64,000 nucleotides of DNA from Acorus gramineus (lineage: Eukaryota > Streptophyta > Magnoliopsida > Acorales > Acoraceae). The stretch covers positions 1,426,001 to 1,490,000 of the forward strand of contig JAUJYN010000034.1 of assembly GCA_030737835.1 (NCBI GenBank). Reading direction: 5' to 3'. Positions within the stretch are counted from its first letter, which is position 1; each line of letters starts with the position of its first letter. The notes under the pieces are model-generated. The model had not been told where the DNA came from, searched no databases, and worked only from the letters and a program-made list of their open reading frames with translations. Made by a program: the position numbers and the translations under genes. Below are positions 1 to 64,000 of the stretch, in pieces.

Positions 1-750
1 TTGTTGCTCTTGTAACTCTTGCGTCAGAGCCTCAACTCACTTTTCTGCGTTATACGCCCGCAAGGATAAAGAGGCCTGATCAAAAGATTGGGAGAGCTTC
101 AATTCGAACAGTTCCCTCACATTCTCTTCAACAGCAACAACCCAAACTTGAGCAGCAGACAAGTCCCGACGAGCAGAGGATTCGGCAAATTCTGCAGCAA
201 GGCGTGCTTGCTTGGCGATCACAAACTACTTCTCGACCGACTTTAGCTACGCCTCTCTTCAGTGGGCGAGTTCTTGGGCTGACTTCAAGAGAGCTTCATG
301 CCTCAACGCGTCCAAGATCCGTTCGTTGAGCACCTGCCAGATGACAGAATTCTGAAAAGAAAAAGGTTAAAGCACTGAAGAAGGAACTTTGAAACAGAAG
401 TTGAACACTTACGTTGTAAAAGTTCCATCCTAGCCGGGTGAAAAGCGTCTCCGTTGTAGCCCGGTGAGCATAGTCCAGGTCGCCCTCGAGAAGATAGCCC
501 CTGAGCTGGGCACTGGCAAGCTCTTTGCTGGCACGATCAGCTAGATGACCTCCGGAAAAAGTACCGGCCGAAGTTGCGGGAGCAGGGGCCGAAGTAGAAG
601 GGGCCTCCAAGGGCGTCGGATTAGGAATACCAATAGCCACGGCAGCAAAAGGGGGAGCCACAGAAGTCGTGACAAAGGGTGCATCCGAGCAAGGAAAGGC
701 TGGTAAATTAGTTGCAGTCGAAGCAACAGGGAGCACCCTTGGAGGAGAAC
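1..750 (-). pseudogene. Transposase_28-like retrotransposon gene, 3' exons (broken)
   Basis: Two exons on the minus strand are readable. The upstream one (413 to about 736) has a Pro/Ala/Ser-rich start followed by a conserved LRGYLLEGDL...LFTRLGW block. It ends at a donor AAC|GTAAGT (412-411). A 61-bp intron and a TTTTCAG acceptor lead to a second exon (351 down to 1) encoding an Ala/Glu-rich probable coiled coil (motif FELKLSQSF). The same two exons, with the intron at the same place, occur on the plus strand at 30279-31165, so both come from one gene family, the 'putative gypsy-type transposon' proteins of plant LTR retroelements. The coiled-coil exon carries in-frame stops. The gene continues upstream at 4383-4670, beyond a solo LTR, and runs off the window edge at position 1. 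Its biochemical function is unknown. Family assignment is from memory of the motif and moderately sure. Confidence 0.6.
746..750. repeat. Target-site duplication of solo LTR A1 (AGAAC)
   Basis: AGAAC at 746-750 is repeated exactly at 4383-4387, directly outside the TG...CA ends. Five bases is the size expected for an LTR retrotransposon. Confidence 0.9.
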
Positions 751-3700
751 TGTTGTGCCTGTGTCATTTGGAGCACTCTGATTGAAAATTTTGCTACATA
801 ATTTTTTTCCTCGAAGTTATGTATTTTCAATTTGGTATTTGGATTTGATTTTGTTAAAATCCAAGATGAAGAGGTTTAAATATGATTTTATTATGAGATG
901 TCCAGTTTTGAGTTAGCTTTCGTACAAAAGTGGAATTAGATCAACTGGATTCCTGTAGTAAAAGTTATGGGTATTTTTCCAAGTATACCCCGGGGAGGGA
1001 AATTCTGGCAGCAGCCCTGTTCAATGTTTAGCTCAGATTTCGGAATAGCTGGAGAGATTATTTGATCTTGGCATAAACATGAAAGTTGTAGATAATCTTC
1101 TTAGCTTTCCAACGGAATTGGAATTGTGCAATTCGGAGCTATATCGAGGAAGTTATGGCTGTTCCAGTGAAGCATGCGCAGAATTTCTAAGTCAGGGATG
1201 AAATGGTCATTTCCATCCCTCTTTAGATATTTATGTGTGCAACAAATATCTTCTCTCTCTCTCTCTCTCCCTCTCACTTCCACGCCCATTTTTCTTGGCT
1301 CTCCCTTCCTCTCTCTCAAGCCCCCCTAGGTGTTTGTGTTTATTCCCAAAGAGAAGAGAGGGAGATGGTGCAAGTGCAAGTGAGTGCTTGTGTAGGTTTT
1401 GTTGTTGTTGTTGATCTCCTCTCTCTCAAGCTCCCTTTTCATGATCCTCCCCCCCTGATTTGCAGCCAAGAAGGAGGCTGAGGAGAGGCTGAAGGTGGTG
1501 GTGTTGGTGGTGGCGGTTGAGGTGGTCGCGGGTGCGTCGAGGGCCCCCGAACCTCCCCCTTTCTTTTCCCCTCCCAAGGTGAGCCTTTCCCCTTCTTTTC
1601 TTGGTTTTTATGGCTTAGGGATGGTTGGGAAGGTCATGCATGTTGGGTAGATGTGTTAGGGTGTGTGTGAGGGGTTGGGGAGGGTTAAAAAGAGGTTGGG
1701 AGAGGCTGGGCGCGCGTTGGGGGCAGTCTGCGCGCGTGCGCGCGCAGGCGGGCGCTGGCAGGCGCGCAGACGCGCGCAGGCGCGTGCGCGAGAGTGCGCA
1801 GGTGCGCGCGGGTGCTGGCGCGAGCAGCAGTGCACGTGGGGGTGCGCGCGCGCAGTGCAGTGAGCCTGGGCATGCGCCTGGGCGCGGGGCTGGGGACCAG
1901 TGCGCGCGTGCGTGCGCGTGCTGGGGCATGCGCGGGGTTCTGCAAGGGCATGCAGTGCGCGCGAGGGCCCGCGGGATGGACGCACAGTGCGCGCGGGCAG
2001 GTGTGCCGAGGGTTCTGGGGTGCGTGCGTGCGTGCGCATTCGTGCGTGCGCGTGCGGGGGGCCATGCGTGTGGCTGCCCGAGGGTTCGGGTAGGTGTCGG
2101 GGCACTCGGACTCGCGTGCGTACGTGCGTGCTCGCATGCGTGCGAGTCCGTATGCATGCTTGTCCGAGTATTGGGTATTTCTAATTATTTCTATGTGTAA
2201 ATTGTGTTGTTACTCACCAAATTGAATGCCCCTACCTTGCAGATCTCGTCGGATGGGATGCGCGAGGTCCCGGGTTGTAAGGTGAGTGGTTCGATTCCAA
2301 TCCCCCCCCCCCCCCCCCCGCCTCTCTAGGGATGCGCTCGACCCGCGTAGACGCGCGTCGCGCATCGATGGGGCCCCCTAGCTATAATATGTAGAAACGA
2401 TGTTAATGCATGTTATAATATGATGAAACCATGCCATATTAGACCTTGTATGCTAGGGATATGCATCCATATATCATGTATAGAGGCCCGTACATGCCTA
2501 GACACCATGTCCCTTGATTGGAAAGCCCCTATCTATGCATGTTTCCCATTTAGTTTAATTTATTTAAATCAAATGTGAATATATTGTTGTAAACATGCCT
2601 TAGAGAATATTATAACCTTGTTGTTATAATATAGGGTTCCCCGCATCTTAGTTATGCGCCCTGGAGGAATTCTTGAGAATTCATGACATTAGTAGTGTTA
2701 GAAATCGTTGTCGACGGATCCAAGAGGATCGTATACGTGCGTGAGTAGGCTGTCTTCTCCTTTTGGTTGGATCCGATGTAGGGACTCCCCGGCGTTGGAA
2801 AGCTGACCTGACAGAGGGCTCCCATCTGTAGGTACCTTCGATGCGTCGGACAGTGCTGATCGTGGGAGTATACCAGGTAGAGGCTACGGAGTGTAGGAGA
2901 GGCTACCGGGTGGACCAGGGGAGGAGAGCGGTCTAGTCTGAAAAGGCCCATGACACCCCTTAAAGGGTGAGCGTGGGGTGGATCGGCGATGTTACGACCC
3001 TCTAACTTGTGTAGTTACTCCCGTATAGGGACTATGACTACTTTAAGGTTAATATGAGTGTGTTGATTGTTGTTATGCCTGTGTTTTGATATCTCAATAA
3101 GTGAGTATCGAGAGTAGTTGTTTTCCATTGGGTTTGCTTGTGAACATGGGATCGTTCTCCCCTTCGTTGGATCCGATGTAGGAACTTCTCGGGTTTAGCT
3201 GTCCTGACAGAGGGCTCCCATCCGTAGGTACCACCGATGCATTCGGACGAGTACTGATCGTGGGAGTATACCAGGTAGAGGCTACCCGGGGAAAGGGCTA
3301 CTGGTGGACCAAGGGTGTAGAGCGGTGAGTTGAGGAGATCGGGTTGTAGATACTACCTGGGAGAGGGTTAACGAATGATGTTGCGGGCGTGGGAATCGTT
3401 CTCCCCTTCGTTGGATCCGAGTAGGGACTTCCCGGCGATTACAGCTGTCCTGACAGAGGGCTCCCGTCCGTAGGTACCACCGACGCGTTCGGAAGAGTAC
3501 TGATAGTGGGAGTATACCAGGTAGAGGCTACGCGGGAGAGGCTACCAGTGGATCAAGGGTGTAGAGCAGTCTAAGCCTCTTCCAAAAGCCCAATAGTCTC
3601 CCTCCTGGAGTGAGGGTAAGGATGAGCTGAAGACACATCGCCGCGTGACCCATTCGTTGTTCGACCGTTCCCATAGTTGTTGGGTCCGGTCCTGTATCGA

Positions 3701-4382
3701 TGTTTAAAGGCATCGTTTGAGCAATTATCTAGATGTAGATGATCCAGTAGTGTTGTGTAGACCAGTAAATCTGGGTCTCTTCGACCGACGGTATGGTCTC
3801 TCCCCAAAAGTCCCAAAAGACTCCCTCCGGGAGTGAGGGTGGGGGTGAGGTTGGTCGCGCCGCCGCGTGACCCAGTTATCCATGGGTTTCCACCCATGTT
3901 TTCCTTGAAAGGAAATTGATTATGTATTGAACTGTAGTATGGTGATTGGTTTCCAGCCACTCACTAAGCTTGTAGCTCACCCCTCGCATACTGTTTCTTT
4001 TCAGGGGCAGTGTTGGGCGTGGAGCTGGAGCTTTCCTGTGGCATGGTCTTATGGGCGTGGAGCGTTCTGCCGGCGGGTGGCGAGTGTGAGACTGTCAGCA
4101 TTCCTAGAGTCATTTTATGCTTTGTAAATCGTGCATGTGGCACAGGTTGTATTTTCTTTGGTCTAGACTTGGCTTTCACAGGACATTGATTGTGTATTCG
4201 GGTCTGTAATAATGTTTTTGATTTACAGACATTGTTTATATATTATGCTTCCGCTTTTCAGTCAGTTATCATTATCTTGCTTTGCCGCCTTGTGTATTGT
4301 TGTTGGAGTCTTTATTGACCTCAGGTATTGATAGCTGATATATATTATTTTGCCACGTCTCGGGGACGCCTGGGGCGTGACA
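751..4382 (+). mobile_element. Solo LTR of chromovirus family, subfamily A (copy A1)
   Basis: The 3632-bp unit begins TGTTGTGCCTGTGTC and ends GGGGCGTGACA, and is flanked by a perfect 5-bp target duplication AGAAC (746-750 and 4383-4387). No gag or pol lies inside. The same termini occur at 35734-38662, where they sit next to a polypurine tract and chromodomain-integrase remnants, so this is a long LTR of that family left alone by LTR-LTR recombination. Inside, in sense orientation, are an AT-rich promoter stretch near 1220, CT-rich leader (1251-1290), a splice donor at 1579, a GC-rich core (1690-2160), a splice acceptor at 2242, a second donor at 2282, a C-run near 2300 and three related blocks near 2811, 3205 and 3451. 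It interrupts the minus-strand Transposase_28-like gene. Confidence 0.88.
1579..2281 (+). other. Candidate leader intron and micro-exon within LTR A1
   Basis: CCCAAG|GTGAGCC at 1578/1579 is a good donor, and CTTGCAG|ATCTCG at 2242/2243 a good acceptor. The 39-nt stretch 2243-2281 then ends in TAAG|GTGAGTGG, a second donor. The same donor, acceptor and second donor recur at matching places in both subfamily B LTRs. The intron interior (1690-2160) is extremely GC- and CpG-rich and unlike the interiors of other copies. Splicing is inferred from sequence only. Confidence 0.5.
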
Positions 4383-4670
4383 AGAACCCATGACGATACT
4401 GGTCTCCATCATCTCGGCTAGGGGCATCTTCGACGAGGCAACAACCGCAACAAGAGAGGGCTCAACACGATTCTCTTCGATTGAAACTCCGAAAATTGCT
4501 AACAGAGGATCGAAGACGGAATCCTCGACCACCTAGATTTATGGAGAAGAGGGAACCTCTATCGTCCCTAGTAACGAACTGACTATGGGACATGGTAGAC
4601 ATCCCTCTTTGTTGGAAAGCACAGGAGGCTCAACAACAGCTGCGCCAACAACACTCGAAGGCAAATCACT
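4383..4670 (-). pseudogene. Transposase_28-like gene, upstream fragment
   Basis: This is the continuation of the minus-strand gene interrupted by LTR A1. An open stretch reads VEDSVFDPLLAIFGVSIEEN and ends against the target duplication. It matches in character the acidic/hydrophobic linker upstream of the LRG block in the plus-strand copy (29920-30070, motif SSAEVVEMAPP). The upstream part of the gene is lost at 4671, where another LTR begins. It is coding debris, not a functional gene. Confidence 0.45.
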
Positions 4671-5254
4671 TGTTAGGCCTGTGTCATTTGGAGGCTTATA
4701 TTTTTTTCTAGATCGGATTCGCTAAAATTTTGGATTTTAGAGTTGGAGTACTCTGATTGAAAATCTGTCTACATAATTATTCTCCTGGTATTGGCATTGG
4801 CCAACTTGTAAATTCACGTAGCATTCTGACGTCTTTATAGAAGTTATGCATTCCGATTGGTATTCGGATTTAATTTTGTTAATTTCCAAGATGAAAAGGT
4901 TTAAATATGATTTTATCATGAGATGCCCAGTTTTGAGTTAGCTTTCATACAAAAGTTGAAGTGGATCAACTGGATTCATGTACTAAAAGTTATGGGTATT
5001 TTTCCAAGTATACCCCGGGGATAAGAAAATCCTGGCAGCAGCCCTGTTCGATGTTTAGCTCACATTTTGAAATCTCTGGAGGGGTTATTTGATCTGAGCA
5101 TAAACATGAAAGTTGTAGATAATCTTCTTGGTTTTCCAATGGATTTTGAATTGTGCAATTCGGAGCTATATTGTGGAAGTTATGGCTGTTCTAGTGAAGC
5201 CTGTCCAGAATTTCGGGTCAGGGACAATTTGGTCGTTTGGACCCCTCTTTTGGC

Positions 5255-5262
5255 TATATAAT
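5255..5262 (+). promoter_or_regulatory. TATA box of LTR A2
   Basis: TATATAAT follows the conserved CCTCTTTTGGC block and precedes CT-rich leader. The matching block in A3 reads on the minus strand near 34990-35020. Confidence 0.55.
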
Positions 5263-8200
5263 GCCCCAAATGTCTCTCCTCTCTTTCCCTCTGGTCCAGC
5301 CCTTTGTGTGGGTATTTTTGGTGAGGTAGATGATGGAGTGCATGGAAGAGGTGGTACAAGAAGAGGATGATTAAGGTGTGCATGTTTGGTGGTTGTTGCC
5401 TCCTCCCTCTCCTCCTTCTCTAGCCCCTCTCATGGTCCCCCTCCCCTGTTTCCAGCCAAGAAGAAGAGAAATGAAGGCTGAAGTGGTGGTAGTGGTAGTG
5501 GCAGTTGAGGTGGTCGTGGGCCTGCTTGCGAGCCCCCACACCTCCCCCTTCCCTCCCCCTCTCTTGGTAAGCTTTCCCCTCTTCTTTTTCTAATTTTTTT
5601 AGCACATTTGGTGTGTTGGGAGGTGGTGCATGCCATGTGTTTGTGTTTATGTTTGTGTGGTGTGTGTGTGCTTGGTTGCTTGGATGTAGGGGTGTGTGCG
5701 TGCCTCTCCCTGCATGCGTGCTGCCCCGCTTGCCCTGCTCGTGTGATGCTTCGCGATGCGCGATGACCCGGGTATCGGTGAGTGGTTCGATCCAACCCTT
5801 CAGGATGCGCTCGATGCACGTAGTCGTGCATCGCGCATCCATGGGGCTTCTTTGCACCCTAAATATGCTAGATATTTGCATGCTAGGCTTGTATATCTCG
5901 TATATTGCATAGAACCACCTTTTCTACCACATACTTGCCTATGTATCATATTCATGTGTGAATTATTATGTATGGGCATGTGTGATGTGTGTTTTTATGA
6001 ATGTATAGAATAAGCATGCCTTAGGTAGTCCCTATTTATAGTACTACCTCCCTATGTTAGTATGATTAAACCTGGGTTAATAACCGGGTGCATACTTAAT
6101 ATTCCCTGGTCATAAGACTGGAGGATGTGGTATGGTTGTTGCAACCAACTTGTTGGGGCAAAGCTATGACCAGCTTCCGAAGAGGATGACACTTTCCCTC
6201 TCTCTCTCGCCCTCCCTTTTTGCATAAACTGAGTAAGTAGAAGTGGTTCCAACTTGACTCAAGTCCACTTGGGATTATCGACATGCACCGGTTGGTGCGC
6301 GAGATCGCGCTTAACCCTTCCCTTTTAAATCGGTGATATCCAACACATGCTTAAGTTATACCTTGTATGCTTATATGATTAATGGCCTTGTATGCATGTT
6401 TAAGTGGGCCATACCTTGTATGCATGTTGTATGATTTGTTATTTATGATGTAAATCCATGCTAGGGGATACTCTTATAGTCAATTATTAGGTGATCGTGC
6501 ATATGGTTCATGCACATAGCTATGATATGATTCTCCTTTAATATATATGCGCATGTTAAAACTAATTAGGCTTATCTGAAATAGGCGTGGGTAGGACCCA
6601 CTGTCGGGATGTACCTCATTGGTTAGAGCACGGGCGATGTAATCGCCACCCTGCATCCGTGAGATGCACTTGAATGGAATTCAGGAGAATTCATTTGTTG
6701 TATCGGTTTTGTTAAACCGGTGGCTATGGCATTAAGTTAGGCCTACCCGTGCTAGGCGCGTATATGAACCGCCTGTTGGGTTATATGCCTTGGGCTTATT
6801 TCTGCGTGAGAGCAGAGGTAACCCCTCGCATCCGAGCAACGGGAGTACAAGAGTATTCGATATCATCGATATGTGATTATCAAGCGTAGCCCATAGGGTT
6901 CGCTTTGCGAACGTGGGGTGCTTCCTCCCGACATCGTCGTGCGTCGAAACACCCCAGCGTCAAAGCTGTCCTGTTTGGGTGCCACCACTTGTAGGTGCTA
7001 TCAATGCGTATCGCGGTACACATCTGGCTGATGTACCGATCGTGGAAGGCCGACAGGTAGAGGCTACGCGGGAGAGGGCTACCGGATGATATTGCGAGCG
7101 TGGAATCGTTCTCCTCTTCTTCGGATCCGCGTTGAAGCTACCTGACGTTAAAGCTGTCCTGACAGAGGGCTCCGACCTTGTCACGCCCCAGGGCGGCCGT
7201 CCCCGGGACGCGGCAAGTGTATATAAAATATCAGAATCTACACAAGAGGTCAATAATATATCATACACAAACAACCAGAATGACACACAGACAACAAAGT
7301 GGCTGACATGATATAAACCAAATGCGGAAGCAAAAGACTGAATCTGTAAATAAACATACTACAGACTCGATACACAATCATCTGTCCTGTGAGAGCCAAT
7401 ATATACAAATAACAACTGAATATATACAGACGCGTGCCAAGCACGAAAATAAAATACATACAGCCAAGACGGGATGCTGATAACCTCTGGTACTCGCGGA
7501 ACGTGGCGCTGCTCCGCTACTAAAGGAATCCCTCAGAAAGCTCCAACTGCTGATCCGGCTCCAGCTCAGGCTCAGCGACCACTGGGGAAAAACATATGCG
7601 AGGGGTGAGCCACACGCTCAGTGAACAGCACAACCCATGCATCACATACAATATTTACCACAATTCCATTATTTATCCAACCTCTAAGTGGCATAACAAC
7701 ATAATCCAGTGGTTCGTACTTCGCCGAACCACCACACCCTCACCCTCACCCATCAATGGGTGACATAGGCTATTGGGACTGATAATCATCCAACCACAAA
7801 TCCAGTAGGTCGCTCATCGCCAACCCACTACACCCTCACCCTCACCCTACCACGGGTGACATAGGATTTTGGGACTGACTAGGCTGTTGGTCACCCTTGG
7901 TCCACCGATAGTCTCTCCTCCACTCCGTAGGCCGCTTGGCTTTCACCGACAACTTCAGCCCAGTCCGAAACCAAATCAGGAGGTGCCTACTGATGGGAAC
8001 CCTTGGAAGGGACGGCCTTTCTAACACTGGGGTAGTCTCTACCGGATCCAACGAAGGGAAACAGAACAGCCTATCCATACGCATATGATCCACTCGGATC
8101 CGCCGACAGCACATCTCTACAACTCTAATGTCATGAACTTTTCAGAGTTCCTCCAGAGCGCATAACCAAGATGCGGGGAACATGTACAATAAAAGCAAGG

Positions 8201-8825
8201 TTGTAATATCATTGGGGGAAAGAACTCGGGAGGGCGGCGTGAGTTCCCGATATAGGATACCCCGACAACCAAACAAGGAACACGGAGTACCCTAACCCGG
8301 GTCTCACCGCTGTCCTCGCAAGGCCCCTCCCCTATAATATTCACTAAATATGCTAATAATCATACCAGTTATATAACATTACTTATAATATTACTGGGAC
8401 TAGAAACCTTGGGAGGGCAGCATGAGGTTCCGATACAGGACATCCCGACAACCAAACAAGGAACATGGAGTACCCTAACACGGGTCTCAATGTTGACCTC
8501 GCAAGGCTCCTCCCTATAATATTATCTAAGGCATGCGATTTAACATACACTAGCATTTAATTTAATAAATAAACTAGTAGGACGCATGCATAGGCCGAGG
8601 TTTCCTAACATGAAAACAGGGGCATGGTGCATGGCTCTTACACCTATCCTATGGGTGCAAGTCCCTAACATAGAAAGACTAGGGTAGCATGCATTCTACA
8701 TTTAAATCATGCAAGCATGGATTACATATTATTGCAGGTTAATATACATCCATGGCACCCCAGGAGAGGTCGGTATACGCCCAAATGCGTATGACCCCTC
8801 TCTACTGGGTTGGATTGTCCCACTC

Positions 8826-9839
8826 ACCGAAGATCGGGTCGACGCGCGACCGTCCGTCGAGATCTGCAAGACAGGATATCAACTGGGTGAGTTAAAATAC
8901 ATAAATACATCAAAAATATTCTAAAATACTCAACACTCGGATAACGTACATACGGCCCGTATGCACACGTATCCGAGCATCCCGACTCACTCTTGAACCC
9001 ACCGGGCAACCGCACGCACGGCCACCCGCCTCGAGCGCACAGCCGAGCCCCGGCCCGCGCGCCAAGACGCCCTGTCGAACTCAGCCCGCACGCCCGGACA
9101 CCACCGGCGTACTGCCGCACGCCTGCCCGCCCGCCCTGACGCACCGCCGCACGCACGCGCACGCTCGCGCGCGCCCGCGCGCACCGCGCGTCCAGCCCAG
9201 CGCGCCCCCGCGCGCACTGCACGCACGCCCCAGCACGCACGCGCACTGGTCCCCAACACCGCGCCCAGGCGCATGCCCAGGCGCCCTGCCCAGCACCCAG
9301 GCACAGTGCCCAGGTGCCCTGCCCAGCGCCCAAGCGCCCTGCCCGCGCGCGCGCACGCTCGCGCGCACGCCCGCGCGCACCCGCGCGCACTCCCGCTCAC
9401 ACCCCCGCTCGCGCTAGCACCCGCGCGCACCCGCGCGACCACTCCGCGTGCACCCGCGCACCCGCGCGCGACTGCGCGCCCGACTGCGCCCGCCAGCGCC
9501 CAGCGCCCAGCGCCTAGCGCGCCCAGCGCCTAGCGCGCCCAGCGCCCAGCACCCAGCGCCCAACACCCAGCGCCCAGCGCCACCCGCGCGCACGCCCTCG
9601 CGCACGCGCGCGCGCCCCTGCCAGCTGTTGCGCCTGTGCTGCCTGTGCTGCTGCCTGCTGCCCGGGACTGCCAGCCTGCCAGCCCGAGCTCCTCTACCAC
9701 CCACCTCCGACCACCCCAAGGACTTCGACCACCTCCCACAGCCCTCCGACGGCCACCCACCGCCGCCGACCACCACCCAACCTCAAATCCACCCTCCTAG
9801 CATACATCTACTCAAGAAAAGAGAGGAAAAGTGGCTTAC
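8826..9839 (-). other. Candidate leader intron and 36-nt micro-exon in LTR B1
   Basis: On the minus strand the donor is CCTTG|GTAAGCC (GT at 9839-9838) and the acceptor is TCTTGCAG|ATCTCGACGG (AG ends at 8864). The 36-nt exon 8863-8828 is followed by CG|GTGAGTGGG. Copy B2 has the same layout with a micro-exon of the same length, although the intron bodies differ greatly. Confidence 0.55.
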
Positions 9840-10005
9840 CAAGGGGAGGAAGCGAAGTCCGGTTGCTCTCCGCGCACCGAAACCTCTCCCAAAAGGCTTC
9901 CAACGCCCGGATCTACTCCCACCTCCGAGATGGGCCAAAACAGAGGAGAAGAGAGGGGGGATGGAGGGGCAAATCTTGCCGGAATTGGGATTTGAAACCA
10001 CCGGG

Positions 10006-10030
10006 GTGTAGATCGGGACCCGATCTACAC
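10006..10030. promoter_or_regulatory. Perfect 25-nt palindrome in LTR B1 leader
   Basis: Two 12-base arms (GTGTAGATCGGG and CCCGATCTACAC) flank one base. The identical palindrome lies at 62040-62064 in copy B2, upstream of the splice donor in both. It could form an RNA hairpin or be a protein-binding site; the role is unknown. Confidence 0.6.
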
Positions 10031-11351
10031 TTCCTATGCTTTGGGTTTTTGGGTTTGAGGGGTCTAGGGGGCTCAAAAGTGAGAAAAGGAGAGAGGGGAG
10101 AGAGAAAAACTCATTTGGTAGGGATGATGAACAGTGATTTCGAAATTAGATCCCACATATATATAGTGAGCGACTTAAAATACCCGGATACGCCCCAAAA
10201 CTGCGAAATTTCAGAAACGTTACCGGAATTCGACGAAATTTTTGTGAGAGGCCTAAAATGGCACCAGGACACCAAATATGCAGTTAGATTTCCAATCGGA
10301 GTCCTCTAACTCAGGACGATAGCTAACAGTCCAAAAATTAGCGGTTCCGATCGAAAACCGAAAAAAATGAAAAACTGCTAGAACGCTCCAACGGTTACCA
10401 GCAGGCTAAAAGTGACACATATATAACAGGGCTCCCACCTACAAGTACTACGATGCGTTCGGCAGATGTACTGATCATGGGAGTATACCAGGTAGAGGCT
10501 ACTCGGGAGAGGGCTATCGGATGATGAAGGGTGTAGAACAAAAGGTTTTCTTCCAACAGTCCTGTGTCACCCTTAGGGGTGAGGGTGAGGTGAAGTCACT
10601 TTGCCGCGTGACCCATTCGTTTTCGTCCATTCCCATAGTTGTTGGGTCCGGTTACGTATTGATGTTCAAAGACATCGTTGGGCAGTTATCTCGATGTAGG
10701 TGATCCAGTAGTGTTGTGTAGACCAGTAATTTCGTGTCTCTTCGACCAACGGTATGGTCTCTCTCCAAGAGTCCCAAGAGTCTTCCTCCGGGAGTGAGGG
10801 TGAGGTTGGTCGCGCCACCGCGAGATCTTGTTATCCATTGGGTTTCCACCCATGTTTTCCTTGAAAGGAAATTGCCTTAACATTAAACTGTTGTAATGGT
10901 GATTGGTTTCTAGCAACTCGCTGAGCTTGTAGCTCACCCCTCGCATACTATTTCTATTTCTGGGGCAGTGTTGGGCATGGAGCTAGAGCTTCCCTGTGGC
11001 ATGGTCTTAGGTACGTGGAACGTTCTGTTCGGCGGGTGGCGATTGTAAGGCTGTCAGCAGTCCTAGAGTCATTTTATGTATTTTAAATCGTGCATGTGGC
11101 ACAGGTTGTATTTTAATTGGACTAGATTTGGCTCTCATAGGACATTGATTGTGTATTCGAGTCTGTAATGATATTTTTGGTTTACAGACTTATTGATATT
11201 TTTATGCTTCCGCTTTTCAGTTGAGTTATCAGTTATCATTGCTTTGCCAGCTTGTGTGTTAATTATTGGAGTCATTGTTGACCTCTTGTACTTGATAGTT
11301 GATACTTTATATATTGCCACGTCTCGGGGACGGCGGCCCTGGGGCATGACA

Positions 11352-12600
11352 AAGACATGTTTCTATCATGCATGTGGAGTTTGTGTAGAGCTAGGCATGA
11401 TTTCTATTCAATATCGATTTAAATCAACCAAAACTCGAACCATAAATCTTGAAATATGAATACATAAACCAGAAAACATCATAACGATAGCAAAATCCAT
11501 GACATAATAAATCCAATACGAAAATCATGTCTTTCTAACCCTAGATCCATGCAAAGCCTTGAATTGTACATCAAAAGCTTACCTAATCCATCGAAAAAAT
11601 CTTGAAAACCACCGATCTAATATGTATACAAATAAATAACAAGGATCAATGATAAAACTCATCAAAATAGCGATGAAAACATATGAGGTTCGGGTTCATG
11701 CAAGGTGGTACTCAAAACAAGACATTAGAAACCCTAAACATGCTTTCTATCTTAAAAATAATAACCTTAACCATGATCTATGTATAATTATTCTAAAACA
11801 ACATGTAAATCATGAAATAAAAACACCTTAAAAAGGTCATCAATGAATTAACATAATATCAAGACCCAAAATCAATCAATATCACATAAAATCATGAAAT
11901 AATGATGAAGGAAAAACCCAAAAACACACAAGAATCCGAATCACCTCGGGATGAACCCATCATTGGTGATTAACAACAACTAAAACCTTAATATCATAAA
12001 AAAAATGAAGTACAAGGGACCTACCTTGATCCACAAAGGACTTCCTTTCAAAATCACCCAAAAGACTCCTTTTAGGGTTTGATAAAATAAGAGAGAGAGA
12101 GAGGATTCGAATTAGGTTTTCAAATGGGGTCCTAGGGCATCCAAAGTTGATTATTTATAGGGGAAAACACATGCATAGACTTGCCTCCGAAGAAAATAAT
12201 CAAATATTCGACAGTTCTATCAAATCCCTAAATTTTTGCACTTCTGCACGCAGGTGCCCGACGGCTACTTAAAATGAGCCGTCAGGGGAGAGACGGCTAC
12301 TTTCAAGTAGCCACCTCTTGACAGGCGGCTACCTACCTTTGGACAGTTTTATTTTTTTTTCAGGCCAGCTGCGCACAAGGCATAAAAATGGCTATAACTT
12401 GATCAATACTTATCCAATTCATGACCCATAAAAAGTGTTAGAAAACCAACAAAACAAGGATTCCAACTATGCCAAATTATAAAAATTTGGAATATTAGAC
12501 ACACCACAAAAGCAGTTTAATTACGGCCTAAAAGTCATAGTTGTTACAGACAGATGGGTTGTTAAGGTCTGCAAATCGTGTAACATGGGCACGATTTGCC
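11352..12600 (-). other. LTR-like remnant, no gene
   Basis: This AT-rich stretch has no convincing coding sequence. On the minus strand a CTATAAATAA box near 12155-12165 is followed by CT-rich leader (about 12090-12110), a CAAACCCTAAAAGG leader segment and TTGTGGATCAAG|GTAGGTCC, which looks like a splice donor near 12030. Upstream of it are two related ACGGCTAC blocks (12255-12340). The layout suggests a degraded LTR promoter and leader from another retrotransposon family. I could not find its ends. Confidence 0.35.
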
Positions 12601-13260
12601 TCATTAATATGTGGGAGTTACCCCCCAGAAATCACCCACTAAGTCATTAAGTGGGAAGGCGGTTACAACAACCAGCAAATAGTGGAAACTTGATCCCCAA
12701 GGGGTACGTAGGCAGCCTATAAAAAGGTCGCGCGATGGAACTCTGGGGGCACAGTCATTCATTGAGTCAATCACAACCATCTTTACCCAGTCAAAAATAG
12801 TCCAACCTAATCGTAAGAGATAATCCCTAGCTACCAAATTAATCTTTTGCCATAAAAAAGCCACATCCAAGTATTTCCCACTTCTACAAATTTAATTGTA
12901 GAGGAAAATTATCCTCCTCAGGTACGTAGGCAGCCTATAAAGAGGTCGTGAGAGAGTACTCTCAGGCTCAGTCAAATCCAAGCGACATAATTTACTTCTC
13001 TCCACAAAAAAAATCTTATCCAAGTTTTAATCCTTAAAATTGAGGAGTTTAATTGAAGGGAAAATTATTTTCCTCAATACTGTAATTAACTATGAACAAC
13101 CTTTTTCTAAAAGTCCAAGGGTCCACCCTAAAGAGTTTGATGCTACTTCTTTTGAACAACCAAGGGTCGAGTCTAATGAGCTACCTCTGATTAAAAAATT
13201 TGATCTTTTGTTTGATATTAAATTTTTATTTATATATGTCAAAGTTTATTAGAAATGAGT
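12600..13260. repeat. Retrotransposon LTR-like segment with duplicated GGTACGTAGGCAGCC block
   Basis: GGTACGTAGGCAGCCTATAAA is present near 12702 and again near 12919, each followed by a GGTCG...CAGTCA stretch, an imperfect duplication about 215 bp apart. The interval 12820-12915 has an inverted, diverged copy at 28230-28345. Such GTACGTAGGCAGCC blocks are typical of plant Tat/Ogre-like LTR regions (from memory). It could be the 3' LTR of the element whose antisense gene lies at 1-4670. No coding sequence is supported. Confidence 0.4.
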
Positions 13261-13800
13261 TATGAACTCGTTTAATTTATATTAAATTTAAATTTTTATT
13301 AAATTTTGAATTTACATGAGCCCCGTTTATAAAAAATTCTGATTGGCCCTGCTACTGCTACTACTACTACTGTAGACAGAAAACTTGTTTTACACGGAAT
13401 TGAAGCGGTGGTCCCACTAAAGCGTGTAATGAAAAGGACCTTTAATTTGAAATTTAAAACCAAAAAGAAACAGTGGTGCTACGATGGTCCCCTCGTTAAG
13501 AACATGATCATTGACTTAAAATTTGAGGTATAATCCGCTTGTCCATTTCGTTCCCCTCGAATTCTCAACCTGTTCGCAATGACGTAATATTGTTTGCTGA
13601 ATTGCTGATGTCAGTCCCAACTCCCAACATCAACACTCTTTACCTCAACGTTCTCGACTTATCTGACGGTATTATTTTTATTTTTATTTTTATTTTCACG
13701 TGTGGTTGAAAGAGATCCAAATTTCAAGACACTTTTTTTTCCGTGTATTTTTCACGTGCTATTCAAGGTCCAACTCTCGTCGTGGACTATCCGATTAGGT
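13261..13800. other. No gene seen
   Basis: AT-rich sequence with a short triplet-repeat tract near 13350-13372 (CTACTGCTACTACTA type). It looks like the unique flank into which the LINE inserted. Confidence 0.5.
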
Positions 13801-14171
13801 ATACGTAGAAATGTTTTTTTTTTTATAATTAAGAACTTTGTATTGCTATGAAAATGTACATAATGCAAAGGTTAGCAGATTAGTAAAGAGAATATAGTGG
13901 GAAGACAGAGGGAAGGGTGAACCAGGTCACCCTGCATCCTATCCGCCCCTTACATCCAACTTAATATTTTAGTCAACAGAGTACAATAACAAAATTACAG
14001 TAAAAAGTAATGCCATAGACCAAAAGAAGTCAACTCTAAGATTGGGAGGTGCCATCTTTAATGCCCTGACCTGAGGCTGTCAAAAAGAATTCCATACTTA
14101 ATATCTCCCAAATTCAAATACCCATAGAGAAAAGATGCCATAGTGAATATGCCAAAGTCCAAAGATGCCAT

Positions 14172-15520
14172 CTACTTTGTCCGCTGGTATGAAGTACCAA
14201 CTCTGTCTAGGAGTAGGGCTGCCTCCAACTCCCCCCCTATTTGATGAGGAAGAACAAACTGTTCCCCCATTGTTTGGCATCGGGAAGCTAGGATGTCCGC
14301 TGGGCAGTTTCCTTCACGAAAAATGTGCGAGATCTTCCACTCTTCTAGCCTGCGAACCTCAAGAGAGAACTTTCTCATCAGCTTGAAAGCTGTCCATGGG
14401 AGGGTGCCCTTACCTCTTATCCATGCTAGTACTGTTGTGGAGTTTGTTTCGAACCAAATTCGTTTGAATTCTCGATGTATGCCTAAGGAGAGACCCGCCA
14501 CTATACCTTGGAGTTCAAGAAGATTTAGAAGTGATGATCTACCAGAAATGCCAACAATGAAGTTCGAGGTGCTGTCCCTGAGAAGAGCACCATAACCACC
14601 TCGGTCTACAGCAAGAGAGCCGTCTGAGTTAACTTTTATCCAGTTGGGGGGTGGAGGAGTCCATGTGACTAAGCAAGATGATTTGATTTGCTCTATAACT
14701 ACCACTCCAAAGGATTTAGATATTTGTACAATGTCAGGTGTAAGAATTGACTTCAGCTTTATCGTTTTGAAACTCATATTAATGATCCCTTTTATGTGCT
14801 GTACAATCTGACTTTTTTGTGTAAGATTACCCTTGAAGATGCGAGCATTCCGTTCTTGCCAAATGGACCAAAGGGTGCTAGTGATAAGAGCTAATGCCAA
14901 TGAATTAGACAACGGGTCAAGGGAAAGACTCTTTATCCATGCAGGGAATTGTAAGAGAGAGTGGGGAAGTCTCTGTCGGATTTTCAGGTCTCTGAATAAA
15001 ACAGTCCAGATAAACCTGGAGAAAGGACATTGAAGGGCCAAATGGTCGGAGCTTTCTGAATTCGAGTGGCAAAGAGGACAATCTGTTACCTGTACCAAAC
15101 CTTTCCGCAGCAATCTATCCCTGGTAGGCAGCTTATAATGGAAGAATTGCCAGGAGCAGAAGCTGTGCCTTTGTGATTGCATTGGTTGCCAGATGAGGTC
15201 TGTCAAGGTTTGGAGTTGGATATGTCTCTCTGCACCCTCCAGGCTTCTTGAAAATTGAGAATACCAGAACGGCTGAGCGGCCATATCAAGATGTCCGGGC
15301 CAGATCCTCCAACTTCCAACTGTTGTATTTCATCCCAAAGAGAGTCAAGTGTTGAGTGCCAACGAGTTCGTTTAGTCCATTTGCCGTTTTGAATTAGGAC
15401 ACTCAGATTGGTGGAAAGGGGAGGACCCCATATAAGCAAATCTCTTCCCAGAGCTGCTCTTAGTCCTTTGCCATTTAGCCATGGATCATACCAGACATTG
15501 ATAGACTTGCCTTCAAAGAT
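14172..15520 (-). pseudogene. LINE ORF2 C-terminal part: zinc-binding region and RNase H
   Basis: The open part from 15284 to 14172 first shows a zf-RVT-type region (FHYKLPTRDRL, CPLCHSNSESSDHLALQCPF). It then shows a plant LINE-type RNase H (RVT_3): VNSDGSLAVDRGGYGALLRD, LLELQGIVAGL, IWFETNSTTVLAWI and FREGNCPADILAS. The three acidic positions in SDGS, LLELQ and CPADILAS are present, but the expected Asp in the FETDS-like motif is Asn (FETNS), so this RNase H may be catalytically dead. A neighbouring frame (15439-15203) carries the end of the RT/connection region, so a frame break lies near 15250. RNase H would degrade the RNA strand during reverse transcription. Confidence 0.8.
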
Positions 15521-15544
15521 GACATAATATACAGAACCCGTTAT

Positions 15545-17285
15545 CTAGGTTTTTGTGTAAATTATTCGCTTCCAAGCATTAGTGGAACTCATTGGAGGGG
15601 TATGAGACCATATATTGGATGTTTTTATATACCTCCTTTTAACCCAAGTCGACCAAAGAGAGGTGTTATTACTGGCTAGGTCCCAAAATCTCACACCTTG
15701 AGCACCGGTGTTCCAGTCTTTGAGTCTTCGTATGCCCAGACCGCCTTCATCAAAGAGTTTGCAAACAGTCAACCAATTAAAGTGATGAAGCTTTTTGGTT
15801 GGGGAGCATCCTTGCCATAGAAAAGTACGAATCAATTTCTCGATCTCTTTTATGGTTTTCTGTGGAAGGGTGAAAGCAGCAGACCAGTAGATGTGGAAAG
15901 AGCATAAAACAGAGCGAATAAGTTCCAGCCTTCCGGCGATGGAAAGAGTTTTTCCCGTCCATGATTGGACTCTAGCACGGATCTCTTCGATAAGGGGTTG
16001 ACAGAGACTATGAGTTAAAGCACCTGTGAATAGTGGCATACCAAGATACCGTACAGGAAGGTGGTGCTGCGGGATCCCCAAATACCGACTGAAGTCCAAG
16101 TTCGAACAGTTGGTGAACTCCTGGCTTTTTAATGTATTAAGTTGTAGGCTAGAGACAGAGTAGAAGTCTTCAAAAAGATACTTGAGAGACTGTGCAGAGG
16201 AGGAAGATGCCTCAACAAAGAGGAGGAGATCATCTGCAAAGCTAAGATGAGATACATTAAGAGGACCATTTAGATACGATCCAATTTGTCCATCAGCACA
16301 AAGAAGATTAAGAGAGACTGAAAAGGATTCCATCACCAAAGTAAATAACAAAGGGGAAAGAGGACCCCCTTGACAGAGACCACACGAGGCGGAGAAGAAA
16401 CCAGCCGGAGAGCGATTAATTAAAATTGAATATTTGGGAGATGTCACACACTCCATGGACCATTGGATCTAGGACTCCGAGAACTGGAAGCCTCTTAGAA
16501 CCTCTTGGAGATATTGCCAACGCACACTATCGAATGCTTTCCTGAGATCAATTTTTACACAAGCCCTGGATTTCCCTCCTTTGTCAAGATAGTTCACCAA
16601 TTCATGTGCTAATAGAATATTATGATGAATGCTTCTCCCTTTTATAAATGCAGTTTGGTGCACACTGACTATCTGTGGAAGAACTTCTTGAAGCCTGGAA
16701 GCCATGATCTTTGTGAGGATCTTGTATAGGGTGTTGCAAAGTGAAATGGGACGGTAGCCATCAAGAGATTCGGTAGAGGCTGATTTAGGCACCGGGGCAA
16801 TGAAAGAATGGCTTATCTGCTTGAGAAGATGGCCATCTTAAAGAAGTGATGAACTGCTTGGATGAGATCATGATGGATCAAAGGCCAGAACCATTGAAAA
16901 AAGCGCGCGCAAGGAAGCCATCCGGGCCAGGGGAACTGAGTGACTTCAGGTTGAAGACTGCTTGTTTTGACCTCCTCTGATGTAATAGTGTCTATCAACT
17001 TTGCATTTTGTGATTGAGTAACTGCACTAGGGAATTTCATGGGGGTGACAGGAGTACCTGTGTCACGGTTCAGAAGACGAGAATAGTATGAAACAATATA
17101 CTCCTTTATCTCATCCGGATGAGTGTATAAAGAACCATCTAAAGCACGAAGGCAGCTGATGGTGTTGCGAGAGGAACGAGCTTTAATGGACGCATAGAAG
17201 AATTTGGAGTTTCTATCTCCCAGTTCGAGCCATTGTTGCTGAGACTTTTGTCTTAGGAAACTCTCTTCAGCCTGGAGGGAAGCTC
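15545..17285 (-). pseudogene. LINE ORF2 reverse transcriptase region
   Basis: Reverse-transcriptase blocks are readable in order on the minus strand. GDRNSKFFYASIKARSS (near 17200) comes first, then SLDGYRPISLCN, QTAFIKGRSIHHNILLAHE, KIDLRKAFDSVRW (about 16540), GLCQGGPLSPLLF (about 16370) and the catalytic box SFADDLLLF (about 16235). FLWQG and NWLTVCKLFDEGGLGIRRL follow. The FADD box is intact. Frame breaks near 17290, 16830 and 16460, plus a stop at 16457, split the reading frame, so no full-length polymerase can be made. This enzyme class copies LINE RNA at a nicked target. Confidence 0.85.
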
Positions 17286-18800
17286 TATAGTTGACCCTTG
17301 CCTGCCTCTCTGCCCCAATTAGTGTCTGTCTGGTTTAGAGGGTCCGCGTGAAGAAGAGATTGTTGCCTGTCCAAAAGTTGCCTGTGGTGGATCAAGTGGT
17401 GTTGAACTTGTCCAAAGACATTTTTGTTCCATTGCTTGAGTTCAAATTTGACATTAGACAGCTTTTGGACTAATCGGAACAAGGGAGATCCCAACTCGTT
17501 TGAGTGCCAAGCATGCTCCACGATCGATTGAAAGTCTGGATGAGATTCCCACATTACAAAGTAGCAAAATGGTCTTGGGCTAGAGGGTACAGTAGGAATA
17601 GACTGCAATCGAAGAAGAGCATGGTCAGATGGACCCGGAGGGAGATAGTGCAGAATCGCGTGAAGATACTCTGAAAAATATTGCGGGTTGACAAGAACAC
17701 GATCAAGACGGCAGGAGATTCGATTTTCTTGCTGGTTGCACCAGGATAGTGTATGCCCTACAAACTTCAAATCTTCTAGAGAACATTGGAGGACACAATT
17801 GTTGAATTTCCTCACTCGTCTAGAGTGAATGGGACTGCCCCCAACCTTTTCATATTGCGGGTTGACAAGAACACGATGAAGACGGCAGGAGATTCGATTT
17901 TCTTGCTGGTTGCACCAGGATAGTGTATGCCCTACAAACTTCAAATCTTCTAGAGAACATTGGAGGACACAATTGTTTAATTTCCTCACTCGTCTAGAGT
18001 GAATGGGACTGCCCCCAACCTTTTCATACCCAAAACAAACCTCGTTAAAATCACCTCCCACGCACCAGCTAGTAGTCATTGTGGAGGAGATTAGGACAAG
18101 AGAATTCCAAAGGTTCAATCTGGCCGAGTAAGGGGGGTGGTCTTTGTAAGGATTTGGGATGGATTAAATAGTGGATATGTTGCTCAGAGATCTCAATAAT
18201 ATTGACCTCCAACTGTTCTGGAAGCCAAAAGATCCCTATTCGGCCATGAGGAGCAAAGTTGGAGGAGAAAGAAGGACAGATTCGAGAGCAAAACTGTTGC
18301 TGAGCTAAGGAGTCCAATTTTGTATCAATAAGGCTGAAGAAAGAACAATGCTCTCTTCGTAGAACTTGCTTTACATCGGGTTGCTTGTCATTGTGGTTCA
18401 AACCTCGAACATTCCAGAAGAGACTAACCTTAACAACAATTAAGAGGAGTTAGCCCCACCCTTAGGGGTATGGCTTTGAGTGGAGATCCTTTGGGTGCTT
18501 CCCTCACCACTGAATTTGGGTTGAGAATCTGTTGCATGGAGCAAAGAAGTGTGAGATCTGAAGCTGCTGAAGTTTCTTTCTTTCCTTTTTGCTTAGATGA
18601 ACTGATTGAGTTGTTAAAGGTGGCTTTCCAATGTGCCCCATCTGTAACGGTGCTTTAGCATCCCCTTCTGATTTGCTGATGGGTGAGTTGGGATGGTGAG
18701 CTAGCTTGTCCAAGGGAGTAAGATCCACAACGAGTTGTTCTTGCAGAGGGCCTCCAGACCCATCCGCGGAGAGGTACAAAGTGGGGTGGACCTCGAGCAT
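17285..18800 (-). pseudogene. LINE ORF2 endonuclease region with internal duplication
   Basis: The apurinic-endonuclease-like domain begins SLFWNVRGLNHNDKQ near 18420 and contains IDTKL, WCVGGDFNEV and a GPSDHALLRL terminal motif (about 17620), the standard signature of L1-type endonucleases that nick target DNA. A 174-bp (58-residue) segment containing SLEDLKFVGHTLSWCNQQEN is present twice in frame, in tandem (about 17680-17853 and 17854-18027). A frame break lies near 18100. The stretch 18800-18504 upstream is in the same frame and is a Lys/Ser-rich linker that ends in a stop. Confidence 0.75.
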
Positions 18801-19005
18801 TGTGGGCTAAGATCTCTCCATAATAATTTCCTGCTAGGTTAATTCATTGAGTTGATCTTGCTCAGTAGATGGATCTTGCACTTGCACCATTTGCTCCTGC
18901 AAATCCCCATCTTGCTCGATACATTAAGCCTGCTCCTCTATCATTTGCTCCTTTTCTATATCAATTGTGACTGATTCACTACCCTGTTCATGATGGGCCA
19001 GAGCT

Positions 19006-20384
19006 TCAGGCGGAGCCTGTTCTTGGAGAAGTCTGAATTTGTTTGATTGAGCTACAGATTTTTCCCCCCCCCCCCCGGTTTTGAGGAAGGAGCATTTTTT
19101 TTATTGCATCAGACATGAGTTTTGTGTTCCCTGAGGTCTTAGCTTTTTGGACTTCTTGCCAATTTTCGATCATTTTTTCCTTTCCTTTAGATAGAGCAGC
19201 ATCGCTGGGTGCTTTACCTTGTTTTGCTGAGCTTGTGATCTCCATGGCTGGCTTCATTATACAACAAGCTTCATCATGGCCGAAAGTTTGGCAAAACTTG
19301 CATGCCATTGGCTTCCAATCATAATCAACTTTGAATGATTCCCTGCGGCTTGGAGCAATGTTAACTAATACTGAGTCTGGGAGGGTTATCTTTGCCTGGA
19401 CCTCCACACAAATCCAAGCATAGGAGGCTCTGCTACACCTTAACGTTGCTGTATCAGCATATAGCGGCACCCCGATTGTACTGCCAATGCGGCTCAAACA
19501 ATCCTCTTCTCAGAGATGGAGGGGGAGATTGGGTAAACGTATCCAAAGGGGATGCTACTCAATCTTTCTTGTTCCATTCGCACGTCTGGAGTCCATTTGC
19601 GAAGGATGAAAGGGCGATGGTCCATAGTCCACGGACCGCCCTCCAAAACATGCCTAAGATCTTCAGCTAGGTCAAATTTAACAGTGAAGAAACCATTCCC
19701 ATGTAGGAGAAGCTGAAATTCCCCCTTAGGCTTCCATAATTTCCTCAAGAATTGCAAGAAGGGGATATAGACAGGAAGCTTACCAAAGACATAGCCTACT
19801 GCAGCATGATCCCATTGCTTGATATTCTTTGCGTAGGCTTCCGGATTGAGTGACGCCACCGTGTGCGTTCCATCGATCGTCGGCTCAATGTACCTCAGCG
19901 AGCCAGTTTTTTGTTGGGATGATTCCCGCTGAAAGAGGGAGTCCCAACTTTTTATCTGCTGGGAGGATGATGGAAGAAGTACTGCCACTGGCCTTCTTTG
20001 CTTGCGGACAGAGCCTCCCGTGGAATGCAGTACTGGGAAAGACTCCTTAGAATGGGGAGGAACAGGTGGAGCAGGGGATGGTGAGATGTTGGCTGCTGCA
20101 GAGGTGATGGTGGTGGTTTTGGTTGAGTCATGAATTGGGGGTTTTGTCAGTTGGTTTGAAATGGGTGTTTTTGCGGAGGTGGATGATGTTGGGTCTTGGG
20201 AGACGAATCTGGATGGGGAAGGGGGAGGAACAATAACAGGAGAGATCTTAGTTGCATTGGACTTCATATTAAAATCATTAAATATGCTTTCTAGGGTGCC
20301 GCCCCAAGGAGGAAGGGGTTTCCGTGGAGGGGGAGAAGTAGGGGAGGTGGCCCTTCCATCCAGCAGGACCACCGACGCCGCCAT
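19006..20384 (-). pseudogene. LINE ORF1 (DUF4283/zinc-knuckle RNA-binding protein)
   Basis: The start is ATG at 20384 (MAASVVLLDGRATSP), in the same register as the fused upstream sequence. A Pro/Ser-rich N-terminus is followed by a DUF4283-type domain (GYVFGKLPVYIPFLQFLRKLW, EGGPWTMDHRPFILRKW). After a frame break near 19495 come LSRIGSTIGVPLYADTAT and a zinc-knuckle-like CKFCQTFGHDEACC. This is the usual plant LINE ORF1 architecture; the protein binds LINE RNA. The frame break and the divergence of ORF2 indicate a dead copy. Confidence 0.75.
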
Positions 20385-20469
20385 CGGGCCAGCTGTCAGA
20401 CGCCGAGCTTCTCGGCAGATCTCGTCGGGCTTCTCGGGCTTCTGAATCACCTTCTCGGGCTTCTCGGGA

Positions 20470-20800
20470 GCTGGAGAGATTCTAAGAACTTGTCGTGCTC
20501 CTGCTCGGTCCAGCTCTCCCTGGACTTGGTGATGGTGTAAGGCTTCCTGATTTTCTTGCTTGGGTCCTCCAAAGCCGCCGCCGCATCCTAAGCCGCCGGC
20601 GCCGCCATCGGGCCAGCTGTCAAACGCCGAGCTTCTCGGCAGATCTCGTCGGGCTTCTCGGGCTTCTCGGGAGCTGGAGAGATTCTAAGAACTTGTCGTG
20701 CTCCTGCTCGGTCCAGCTCTCCCTGGACTTGGTGATGGTGTAAGGCTTCCTGATTTTCTTGCTTGGGTCCTCCAAAGCTGCCGCCGCATCCCAAGCTGCC
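20470..20800 (-). repeat. Tandem duplication of the MYB/LINE junction
   Basis: A unit of about 220 bp, consisting of the MYB fragment plus the LINE-side [21 protein letters not shown] segment, occurs twice in tandem with only a few differences. The break between copies sits in a GGCGGC-rich microhomology near 20590. The two copies are nearly identical, so the duplication is young compared with the rest. Confidence 0.75.
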
Positions 20801-21108
20801 GGGAAGTGCCATGCCCCCACCTTGCTGTTGTTCCAACACAAACCCACCTCCAACAGCAGCTCCCTCTCCACCTCCTCCTCCTTCTGAAGGAGAGTGATTA
20901 ACAGACACCATGAATCAAAGTTGTTCTTCTTGGGTTTCTTTGGGTGCTTCAAAATCCAAACAGTGGTGCTGCCATGAACAATTGTATATGGGCTATTGTT
21001 GAGAAATTGAGAGATGTTTGGTGGCTGTTGATGGATTGGATTTTGGGATGTTTTGGCCGCTACACAGTGGACACCATACCAAACAGTTTCCTTCCTCAAT
21101 TTTCTTTC
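20475..21108 (-). pseudogene. REVEILLE/LHY-CCA1-like MYB gene fragment fused to the LINE 5' end
   Basis: In minus orientation the insertion starts with about 190 bp of apparent 5' UTR, then ATG (about 20910) [15 protein letters not shown], a MALPG motif, and (one frame off) [19 protein letters not shown] and [10 protein letters not shown]. That is the start of the MYB-like DNA-binding repeat of REVEILLE6/8-type (SHAQKYF class) proteins. The match stops in LESLQL, where LINE-side sequence begins (near 20690). About 100 bp of the same MYB segment appears a second time at about 20475-20580. The DNA-binding repeat is incomplete and nothing functional can be made. These transcription factors act in the circadian clock. 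The fragment lies inside the LINE target duplication. Confidence 0.75.
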
Positions 21109-21159
21109 ATACGTAGAAATGTTGAATGTATGTTTAAATGAAGAATCTGTTTTTATTAG

Positions 21160-22690
21160 TATAAAATCCGAGAATTATTTTTTTAGGCCTCAATTCACAG
21201 ACCCCATCACATGTCCCATAAGGTGACAAATATAGAATTCTTACTATACCATTTTGCCAACCAATCCCTCAAATCATGTGGCGGTTACGATTTTCATATT
21301 TGCATCCATGCAACATTATTTAATGTTTTTCTTTTTTTTTAGAATATTGAATTGAATTCTTATTCTTTCATCATTAACTCGTTCATTTTTTTTCTCAGAA
21401 CCAATTTTTCCATAAAGATCAACTCGTAGCAAATCTAAATTTCTACTTCGGAAGAATTTGAAATCACAGATTCAGTTTATTTTTTTTCGATTTGGATTTC
21501 ATCCCAATGTCTATTGGATCAGGTTTGACATATATTATGTTTAGGTTTGACATTTGTTGTTTGGCTTTGAATATGATGTTTTTATGTTTTTGTATATCCT
21601 AGATTGAAGAATGTAACATAATTTATTTTTTCATGAACTCAATGTAACGTTTTTTAAATGTAACACACAATGAAAAAAGTGTAACATTTTTTATAAAATG
21701 TAACTGACTATTAAAGTGATGATCATTTTTTAAATTGTTTAAATATTGCACGGAATGTAAAACATTTAGGTAAATATAATTGTTATGTTACATTTATGTA
21801 AATATAACAATTTTTATAAAATGTAAAAAATAGTTTATGTAACATTTGTTAATGTAACTCACAATGAAAAAGGTGTTTGACATTTTTCATAAAATATAAT
21901 TGACTATTGAAGAGAAGATCTTCCTTTAAATTATTTAAATATTGCATGGAATATAAAACATTTAAATGTAACATTTATGTAAATGTAACAAATAGTTTAT
22001 GTAACATTTGTTAAATGTAACTCACAACAAAAAAGTGTTTGTTATTTTCATAAAATGTAATTGACTATTGAATAGATGATTCGTTTTTAAATTGTTTAAA
22101 CATTGCGTGGAATGTAAAACATTTATGTAAATATAACTGTTATGTTATATTTATGTAAATGTAACAATGTTTATGTGAAAGATGTAAACATTTAGGAAAC
22201 ATATTTGCATGTCCCGGGATGTTTCTTATTTATGTAAATTGAAAATATGTTTATGAAATGCTAGAATGTTTATTTAATAGCATTCTTCAAAAAAAATGTA
22301 TATTGTACGAATGTAATTCGAAAAAAAAAAGAGTAGTCGTTTGATGGATTTTGACAAAAAAAAAAAAAAATTTAGGTAAGTTTTGGTGTAATTTAGATAA
22401 GTTTTTGGTGTAACTGAAATAGAAAATTCAGTTACTATGTAAGGATTTCAAAATTCAAATTTTGAAATACATGAATTTTAGTGTAACAGTAGAAAACTAA
22501 TAATTGAATAGAGAAAAAGAGGGATTTGGGTTAATTGGAAAGATATTTAATGAATGGTAGATTTGTATTTTGCCATTTTACCTTTTTGTGAAGTCAACAA
22601 GCTAACCAATGAGATGATGACACCTCATGAGGCTCATGAGTGGGGTTTATATTTTGGGGCCTGGGTATCATGACTGATAAAATCCTCGTC
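21160..22690. repeat. AT-rich repeat block (GTAACATTTATGTAAATGTAAC type)
   Basis: Between 21560 and 22200 short words such as AATGTAACA and TTTATGTAAATGTAAC recur many times in irregular tandem. The edges carry weakly matching inverted ends: GGCCTCAATTCACAGACCCCA near 21186 and, reversed, GGCCCCAAAATATAAACCCCA near 22668. This suggests a degraded non-autonomous DNA element of about 1.5 kb. I found no target duplication and no coding sequence. Confidence 0.35.
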
Positions 22691-23252
22691 TTTGATGCTT
22701 ACAAAAAAATCAAATGAAACATAGGCGTTACTTGAATGGAAGTAAATGAAATTATTTATGTGCATGGAATTAATTTTATGGAAAATATGTAAAAAATATT
22801 TCTAGAGTCTTTAAATACCTAAATGAACTATTTTTTTTATTAAGAATCCTATTAAAAATATCTCATTGAAAAAAAAGTATTTTGAAAATATATGATTTTT
22901 AGAAGTATATATGCAATAAACTAAAAAATAAACATATACGGCAATGAATTTTTATAATTCACCGAAACTTCTCTTGGTCGGATAGAACATGTACCTCCTC
23001 TTTAGTGAATGATTTTGGTACAGTTCGAGTTTTGTTGTCTGTTAATACGAAAAAATTTGACCCAGAATTAAAAAAAAAATAAATTATAATTTATACATAT
23101 ACTCACACTAAAGAAAAAGCCACTGGAGAAAAAAATAAAAACAAGAAGAAGAAAGATTTACATCTCCCGTGTAAGCAAACATATACCCCTTCAGTGAAAC
23201 AGCGTATATGTTCGTGCCACGGAACAAGCACCAAAGTTTTGACAAAACACTT
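22691..23252. other. AT-rich downstream flank of the bHLH gene
   Basis: No gene is visible. This is the 3' side of the minus-strand bHLH gene. T-rich and AATAAA-like stretches on the minus strand could serve for polyadenylation, but none stands out. Confidence 0.4.
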
Positions 23253-24652
23253 TCACATCTTGTCCAGCCTCTGAAGAAGAGCAGCTCTCAAAGACGCCCC
23301 GTCCATTCCATTGGGCACCATGACCACGATGTCCTGCAACATGAGCTCCTTCAAAGACGAAACGCTCGCGTGTTGCACGTCCAACTCCATGTCCCTGAGC
23401 GCCTCCATCAGCTTCGCCGGCGGGTGTCCCGCGTTCCTCGACTGCACGTGCACCATCGCATCCCCTCCCATCACCCTCACCTCCACCTCCGCAATATAAT
23501 TATCTCCCCCACCACCCATGCCCACGCTCACGCTCTCCTCCGCCTCCCTCTTCACCCACTTCACCTCCCGACGCGCACCCCCCTCCAGCTCCTCCACCCT
23601 CGACTTCAGTTGGTTTATGTAAGTGATCGCATCCGACAGCAGCGACGCCTTGTCCATCCGCGACACGTTCGGCACCGCCGCGCGAAGCGCGTAGAACCAG
23701 CGGTTCAGCTTCTCCCTCCTCTGCCTTTCCGCCTCCACGTGGTTTATCGGCGTCGCCTTCCCGTTGTTACTACCCGGCTTCCTCTCCCTCCTCACCCTCT
23801 CGCGCCCCGCCTGCGGTGGAGGTACGGCCGCCTTATCCGAGTCGGAGATCTCAGAGTCCATCGACGACGAAGAGATGGCGCCGCCGCCTTTGGGGATGAG
23901 GAGGGCCTTGGCTTGCTGGGTGAGCCCCCAGTTCTCAGGGACAGCGTCCGATGAGCCGAGCTCAAGCACGCCCCCCCACGCGGGGACGAACGCGAGGGTA
24001 TACACGCCGTGGGACTGCGCCTCGCGCGCGCGATCGCAGGAGCTCCCCTGGAGAGCCAGTGACAACGGTGGATATTGGACAAATGTCATGCTCAATAAAA
24101 TATTTTTACATTCATAGTTCACATGGAATAAATACGAAAAATATAGAGGCTTTTCGTATTGAAAATTTCTATTAGGAGTGCTTTAATGAATACTCAGAAA
24201 AGTTTGACACCACCAGAAAAAAGAAAAAGTTTTAGAATACTTTGTTACTATACCTGGAGGTCCCTAACACCAGAGAGCCAGATTGGGGTCCTTGAACCGA
24301 AGGCACGGGCGGGGGAGCAGTCCTCCTCGGAGAAGGTCCGGGTCTGGGACACCATGTAGAACCACTCGACGTCAGTGAAGGCGCCATCGATGGACTCCTC
24401 CGAAGGGTCGTGGGGGGCGAAGCGGGACTTGGTGCCGCGGAAGTGGCCATCACCCCAGGAGAGGACGGGACGGCGGTTGGGGGAGGAGGAGACGAGCGAG
24501 GCGCGCCAGAAGATGGCGTAGGACCACCATTCGGGGCGGCTGCTGAGGAGGTATTTGAGGCGGTGTTGGAGGTCTGAGGGGATCACTGTTGTCGTTGTTG
24601 GGGTTAGAAGGGGAGGGGAGCAAGAAGAAGGGGGTGACAGGATTTCTTCCAT
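23253..24652 (-). CDS. bHLH transcription factor, bHLH14/MYC type (two exons)
   Basis: Exon 1 (24652-24254) starts MEEILSPPSS and carries the bHLH-MYC_N region (LSSRPEWWSYAIFW, SWGDGHFRGTK, DVEWFYMVSQTRTF), which in this family binds JAZ repressors and mediator. Donor CAG|GTATAG and acceptor CTCCAG|GGGAGC give a 206-bp phase-0 intron. Exon 2 (24047-23253) continues CDRAREAQSHGV and VLELGSSDAV, then the bHLH domain (about residues 235-285: NHVEAERQRREKLN, VPNVSRMDKASLLSDAITYI) and a C-terminal ACT-like region. The total is 397 residues, close to the roughly 420 expected. The His-Glu-Arg DNA-contact triad in the basic region is intact. Helix 1 reads LNRWFYALR where relatives have LN(H/Q)RFYALR. 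No frame breaks. The likely role is nuclear, in jasmonate-responsive transcription; whether it activates or represses is not readable. It is the only intact-looking host gene here. Confidence 0.88.
24048..24253 (-). other. Intron of the bHLH gene
   Basis: A 206-bp AT-rich intron with GT at 24253-24252 and AG ending at 24048, phase 0. It separates the JAZ-interaction region from the CDRAREAQSHG block. Arabidopsis bHLH14 is, from memory, intronless. Confidence 0.75.
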
Positions 24653-24850
24653 TTTTTTTCTCAGGTGGTTTGTGTTGATGGATTTGATGTGCTTTTTATT
24701 AAGAAAGAATTTTGTTAGAGGTTGTGTTTGGTTGGACTGTTGGAGGTTGGGAAGGGCTTTATGTACTGAGAGATTGTTGGGGATAAAGGCATGTGGTCAT
24801 GAAAGTGAGTAGGGGGCTGCAAACGGAATCTATTATCATTTTTTTTTTTA
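24653..24850 (-). promoter_or_regulatory. 5' flank of the bHLH gene
   Basis: About 200 bp separate the start codon from an inverted-repeat element. No strong TATA box or G-box is seen, so the promoter is either weak or displaced by the element at 24851. Confidence 0.3.
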
Positions 24851-25920
24851 GAAAATTAATTAAAGGTCCCTGTAACATCTTTATAATAACAATAACTTCT
24901 TTGATTTATTTTTATTTCTTTAGGTCGCTAAGTTAGTGGTGGTGTTTTGCTTAGGTCCTTCTATCCAATTTCCATCCATTCTATTTTTTTTTCTCTTTTT
25001 TTTTTTTTCCTAAGTAAACACTATTGGTTTCTCTATCTCCCCCAACCTCTCTTTTTCTATTCCAAACAACTCAACAAGTTGTGAGACCACGTCCATCAGC
25101 CCCCTATTGCGCCGATCTCGACCTCAACGCCGATCGCGTCCTCCGACCTCTCCCGACCGCCTCCCGCATCCCATCAGTGAGCCCAACCCCCTTCTTGCGA
25201 CCCCGTCGGCGAGCCCAACCACCTCGTGCGACCCCCGTCTGCGAGCCTAACCCCCTCTCGTGACCCTACCGCGAGCCTCACCCCATCTCGCGACCTCGTC
25301 CGCGAGCCCAACCTCCTCTTGCAACCCCGTCCGTGAGCCTAACATGTTACATGTATAACAGTATACAAAATGAGCATAATAGTGTACGTAATGTAACACA
25401 CAGAACATGTAACATGTATAATAGTGTACATATTGGGTATAACAATATACATAGTGTAATACAAAACCTGATATCTGTAAGAGGTATAATAGTGTACACA
25501 ATGTGCGTATTAGTGTACGCAGTGTTACACACACATCCTGTAATAGGTATAATAGTGTACATATTAGGGATAACAGTGTACACTGTATAACACAGAATCG
25601 GGAAACAACTCACGGACGGGATGCGGGACGCGGGACACGGTCGGAGAGGTCGGGGGCGCAATCGAAGCAATGGAGGGCTGGTGGAGGTGGATCTCACATC
25701 TTGTTGAGTTATTTGGGGGAGAAAAAGAGAGGTTGGAGCAGATAGATAGGCAAATCATGTTCACTTAGGGGTAAAAGAGGGAGAAAAAAAATAGAATGGA
25801 TGGATGCTGGATGGAAGGACCTAAACAGAATATCATGACTAACTTAGAGACCTAAAGAAGAAATAGTCAATGGACCTATTGTTATTACAGAGGTGTCCAC
25901 AGGGACCTCTTATTAATTTC
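24851..25920. mobile_element. Long inverted-repeat (foldback/Mutator-like) element
   Basis: The left arm from 24851 (GAAAATTAATTAAAGGTCCC) and the right arm ending at 25920 (reverse complement GAAATTAATAAGAGGTCCCT) are imperfect inverted copies extending about 300 bp each. They include AATAACAATA, CTAACTTAG and CATCCATTCTATTTTTTT blocks and the TCTCCCCCAA...AACTCAACAAG stretch. The centre holds short tandem repeats of GCGAGCC...ACC type (25150-25335) and of AACATGTATAATAGTGTACA type (25340-25590). No transposase, so non-autonomous. Target duplication not evident. Confidence 0.6.
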
Positions 25921-26935
25921 CCCTATTTTTTTGTTTTTTTTTTAATATGGAATAGGTCCAAGAGATCAAATATGTACATTTTTTAAGTCCCATTTGGGAC
26001 CGCATGGGGGTTACCCGTGTCAGTCAAAGTCACCCGCATTAGAAAAACAGTTTCTAAAACTTCTCTGTCGTGGATAAAAAAATGACCTGTTAATGTCATT
26101 TTAGTCATCCTAATGCGGATGACAGAAGAACGTTTGGATCTGCAATAACGATATGCCAGGTTCCTCTTTTGCAGAATTCACCTCATCGCGGATAGAAATG
26201 TTACCTTAGTTTAGGTTTGAGTGTATGACTTTATTAAAAATTAATCTTAACTTTTACACGCGCGCATATATAACACTATCTTGCACTATGTAATTTGATT
26301 TTTCAAATATTTTGAACATCATTTTATATAATTTAAAATTTAATAATCAGCAATTTAAAATTTTATAAATACTTTTTTAACCTATCGTATGATTTATTTA
26401 TATATATAATTTTTTTACATGCACGGTGATGGCTAATGACTAATTTATATTCTATTTAGACAGTAATGATAACCGATGAATAGAATCTCATTTTTGGTGG
26501 ATCCCATCTTGTTTTTGGAAGGGGACGCTCAGATCTGTTCGTACTATGATTGCCCAGACATGAAAGAGAAACAAATTGATCCTCGTGTTACAACAGACAT
26601 ACAGGTACCAGTACTATTACTTGAAACACTGACAGACAGGGATTAGATTTATTGGTAGTATATAATTTTTTTGTCGACCTAGCTCAAAGAAACTGTGATG
26701 AAAGTTATCAAGAAATAGAAGTGTGAATGTGTCTCGTGGCATGAAGTGTATTTTCATTAGTTGTTTTTCTTTGTTACATTGGGAAATTAGAGTTGCAAAG
26801 TTCAATTTTGGAGGAGAAGATAGGTACTGAAACTTTATTATTCTTCTTTTGTTTTTTTCCTATCGAATAAAGATCATGAATAGTAAATTTCAAGTGACGT
26901 CCCCCCCCCCCTCCCCCTAACAAAAAAAATAAAAG
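25921..26935. other. AT-rich intergenic sequence
   Basis: No gene, RNA or clear repeat recognised. A C-run lies near 26900. Confidence 0.5.
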
Positions 26936-27455
26936 AAAAAAAAGAGGGTTTTTTAGTTTTAAATCCATGTAAACAAGACTATTTAAGGATCGATCTCTCT
27001 TCTCCATATTTCTTTTAAGTCCCTCATATTTTTCTTATTAGTTCATGGACAAAAATAGAAACATGTGTAGTTTGAGTTTTGAACTATAAAAATGATCGAG
27101 TCTAACATTTTCTTAAGGAAAATGATATGTCCAGCCTCTCGTGCACCCCCAATTGAAGTGCATAGCATTTTTTTTTAAAAAATCATGCACTCTTCCATTA
27201 AAGTTCATGCTGTTATATGAATTGAAATATATATTGAGATATATTAGTGCATTTTTTTTTATTTAAAAAATGATAAAAAATTTACACTATACATTATGAT
27301 AAAATCCCATACACTATGATAACACAATTTTTGGTATATCTATATGATTCTTAAGTAGATTTTGATTACAAATTTGATTTTTAGTATGAAGAAGGGAGTC
27401 ATCGATCCTTAAATAGGCATGTTTACAGGGACTTAAAACTAAAAATTCCAAAAAA
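26936..27455. mobile_element. Small inverted-repeat (MITE-like) element
   Basis: TTTTTTAGTTTTAAATCC...CTATTTAAGGATCGAT at 26946-26996 is matched in reverse by 27395-27450 (reverse complement TTTTTAGTTTTAAGTCCCTG...CTATTTAAGGATCGAT). The arms are about 60 bp and the unit about 510 bp, with no coding capacity. The target duplication is masked by A-runs. Confidence 0.5.
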
Positions 27456-27575
27456 AAAATATACATCAATATTTTCAAAAAAAAAAGAAGTTGTTTTGTT
27501 TATAAAATATTACATATATCATGTTCAGCTTAGAATGAAATTTTTTTATTTTATTTCTTTTACAATAAATATTTT

Positions 27576-28229
27576 TGTTAAAGGTGTCAAATTACATATT
27601 AGCTCGTTATTATATTAGTTTGTTAATGTGTTACACGTATAACTCTCTCATGTACTATTATATAAATGGTCTTATTCCTCTCTAATAATAAGAAGAGAGT
27701 TTAATTATTATTTTCTCTTTTTTATTTTAACCTGGTATCAGAGCCACTTCAAAAACCTTAGATCCACAAAAGTGTTGTAAAAAGGCTTCGGTCGTTTCTT
27801 CTTCTTCTCCATCCTTGTTACTCTTCATCATCAGCATTTGTAGTGTTACAGAAAGGCTTCCGTACACTTCGCCGCCAGCGTTTGCAATGTTACAAAAAGG
27901 GTTTCGATGCACTTCACCATCAACGTTTGCAGTGTTGCAGAAATGCCTCATTTTTCGATGATTGGGAAGGGTTTCTTATTTTTGTGCAAACTCTAAAGTT
28001 CAACCCTACAAAGTTTGAGAGGAGTGTTGAATATGTATTAGGGGTATTTTAGTGGTTCTAGTCTAATGGAATTCTAGACTAAAAATTAGAGGTGTTTGTT
28101 GGGATTTTAACATATCTTTTTTGTGCAAACTCTAATGTTCTACCCTTTAGAATTTGGGAGGGGTGTTAAAGGTGTTATATTACATATTAGTTTGTTATTA
28201 TATTAATTAGTTTGTTAGTGTGTTACACA
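27576..28229 (+). mobile_element. TRIM-like miniature LTR element
   Basis: A short 5' LTR (27576-27730, starting TGTTAAAGGTGT, with TATATAAAT inside) is followed after two bases by TGGTATCAGAGCC (27733-27745), the standard initiator-Met primer site. The internal region is only about 420 bp and holds GCAATGTTACAAAAAGG repeats. GGGAGGGG then precedes a second TGTTAAAGGTGT at 28164, a truncated 3' LTR. No proteins are encoded. This is the layout of terminal-repeat retrotransposons in miniature, mobilised in trans by autonomous elements. A second PPT-like copy (AGTTTGAGAGGAGTGTTG, near 28012) hints at an internal duplication. Confidence 0.7.
27733..27745 (+). promoter_or_regulatory. Primer-binding site (initiator tRNA-Met type)
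   Basis: TGGTATCAGAGCC complements the 3' end of plant initiator tRNA-Met. It directly follows the short 5' LTR. Confidence 0.75.
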
Positions 28230-28345
28230 TTGAGGAGGATAATTTCCCCTACAGTTCAATTCGTAGAAGTGGAATTAAAACTTGGATTGGAGTTTTTCTG
28301 GAAAAGAAAATTAATTTGGTAGCTTGAATCTGTCTTTTTTTATTG
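28230..28345 (-). repeat. Diverged inverted copy of the 12.8-12.9 kb LTR segment
   Basis: TGAGGAGGATAATTT...GTAGAAGTGG...TTAATTTGGTAGC matches the reverse complement of 12820-12912. It abuts the TRIM. It could be what remains of the 3' LTR of the minus-strand Tat-like element whose antisense gene follows at 28900. Confidence 0.45.
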
Positions 28346-28831
28346 GGCCTTTAGAGTGTCCGATTAGACCCTCGATCTAATCGTGTCAACACATTTGAGA
28401 AAATCATCATTGCTAAGAATCAAGACTCTGATTCTTGGGGCCCACGCATGGCCCATATCCGTCTTGCTATGACACGTCAGTCTTGGCCTGACACGTGTCA
28501 TGGTACAGATTTTTACCTCCACAGATGCCCCCTCTCCTGTTCTTTTGAATTGTCGAGAGAGAAGAAGATCAGGAAAAATCATCTCGCCTCTGCCCCTCTC
28601 GGGGGATCAACGATTTGCTCCCCTGTTTCCTCTAGATTTTCTGATCCGTTCAGGATTTGACGGCTGATTTGCTGTGTCAGCATTAATGGTGCGTGGCCTC
28701 CTGTGGTGTCTAGAACATCCAAACGTCAGCACCTCTTTGGATTTCATGAAACCCATTTTATTGGCATTAACTACTCCTTGATATTTGCAGTGAATAAGTG
28801 CTGCCATCTTTTCGAAGCGTCGCTTCAACGG

Positions 28832-28838
28832 TATTTAA
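28832..28838 (+). promoter_or_regulatory. Possible TATA box of the Transposase_28-like gene
   Basis: TATTTAA lies 62 bp before the ATG at 28900, in otherwise unremarkable sequence. Confidence 0.35.
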
Positions 28839-28899
28839 GGGTCGAGAGGGAGGCACTCCTCATCCCATCTTGTTTTTCCTTTTGATCTTTGAAAACTCC

Positions 28900-31165
28900 A
28901 TGGATATTGCCACTATCATGAAGAAAACTGCCATTACCGCAGCCCTTCACAGAGAGTTGGGCATCTCCTCAGACTTCGTGGTTGACGAGTTGGCTGAGGA
29001 TGAGGTCCCCTCTCTCTATCTTGATTCCATTCTCCTCCATCCCAGCTATTTCAAGGATGGGGGTCTTTCTCTTCCTCTGCCATACTTGGTGGCAGAGTTT
29101 CTGGACTTCTTTGGCCTCCACCCTATCTCGGTTGTTCCCAACGCTTACCGCATCTTGATGTGTGTGGTCGCGTTGGGAAGGAGGACTGGGGTTGAATTTG
29201 GCCTGACCGAGATCCGCTGGATCTATCAGGTCAAGGCTTCAACCTCCGGACGGTCCCCGTCCTTCTACATCTCTCGTCAGGCTAGGGTGCCAGAACTGGT
29301 CCTTGGCATGTCCTAGGGTGAAATCTCCGACTGGTAGGATCGTAGGATCCGGGTCCGGGGTCCCTGGATGTTAGATAGCAGGGATTCTTCCTACCGCCAC
29401 CTGTGCCGTCCCTAAAAGGTGAAGTTGGATGCCCCCAGGCCGGATGTCGAGGAGGTCAAGAGGGATGACATCTCCCGGGTGATGGAGTATCCGGACCGAT
29501 CATGGTGGGAGCTTCTTGGATTGGAGGAACCGAGACGTGCACCATCCGAGGTGAGATTTCTTGCGGGTGTGGTTGAGCATGCCGATGGCTTGGGTTCGGT
29601 TCCCTGTCCTCCTGCTCCTATCGAAGGGATGCGGCGACGCTCTCTGTGGCTTCTCCAGTTGGGCACTGGGTCATGTTCCATTGCCCAACCGGTGGACCTT
29701 ACCTCTTCGTTGCTACCCTTTGTCTGATCCTTGCCCTCTTCATCGTCTTCCTCTTTTTTTCTTCATCGTTTGTACCCTTGGAGATACTATTCCTCCCACC
29801 CGTGACATGGATGTTGATGCCCCGCTGGTGGTACCCCCGGTGATCAAGGATCGGGGCTTGCTCTGACCTCTGGCAGATCGGGAAGCCCATAGAGTCCTAC
29901 CGCTAGCAAGTCGCTAGACATGGTAGTGGTTTTGTTCTCCCTTGAAGTTGAGGTGATTGAGGCCTCCATCCTGGTCATTCCAATAGTTGACTTGGCTCGC
30001 GCTGAGTTGTCATCAGCCGAAGTCGTCGAGATGGCGCCTCCTTTGATGGTTGTACCTGGGTCGAGCCCAATCACGGCGATGGGGGTTGCATCCCCTCTAG
30101 AAGTTCCCTCGGGGGTCCCCCATCCGTTATGGTTGAGATTCCATCCTCCATCTTGCCGTCTCTGAAGGTGTCCTCAGTCATTTAGACTATTGTTATTCCC
30201 TCAGAACCCTCTCGCTCAGAGGTTCCTTTCGTCTCAGCCTCGAAGGCCACCCGTTCCGCAGCAGTCAATGCTCTGAACTTGGCCTCCCCAGGGGTTACAT
30301 TAACAAGTGGGGCTATGCCTGTCAGGGCCTCTGCAGCAACGGCTTCGACTAGCACCCTTGTCGGGCGCACCAACAAGGAAGTGGCTTGTGCTCAACTCAG
30401 GGGTTGCCTTCTTGAAGATGACTTGGAAAGCGCTCGCCAGGCCACGATCGAGGCGCTTTTTACTCGGCTCGGTTGGAGCATATACAACGTAAGCAACCCA
30501 ACCTTTATTTTCTTTGTATCCAACTTCAGAGCTCTGATGATTTGCTTTTTCAGAACTCTGTCCTCCTCCAAGCGCTCAGCGAGCATGAACTCAGCGTGAA
30601 GAAGGTCGAGTCACTGCTGAAGGCAACACAGGAGATCACGCATCGCAGAGAGGCACATCTTAAGATTGCTGAAGAGCAAACTGCAATCGCGAATCGTGCT
30701 CACCTAGCGACAGAGTTAGCTGAATCTTCCGCTCGATGTGACTTGGTTACTGTTGAAGCTTGTGCCGTGGCTGCTGAGGAGCGAGTGAAAGAGCTTCTTG
30801 ACTTGAAGCTCTCTCAGTCCTTCGACTAGGCGAAGCTTTCTCTGCGAGAAGAAAATGCAGAGAAACGAGTTGATGTTTTGACGTAGGAGTCACGAGATCA
30901 TCATGCCGTTATCTCTGGCCTTCAGGCTGATGTCGCGGCCGCGTACGAGGACGGACTGACAAAGGGTTGAGATGAAGCCTTCGCGTCGATGAGAAACCAG
31001 ATACAGGAGATCTCGGGTTCTTTGATGACCTGTGCCGACAAGAATTACAACCGTGGCTATCGTCAAGGATATGAAGACAGGTCGAACAATGTCTCTCCTC
31101 GCGTCGCTAGCGCTTCCTCCCCTGGTTCTGGGTCTGATCCCGATGATGGATCACAGAACGATTGA
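28900..31165 (+). pseudogene. Transposase_28-like ('putative gypsy-type transposon') gene
   Basis: The start is ATG at 28900 (MDIATIMKK). Residues 45-110 hold the family signature LHPSYFKDGGLSLPLPYLVAE followed by FLDFFGLHPISVVPNAYRI. Stops at 29314, about 29335 and 29415 break this first exon, which otherwise runs to a donor GAG|GTGAGA near 29551. Later parts are the acidic linker (29920-30070) and a Thr/Ala-rich exon with LRGCLLEDDLESA and LFTRLGWSIYN, ending at donor AAC|GTAAGC (30488/30489). After a 65-bp intron comes a coiled-coil exon from 30554 with further stops (near 30827, 30884 and 30967), ending NDVS...SDPDDGSQND at 31165. The function of this family is unknown; it is common in or beside Tat-type LTR elements. 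Its order relative to the minus-strand integrase at 35.2-35.7 kb fits an antisense gene of one element. Confidence 0.65.
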
Positions 31166-31369
31166 CATTTTGTAAAGACAATGTTTTCTTTAAAAGACTT
31201 GTCCACTTAATGTCTACTAGTTTCTTTTCTTGTTTGCATAACGTGTATGCTTGGAGTGCTTGTTTGCTAGGATAATAGGGATGTACACTTTGAGATTTTA
31301 AGCCCTTTTAATGGACTAATTCTGCTTATCCTTGCCTCACAACCTCCAGAAGCTGGTCGTAGGGTCTTG

Positions 31370-31645
31370 GCCCTTTGAGATCTTAATGGACATAGGGGAA
31401 GCTTGTACTTCCTAACGACCTCATCTTGTGAGTGTATCCTATGCATTATACTTTTTGTTAGCCCTTTGAGACCTTAGCGGACATAGGGGAAGCTTATACT
31501 TCCTAATGACCTCATCTTGTGATTGTATCCTATGCATTTCACTTTTTGTTGGTCCTTTGAGACCTTAGTGGGCATAGAGGAAGCTTGTACTTCCTAACGA
31601 CCTCATCTTGTGAGTGTATCCTATGCATTCCACTTTTTGTTCCCT
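31370..31645. repeat. Three tandem copies of a ~92-bp repeat
   Basis: CCCTTTGAGACCTTAG...GGGGAAGCTTGTACTTCCTAA...CACTTTTTGTT occurs three times in a row with about 90% similarity by eye. Such arrays are common in the variable 3' region of Tat-type elements. Confidence 0.75.
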
Positions 31646-32010
31646 TTTACTCGAGTGCTTAATCGATGGATGGGGCGTCCCCAGCGCAACCTCTTTCACG
31701 AAGAATGCTCATCCTATCAACCTGAAAATGGTCTATTCGCGACCTCTTTTCCTTAGAGTGCTGTTCATGACCAAGTTCACGCGCGACCTCGAACGGGCTT
31801 TCATACTTATAAAATATTCACAACGAGATGAATAAAAACCAAGCGAACAACTTTTATTTCAAAACTAGTACTTTTTTAGATGCATTACATCACGAGGTCT
31901 AATAAGTGCCTCTTCATTCATTCGTTCAAAGTAGTAATCTCTTTTGGACCTTGCCCGGCGACTTTATATGATCCCTCCTAGCTGGGTCCAAGTTTACCAT
32001 CAGATCATTT
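31646..32010. other. Non-coding remainder of the Tat-like element
   Basis: No gene seen. It contains one more degenerate CGACCTC repeat region and ends where LTR A3 begins. Confidence 0.4.
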
Positions 32011-35000
32011 TGTCACGCCCCAGGGCGGCCGTCCCCGAGACGTGGCAATAATGAAGTATCAGCTATCAATACCTGAGGTCAACAAAGACTCCAACAACAA
32101 CACACAAGGTGGCAAGGCAAAGATAAATGATAACTTACTGAAAAGCGGAAGCATAATATATTAACAATGTCTGTAAACCAAAAACATTATTACAGACTCG
32201 AATACACAATCACTGTCCTGTGAGAGCCAAGTCTAGTCCAAATAAAATACAACTTGTGCCACATGCACGATTTACAATACATAAATGACTCTAGGACTGC
32301 TGACAGCCTCGCACTCGCCACCTGCCAGAAGAACGCTCCACGCCCATAAGACCACGCCACAGGGAAGCTCCAGCTCCACGCCCAACACTGCCCCTGAAAA
32401 GAAACAGTATGCGAGGGGTGAGCTACAAGCTCAGTGAGTGGCTGAAAACCAATCACCATTACAACAGTTCAATGCTAAGGCAATTTCCTTTCAAGGAAAA
32501 CATGGGTGGAAACCCAATGGATAACAAGGTCACGCGGCGGCGCGACCAACCTCGCCCTCACCCTCACTCCCGGAGGAAGACTCTTGGGACTTTTGGGGAG
32601 AGACCATACCGTTGGTCGAAGAGACGCGGAATTACTGGTCTACACAACTCTACTGAATCACCACCCTCACCCTCACTCCCGGAGAGAGACTCTTGGGACT
32701 TTTGGGGAGAGACCATACCGTTGGTCGAAGAGACACGGAATTACTGGTCTACACAACACTACTGGATCATCCACATCGAGATAACTGCCCAACGATGTCT
32801 TTGAACATCGATACACAACCGGACCCAACAACTATGGGAACGGACGAACAACGAATGGGTCACGTGGCGATGTGTCTTCACCTCATCCTCACCCTCACCC
32901 TTTAGAGGTGACATAGGACTTTTGGAAGAGACTTAGACTGCTCTACACCCTTGGTCCACCGGTAGCCCTTTCCCCGCGTAGCCTCTACCTGGTATACTCC
33001 CACGATCAGTACGCTTCCGAACGCATCGGTGGTACCTACGGATGGGAGCCCTCTGTCAGGACAGCTTTTCCAATGCCGGGGAGTTCCTACATCGGATCCA
33101 ACGAAGGGGAGAACGATTTCACGCTCGCAATATCATTCGTTAGCCCTCTCCCGGGTAGCCTCTACCTGGTATACTCCCACGATCAGTACGTTCCCGAACG
33201 CATCGGTAGTACCTACGGATGGGAGCCCTCTGTCAGGACAGCTACAACCCGGGCCGCTTCAACACGGACGACATTGGGAGGAAACACTCCATGTTCGCAA
33301 AGCGAACCCAATGGAAAAACAACTACTCTCGATAATCACATATCGATGATATCGAATACTATTGTACTCCCACACGGTTGCGTCGCTCAGACACAAAAGG
33401 GGGGGGGGGTTGCCTCTGCTCTCACGCAGAAATAAGCCCAAGGCACATAACCCAACAGGCGGTTCATATACACGCCTAACTCGGGTAGGCCTAGCTTAAT
33501 GCCATAACTACCGGCTTAACAAACCGATAAGATAATGAATTCTCCTGAATTCCAAACGAGTGCATCGCTCGGATGCACGGGGGCGATTACATCGCTAGCG
33601 CTCTAACTAATAAGGTACAACCCGACAACGGGTCATACCCACGCCTATTTCAGATAGGCCTAATCAGTTTTAACATGCGCATATATATCCAAGAGAATTA
33701 TATCTTAGTTATGTACATGAACTACATGCACGATAACCTATCAAATAATTATAGGGATACTCCCTAACATGGATTTACATCATAAACAACAAATCATACA
33801 ACATGCATACATGGCCATTAATCATATAAGCACACAAGGCATAAACTTAAGCATGCGTTGGATATCACCAATTAATATGGTGGGAGTAGGATTACAATAC
33901 TACCTAAGGCATGCCTATTCTATACATTCATACATGGATACAATACATGCAATATACGCCTAGCATGCAAGATATCTAACATATTATAGTTTAAGCATGG
34001 TCGTACTACTTATCTACATAAGTAGTAGAGCTAGGGTGCCCCATCGATGCACGACTATGCGCGTCGAGCGCATCTCGAGGGGGGGGATTGGATCAAACCA
34101 CTCACCTAACGAGCACACGGCTCGCGAAATGCAAGAGGGCGAAAAATTGAATCTGAAGCATGATACCAATCCGCCAAGAATCATCCAATCCCGAAATTGA
34201 CCAATGGTTTGGATTGGGCTATAACAAGGTGCTCGATACCCCGAAACACACTCTGAACGGGTCCGAATACTGCAAGCACGCCCCCGAGCACCACGTGCAC
34301 GCGGCCCACGCACTCCGCACGCATCGGTGAACGCCAAGCACGCCCTCGAGCACTCCGTGCACGCTGCCCACGCACTCCGCACGCATCGGACAACGCCAAG
34401 CACGCCCTCGAGCACCTCGTGCACGCTGCCCACGCACTCCGCACGCATCGGACAACGCCAAGCACGCCCTCGAGCACCTCGTGCACGCTTCCAACGCACT
34501 CTGCACGCATCGAACAACGCCAAGCACGCCCTCGAGCACCTCGTGCACGCTGCCCACGCACTCCGCACACATGCGAGAATGCTAAGCATGCACTCGAGCA
34601 CACGATGTGCCAACCTTACGCCCTTTTAGCTCACAAACGGGTGGCGTACACACATACACAACACATAACGCATGAACATGGGCTTCTCTCCCTCATCCTC
34701 TTCAATTCCATGCACACACAACAACAACACAAAGCAATGGAGCTTCCACTCCTCCCCAACAGCTACAAAAGACATGGCTGAACCCAAACAAGGAGAGCGG
34801 GAGGTCCACACGCGACCCCGGCATGCCCACACGCCACAGCTCCACCTTTATCACCATCGACGCCCCGAACCTCCCTTCAAACAACATACATACCATGACA
34901 TCAGAAGAGGGGACTTCAACACCACCTCCACTTTATCTTCTTCATTTTCATATAAGAAGGGCTGGTCGAGAGTGCTAGGCGAGAGAGATATTTGGGCCAA

Positions 35001-35155
35001 TAAATAGCCAAAAGAGGGATTCAAATGACCAAATCATCCCTGACCAGAAATTTTTGGACAGGCTTCACTCGAACAGCCATAACTCCTACCATATAGCTCC
35101 GAATTGCACAATTCAAAATCCACTGGAAAGCCAAAAAGATTATCTACAACTTTCG
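32011..35155 (-). mobile_element. Truncated chromovirus LTR, subfamily A (copy A3)
   Basis: In plus orientation it begins TGTCACGCCCCAGGG at 32011 and follows A1 (reversed) throughout: blocks near 32570-33240 (CTCCCGGAGGAAGACTC, CTGTCAGGACAGCT), the GTGAGTGG donor (minus, about 34095), the GC-rich core and a TATA-like block near 35000. The last ~330 bp expected at its promoter-side end are missing; it stops at 35155 against integrase sequence. In the GC-rich core (34340-34600) a 62-bp unit (CTCGAGCACCTCGTGCACG...) is repeated about four times. The splice donor seen in other copies is destroyed here. Confidence 0.72.
34340..34600. repeat. 62-bp GC-rich tandem array in LTR A3
   Basis: CCTCGAGCAC recurs at 34344, 34406, 34468 and 34530, giving an exact 62-bp period with few substitutions. 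It lies in the position of the candidate leader intron. Confidence 0.8.
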
Positions 35156-35733
35156 TGGTATGCCCATAATATCGAGGGGAGTTTGTCCACCATTTTCCTT
35201 TGGCTGCGTCAAGGCGCTTTTTGATCCCATCCAAGATGGTGCGGTTGGTGATCTCGGCCTGCCCGTTACCTTAGAGATAACAAGGATTAGAGAACAGATG
35301 TTGTATTCCCAACTCTTCACAAAACTCCCCTTAAAGTAGCGTTGTCGAACTGCTTTCCGTTGTCGGAGATTATAGCATTCGGCACCCCGAACCTGCATAC
35401 AATCTCCTTCCATAGGAAACTTCATACCTCGACATCGTGAATCCTGGCCAGGGCCACGGCTTCCACCCAGTTGGTGTGGCGACCAGAAGGAACTACTTCT
35501 GAGATGGTGCCATGGGCATGGGTCTGACTACATCGAACCCCCATTGAGCAAACGGCCAAGGACTTTGAAGAGTATTCAAATCCCTGGCGGATCGATGGAT
35601 CAGCGGGCCGAATTGCTGACATTTGTCGCGTCTCCTCATGAGATCGAGTGAATCTTTAGCGAGGGTCCTCCAGAAGTAACCAGCGGTCAGTACGCAGTTA
35701 CCCAGGGACCGTGATGTAGTATGGCTCCCACAT
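35156..35733 (-). pseudogene. Integrase fragment of a Tat-type Ty3/gypsy element
   Basis: On the minus strand, in changing frames, pieces of an integrase core are visible. RQMSAIRPADPSIRQG comes first (near 35600), then NWVEAVALARIHDVEV, a CRFGVPNAIISDNGKQFDN block containing the second catalytic Asp (about 35370), and TNRTILDGIKKRLDAAKGKW with the end of the core (about 35210). After LWAY the sequence is replaced by LTR A3. The left part is cut at 35733 by the next LTR. It belongs to an older Tat-like element broken by two chromovirus insertions. Confidence 0.7.
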
Positions 35734-38662
35734 TGTCACACCCCAAGGTGGCCGTCCCCGAGACATGGCAAAATATATAATATCAGTCATCAATACTTGA
35801 GGTCAACAAAGACTCAAACAACAACATACAAGGTTGCAAGGCAAAGATAAATGATAGCTAACTGAAAAGTGGAAGCATAAAATATCTATAAGTCTGTAAA
35901 ACAAAACATTATTACAGACTCGAATACACAATCACCGTTCTGTGAGAGCCAAGTCTAGTCCAATCAAATACATCCTGTGCAACACGCACGATTAACAAAT
36001 ACATGACTCTAAGACTACTAACAACCTCACACTCACCAACCGCCGGATGAAACGCTCCACGCACGCAAGACCATGCCACAGGGAAGCTCCATCCCCACGC
36101 CCAACACCATCCCTGTATGCGAGGGGTGAGCTACGAGCTCATTGAGTGGCAAGAAGCCAAGCACCAATACAACAATTGAATGACGAGGCAATTTTCTTTC
36201 AAGGAAAACATGGGTAAAAACCCAACAGATAACAAGGTTACACGGCGGCGCGACCAACTCACCCTCATTCCTCAGAGAAACTCAAAGGACACTCGGGGAG
36301 GAACAAGCTATTAACCATAACACATGGTGTTACTAGATAATAGTTTACAACGAGTCTAACAGCTACGAGATAGAGATACACTATGATACCTCAAGCATTA
36401 GACTTAACATAGTATTACAAGTCCTTCCCTGATGAGGTAGAGATATACTACGATACCTCAAGCGTTAGGCGTAACATACCCAGAGCATACTCGACGAGTA
36501 TAAGAGTCACATGACCACGTGACTCCCAACTCATCCTCACCCTAGCCCCGGAGGGGTGTAACTAGGGAAATTTGGGATAAAACTTTTTGCTTTACACCCT
36601 TCGTCATCTGGTAGCCCTCTCTCGGGTAGCCTTTACCTGGTATACTCCCATGATCAGTACATCTGCTAAACGCATCGGTAGTACCTACAGGTTGGAGCCC
36701 TCGATCGGGACAGCTTCAACGCCAAGCAGCTTCAACACGGACCCGACGAAGGGGAGAACGACTCCACGATCGCAATATCATCCAGCAGCCCTCTCCCACG
36801 TAGCCTCTACCTGTCGGCCTTCCACGATCGGTACATCCACCAGATGTGTACCGCGATACGCATCGGTAGCACCTACAAGTGGTGGCACCATACAGGACAG
36901 CTTCGATGCCGGGTAGCTTCGACGCACGACAATGTCGGGAGGAAGCACCCAACGTTCGCAAAGCAAACCCTATGGGAAAGTCAACTACTCTCGATAATCA
37001 CATACCGATGATATCAAATACTCTTGAACTCCCACACGGATGCGACGCTCGAACGCGAGGAGTTACCTTTGCTCTCGCACAGAAATAAGCCGAAGGCACA
37101 TAACCCAACAGGCGGTTCATGCACGCGCCTAGCATGGGTAGGCCTAGCTTAATGCCATAACCACCGGTTTAAGAAAACTGATACAACAATGAATTCTCCT
37201 GAATTCCATAAGAGTGCATAACATGGATGCAAGGGCGATTACATCGCTTGTGCTCTAACTAAATAAGGTACAACCCAACTAAGGGTCATACCCACGCCTA
37301 GCACGGGTAAGCGCAATTAGTCTAACATGTGCATAATTATAGTAGGAGAATTTCTATTGCAAGTAGGATACATGATCCACATCAACAATAACATATGATT
37401 AACTATAGGGGTTCTCCCTAACATGAATATATGGCATAACAACACATCATGCAACATGCATACAAGGTATGGCTTAATTAAACATGCATACAAGGCCATT
37501 AATCATACAAGCATACAAAGCATACCCTAACATGCGTTGGATATCACCAACTTAAAAGGGAAGGGTCAAGCACGATCTGGCGCATTAACAGGCGCATGCC
37601 TATAATCCCAAGCAAACCTGAGTCAAGTAGGAACCACATCTACTTACTCAGTTCACCTACAGAGGGAGGGCAAGGCAAGAGAGAGAAAGCCTCATCATCT
37701 TAAGAAACTGGTCATAGCCTTGCCCCAACATTATGGGCGCAACAACTATACCACACCCTCACGTCTTGGGATAAAAGGATATTAGGCATGTACCCAATAT
37801 TAACCCAGGCTTAATCATGCTGGATATTTCTAATATAGGGTAGTATTACAAACAAGGACTACCTAAGTCATGCCATATTCTATACATCCAAATAAACATA
37901 CATAACACATGCTCATACAAGAAGGGTGCATGCAAACATAATCATTCATGCATGAATGCAGTACATAGGTAAGTACAATATATGAGCTATACAGACCTAG
38001 CAAGCAATATCTAACATAATACGGGTGCCAAGATGACCCATGGAAGCGCGATGCACAACTACGTGCATCGAGCACTTCCGAAGGGTTGGATCGAACCACT
38101 CACTGCAACCCGGGGCAGCACGCACGCGAGACGACACGCGTGCGGGACAGGCAGGACAGCATATAAGCGGGCAGCATGCACGCACAGGAAAGTACGCACA
38201 CACAGGGCAGCACCCAGGATGCACAGGCAGAGCAAGGCGCGCTGGGCACGCTACAGGGCACACTGCAGGGCACGCTGTGCGCGTTGGGAACAGGCGTAGG
38301 GCACGCTGGGGACAGGCGTAGGGCACGCCGCAGGGCACATGCGAATGGCATGCCGCAGGGCACGCTGGCACAGGCGTATGGCACAGGCGCTGGGCGGAAA
38401 GGGCAGCAGGCAGGGGCACGCTGGGCATAGGCACTGGTGCTGGCACGGCCAAACCCGGATACGATTCAGAATTGCATAATTTCTGAAATGTTACCGGAAT
38501 TCAATAAAATTTTTATGGGAAGTACAAAACGGTACCAGGACCCATTATATGCAGTTAGATTTTTCAATCAGAGCATTTTAACACCCGCAGGTAGCTAAAA
38601 ACCAAAAATTTTAGCGACTCCGATCGAGAAAAAAAATGGCTCCAAATGACACAGGCACAACA
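35734..38662 (-). repeat. 3' LTR of the deleted chromovirus (copy A4)
   Basis: In plus orientation it runs from TGTCACACCCCAAGG (35734) to CAGGCACAACA (38662). The purine tract on its inner side confirms it is the 3' LTR. It holds the promoter block, GC-rich core (38100-38440, GGGCACGC repeats) and GTGAGTGG-like site (minus, near 38095, here CAGTGAGTGG). Confidence 0.78.
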
Positions 38663-40200
38663 CTCTCCCCCCCTTGGGAAATTTAGTCATCAAAATTTAA
38701 GGAAACCTAAAAGGGAAGACCGAATGTCATAAGTGTCACACATAGTGTCCTTTTTGTTCCCAAGTGGCTTTAAGCACCCGTTTCTTGCTACCAACGCACT
38801 TTAACCAAAGGAACAGTCTTGGCATGGCGCCTTTTCTAACGTTGGTCCATGATCTCAATCCACTGCTCCACGAACAATAAATCTAGCTCGAGGATGAGCT
38901 GCTCAAACGGAATGATAGGAGTAGGATCGTGGACATATCACCTCAGCTGTGAGTCAAGGAACACGTCATGGGCATGAGTCAGCTGTGGGGGCAAGGCTAC
39001 ATGGCAAGCCACCTTCCCAATCCTCTCAAGGACGAGAACCAATCCGATGAAGGGTCGACTCAGCTTGCCCCGAACGTCAAAAATAGAGGATGCCCTTAAA
39101 CAGGGACACCTTCAGGAAAACATGGTCGCCAAACCCAAAGGTAAGCTCCTGGCGATGATGACCCGCGTAGCCCTTCTGATGATTCAGGGTGGTGCGGATG
39201 CACACACGAACCATCTTGGCCACCGCAAGGTCAAATAAATAATTTATGACCCCTCCAACTGGCGCTCTCCAACCGCCCCAACGCAAGGGAGGTATTAAAA
39301 CTGGGCCCATAGAGTGCCTCATATGGTTCCATCTGGATGCTCGAATGGCGATCGTCGTTATAGGCAAAAACCCACCAAACGGATGATGCCTCACCAACTG
39401 CCCTTACCGTTGAGCATGCAGGCACTTAGCATGTCCTCCAAAGTCTAAATCATCCTCTTTACCTAGCGTCCGTCGGCGATGAAACACTGTACTTAAATGG
39501 AAGCTCGCGTCAAAGCCTACCAAGGCTGCGCCAGAACCTTGTAGTAACCCTTGTATCTCAACCAGAAATAGTGTCGACGGAGTGCCATGAAGACAAACAA
39601 TTGCGGAGGTGAATACCCGCGCCAAGGAGTCCAGAGACTCAGCCAGTTGGATAGGGAGGAAAGTGCGTACTTAGTCGGTTAATGACCACCCCGACGGCAT
39701 CGCAACAAGAACGTGACTTTAGCGAGGCCGCACGAAATCCATGATAACCCACTCCCGCATCCACTGAGGAATCTCGATGGACTGACGCTTCCCAACGCGA
39801 TGATGATTCTCTAACTTTGCTTAAGGGCATGCCAACCAGGAGAAACAAAATTACCCATATCGCCTTTACATCACGCCACTAGAAACCTCGACAAAGGCTA
39901 CCTCAAAATAGTCCACAGAGGCCCATAAAACTTATGAAATCCTTGGAGGCATCCGGCGCATTCGTCAACCTTGACGGCAGTACTAAAAACTCCTAGTGCC
40001 TGAAACGATCACGAAAGGCTATCTACGGGATGCCCAACTCCTGGATCTCCTATTAGGGGTACCCTGCATGAAGATCGATCTAAAAGAGGACACTCGCTCC
40101 CATAGCTGGTCAAATAGATCATCAATTCAGGGCAAGAGGTACATCATCTTAAACCTCCACGGGGAGATCAAAACAATTCCTTGAACGATAAGTCCAGATT
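38663..40200 (-). pseudogene. Chromovirus pol remnant: RT end, integrase, chromodomain
   Basis: Sense is minus. Around 40130-39880 weak RT remnants are seen (IDDLFDQLWERV region, then a FYGPLWTIL block). Integrase pieces follow: GVVINRLSTHF (near 39670), DSLARVFTSAIVCLHG (39620), and IQMEPYEALYG (near 39330). The tail includes KGILYFDVRGKLSRPFIG and LVLERIGKVA, then a YVHDPTPIIPFEQ-like stretch and the EQW motif of a chromodomain end (about 38850). Many frame changes and stops; catalytic residues are partly lost. The chromodomain-like tail directs such elements to heterochromatin and is the basis for calling the family a chromovirus. Confidence 0.65.
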
Positions 40201-40499
40201 CTGCTCCTCGAGCATGGTTGGCGCTCATGATGACACTGACACGCTGGGTAAGCCGCTCAACCACACTTAATCCGCAAGACACGCAACAGGAGGTCGTCGA
40301 ACCACGACAATGCCTATGCGATGTCATCTACTTGATACGGCGGTTGAGGCCCATCACGAACGCTTGCATCGCGTCTTACCGTTTCCGACCAAAGCGGGGG
40401 CAAAACGTGATGGTATCAAAAATTGTGCTTCACATGCTGCCACTGATAGGTCTCCTAACAATAACCATTGGAACTCTAGCATCCTGTACTCAATGGGTA

Positions 40500-41060
40500 G
40501 ATTGATCACGGGGAGTCCACGCTCTCGACATCATCCAGTAGCTATCTCCCAGTGTTGCGTCTACCTGGTAGCCTCCCATGTCCACCATCTTTGCCATATG
40601 GGAACACCAACTAGCGTCCTAGATAGTACCTGGGAGCACCTCACAAGGCTCTAGCCTCTACCGGGTAGCTGCAACACACAATGATATATCAAAAAGACTC
40701 TAGATATGGCTATGGAATCCAGTCCATAAGCGATCACCCACCAAGCTGCAAAAGGACGCACCCAATCCCGATCGTACGCATCACCACTCGCTACAGCACC
40801 TTCCAAGCGAGAGGGAAAGGCCATCATCCTAGGGATGTTTGAGAGATATTTCCTGACTAGGGAAAAGAACCCCTTGGGAGGGCACCATGAGGTCCCAATA
40901 TAGGATATCCCGACAACCAAACAAGAAACACGGAGCACCCTTGCTCGGGTCTCAATGATGACCCCGCAAGGCCCCTTAATCCCGAGCAGGAAAACGAAAG
41001 AAGACATCATCCATTAATGATAAAAATGCCACATCCTCAAAACTGGAAACCGGTGCTGTA
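40500..41060. repeat. LTR-derived segment inside the chromovirus internal region
   Basis: TCTACCTGGTAGCCTCCCATG and GGGACCTC...CCCTCCCAAGG...GGTTGTCGGGAT blocks resemble LTR interior sequence near 8400-8530 and 63660-63770. An internal region should not hold these, so a rearrangement is likely. Confidence 0.45.
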
Positions 41061-41394
41061 CGCGAACTCAATGGTTACCAGCAATACATATGCATGGGAA
41101 CAAAGCTCCATTATCGAGACACGGTCCATACCGTAGAAATTGCAACAACCCATCAATATGACACAACCGGGCTAGAATCTCCTGCCAAGCCTTAGTCCCA
41201 CAACAGGGGACCCAATAATTGACCCTATTTAGTTGACCCAGTCGACAACTCATGGGGTCCAAGGGTTGCCACGTCCACTTCCACAAATGCGAGGAGGCAT
41301 GTCAGTAACCTAAGATAAACTACTAAAACCTGAGTACTCTGATGACAATCCTACGACTCATCTATACGACTCGACTTAGGCTCTGACAGGACCA

Positions 41395-41407
41395 GGCTCT
41401 GATACCA
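41395..41407 (-). promoter_or_regulatory. Primer-binding site of the chromovirus (initiator tRNA-Met)
   Basis: On the minus strand TGGTATCAGAGCC follows the LTR end (TGACA) after five bases. This fixes the 5' LTR boundary at 41413. Confidence 0.85.
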
Positions 41408-41412
41408 ACATT

Positions 41413-42531
41413 TGTCAAACCCTAGGGCGGCCATCCTCGAGACGTGGCAAAATATATAATATCAGTTATCAATACCTGAGGTCAACAAAGACTCCAACAA
41501 CAACATACAAGGTGGGAAGGCAAAGATAAATGATAGCTAACTGAAAAGCGGAAGCATAAAAATAACAATAAGTCTGTAACCAAAACATTATTACAGGCTA
41601 AAGTACACAATAACCGTCTTGTGAGAGCCAAGTCTAGTCCAATCAAATACATCCTATGCAACACGCACGATTAAAAAATACATGACTCTAGGACTGCTGA
41701 CAGCCTCGCACTTGCTAACCGCCAGACACGACGCAAGACCATGCCATAGGGAAGCTCCAGCACCACAGCCAACAACGTCCTTGTGGAAAAACAGTATGCG
41801 AGGGGTGAGCTACGACAAGAAGCCAAGCACCAATACAACAATTGAATGTTAAGGCAATTTCCTTTCAAGGAAAACATGAGTGAAAACCCAACAGATAACT
41901 AGGTCACGCGGCGGCGCGACCACACCTCACCCTCGTTTCTGAGGGAAACTCAAAGGACACTCGGGGAGGAACAAGCTATTAACCATAACACATGGTGTTA
42001 CTGGATAATAGTTTACAAGGAGCCTAACAGCTATGAGATAGAGATACACTAGATACCTCAAGCATTAGACATAACATAGTACAACAAGTCCTTCCGCTAT
42101 GACGTAGAGATACACTACAATACCTCAAGCGTTAGACGTAACATACTCAGAGTATACTCGACGGGTATAAGAGTCACATGACCACGTGACTCCCAACTCA
42201 TCCTCACCCTAGCCCCGGAGGGGTGACCCTAGGGACTTTTGGGATAAAACCTTTTGCTCTACACCCTTCGTCATCCGGTAGCTCTCTCTCGGGTAGCCTC
42301 TTCCTTGTATACTCCCATGATCAGTACATCTGTCGAACGCATCGGTAGTACCTACAGGTGGGAGCCCTCTGTCGTGGTAGTTTGAAAGCCAAGTAGCTTC
42401 AACACGGATCCGACGAAGGGGAGAACAACTCCACGCTCGCAATATCATCTAGTAGCACTCCCACGTAGCCTCCACCTGTCAACCTTCCACGATCGGTACA
42501 TCCGCCAGATGTGTACCGCGATACGCATCGG
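41413..42531 (-). repeat. 5' LTR fragment of the deleted chromovirus
   Basis: It begins (plus orientation) TGTCAAACCCTAGGG at 41413 and matches A4 up to GATACGCATCGG at 42531, where the Tat/Ogre element starts. The remaining part must lie beyond the right edge of that insertion, outside the window. Confidence 0.78.
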
Positions 42532-42789
42532 TGTAGATACCCCATTTTGATCGATCAGAACTGTGAAACACTTATTATTTGTGATATCTTAGTTTGCAGG
42601 TCTAAGCCCGGATGATCTTCCCAGAGCCAGAATAGTCACTTGAGTAGGGAAAGGGAAGAAAAGAAAGCATGAGCGCAACAAGTGATAAGTTTAAAGAAAA
42701 GCTCAAGAGAAGCAGTACTATTGCCCAGAATGGTTAAGCCTCGGGTTGCTGTACAAGACATCTAAAATCTGTTTGGTGATTAAGACAAG

Positions 42790-43035
42790 CGACCACCCAC
42801 CCGTCGTACTGGACGACCTTTCTAAGGACTGTCGACTTCGACGATCTCTGAAAGGATTGTCGAACTGGACAATCTTTCTAAGGATTGTCGACTTCGACGA
42901 TCTTTGGGGGGATTGTCGAACTCGACGATCTTTCTGAGGATCGTCGACTTCGACGATCTCTGAAAGGATTGTCGAACTGGACGATCTTTCTGAGAATTGT
43001 CGACTTCGACGATCTTTGGTGGGATTGTCGACCTC
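42790..43035. repeat. 56-bp tandem array (GTCGAACTGGACGATC...)
   Basis: About four copies of a 56-bp unit made of paired GTCGAAC..GACGATCTTTC and GTCGACTTCGACGATC halves. It lies in U3, upstream of the TATA box. Confidence 0.85.
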
Positions 43036-43213
43036 GACAATGGGATGACGGATCGTCAAAAATACTGGGATAAGTTCAGCTCGGAAAGGACGGCATGGCT
43101 CGATTTTTTTCGCCTCTCCACCGACGTCAGCCACTTCGGGTGAACGTGGGAGCGTCGTGGGGCACTCATGACTTCCCCAAACAGGTGTCAAGAAGGTGGT
43201 GGTCGTTTGGGGC

Positions 43214-43220
43214 TATAAAA
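43214..43220 (+). promoter_or_regulatory. TATA box of the Tat/Ogre LTR
   Basis: GGGGCTATAAAAGGGAGG is a strong TATA context. Transcription would begin near 43245. Confidence 0.75.
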
Positions 43221-44044
43221 GGGAGGTTTTGGAGGAGGAGAGCCATCTTTAACTCATCTTTACCGACCTTTTACTCTCCAAAGTCTCTCCTAGCCACCCC
43301 ACTTGAGACCAGCGACCTTTCACCACTCTCCACCCTCCATTTCCGAGCACCACCACCCCTTACACCAGCAGCCACCCCAAACAACCTCCCACCACCCTCA
43401 TCTACCACCCAACCCCTCCCATTCCTCTCCAAAAGCCACCCATCCGAACCCACCTTGTTCTTTATCACCAACAGCCCTCTCAACACTCTCCACCCTCCGT
43501 TTCCGAGCACCACCACCCCCTACGCCGGCAGCCACTCCAAACAACCACCCACCACACCTCCCTACCCTCACTTCCCTTCCCTTTCCTTTTTTTTTTCTTC
43601 TCTTCTTCTCTTTTGTTACTTAAGAGAACTTGTACAACATATCATTTCCTAAAAGAACTTGTATAAGATTGTAACAAACTTACTAAATCTAATAAACATA
43701 AGTTTAATCAAAGTTGAAAGTGTTGGAATACATCATTGGACTTTTATCAGTTCTTTTGGAAACTATACGCAGCTGGCGGACGACCCTAACTTGGATCGTT
43801 GGTCAGTTGGTCTAGGGACCATTTGAACACTCCCCTTTGCAAGTTTGGGTACCTCCCAAGGACTACTAACCCCTTTTGTTTTATTTTGTTTACTTTATTT
43901 GTTATTTACTGCTTTATATGTTTGTTATTACTCTTTCATATACTGTTTATATGCTGTTTTTTTTTTTTTTTTTTTTTTGTTTTTCTTCGTTCCTTGCTAA
44001 CATAAGCCTCCCACTAATTTTGTTAAATTTTTTTTGGAGTTAAC

Positions 44045-44440
44045 CCTCGACAACCCCCCCTGGCTCGTCGACCTCGACAACCCCCCTTTAACTCGTCGAA
44101 CTCGACAATCCCCCTGTACTCGTCTAACTTGACAATCCCCCTGTACTCGTCTAACTTGACAATCCCCCTGTAACTCGTCAAACCCGACAACCTTCCTCTA
44201 ACTCGTCGAACCCGACAATCCCCCTTTAACTCGTCGAACTCGACAATCCCCCCTGGCTCGTCGAACCCGACAATCCCCCTTTAACTCGTCAAACCCGACA
44301 ACCCCCCTTTTAACTCGCCGAACTCGACAATCCAATCATAGTTTGTCGAACCCGACCATCCACCCATAGTTTGTCAATCTCGACAACTCCCCCGTGGTTC
44401 GTCGAGACCAACAATCCCTTCTAGTTCATCAATCTCCAGT
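44045..44440. repeat. ~27-bp tandem array (AACTCGTCGAACCCGACAATCCCCC)
   Basis: About 14 imperfect copies of a pyrimidine-biased unit lie between poly(A) signal region and LTR end, i.e. in U5. Confidence 0.85.
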
Positions 44441-44806
44441 CTATTGACCAGAAAGAACACCCTTTTTTATCCCATTTGCCAACCTTGCACAAAAAAAAAA
44501 GTATCTTTCTCTCTCTTTGGGTTTGCAGGATCAATCTGAGCTTAAACACCTCAAGGCACGGCCGGCCGTGATCCTTGAGAGGAGAACCCGCATCCCTCGT
44601 TGAAGGCGAGTAATAACAGAAGAAATCTTCTTTTCTTGCTTTTGAGGAAAAGCAAGTGGCGATCACACCGACGTCCCTGGAAGCGGTCGGGCAACCTTGG
44701 ACGATCCATCAAGTGGTGATTCGAAGCGCCGTGTGCGTAACGGAACCAAACTTGAAGGAACCCGGATTCACGACCACGCCGCGTCAAAAATCCAACACCG
44801 ACAGTC

Positions 44807-44826
44807 TGGCGATCACGGTGGGACTC
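44807..44826 (+). promoter_or_regulatory. Primer-binding site of the Tat/Ogre element
   Basis: TGGCGATCACGGTGGGACTC starts three bases after the LTR end. TGGCGA-type sites are usual for Ogre-like elements; the matching tRNA was not checked. Confidence 0.6.
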
Positions 44827-45099
44827 CCTTCGTGAAAAGCTCAATCAGGTTGGTCCTCTAAAACTCCTAGGCAGAGAGTAGTGCTAGTTTGAAAAGAATT
44901 CCTGCAACTTTCACTAGACATCAATAAGACTGAGTCTAATCTGTTTCATGAATGCATGATGGTGGTTGTTGTATGCTACTGAATATCTGTACTGTGTTAA
45001 CTCCTGGACGAACCCCCTAGATGGTTGTCGAAGTTTCTGTTTCTTTCTTGCTTTCATCTGATTCTAGCTACTCGTTTATCGCCCTTCTTTTCTTCAATC

Positions 45100-46465
45100 A
45101 AAATTTCTTGCCTTCCTGTTCCAAAAAAAAATTATTGTCTTTCTCATTTCCTTTTTTTTTGTAAAAGAAATCCCCTCTTTTTATTGCACTGTCTGCCAAA
45201 ATTTACTATCTTTCTGCTTTCCTATTTTTTGCAAAAAAAAAAAACAAAAAAAAAAAAACAACAAAACAAAAAAAATCTTACTTTTTATTTGCACTATCTT
45301 AAACTACAGTTCCTATTTTTCTGTTTTCCTCAAAATTTTTCTTTCCTTTTCTTCTGATTAAAAAAAAATTTACTTGCTTTTCCAAAAAAAAAAAGAAACA
45401 AAAAACAAAAAAACAAAAGAAAATTTCTTTTCAAAATCTCTAATACCAAATTTCTCTTTCCTTCACTAACTCTTTTTCCACAATTTCCTTCAGTAAAAAA
45501 AAAAGAAAAAAAAAAAAAAAAATTTCACTTTTTTATTTGCACTATCTTAAACTACAGTTCCTATTTTTCTGTTTTCCTCAAAATTTTCCTTTCCTTTTCT
45601 TCTGATTAAAAAAAAAAAAAAAAATTTTTTACTTGCTTTTTTCAAAAAAAAAAAAAACAAAAAAAATTTCAAAATCTCTAGTACCTAATTTCTCTTTCCT
45701 TCACTAACTCTTTTTTTTAAATTTCCTTCAGTAAGTAAAAAAAAAAAAAAAAATTTCCACTTTTTTATTTGCACTATTTTGAACTTCAGTTCCTATTTTT
45801 CTGTTTCCCTCAAAATTTTCCTCTCCTTTTCTTCTGATTAAAAAAAAATTTTACTTGCTTTTCCAAAAAAAAAAAAAAAAACAAATTTTTTTTTTTCAAA
45901 ATCTCTAGTACCAAATTTCTCTTTCCTTCACTAACTCTTTTTTTTTAAATTTCCTTTAGTAAGTAAAAAAAAAAAAAAAAAAAAATTCCCACTTTTTTAT
46001 TTGCACTATTTTGAACTTCAGTTCCTATTTTTCTGTTTTCCTCAAAATTTTCCTTTCCTTTTCTTCTGATTAAAAAAAAAATTTTACTTGCTTTTCCAAA
46101 AAAAAAAAAAAAAAAAACTTCTTTTCAAAATCTCTAATACCAAATTTCTCTTTCCTTCACTAACTCTTTTTCCAAAATTTCCTTCCGTAAAAAAAAAAAA
46201 AAAAAAAAAAAAAAATCACTTTTTTATTTGCACTATCTTAACTACAGTTCCTATTTTTCTGTTTTCCTCAAAATTTTCCTTTCCTTTTCTTCTGATTAAA
46301 AAAAAATTTTACTTGGTTTTCCAAAAAAAAAAAAAACTTCTTTTCAAAATCTCTAGTACCAAATTTCTTTTTCTTTCACTAACTCTTTTTTCCAAAATTT
46401 CCTTCAGTACAAAAAAAAAAAAAAAAAAAAAAAAAACAAAAAAAAAAAAAAAAAAAACTTGCTCT
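45100..46465. repeat. A-rich leader tandem array (~230-250 bp units)
   Basis: TTTATTTGCACTATCTT...CAGTTCCTATTTTTCTGTTTTCCTC recurs about five times (GCACTAT at 45291, 45539, 45771, 46003 and 46230). Each copy ends in long A-runs. It is untranslated leader before gag, with no coding value. Confidence 0.8.
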
Positions 46466-46677
46466 CTGTATTTCAAAATTCTAGCAGAATCTTCGGCGTC
46501 CAGCCCTTGCTCACCCAGTTAGGTGTTCTGTCCAAGAGCCATCAACATCCCATTACTATCTGATTTCTGAAGTTTCATGCTCTGTTAGATTGTGGAATTG
46601 CTTGCTTGATCTGTTAAGTCGTTGAATTGTGTGCTTTCCATTTCTATATCGCTTGCTGCTCACCCCAAAACACACAC

Positions 46678-48850
46678 ATGGATCCCTTCCCTAGACCTGA
46701 AGGTTCAAGGGTAGACATGGGATATGATTTTTATGAGAACCAAGTGTTTCCCGATGCCAGTATGCCCCATGGGCAAGCCACGCGCAACCAGGAAACCACT
46801 GAGACTTCAGAAAGACCAGCCTGGAGGAGACTCGAGGAAAGAATGGAGGCCATGGGATATCACTCAATTGATGAAATGATGAATGCCTTCGACCACCTCA
46901 ACCGATTGCACTCAGCCTCCCGGAATCCAAATCCCACTACTCTTCAACCCCCTCCTCCTCCACCACAGCCAAGAGTCCAAACCCACCCCCAACCTATTGA
47001 AACCTTGGATGACACTGTCCGAAGGATAGTGTCAGAACTCAACCCGACCTTGCTCCAAACCTCCCACCCGTCCAATTTACGCCAAATTCCCCCCATTGCT
47101 CTCCCACTCGACCTTAAAATCCCCAAGTACCGCAGATATAATGGTCGAGGAGATCCAGATGCTCATTTGACTGCTTTTTATGGACTCACGTCCATTCCTG
47201 GGAGATGAGTCACTTCTAGTATTCCTTTTCCAGAAGTCTCTTGAAGGAGAGGCAGTTCAATGGTATGCGACCCTCCCGGTCGAATGCCTCCATGATTTTT
47301 CTGCTGTGAGCGAGAGGTTTCTCCGGCGTTATGGGTATCAGAGAATGCGCATTCCATCCCTATCAGACCTTACAGCAGAGAAGATGAGGCCGCGTGAAGA
47401 GTTTGAATCTTTTGTGGCACGTTGGCGCATGTTGGTGCACAGGACGGGATTGCAATTGACAGAAAGCCAGGAAATAGACATGATGCTGCAAAATCTCACT
47501 CCAGAGTTGCGAATGAATCTCGCCTATGGTGATTGCTCTACTTATGAAATGCTGATTGATCGCCACAACCGCATTCAGCGTTGTGCCAACACTACCATTG
47601 CTTCACCAGCTGGCAACCAGCGTCCTCCCTTCAAGAAAAACCATGTTCCATCCTCCACGGTAGAAGGGGTCACCCCACAAATCTCAGCGTTCTACCCAAA
47701 TGGATCACCAGCTTCTGGTCGAGGACCGGTAACAAGGCCGTATGCACCTGGACCATCTAGGTATACTCCGCCTCGACCAGTAACCCGTTATCAAGGGATT
47801 GCTCCTCAACAGACGCCGGTGCACCATCCGACACGCCCCACACCAATTTCCTCATTCCCAACCCACCACCCACCTCTCCGCCAACCATTCCAGTATCACC
47901 ACTCAGCTCCCCAAGCCCAACCCGTTCGAGCCTTGCAACCCAATCAAATAACTCCCCGACCAATCCCCGAAAGACAATACACAGCTGTTCCTCCACCCAC
48001 ATCTTACCAGGCTCGAAGGATGGGCAAACGTGATACTTACCCGCCACTGCCAGAGTCCTTGCCCGACATTTTTATGGCACTGATGGAATCCAACAGCATC
48101 ACCTTGCCACCCGAGAGACCCTCACCCCCTGGTGTCGATAGTTCACGCTACTGCCCATACCACCGAATGCATGGTCATGACATCTGTGGTTGCTACACAT
48201 TTCGAGATTTTGTTTATGATCTTCATGAACAAGATCGCATTGATTGGGCACTATTGCGAAATATCATCACTAGGTCCCGCTCGGCCCACCCTGTTCAATC
48301 CTCCACTTCATCTGCACCTCTTGGCATTCATATTGACCCACTTCCTTCCCATACTCAACCGTCTACTTCATCTGGTCCAGTTGTCAACTTCATTGGGACT
48401 GACCCTCCATCCCCCAACCAGTCCAACTCCTCATCACACCTTTGGGCCAACCTTGTCACCCCACCGGCAACACCTGATAGTGGTAAATCTGAATCTGAAG
48501 AGGAACCCATGGAAGAAGACGAGCCAGAGGAGCCAGAAGAAGACCCTGAGGAGGAGGAACCAGAAGAGGACCCGAGGAGGAGGAACCAGAAGAGGACCCT
48601 GAGAGGAGGAACCAGAAGAGGACCCGGAGGAGGAACCAGAAGAGGACCCAGAAGAGGAACCAGAAGAGGACCCAGAGGAGGAACCAGAAGAGGACCCGGA
48701 GGAAGAACCAGAAGAGGACCCGAGGAGGAGGAACCAGAAGAGGACCCGAGGAGGAGGACCAGAAGAACCCTGAGGAGGAGGACCAGAAGAAGACCCCGAA
48801 GAGGAGGAGCCAGAAGAAGACCCTGAGGGGGAAGTATCTGAAGACGAGCT
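46678..48850 (+). pseudogene. gag of the Tat/Ogre-like element
   Basis: The start is ATG at 46678 (MDPFPRPEGSRVDMG). The retrotransposon gag (capsid) domain follows: DPDAHLTAFYGL, then after a frame break near 47190 FLFQKSLEGEAVQWYATLP and SDLTAEKMRPREEFESFVARW. A Pro-rich stretch then leads to a zinc-binding motif C-x2-H-x4-H-x4-C (CPYHRMHGHDICGC, about 48150). The C-terminus is a Glu/Pro/Asp-rich repeat region (48490-48840) in which the register slips, producing an Arg/Gly-rich alternative. Gag forms the virus-like particle. Two frame breaks make it a pseudogene. Confidence 0.82.
48535..48840 (+). repeat. GAGGAGGAACCAGAAGAGGACCC-type coding repeat
   Basis: Short near-identical units encode (E)EEPEEDP in the gag register and RR(G)TRRGP in another. 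Slippage here shifts the frame between gag and the protease part. Confidence 0.8.
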
Positions 48851-48851
48851 C

Positions 48852-51672
48852 ATGGAAGAGCCGGAAGAACTGGCATTTGGTGAAGATGCCCTTGAGCAAG
48901 AACCATCTGATCAGTCCACATTGGCAAGCACAGTTCAAGAACCAGAAGCATCAACCGGAACTGTTGATGGCCCGGTGGGACCGCCACCTATTGTGTTCCT
49001 CGAGAGCGAGCTCGCCCCACCAGCAATGCGTAATCGCCCTCTTCGTATCATGGTGGAGATAGCAGGGATCCCCTTCAGATATACATATATTGACACCGGG
49101 GCAGGAGGAAACATCATGGCATATGGAGTTTATTGCTCATTTGAAGATGTGGAGGACCGTCCTGAACTTGAGCCCTCTAATGAGTTCATAGAAGCATATG
49201 ACGGCACCAGACGACCGGTGGTCGGAACAGTTACGATTCCTTTGATGGTAGGCCCGTTGCACACTGAGGTATATTTTCATGTCGTAAAGCTCGAAGGGGG
49301 CGTCCACAACATAATTCTCGGGAGGGCGTGGCTCAATAATGCCAGAGCAGTTCCATCCACTCGTCATCAATGCCTTCGGTTTCCACTATGGGGAAAGATT
49401 GTCTCCGTATGGGGGGAAAACATCCTTTGGGGGGGACCAGATGAACCAAATTGGACTGTTAATGCGTTAACCGTTGGCTCAGAAGGAGGGATAGAAAGGG
49501 GGATGAAAGAAGAGTCGAAAGAAGAAATACGAGAGGAGGAGCTTGAAGAAGACTCCTTGGACTTTGAGCCATCTGGCTCCCCAACATCAACAGAAGACTC
49601 ATCAGAGGAGCATGGCGCGATCACTTGCTTGACATGTTCCCCTTCCATCACATTCACTCCTCATGAGCTCGCCGAGCCTAGCATACGCACATGCCCCCTT
49701 GTGATCAAAGTAGCCATTGCTGGTAAAATTCTCCGAAATGTCCTCGTGGACACAGGCGCTGGAGTAGACATCATGACCCATTCCACCTACTGCAAGCTTC
49801 GGCGTGGGCTCCCCAAGCTCCAACCATCAGAAACCCTTCTCCACGCATATGACAGCTCAAGCCAATCTTCATGCGGGAGGATCTCTTGTGTTCTAAAGGT
49901 GGGGCCAGTATGTACCTCTGTAGACTGTGAGGTCATGAAGATCGAGTCGCCTCATTCCATGATCCTTGGGAGGCCCTGGCTTGACAATGTCGAAGGTGTC
50001 TCTTCTACGCGTCATCAATGCTTGCGTTTTCCAAGTAATGGGGACATCATCTCGGTATGGGGGGAGGCACGCCGCCATGACTGGTCAAGGTTCTTCAACT
50101 GTCAAATGTGCGAGCTAAATACTGGGCCAAAGAACTGTGCATATCAGCCTCAGGACGATCCTCCACCCCAGATCATACCAGGTGGCATCATCCGTTCAGC
50201 TCCTAGAAGTCGGTTCCCTCCACGAACCCGCCACCAATCCGGAGTCCCATCCGAGCCAGCAGCCTCAGCCCCATCCGGCCACTTTTGTCCTCCTGGCATC
50301 ATTGTCCCAATACTGCAGTTCTCCACACCACCAGGACAGGACGCATCTTCAACAATATGCCCTCTCAAGTTCTCCGACAGACCAATCCAGAAGCAGAAGT
50401 GGAAGAAGGGAGAGCTGGTGATAAGGTGGACCTGCTTGAACAATTGCGCAAAATCCCAGCCAAGATCTCGATATTGGAGCTAATCGAAACTTCAGAACAC
50501 CATCAGGAGGCGATAAGGGCTTTCCTGGAAAAGGTCAAGGTGGATCGCCACATTTCTGCCTTTAATGTGCCAGCTGCGCTAGTTTCTGAAGGATTGGGCC
50601 CTGTGATCTCATTCTGGCCCAAGGAAGTCATCGATGATCCCCTCACCAACATTTCGGCACTTTGCGTCACCGCCTTGGTGGAGAAAACGTTGGTTAGTCG
50701 AATCCTTGTTGATACTGGTGCGGGGGTCAACCTCATGTCCCTCCAGACGTTCCAGCACGTCAATGGTGATATCACTTCACTGGCGGAGTCCGATACGCGA
50801 ATTTTTGCCTATGACAGGAGTGCTCGACAAGTGGTGGGCTTCCGTTCATTTAGCTTGGAGATCGGTCCCTCAAGACCACGTTTGAAGCCTATGTTCTGGA
50901 GATGGACTCTGATTACAACATGATCTTGGGAAGAAAATGGTTGGCGACAATCCGAGGTGTTTCCTCCCCGCTCCACCAATGCCTCAAATTTCCTGTTGGA
51001 GAACAGATCATCACAATAGGTGGGGACGCTGTCAGAGGCATCCGGTATGAAGCCGAAGAAGCAGAGGCTATCACAACAGTGAAAAGCCCTTCCAGGAGAG
51101 AAGGCAAGCAGCCAGTCGTGCACATATCAGAGTTTCCACCCGATTGGGCGCGTGATGGGGCACTACAGGTAAGCACTTTGGGCAAAGGTAAAGCACGCGC
51201 ATCAACTGACAGTAATCCAGGATGGCGGCTCATGGAACAAATGGGTTATCATCGAGGCCAAGGTCTGGGACGGTACAATCAAGGCACCACAGACATCATC
51301 CACAACTTCATATGGCCGGACCACATGGGCATCGGATCACTCACAGTTTATGATGTCTATGATTGGGGACCATTCTATGGCATTGCGGATTGGAGCTTGG
51401 AAGAACATTTTATCCGTAGCACTGGATCAGAACAACCCACATCCAGTCAACTGACTCCCATTGAGAGCCAATCAGAATCCCCCTCTTCAGTTCCACCAGA
51501 GGAAGACATTGATTCTCTGATTGAGACTCTTGACCAGTTATTTTCTGAATCACATGAACAATTGCCCGGCGATTCTCATGAATTGCCAGAATACTATGTT
51601 GAAGACCCGGATTCTGCTGATGAGATGCCTCATTCATGCAGTTCGGGAGCATTGGGGAGCAAGACTCTCTAG
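48852..51672 (+). pseudogene. Protease region with three tandem protease-like units and a G-patch
   Basis: Unit 1 (about 49020-49420) has IDTGAGGNIM and IILGRAWL. Unit 2 (about 49690-50080) has VDTGAGVDIM and MILGRPWL. Unit 3 (about 50680-51030) has VDTGAGVNLM and MILGRKWL. Each is followed by STRHQCLRFP or a close variant (SPLHQCLKFP). All three keep the Asp-Thr-Gly of retropepsins, which act as dimers to mature Gag-Pol. Between units 2 and 3 is a KVDLLEQLRKIPAKISILEL segment. After unit 3 comes a G-patch-like stretch (51220-51340, WRLMEQMGYHRGQGLGRY). Frame breaks near 50350, 50880 and 51650 split it. Confidence 0.78.
51220..51340 (+). other. G-patch-like domain downstream of protease
   Basis: GWRLMEQMGYHRGQGLGRYNQG has the glycine spacing of G-patch domains. 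In other retroelements a G-patch sits next to protease and may bind RNA or RT. Confidence 0.6.
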
Positions 51673-51740
51673 GGTAATTGGAGTAAACTCAACCCTCAAC
51701 CTTGCAAAAGGATGATCCTATTCTTGAGGGTGTCATTCAG

Positions 51741-52191
51741 GTAAGTACTCTCTTCCCATATCTACGGTTCATTTATTTCCTGTCTTTCATTGTATATAGA
51801 TCCTGCGCACTCTAATCTTGCAAAAAAAAAAAAAAAAAAAAAAATCAATTCTGCTTGTACATGAAATTTCCTTGCTTTATTTCTTGCTTTGCTTGCTAAA
51901 AAAAAAAAAAAAAAAAAAATCAATTTCTGCTTGTACATAAAATTTCTTGCTTTACTTCTTGCTTTGCTTGCTAAAAAAAAAAAAAAAAAAAAAAAAATCA
52001 ATTTCTGCTTGTACATAAAATTTCTTGCTTTATTCTTGCTTTGCTTGCTAAAAAAAAAAAAAAAAAAAAAATCAATTCTGCTTGTACATAAATTTCCTTG
52101 CTTTATTTCTTCTTTGCTTGCTAAAAAAAAAAAAAAAAAAAATTTCTCTGCTTATACATAAAATTTCCTTGCTTTATTTCTTCCTTACTTG

Positions 52192-52225
<34 letters not shown>

Positions 52226-52240
52226 AATTTTAAGGAAGGG
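51741..52240 (+). other. Candidate intron between protease and RT, with A-rich tandem array
   Basis: CATTCAG|GTAAGTAC at 51740/51741 is a consensus donor, just after the protease-G-patch frame ends. The interval to RT holds a six-copy ~65-75 bp array (TTCTGCTTGTACATAAAATTTC..., A-runs; 51826-52225) and multiple stops. An acceptor is uncertain (TTTTAAG near 52235). Ogre elements are known to carry an intron at this place. Confidence 0.5.
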
Positions 52241-52249
52241 TGGATCTAA

Positions 52250-53560
52250 AAATGGACAATGTAGAACAACCTAAGACTTTAGGTTCCCTGTTTGAGATAA
52301 AAGATGACGCTTTGGTGGTTTGGCACCCCTCGCTTTTAATTCTGATCTTCTGGACAAACTGCGGAGTTTGGTCGACCCTCCTAAGGCGTCAATGCCCCAT
52401 GTGTCTCAAGGACCTGGCAAGGCTTCACGATTTCAAATCCCTACTCGGATTATCGATGACATCGGGGAACGTATTCACGTAATCCATGGAATAGAACGAT
52501 CCGAGTCAATAGCTGTCATCGAAGAACCTGATTTGGAGGACCTTGGAGATTTCGATGACGGCTTGGGGGTATTTGAGATTTGTGACGATGATGAAGAAGC
52601 AGAGCAAGAAGAGGAGATGTCAAAGGGGTTCGCAGAAAGCCTTCAACACTTTGATGAGCAGACGGCAAGTGAGGAGGAAAGGATGGAGGAGTTGAATCTC
52701 GGGACCGCCACTGATCCTAAGATCATCTTGATCAGTGCGGAACTAAATCCGAGCGAGCGAGAAAGTTTGGAGAAGGTGTTGAGGAGCTATTCGGATGTGT
52801 TCGCCTGGTCTACGAAGACATGCCTGGTCTTGACCCTTCATTGGTTGAGCATAGGCTAGTCCTGGAACCAGACGCCAAACCAATAAAGCAGAAGCTAAGG
52901 CGGCTCCATCCAAAGTTGGCCATGAAGGTGAAGGAGGAAGTAGATAAGCTACACCAAGCAAAGTTTATCAGGGTGGTGCTGTACCCAAAGTGGATAGCCA
53001 ACATTGTCCCGGTAAGCAAGAAAGATGGCAAAGTCCGTGTGTGTGTAGACTTCCGAGATCTCAATCGGGTTTGCCCGAAAGACGATTTCCCTCTTCCACA
53101 CATTGACATTCTTGTTGACAATACCGCGGGACACGAGATGCTGTCCTTTATGGATGGTTTCTCGGGTTATAATCAGATCCGTCTAGCAGAAGAAGATCAG
53201 GAGAAGACATCATTCATCACTCCTTGGGGGACCTACTGCTACGTTGTAATGCCCTTCGGCCTTAAAAATGCCGGGGCAACGTACCAGCGCGCCATGACCT
53301 CGATTTTCCACGACATGATGCACAAATTAATGGAAGTTTACGTGGATGACATCTTGGTCAAATCTAAGACGCGGGAAGGTCATGCAGACACTTGAAAGGG
53401 TTCTACAGAGGTGTAAAAAATTCAGTTTGAAAATGAACCCTAAGAAGTGTAGGTTTGGAGTGTCATCTGGAAAGCTATTGGGATTCATGATAAGTAAGAG
53501 GGGATTGAAGTCGATCCATCTAAAGCAAGAGCGATCGCTCAAATGCCCCCTCCAAAAAAT
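52250..53560 (+). pseudogene. Reverse transcriptase of the Tat/Ogre-like element
   Basis: An acidic N-terminal extension (52320-52815) ends in RSYSDVFAW. After a one-base break near 52815 come the RT blocks KFIRVVLYPKWIANIVPVSK, KVRVCVDFRDLNRVCPKDDF, SFMDGFSGYNQI and MPFGLKNAGATYQR, and the catalytic YVDDILVKS (about 53340). Further breaks near 53390 and 53503 disrupt thumb and connection. The catalytic motif itself is intact. It copies the element's RNA into DNA in the cytoplasmic particle. Confidence 0.85.
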
Positions 53561-54028
53561 TTGAAGGAGCTTAGGGGACTCATCGGTCGGCTGCAGTTTA
53601 TTCGTCGATTCATTTCACAGCATGCCGAACGGTGTAAACCCTTCTACAAGCTGTTAAAAGGAGGGACTGAATTCATTTGGGATGACAAGTGTCAACAAGC
53701 ATTTGATGAACTTAAGAAATACTTACTCAGCCCCCCTGTTCTCTCAGCCCCTGTCCCTGGGCGTCCGCTACTTCTCTACCTGGCGGCCACTGAAGAAGCT
53801 GTTGGCGCGGTGCTCGCACAACACGATGAAGAAGGAAGGAAGGAAAAGGCTATCTATTATTTGAGCAAAACTCTGATTGAATATGAGCAGGCCTACCCAC
53901 TCATGGAAAGGACATGTTTAGCGCTGGTATGGGCCTCTCAGAAATTACGCCACTATTTCCTTGCGCACCAAGTAAAGTATCTGGCAAAGATGGATCCGGT
54001 AAGGTATCTGTTTGAGAAGCATCAGTGA
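53543..54028 (+). pseudogene. First (Ty3-type) RNase H
   Basis: The thumb end (LKELRGLIGRLQFIRRFI) is followed by the RT-associated RNase H: LLLYLAATEEAVGAVLAQHD, AIYYLSKTL, YPLMERTCLALVWA and LRHYFLAH. It ends in a stop after a frame break near 54015, before the register of the next domain. Confidence 0.78.
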
Positions 54029-55075
54029 CTGGTCGGCTAGCTCGATGGCAGGTCCAACTAAATGAGTTTGACATCACGTATGTCACTCAAAAATCCATCA
54101 AGGGACAAGCCATCGCCGACCACCTTGCTCACCTCCCACTGCCGGATTATGAGCCTGTCAGGACGGATTTCCCTGACGAAGAGTTGTTTGCATTAGTTGA
54201 GGAAGATGACCGCAAGACATGGACATTGTATTTTGATGGAGCGGTCAATCAGAAAGGAAGAGGAATTGGAATTGCCTTGCTCTCCCCTGAAGGTGTCATC
54301 ATCCCGCGCGCTTTTCAACTTACTTTTAATGCTACTAACAATATTGCGGAGTATGAAGCATTGATTGCAGGTTTAAAGTCAGCCCTAGCTCTTGGAGTTC
54401 GTCATCTAAAGATTGTTGGAGATTCACTCTTAGTGATTCGCCAAACTTTGAAGAAGTGCCAGACGAGGGACCCGAAACTCAAGCCCTACAGAGAACTGAC
54501 TATTATCCTGTTGCGCCAGTTTCAAGAAGTGATCCACATTTTCACACCTCGAGCCGGCAACATCCTCGCCGATGCCTTGGCCTCGTTGGCCTCCTCACTC
54601 ACCCTCCCGATATCCAAAAAGGCGGAGACTGTCATCGTCCAAAGACTAGAAACTCCGGCCACTGACCTTCGAGACTGCAAGATTCAAGACCTAATGGAGC
54701 AGCAAGAGAAGAAAGATGAGATTCTTAAGTCTGTTGGGATTTCCGCAATAGATTTGGAGGAACCTGATGATGGAAATCCTTGGTTCTTCGACATCAAGAA
54801 CTACCTTGAAGATGGCTCCTTTCCGGAGTACGCCACCAGTGATGATCGAAAAGCTGTTAAAAGAATGGCGACCAAATATTGTCTTCGAGGAGGCATTCTC
54901 TTTCGCATGTCCTTCAATGGAGAGTTGTTGAGATGCTTGGAAGATGAAGAGGCATTCACTATTGTGAAAGAGGCACATTCCGGAGTTTGTGGAGGCCATG
55001 TGAATTCACAGATGCTCGCAAAGAAAGTTCTAAGGATGGGTTACTATTGGCCCACAATGGAGGGGATTGCCACAA
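54025..55075 (+). pseudogene. Second plant-type RNase H and integrase zinc region
   Basis: RLARWQVQLNEFDITYV leads into a second RNase H (54190-54600). The YFDGAVNQKGRGIGIALLSP, NIAEYEALIAGLKSAL, IVGDSLLVIRQTL and GNILADALASLAS motifs retain the four acidic residues. Two RNase H domains are the hallmark of Tat elements. Next come a linker (NPWFFDIKNYL) and the integrase N-terminal zinc finger start (EAHSGVCGGHVNSQMLAKK), which breaks near 55065. Confidence 0.82.
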
Positions 55076-56042
55076 ATTCGTCAAACGGTGTGTTCAGTGC
55101 CAGACCCATGCCAATAAGATCCATGCACCTGCCTCCGCATTACATTCCATGACCTCTCCTTGGCCTTTCTCCATGTGGGCTCTTGACATCATCGGCCCCT
55201 TTAGGGATACAGTTGAAAACACCAGTCAGAAAGCCTTCATCCTCACTGCCACAGAATACTTCACCAAATGGGCCGAGGCTGAGTCGTACATAGTGATCAA
55301 GAGTTCTACTCTTGTTCGCTTCGTTCGTACTCATATCCTCGCACGATTTGGCGCTCCGAAGGTAATCATTACTGACAATGGTCCTCAGTTCATTTCTCAG
55401 GAATTTCAAGACCTCTGCAACAAGCACCACATTGAGCTGCATCACTCCACCCCATATTATCCCCAAGGGAATGGACAAGCGGAGGCTACAAACAAGACTC
55501 TCCTGAAGATCATCAAAAAGACCGTGGAGACGCATAAGGCTACCGATTGGCCGGACAAGCTAGTTGATGCACTTTGGGCTTATCGCACCTCCATCAGGAC
55601 CCCCACAGGTCAGACTCCTTACTCCCTTACTTTTGGGATGGAGGCGGTGGTTCCCTATGAAGTGCTTATCCCGTCTTTGAGAGTGGAGTTGGACAAGGAT
55701 TTACAACCCGAGGATAGGAGGGAAGCGCTCCTTCTACAACTTGAACTATTAGATGAGAAAAGGTTGCGAGCAGCCGAACACGCCCAAATTTACCAAAGGA
55801 GAATGTCCAGAGCCTTCCAGAAAAAGGTAATTGAAAGAAAGTTCCAAGTTGGGGAAATGGTGCTCAAGCAGCTCATGCCTTCTCGACAACCACACCCGAG
55901 AGGAAAACTGCAACCAATTTGGGAAGGACCTTATGTAATCACCCATGCCTATTCCGGGAATGCTTATCGCTTGGTGAACGCCGAAGGGGACGAGGTCTCA
56001 GGTACATGGAATGCACTGTATTTGAAAAAATTCTATGCTTAA
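55060..56042 (+). pseudogene. Integrase core and C-terminus
   Basis: The HHCC finger ends with CVQCQTHANKIH. The catalytic core shows the three acidic positions: WALDIIGPF, ITDNGPQFISQEFQ and YYPQGNGQAEATNK. The region LWAYRTSIRTPTGQTPYSLTFG is typical, and the C-terminal part ends GPYVITHAYSGNAYRL...WNALYLKKFYA. The stop is at 56040-56042. No chromodomain is present, unlike the neighbouring chromovirus. One break at 55065 separates it from the preceding domain; the rest is open. It inserts the DNA copy in the nucleus. Confidence 0.87.
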
Positions 56043-57430
56043 TACTTGATGTTTGAGAAATTTTACCATTACTTACTGTGAATCCTAGTATCTATGCCTG
56101 ATGATATGATTTGATAGCCTTAAGGATAGCATGTGTTTTATATAGACTCATACTCACCGCTCTTACCATTGTCATCACACTTATCCAGTTTAAGACCTGG
56201 TTCACTGATAGATAAAAAGATCGCCCACAACATTAGACTGGGGCAATTTGTAATTGTCATTCTTTTGTTTGTATTTTAACTCGTGTTGCCTATGATCCAT
56301 GAAAATACCTTAGTCTTGGCGCATGTCCCAAAAGAGCTGGCTCTGGCACTGTCGATGCTTCCAAGGAGAAGGTAAAAATAGAAATACCCTCCAAAATAGG
56401 GCAAGTTGGCCATTATAAAAAAAATAATACAAAAAAAAGAGGATAAAGTGGGTATCCAATGTGGGCCTGCATCCTCCACCCTTAAAAAAAAAAAAAAAAA
56501 AAAAGCAGTAAAGAAGAAAGCTGGGGGGACCGAGTGACTTAGGACATGTGCTAGGACTGGGGCAATTTTTTAGTTGGTTCAAGGAGGACATTACTCTCAC
56601 CCCCATTCATTCACTTCCCCCCTTTTTGTGACAAGATATGAATTAAACCAGTTCTTTTGGGTCAAGTGAAATTTTCAGTCTAGAGGTGAGCCACTTCTTA
56701 AACTGCTACCACACACTGCACATGAGTCTACTTAAAACCTTGTTCATCTAAAAGTCGGTCTTTGAATGTTATCCTGGCACATTTATGGAGTTCTCAGTAC
56801 ATTTTGGTAACATGATCAAGCATACAAGAACTTCCAGACTTGGGAACTATCCCCATCGACAAAACCACGCAAGGTATCCTTGATATGGCAAACGGTTGAT
56901 CACCATGAGTCCTTTTAATAACTGGTAAGCATCTCTCATTGCTGGCATCAAGGTCAAGATAGCACCATGCATCATCAGGTTTGTTTCTCCATAACCCATT
57001 ACCCCCAATTTTGTCATTATTTGGGCCCTTGACAAATTAACAAGGAGAAATAAAAAAAAATGATGAGCAGGGGCCCAAACGGAACAGATATGATCATTTG
57101 GTCTAGTCTCTTAAGTTGTTTTGTAGGGCCTAGGAGAAGCAAGAAGGGAACGGACGAATGAACGATCATTAAACAAGCAGACAGAACTTGCGTGGTCCCC
57201 CTAGATGGATATCGATTCAAACAGTTTCCGTATGGATTGTCGATATCTAAACAAAGGCCATCTTGTAATTTTAAAAGGGGAGTATTGAAGTGTGAACATA
57301 TGCTTAATTGAGGGGGTATATCTACTTAGCTCTGTGTTTAATGTTGTTGTACAGGGTCCAGAGGAAAGGAGAACAGAGCAAGAATACAAAAAAAAAAAAA
57401 AAACAGGACTGGACACATACTTCTGGACGA
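56043..57430. other. 3' region of the Tat/Ogre element, no gene
   Basis: Non-coding. Purine runs lie near 56480-56530, and no match to the 5' LTR start TGTAGATACCCC appears. Confidence 0.5.
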
Positions 57431-57433
57431 ATC

Positions 57434-57695
57434 TTGGTGTGAACGGCGACTTAGACAATCCAGATGGCGAACGTCGATGGGGACGAACCTGGCGGTGAAC
57501 GTCGACTAAGACAACCCTCGTGGAACGTCGACAGGGACAAGCCTGGCTGTGAACGTCGACTGAGACAATTCTGCGTGGAACGTCAACAAAGACAACTCTG
57601 CGTGGAACGTCGACTTGGACAACCTTGCTTCTAACGTCAATGGGGACGATCCTGTTGATAAACGTCGACAAAGACAACCCCATTGGAGGATCGTC
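57434..57695. repeat. ~27-bp tandem array (GAACGTCGACTGAGACAACC...)
   Basis: About nine imperfect copies of GAACGTCGACnnnGACAAnC spaced 26-28 bp, in the 3' region. The core resembles the GTCGAAC...GACAA core of the two LTR arrays. Confidence 0.8.
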
Positions 57696-57744
57696 GAGCC
57701 ATTTTTCAGCAACAACTTTACCTATCAAAATGTTCCCTGGTCAC

Positions 57745-58185
57745 CCTGCAAATTCAAATCACCTGTCTATCCACATTTCATACACACATTCACAAAGCCA
57801 AAAAAAAAAAAAGAGAAAAGAGAGAGAGCATATGGCCCCTGCTATTCCTTATTTCAAACACTTGGACCAGTCCATATCTCTAAACTATCAGTCAAAATCA
57901 CCTGTCTATCCACATTCCATACACACATTCACAAAGCCAAAAAAAAACAGAGAGAGAAAGAGAGAGAGCATATGGCCCCTGCTATTCCTTATTTCAAACA
58001 CTTGGACCAGTCCATTCTATATCTCTAAACTATCAGTCAAAATCACCTGTATATCCACATTCCATACACACATTCACAAAGCCAAAAAAAAAGAGAAAAG
58101 AGAGAGAGCATATGGCCCCTGCTATTCACCATTTCAAACACATGGACCAGTCCATTCTATATCTCTAAACTATCAGCCAAAATCA
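57745..58185. repeat. Three ~140-bp tandem repeats
   Basis: CACCTGT(C/A)TATCCACATTCC...GCATATGGCCCCTGCTATTC...CACTTGGACCAGTCC occurs three times with over 90% similarity, each holding an A-run followed by GAGAGAGA. Confidence 0.85.
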
Positions 58186-58260
58186 TTCACCCACTAGAAA
58201 GAGTAAGTCTGGGATGAGGTACGAGTTATAGCCCAAAGGAATCCAAAGAAGGAAGGAGAA

Positions 58261-61200
58261 TCAAACCTGTTGTTGGGAGTCACCACCACGAACCGAAGGA
58301 GGATGAGGAGATTGTCCTGGGGCGGTCTCGCCCCCTTGAAAATCCCCTCTCGCTGGAGAAGGTCTCGAAGTGGCGGATCCTTCAATCATCGAGGGAAGAC
58401 GAGGGGGGGCCATTGAGTAGGAACGTGATGCACCGCTTCGAAAGGACACCGAGCCTGACAGTCCTGACATCTCGAGAAATTTAAGATCATCCTCTGTAAA
58501 TACCCCTGCGGAGTTTATCTTCATCCTCACAGTAGCCACAATAGACCGATACAAGCTCAACTCTTTGTTCCTCCTCTCGACCCGCTGCTGGGAAAGCCGG
58601 AGATCGTCTTCCATCTTGTGCTTATTTTCTTCTGCTCTCTGCCTATCCTCCTCCGCCCTCTGTTGGAAGCGTCTGAGATCCTCCTCCGACCTCCGCCGGT
58701 CCTCCTCCGCTCTCTGTCTACCATTTCTCTCACTCTCCAAAGAAGACTGAAGGGTATGGATGAACTCTCGCTGCAAACCTGGGTCGGATGCACCTGAGGA
58801 TGCCTCGAAGTCTGCTACTCTGGATTGCAAGTTGTCCCTCTCACGGGTCAAAGCAAGGACGTCATTCCTTGTCCTAAGAATCTCCCTCTGAAACTGCGCT
58901 GCCTCATTCTCTTGTCGGTCCCTAGCCTCTACAAGCTGCATCCTAACATCCATCAACTCGTTTTGAGCCTCTTGCAGTTGACCCAACAGTACAAGTTCTT
59001 GACCCGAAGATGATGGTAACGATCCAGTAACTCGAGCTTGCTCTGCTCCCTCAAGGTGTGCCTCAAGATCTCCTATTCTCTGCAAGAGTCGCTGTTTCTC
59101 CACCTGGAGTTCACTCACCAATGAAGTTTGAACTGCAAGCTCCTCGCTCACAGTCTTAAGTCTCCGAGCAACGGCAGATCGCCCGCCCTGATTAAAGAGG
59201 ATTTGAATAATCATTCTTTATGAGAAGTATTATGAAAAGAGCAAGTTTTGAAGGAAACAAACATGCCTACCTCTATGTCAGGCATCAGTTCTTCGAATAT
59301 CCCAAGATCCTTTGCATGCTCCTTGCGATACCATTCCATGTAGTCATCACTACTGTCAAGATCCGCCGGTGGTCTAACTGGGTGGCCTTTCTCTTCCCAT
59401 AACTTCAAGTGTTCAGAAAAGTCATCCTCTGGAAAAAAGGCTCTTGGAATCCCTCGTAGAGTCAGACGAGGAGAAGTCGGAAGAGGACCAGGGATCCATT
59501 GGTGAAAGCCTAGCTGGCGTGCTACGCGACTAGCACAGTGGTAGAGAACCTCATTAAAGAAAACAAGCCATGTATCGCAGACTAGTTCATCAGGAATCTC
59601 CTCCACGTATGGCCTCCATGTCATCTGAAATAGTAAAAAGCGCATGGGACACTAAGCTGAAAGAATGCACCTCTCAAGGAAAGTTTGATGAAGCAAGAGA
59701 ACGTACCTTCTCCTCAGTCAGCAAGAGAAAATCCTCACGGAGAAGAGCTAGAGTCCTACCATAGTTTGCTTCTGGCGCAACCCACCGCATGGCACGAGGG
59801 AAAGATGGGTCACAAAGATCCATTGATTGTGGACGAGCAATAGCAATATGCTCGTACCCAAAGAGCTGTTCACCAAAAAGGGGACGATGAGAAAAATCAA
59901 TTACAAGTCCAAAGGTAAGCAAATGCAAGCATCGAGCAAGTTATACCTGAAGAAATGCAATGAACCCACCGAGACTCTTGTCCTTTGCCCGCTGCTTCTT
60001 TCTTGATAACTCAGCAAATAGATGAGCCAACATCGCTGCTCCCCAAGCATAGTCTCCCATTTGCACCAAATCCTCCATAAGGGTCAAAAAGTGTAAAGAA
60101 ACTCGGTCCGAGGAATTACAGAAGAGCACGCGCCCAAAGAAAAATAAATAAAAGGCCCTCAGTTCTTTTTGAGCTCGCACAGGATCGGCTACTGTCTTCC
60201 TTTGTTTCGTCATGAGGTCTCGGGCCACAAATTGCGCCTCCGTCTCTTTTGGCCGACGCAAGAGGAACCCCCCCAAGCCATATTGAGCAGCGAGACGCCC
60301 TAAAGGAATACGGGTGACAGTTTTCCCTCCATCAATGAAATCCCAAGCACCGACTAACTCCTGAAATTTTCGGCGGTAATTTCCAAGTGTCTTCCCTGTC
60401 ACCGGGCGACCCGTGACTGGAAGACCAGTGATCCGGAGGACATCTTCTAAAGTAGGCATCACTGCGCCAGTCGGAAGGATGAAGGTGCAGCTCCTTGGAT
60501 CCCACCTCTCGCCTAAAGCCTCTATATATCCTCGGTCCACACTAAAAGGCTCAATCTGGAAGAAGGCCCGGAATCTGGCCCCGTCTACAAGCCCTTGCTC
60601 AACAGGCGCTAGGTCCTTATACCAGTTTCGCACGCCATGCCAAAGAGAACATGATCTTAGCGGCCGCTGCAAGACAAAGGTAAGTAAAAAATTAAAAATG
60701 ATAATCCCCTACTAATATTTAATTTCTCCTTTCAGGGGTAATAAAAAAAATGGGGAGGGAGAATCATGTTTACCAAGGCACGACGATAGGCACCCGCCAC
60801 TTCCTCCTCATCGTCGCCCTCGCCGTCACCCCCCGCCTCCAAATCAAGCATGGCAACCCGTTCATCAGCCCCTCCAGCTTCATTAGGCTCATCAACCCCT
60901 GTGTTCGCACCCTCAGACTCGTCCGAGTCCGAACCACCCTCCGCAGCGTCTTGCCCAAAGCCACCCACACCCGCGACAACGCCCGCAAACACATCAATGC
61001 TTACGTTGCCCCCCTCGACCTCATCTATCTTTGTGCTTTCGTCTGTGGATCTGTTAGTACCTATATTATCACCAGATTCTGCTGCAGTCGACTCATCCCA
61101 TGATATCTCCTCCTCAGACCCATTAGTCTCCATATTCACCCTCGCCGCGACAATCCCCGCACTCACCGCTCCCGCCTCCACCCCTGACACTCCTCTCGTT

Positions 61201-61580
61201 GCCACATCATCGACAACCCCCGAGACTCCCACTAGGTGCACGCCCGCATTACTCTCAGCCTCCATGCCCGCCCCCGCTTCGGGTATAACCGCTGCCCTCA
61301 TCTCCCTTTTCCCCGCGTCCGCACCCGTCACCCCCATGCGTGCGCCTGCTGCCCCCGATGTTTCGCCGCCCTCCGCAACCACTGTGTCGCCTCCTACTAC
61401 TGCCTCCCCCATCACCGTCATCAGCCTTGTTTCCACCACCGCCGTCATAATGGTCTCAGGGTCCCTCTCGAGCATTTCACCAAACACCTCTCGTGCACCT
61501 TCCGTTCCTTCTTCTCCAACACCACCCCGGCCCCCACCGCTGCTGCCCATAACCTCCGGCGTGGCTGAACTTGCTTCCAT
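58261..61580 (-). CDS. Antisense five-exon plant mobile domain (PMD) protein gene in the Tat/Ogre element
   Basis: Exons on the minus strand are 61580-60774, 60666-59947, 59865-59707, 59624-59271 and 59187-58261. Introns of 107, 81, 82 and 83 bp all have GT...AG and phase 0, with no stop in the joined frame (about 988 residues). Exon 1 is a low-complexity Gly/Val/Glu-rich leader. Exons 2-4 form the plant mobile domain (SLWHGVRNWYKDL, FILPTGAVMPTLEDVLRITG, LPVTGRPVTG, LRAFYLFFFGRVLF, LVQMGDYAWGAAMLAHL, RAMRWVAPEANYG, MTWRPYVEE, RQLGFHQWIPG). Exon 5 is a long coiled coil with EEDRRR repeats and a Ser/Pro-rich tail. PMD proteins occur in plant transposons and as host silencing factors; the function here is unknown. 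ATG at 61580 is the first candidate; the frame is open further upstream to the LTR insertion at 61643, so the true start may be lost. Confidence 0.75.
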
Positions 61581-62039
61581 GATCCCTGCCACCACACCCC
61601 TCACCTTCGGAACGTCAAGGGTCGCCTTCGGGTCATCATTGGTGTTATATATGTGTCACTTTTAACCTGTTGGTAACCGTTAGAGCGCCCTGGCGGTTTT
61701 TAAAATTTTTAGGGTTTTCGATCGGAACCGCTTATTTTCAGACTGTTAGCTATCGTCTGAGCTAGAGGACTCCGATTGGAAATCTGACTGCATATTTGGT
61801 GTCCTGGCGCCATTTCTGACCTCCCACGAAAATTTCATTGAATTCCGGCATCGTTTGCAAAAATTTTCCAGTTCCGGGGCGTATCCGGGTTTTTAAGTCG
61901 CGCTCTACTTAAAAGAAATCAAAAATCACCTCGTCACTATTCATCGTCTCTCCCGTCGAGATTTCTCTCTCCCCTCCTCCGTTTTTCTTCCGTTCAAGCC
62001 CCCTAGACCCCTCGAAATCGAAAACCCAAAGCACGGGAA

Positions 62040-62064
62040 GTGTAGATCGGGTCCCGATCTACAC
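62040..62064. promoter_or_regulatory. Perfect 25-nt palindrome in LTR B2 leader
   Basis: Same 12+1+12 palindrome as 10006-10030, with the central base fitting either strand. Conserved between copies while nearby leader sequence differs. Confidence 0.6.
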
Positions 62065-62230
62065 ACCGGTGTCTTCAAATCCGAATTCCGACGACTTTAG
62101 CCTCCCCGACCTCCCCTCTCTCTCCTCTGTTTTGGCCCATATTGGTGGTGGAGCTAGATCGGGGCGTGAGAAGGCTTTTGGGAAGGGTTTCGGCGCGTGG
62201 AGAGCGTCCGGACTTCGCTCCCTCCCCTCG

Positions 62231-63342
62231 GTAAGCCTTCTTTCCCTCCTTTTTCTTGCTTAGATGAATGGTAGGGAGGGGTTTTTGTGATTGGGGGTGG
62301 TTGGCGGCTGTGGGGGTCGTCGGAGGGTGGTCGGAGGCGGTTGGAGGTGGTCGGGGCAGTGGGAGGGGTGGTTGGAGGTGCTCGGCAGGTGGGGACGCTG
62401 TCCCGGGCAGCAGGCATGCGGCGGCAGCAGCCCAGGCCGCGCGTAGGCTGGGCGCGTGCAGGGATGCGCGCGTGCGCGCGCGGGCGTGCGTGCGCGCGGC
62501 AGGCGCGCGGGCGTGCGCGGGTCGGGGGCTGGCAGTCGGGGTCGTGCTGATGTGCCGGTTGGAGGTGCTGGCAGGGCGGACTGGCGGGCTGGTGGCCTCG
62601 GGCAGCTTGGGCACGAAGTGCTGGTCGCGCTGGTCTGGGCGCGAGGAGGTGGTGGCCACGGTGCTGTGCGCGCGCGAGGAGGTGCTGGCCGAGGTGCTAG
62701 GGCGCGCGGAGGTGCTGGCCGAGTTGCTGGACGCGCGGGGTGCGCGCGGAGGCGCGCGGAGGTGCTGCCGGAGTTGCTGGACGCGCGAGGTGCGCGCGGA
62801 GGCGCGCGGAGGTGCTGCTGGACGCGCGAGGTGCGCGCGGAGGTGCTGCCGGAGGTGCTGGACGCGCGAGGTGCGCGCGGAGGGGTGGCGGAGGTGCGCG
62901 CGGGGTGCGCGCGGGGCGAGGAGGCGTGCGCGAGGCGTGCGCGGGTCGCGGCAAGGCTGGGATGGTGTGCGCGGGGGCGAGGCGCCGCGCGCGGGGGCGT
63001 GCGGGGTGCTCGCGGGCCAGCGCACGGCGTGCGGGGCGCGTGCGGGCTGCCGCGGCTGGGCTCGGTGGACGCGCGGGGCCCCGGGCGGTGCGCGGAGTGC
63101 GTGGGCTGAGGCGCGGCGGTGCACCCGGGTGGTTGCCGAGGCCGTGCGGGCGGTTGCCGAGGCCGCGGGTGCTTGCCGAGGCCGCGGGTGGTTGCCGGAA
63201 GGGGTGCTGAATGTTGTTTGGGGATGTTGTGTATTTAATTGCGGGTGTTGTGTATTTTTGGGATAATTGTGGATTTATTCTAACCAGTTAATACCCTGTC
63301 TTGCAGATCTTGACGGGCGGTCGCACGACGACCCCGATTCTG
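62231..63342 (+). other. Candidate leader intron and 36-nt micro-exon in LTR B2
   Basis: Donor CCCTCG|GTAAGCC, acceptor CTTGCAG|ATCTTG at 63306, micro-exon 63307-63342, second donor CTG|GTGAGTGGG. The intron contains a GCGCGG-rich block (GGACGCGCGAGGTGCGCGCGG-type words repeated between 62690 and 62900). Confidence 0.55.
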
Positions 63343-64000
63343 GTGAGTGGGACAATCCAACCCAGTAGAGAGGCGTTGTACGCACTTGGGGCGTATACCG
63401 ACCTCTCCTGGGGCGTCATGGATAAATATTAACCTGCAATAATATGTAATCCATGCTTGTATGATTTATGTGTAGAATGCATGTTACCCTAGGCTTTTCT
63501 GTTAGGGACTTGCACCCTTAGGATATGCGTATGAGCCATGCAGCATGTCCCCTGTTTACATGCTAGGAAACCCGGCCTATGCATGCGTCCTACTAGTTTT
63601 ATTTATTAAATTAAATGCTGGTATCTGTTAGATCGCATGCCTTAGGATAATATTATAGGGAGGAGCCTTGCGAGGTCAACGCTGAGACCCGTGTTAGGGT
63701 ACTCCGTGTTCCTTGTTTGGTTGTCGGGATGTCCTGTATCGGGACCTCAGGCTGCCCTCCCAAGGTTTCTAGTCCCAATAATATTATAAGTAATATGATT
63801 AGTATGATTATTAGCATGAGTAGTGAATATTATAGGGGAGGGACCTTGCGAGGACAGCGGTGAGACCCGTGTTAGGGTACTCCGTGTTCCTTGTTTGGTT
63901 GTCGGGGTATCCTATAACGGGAACTCACGCCGCCCTCCCGAGTTTCTTTCCCCCAGTGATATTCCAACACTGCTTTTGATTGTACTGTTTCCCCGCATCG

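What the first reader, a model, noticed from the sequence alone, without database searches (positions are those of the whole stretch)
58261..61580. Clean five-exon PMD gene lies antisense inside a decayed Tat/Ogre retrotransposon
All four introns have GT-AG ends, are 81-107 bp, and are phase 0, and the joined frame has no stop, while gag-pol of the same element has about ten frame breaks. The gene starts about 2.2 kb past integrase on the opposite strand, before any 3' LTR. Either it is under selection of its own (element or host), or it was captured recently. Exons that are all symmetrical would make capture and shuffling easy.
Basis: partly seen in the sequence, partly recalled or inferred. 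Interest (0 to 1): 0.85.

Follow-up and report, generated by a model that had tools for sequence, protein, structure and literature searches.

The report
Spliced antisense PMD retrotransposon gene
A plant jumping gene carries, on its back strand, a neatly spliced gene of a known transposon-borne family, and models of two of its relatives share their shape with a transposon protein that removes the host's silencing marks, which suggests what this puzzling family may do.

The parts
58261..61580 (-). antisense five-exon gene for a 988-aa protein: acidic N-terminus (exon 1), PMD (exons 2-4), coiled coil (exon 5)
   Evidence: spliced frame; Pfam PMD E 2.3e-45; coiled-coil similarity to P0123 (32% over 244 aa)
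60774..61580 (-). exon 1 (807 nt), acidic low-complexity N-terminus; start codon uncertain because the frame is open upstream to 61655
   Evidence: no BLAST similarity to the relative P0122
59947..60666 (-). exon 2 (720 nt), N-terminal part of the PMD; also a weak DUF1985 match, E 0.0056, below Pfam's cut-off
59707..59865 (-). exon 3 (159 nt), PMD
   Evidence: most aligned relatives read on without a gap across both borders
59271..59624 (-). exon 4 (354 nt), C-terminal PMD
58261..59187 (-). exon 5 (927 nt with stop), coiled coil and proline/serine-rich tail
42532..44803 (+). putative 5' LTR of the element (TG...CA, about 2.27 kb), placed by inspection; begins where a neighbouring repeat is cut off; PBS-like TGGCGATCACGG follows at 44807
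   Evidence: PBS likeness is recalled, not tested
46679..51672 (+). gag, protease and G-patch coding part, at least 5 frame breaks
51673..52307 (+). non-coding spacer with A-rich tandem repeats between protease/G-patch and RT; possible Ogre-type gag-pol intron
   Evidence: intron not tested
52308..56042 (+). RT, RNase H, second RNase H-like (RVT_3), integrase coding part, at least 6 frame breaks
42803..43038 (.). 28-bp tandem array 1 in the putative 5' LTR with core GTCGANNNNGAC
44046..44420 (.). 28-bp tandem array 2 in the putative 5' LTR with the same core and different flanks
57439..57680 (.). 27-bp tandem array 3 in the integrase-PMD spacer with the same core
57756..58185 (.). 140-bp tandem repeat, 3 copies, just downstream of the PMD stop codon
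61643..64000 (+). start of an unrelated, sharply bounded repeat (TGTTATATATG...), second copy inverted at 10428-8170; not similar to the putative 5' LTR

Best explanation
This is an accessory gene of an Ogre/Tat retrotransposon of Acorus, carried antisense between integrase and the (unseen) 3' LTR and spliced from five exons. Because it is antisense, its introns are invisible in the genomic RNA and survive each round of retrotransposition. Its protein has a PMD with the fold of the VANC21 DNA-binding region, plus a coiled coil that would make it a dimer. The most likely job is VANC-like: it enters the nucleus, binds a short, nearly symmetrical motif (YGTCGANNNNGACR) repeated in the element's own LTR and 3' spacer, and removes or blocks silencing marks there, so that the element can be transcribed. 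Shown: exons and frame, PMD, element type, arrays with a shared core, fold match for models of two relatives. Inferred: that the gene is internal, dimerisation, DNA binding, the motif as target, anti-silencing.
Confidence: 0.48

Rival explanations
1. The element's PMD protein works by imitating or titrating the host PMD complex (MAIN/MAIL1 with the phosphatase PP7L), so disarming host silencing without binding element DNA.
For: Host PMD-C proteins act with PP7L in TE silencing (PMC7156037, passages). A review proposes TE-borne PMDs as a counter-silencing strategy (PMC8616336, passage).
Against: Does not use the match to a DNA-binding fold or the motif arrays. PMD-A and PMD-C are separate clades in the published tree.
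Confidence: 0.2
2. Antisense transcription, not the protein, matters: the minus-strand RNA pairs with the genomic RNA and tunes its silencing or replication.
For: Discussed for antisense ORFs of LTR retrotransposons (PMC7264820, parts 1 and 2 of 3 read).
Against: An open frame of 988 codons with clean splice sites and 54 of 58 conserved residues kept is hard to explain for a non-coding RNA.
Confidence: 0.1
3. The gene is not internal to this element: an unrelated PMD locus, or a domesticated host gene, happens to sit next to a broken Ogre element.
For: The 3' LTR was not found in the window. The gene lacks frame breaks while gag-pol has at least 11.
Against: 2.2-kb spacer with tandem repeats, as in Tat/Retand elements (PMC11963269). 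The spacer array shares the LTR core (P 0.016). The nearest relatives include 7 of 14 hits from one species, Colocasia esculenta, as expected of a multi-copy element. Published PMD-A clades are exclusively Gypsy-encoded.
Confidence: 0.12
4. The clean PMD versus broken gag-pol contrast is an accident of assembly or chance, with no difference in selection between them. (This can be true together with any of the functional readings.)
For: 9 to 11 of the 11 minimal breaks are frame shifts rather than stops, depending on the cost set for a shift, as indel errors would give; published Acorus PacBio assemblies had indel errors before polishing (PMC10282084, passage; which assembly the window is from is unknown). 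P is only 0.04 for no break in the PMD.
Against: Homopolymers of 5 or more are not rarer in the PMD coding sequence (5.1 per kb against 4.0 and 3.5), so homopolymer errors should have hit it too.
Confidence: 0.35

Closest known systems
PMD-bearing Ogre/Tat (Ty3/Gypsy) elements; PMD-A1/A2 clades
   Same: PMD encoded as an extra ORF of an Ogre/Tat element; PMD found in 57% of Ogre elements (PMC6317226, passage); PMD-A exclusively in Gypsy elements (PMC5418596, passages)
   Different: In the passages that I could read, orientation, exon structure and the coiled coil are not described; the key paper (Steinbauerova 2011) was not held
Retand antisense TRP28 genes; Grande gene23; RIRE2; PvRetro13
   Same: Antisense gene between pol and 3' LTR, with tandem repeats in that region in about half of Retand elements; some proteins nuclear (Grande) or with an SMC domain (PMC11963269 parts 1-3 of 5, PMC7264820 parts 1-2 of 3)
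   Different: Domain is Transposase_28 or another, not PMD; in the parts read they are described as ORFs, not as multi-exon genes
VANC21 of Arabidopsis VANDAL21 (DNA transposon)
   Different: Different element class, 11-15% identity in the structural alignments, no tested DNA binding or anti-silencing here; VANC21 motif is YAGTATTAY
MAIN / MAIL1 (host PMD-C)
   Same: PMD family; silencing biology
   Different: Stand-alone host genes that promote silencing; closeness to this gene not tested (no hit bears either name, most are named only as hypothetical or plant mobile domain proteins)
HBZ antisense gene of HTLV-1 (named in PMC11963269; its place and splicing recalled)
   Same: Antisense gene of a reverse-transcribing element; nuclear protein
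   Different: Unrelated protein and host

Membership tests
Plant mobile domain (PF10536) | score above Pfam's gathering cut-off over most of the profile | tested here: met
   155.7 bits against 34.9, profile 7-347 of 347
PMD-A1/A2 (Gypsy-encoded) clade | placement in a tree with PMD-A, -B and -C references | not tested
   no reference sequences at hand; 7 of 14 hits come from one Colocasia genome, which is a lead only
Tat/Ogre lineage of Ty3/Gypsy | dual RNase H (RT-RH plus a second one before integrase) | tested here: met
   RVT_1, RT_RNaseH_2, RVT_3, rve in order
Tat/Ogre lineage of Ty3/Gypsy | very long internal region and long LTR | tested here: met
   putative 5' LTR about 2.27 kb by inspection, at least 16.8 kb internal to 61642 if the PMD gene is internal
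Tat/Ogre lineage of Ty3/Gypsy | intron between gag-pro and RT-INT (Ogre) | tested here: inconclusive
   a 635-bp non-coding A-rich spacer sits there; splicing not tested
Tat/Ogre lineage of Ty3/Gypsy | tRNA-Arg primer binding site | not tested
   TGGCGATCACGG at 44807 is PBS-like from recall
Tat/Ogre lineage of Ty3/Gypsy | RT phylogeny | not tested
   no reference RTs fetched
Retand | antisense Transposase_28 ORF between pol and 3' LTR | tested here: not met
   the antisense gene carries PMD; the 988-aa protein has no Transposase_28 match at E 0.01
VANC (VANDAL anti-silencing proteins) | DUF1985 above Pfam's cut-off | tested here: not met
   17.1 bits against 35.1
VANC (VANDAL anti-silencing proteins) | fold of the VANC21 DNA-binding region | tested here: inconclusive
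VANC (VANDAL anti-silencing proteins) | carried by a VANDAL DNA transposon | tested here: not met
   the neighbouring pol is Ty3/Gypsy-type
VANC (VANDAL anti-silencing proteins) | sequence-specific binding to own tandem motifs and loss of methylation | not testable with these tools
   only a candidate motif in arrays

The most novel reading that the evidence does not exclude
PMD proteins of Ogre retrotransposons are VANC-type, sequence-specific DNA-binding anti-silencing factors. Each element family targets its own fast-evolving LTR and spacer arrays, and the host silencing factors MAIN and MAIL1 descend from, or share ancestry with, these anti-silencing proteins. Two unrelated classes of transposon (DNA and LTR) would then use one protein superfamily (PMD/DUF1985/DUF7745) to escape silencing.
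Probability: 0.4. Interest if true: 0.88.

Novelty: new member of a known kind. Interest (0 to 1): 0.62.

Why it matters
PMD is called a domain of unknown function in a review (PMC8616336, passage), yet it is at the heart of a plant silencing pathway (MAIN, MAIL1) and occurs in many retrotransposons. A shared fold with VANC21, crystallised with its target DNA, would give PMD a concrete, testable function (DNA binding), and the arrays in this element give a concrete candidate target. It could also explain why such elements keep minisatellites in LTRs and spacers, and the antisense layout shows how a retrotransposon can keep a gene with introns.

Tried and rejected
Own 3' LTR: the putative 5' LTR (42532-44810) was compared with 56042-64000 on both strands. 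Only the minisatellite core and low-complexity or pyrimidine-rich tracts matched, so no 3' LTR was found. Repeat at 61643 as the 3' LTR: rejected, since it is unlike the putative 5' LTR, shows no purine tract before it by eye, and recurs at 10428-8170 with no match to the PMD gene beside it in the self-comparison. Region at 57.0-57.7 as a 3' LTR start: rejected, only array-core similarity.

Recent capture: rejected. A sixth exon after CAG|GTTTGA: considered; by eye the relative P0123 ends at about the same place, so not adopted.

Other copies in viral contigs: two scans matched 1 and 11 stretches by pattern, none a relative. dN/dS: not possible, no DNA of other copies. Viral structure library: one hit without a name (E 1.3e-3, prob 1.00, TM 0.24/0.12), not followed. 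Exon 1 against P0122: no similarity. Exon 5 against P0130: no significant similarity. Direct phmmer of the PMD core against PDB: no VANC21 at E<=1. Transposase_28 ORF at 28.8 kb: no DUF1985 match. A test of the best shared 6-mer of the arrays against base shuffles is not used, because shuffling a tandem array breaks its repeats and makes the test too easy; one search replaces it. Acorus plus Ogre: no paper in the held library. A PMD-VANC link in print: not seen in the listings of searches nor, beyond the two being named side by side as separate examples of TE counter-silencing in PMC8616336, in the passages of PMC8616336, PMC6419827, PMC8756742, PMC5735166 and PMC10398659; the paper behind 9lnj was not found. 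Both protein searches with the PMD scored only about 8000 candidates, so relatives may be missing.

Full report
WHAT IS THERE. The minus strand of 58261-61580 holds a five-exon gene. Exons are 807, 720, 159, 354 and 927 nt, introns 107, 81, 82 and 83 bp, all GT-AG and phase 0; each intron carries an in-frame stop and is richer in A+T than the coding sequence. The frame stays open for 988 codons. Allowing up to four phase-0 introns, the longest spliced ORF here is 3039 nt; overlapping 3.9-kb stretches of both strands of the window have a median of 588 nt, the best outside this gene is 1920 nt (gag-pol), and 15 base shuffles give at most 669 nt. One slip: the gene's stop, not its start, lies 2.2 kb past integrase.

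THE PROTEIN. Residues 306-662 are a plant mobile domain (PF10536, 155.7 bits, cut-off 34.9). Exon 1 is acidic and low in complexity; exon 5 reads as a coiled coil. A database search with the PMD part, capped at about 8000 scored candidates, found 14 relatives: two from Acorus calamus (55% and 50% identity over 80% and 63% of the query), seven from Colocasia esculenta, two from sources without a name, and one each from Melastoma, Hibiscus cannabinus and H. sabdariffa. An earlier search with the whole protein gave one, from Prunus. The Acorus relative P0123 continues into the same coiled coil (32% over 244 aa, E 2e-20); exon 5 shows no significant similarity to the Colocasia relative P0130. Of 12 aligned relatives, 10 read on without a gap across the exon 2|3 border and 8 across 3|4. 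The two others at 2|3 are telling: P0129 ends one residue past the border and P0127 diverges right after it, as ORFs running into an intron would, though their DNA was not seen and P0129 may just be cut. The exon 1|2 border has weaker support, since exon 1 shows no similarity to P0122. At 58 columns conserved in at least 90% of the relatives, this copy keeps the family residue in 54; P0122 keeps 50 of 58 (7 of the 12 relatives are from Colocasia, so the columns lean to that species).

THE ELEMENT. On the plus strand are gag (a match below Pfam's cut-off), protease, G-patch, RT, RNase H, a second RNase H-like domain and integrase: a Tat/Ogre layout. By inspection a 5' LTR runs from 42532 to 44803, beginning where a neighbouring repeat is cut off. 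Gag-pol needs at least 11 breaks in 8.7 kb, 9 to 11 of them frame shifts rather than stops, depending on the cost set for a shift. If breaks fell at random by length, the PMD gene would escape all 11 with probability 0.04. That is suggestive, not proof, of its own selection; assembly indels are a live alternative (PMC10282084, passage; the window's own assembly is unknown), although homopolymers are not rarer in the PMD. The element's own 3' LTR was not found up to 64000. A different, sharply bounded repeat starts at 61643, 62 bp upstream of the ATG, and recurs inverted at 10428-8170; it probably cut this copy off from its promoter. The host is probably an Acorus: a bHLH14 gene piece in the window is 94% identical over 86% of the query to A. 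calamus.

WHAT IS KNOWN. PMD was found in 57% of Ogre elements (PMC6317226, passage). PMD-A1 and PMD-A2 are exclusively Gypsy-encoded and widespread in angiosperms, while PMD-C includes the host silencing factors MAIN and MAIL1 (PMC5418596, passages). Recently active Retand elements all have antisense ORFs between pol and the 3' LTR, 97% of clusters with Transposase_28, and about half have tandem arrays there (PMC11963269, parts 1 to 3 of 5 read). A review calls for a look at antisense and spliced transcripts (PMC7264820, parts 1 and 2 of 3). So the class is known; a five-exon antisense PMD gene with coiled coil in Acorus is a new member. Steinbauerova et al. 2011, the closest study, was not held, so I cannot say that the exon structure is undescribed.

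WHY INTRONS SURVIVE. The introns are antisense to the genomic RNA, so the splicing machinery does not see them in the replicating transcript and they are copied along. This is inference, but it makes capture or shuffling unnecessary. Two of the four introns cut through the PMD itself, which argues against exon-by-domain shuffling.

A CANDIDATE TARGET. VANC proteins bind short motifs in tandem repeats in non-coding parts of their own TE and cause loss of methylation (PMC5735166, PMC10398659, passages). This element has two 28-bp arrays in the putative 5' LTR and a 27-bp array in the integrase-PMD spacer. YGTCGA or its complement occurs 11.9 times per kb in the LTR and 5.4 in the spacer, against 0.3-0.8 in the other stretches counted and none in the short gag/RT spacer. 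All 30 strand-wise matches (21 sites) to GTCGANNNNGAC in the 64 kb lie in the three arrays; 20 shuffles of the whole window give 1.3 on average, 5 at most. The pattern was chosen from the arrays, so this is partly circular. A fairer test aligns unit consensuses against shuffled units: arrays 1 and 2 P 0.0003, arrays 1 and 3 P 0.016, arrays 2 and 3 P 0.046, array 3 against the columns shared by 1 and 2 P 0.016; the longest shared run alone is not significant (P 0.21 and 0.23). The core is nearly palindromic, which would suit a protein that dimerises by a coiled coil (inference). Descent of the arrays from one ancestor would also explain the shared core.

VERDICT. Observation confirmed; known kind of object; recent capture and exon shuffling not supported; host selection not shown. 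The most interesting result is outside the original claim: PMD probably belongs to the same superfamily as the DNA-binding region of VANC21, which turns an enigmatic domain into a testable DNA-binding, anti-silencing hypothesis.

Noticed in passing
window 48774-50923 (+): Translations show about three tandem retropepsin-like segments (DTGAG motifs) before the G-patch; Pfam scored one of them. Possibly a triplicated protease region.
   Followed up: no
window 50854-51672 (+): G-patch domain (E 9e-9) between protease and RT; G-patch is reported for some plant Gypsy elements (PMC9289625, passage).
   Followed up: partly
window 28798-30829 (+) and 2-763 (-): ORF with a weak Transposase_28 match (E 7e-5, below cut-off) followed by further ORFs, with a 66% identical inverted piece at 2-531: probably remains of Retand-type antisense genes.
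   Followed up: partly
window 61643-64000 (+) and 10428-8170 (-): A GC-rich repeat of at least 2.3 kb (71% GC in 62001-63000) with internal tandem repeats that starts TGTTATATATG; its class was not determined.
   Followed up: partly
window 2607-4383, 10428-11353, 32009-33875, 35733-38186, 41412-42532: A repeat family present in both orientations; the element's putative 5' LTR seems inserted into one copy at 42532.
   Followed up: no
window 14172-20684 (-): A LINE-like stretch with RVT_1, zf-RVT and RNase H-like parts, broken into several ORFs; it contains a 98.9% identical 177-bp direct repeat at 17678-18028.
   Followed up: no
window 23253-24796 (-): bHLH14/MYC-type host gene, one exon piece 94% identical over 86% of the query to Acorus calamus; points to the host genus.
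   Followed up: yes
PF10536, PF09331 and PF24924: PMD, DUF1985 and DUF7745 cross-match weakly in Pfam scans and may form one superfamily of plant TE-borne proteins.
   Followed up: partly
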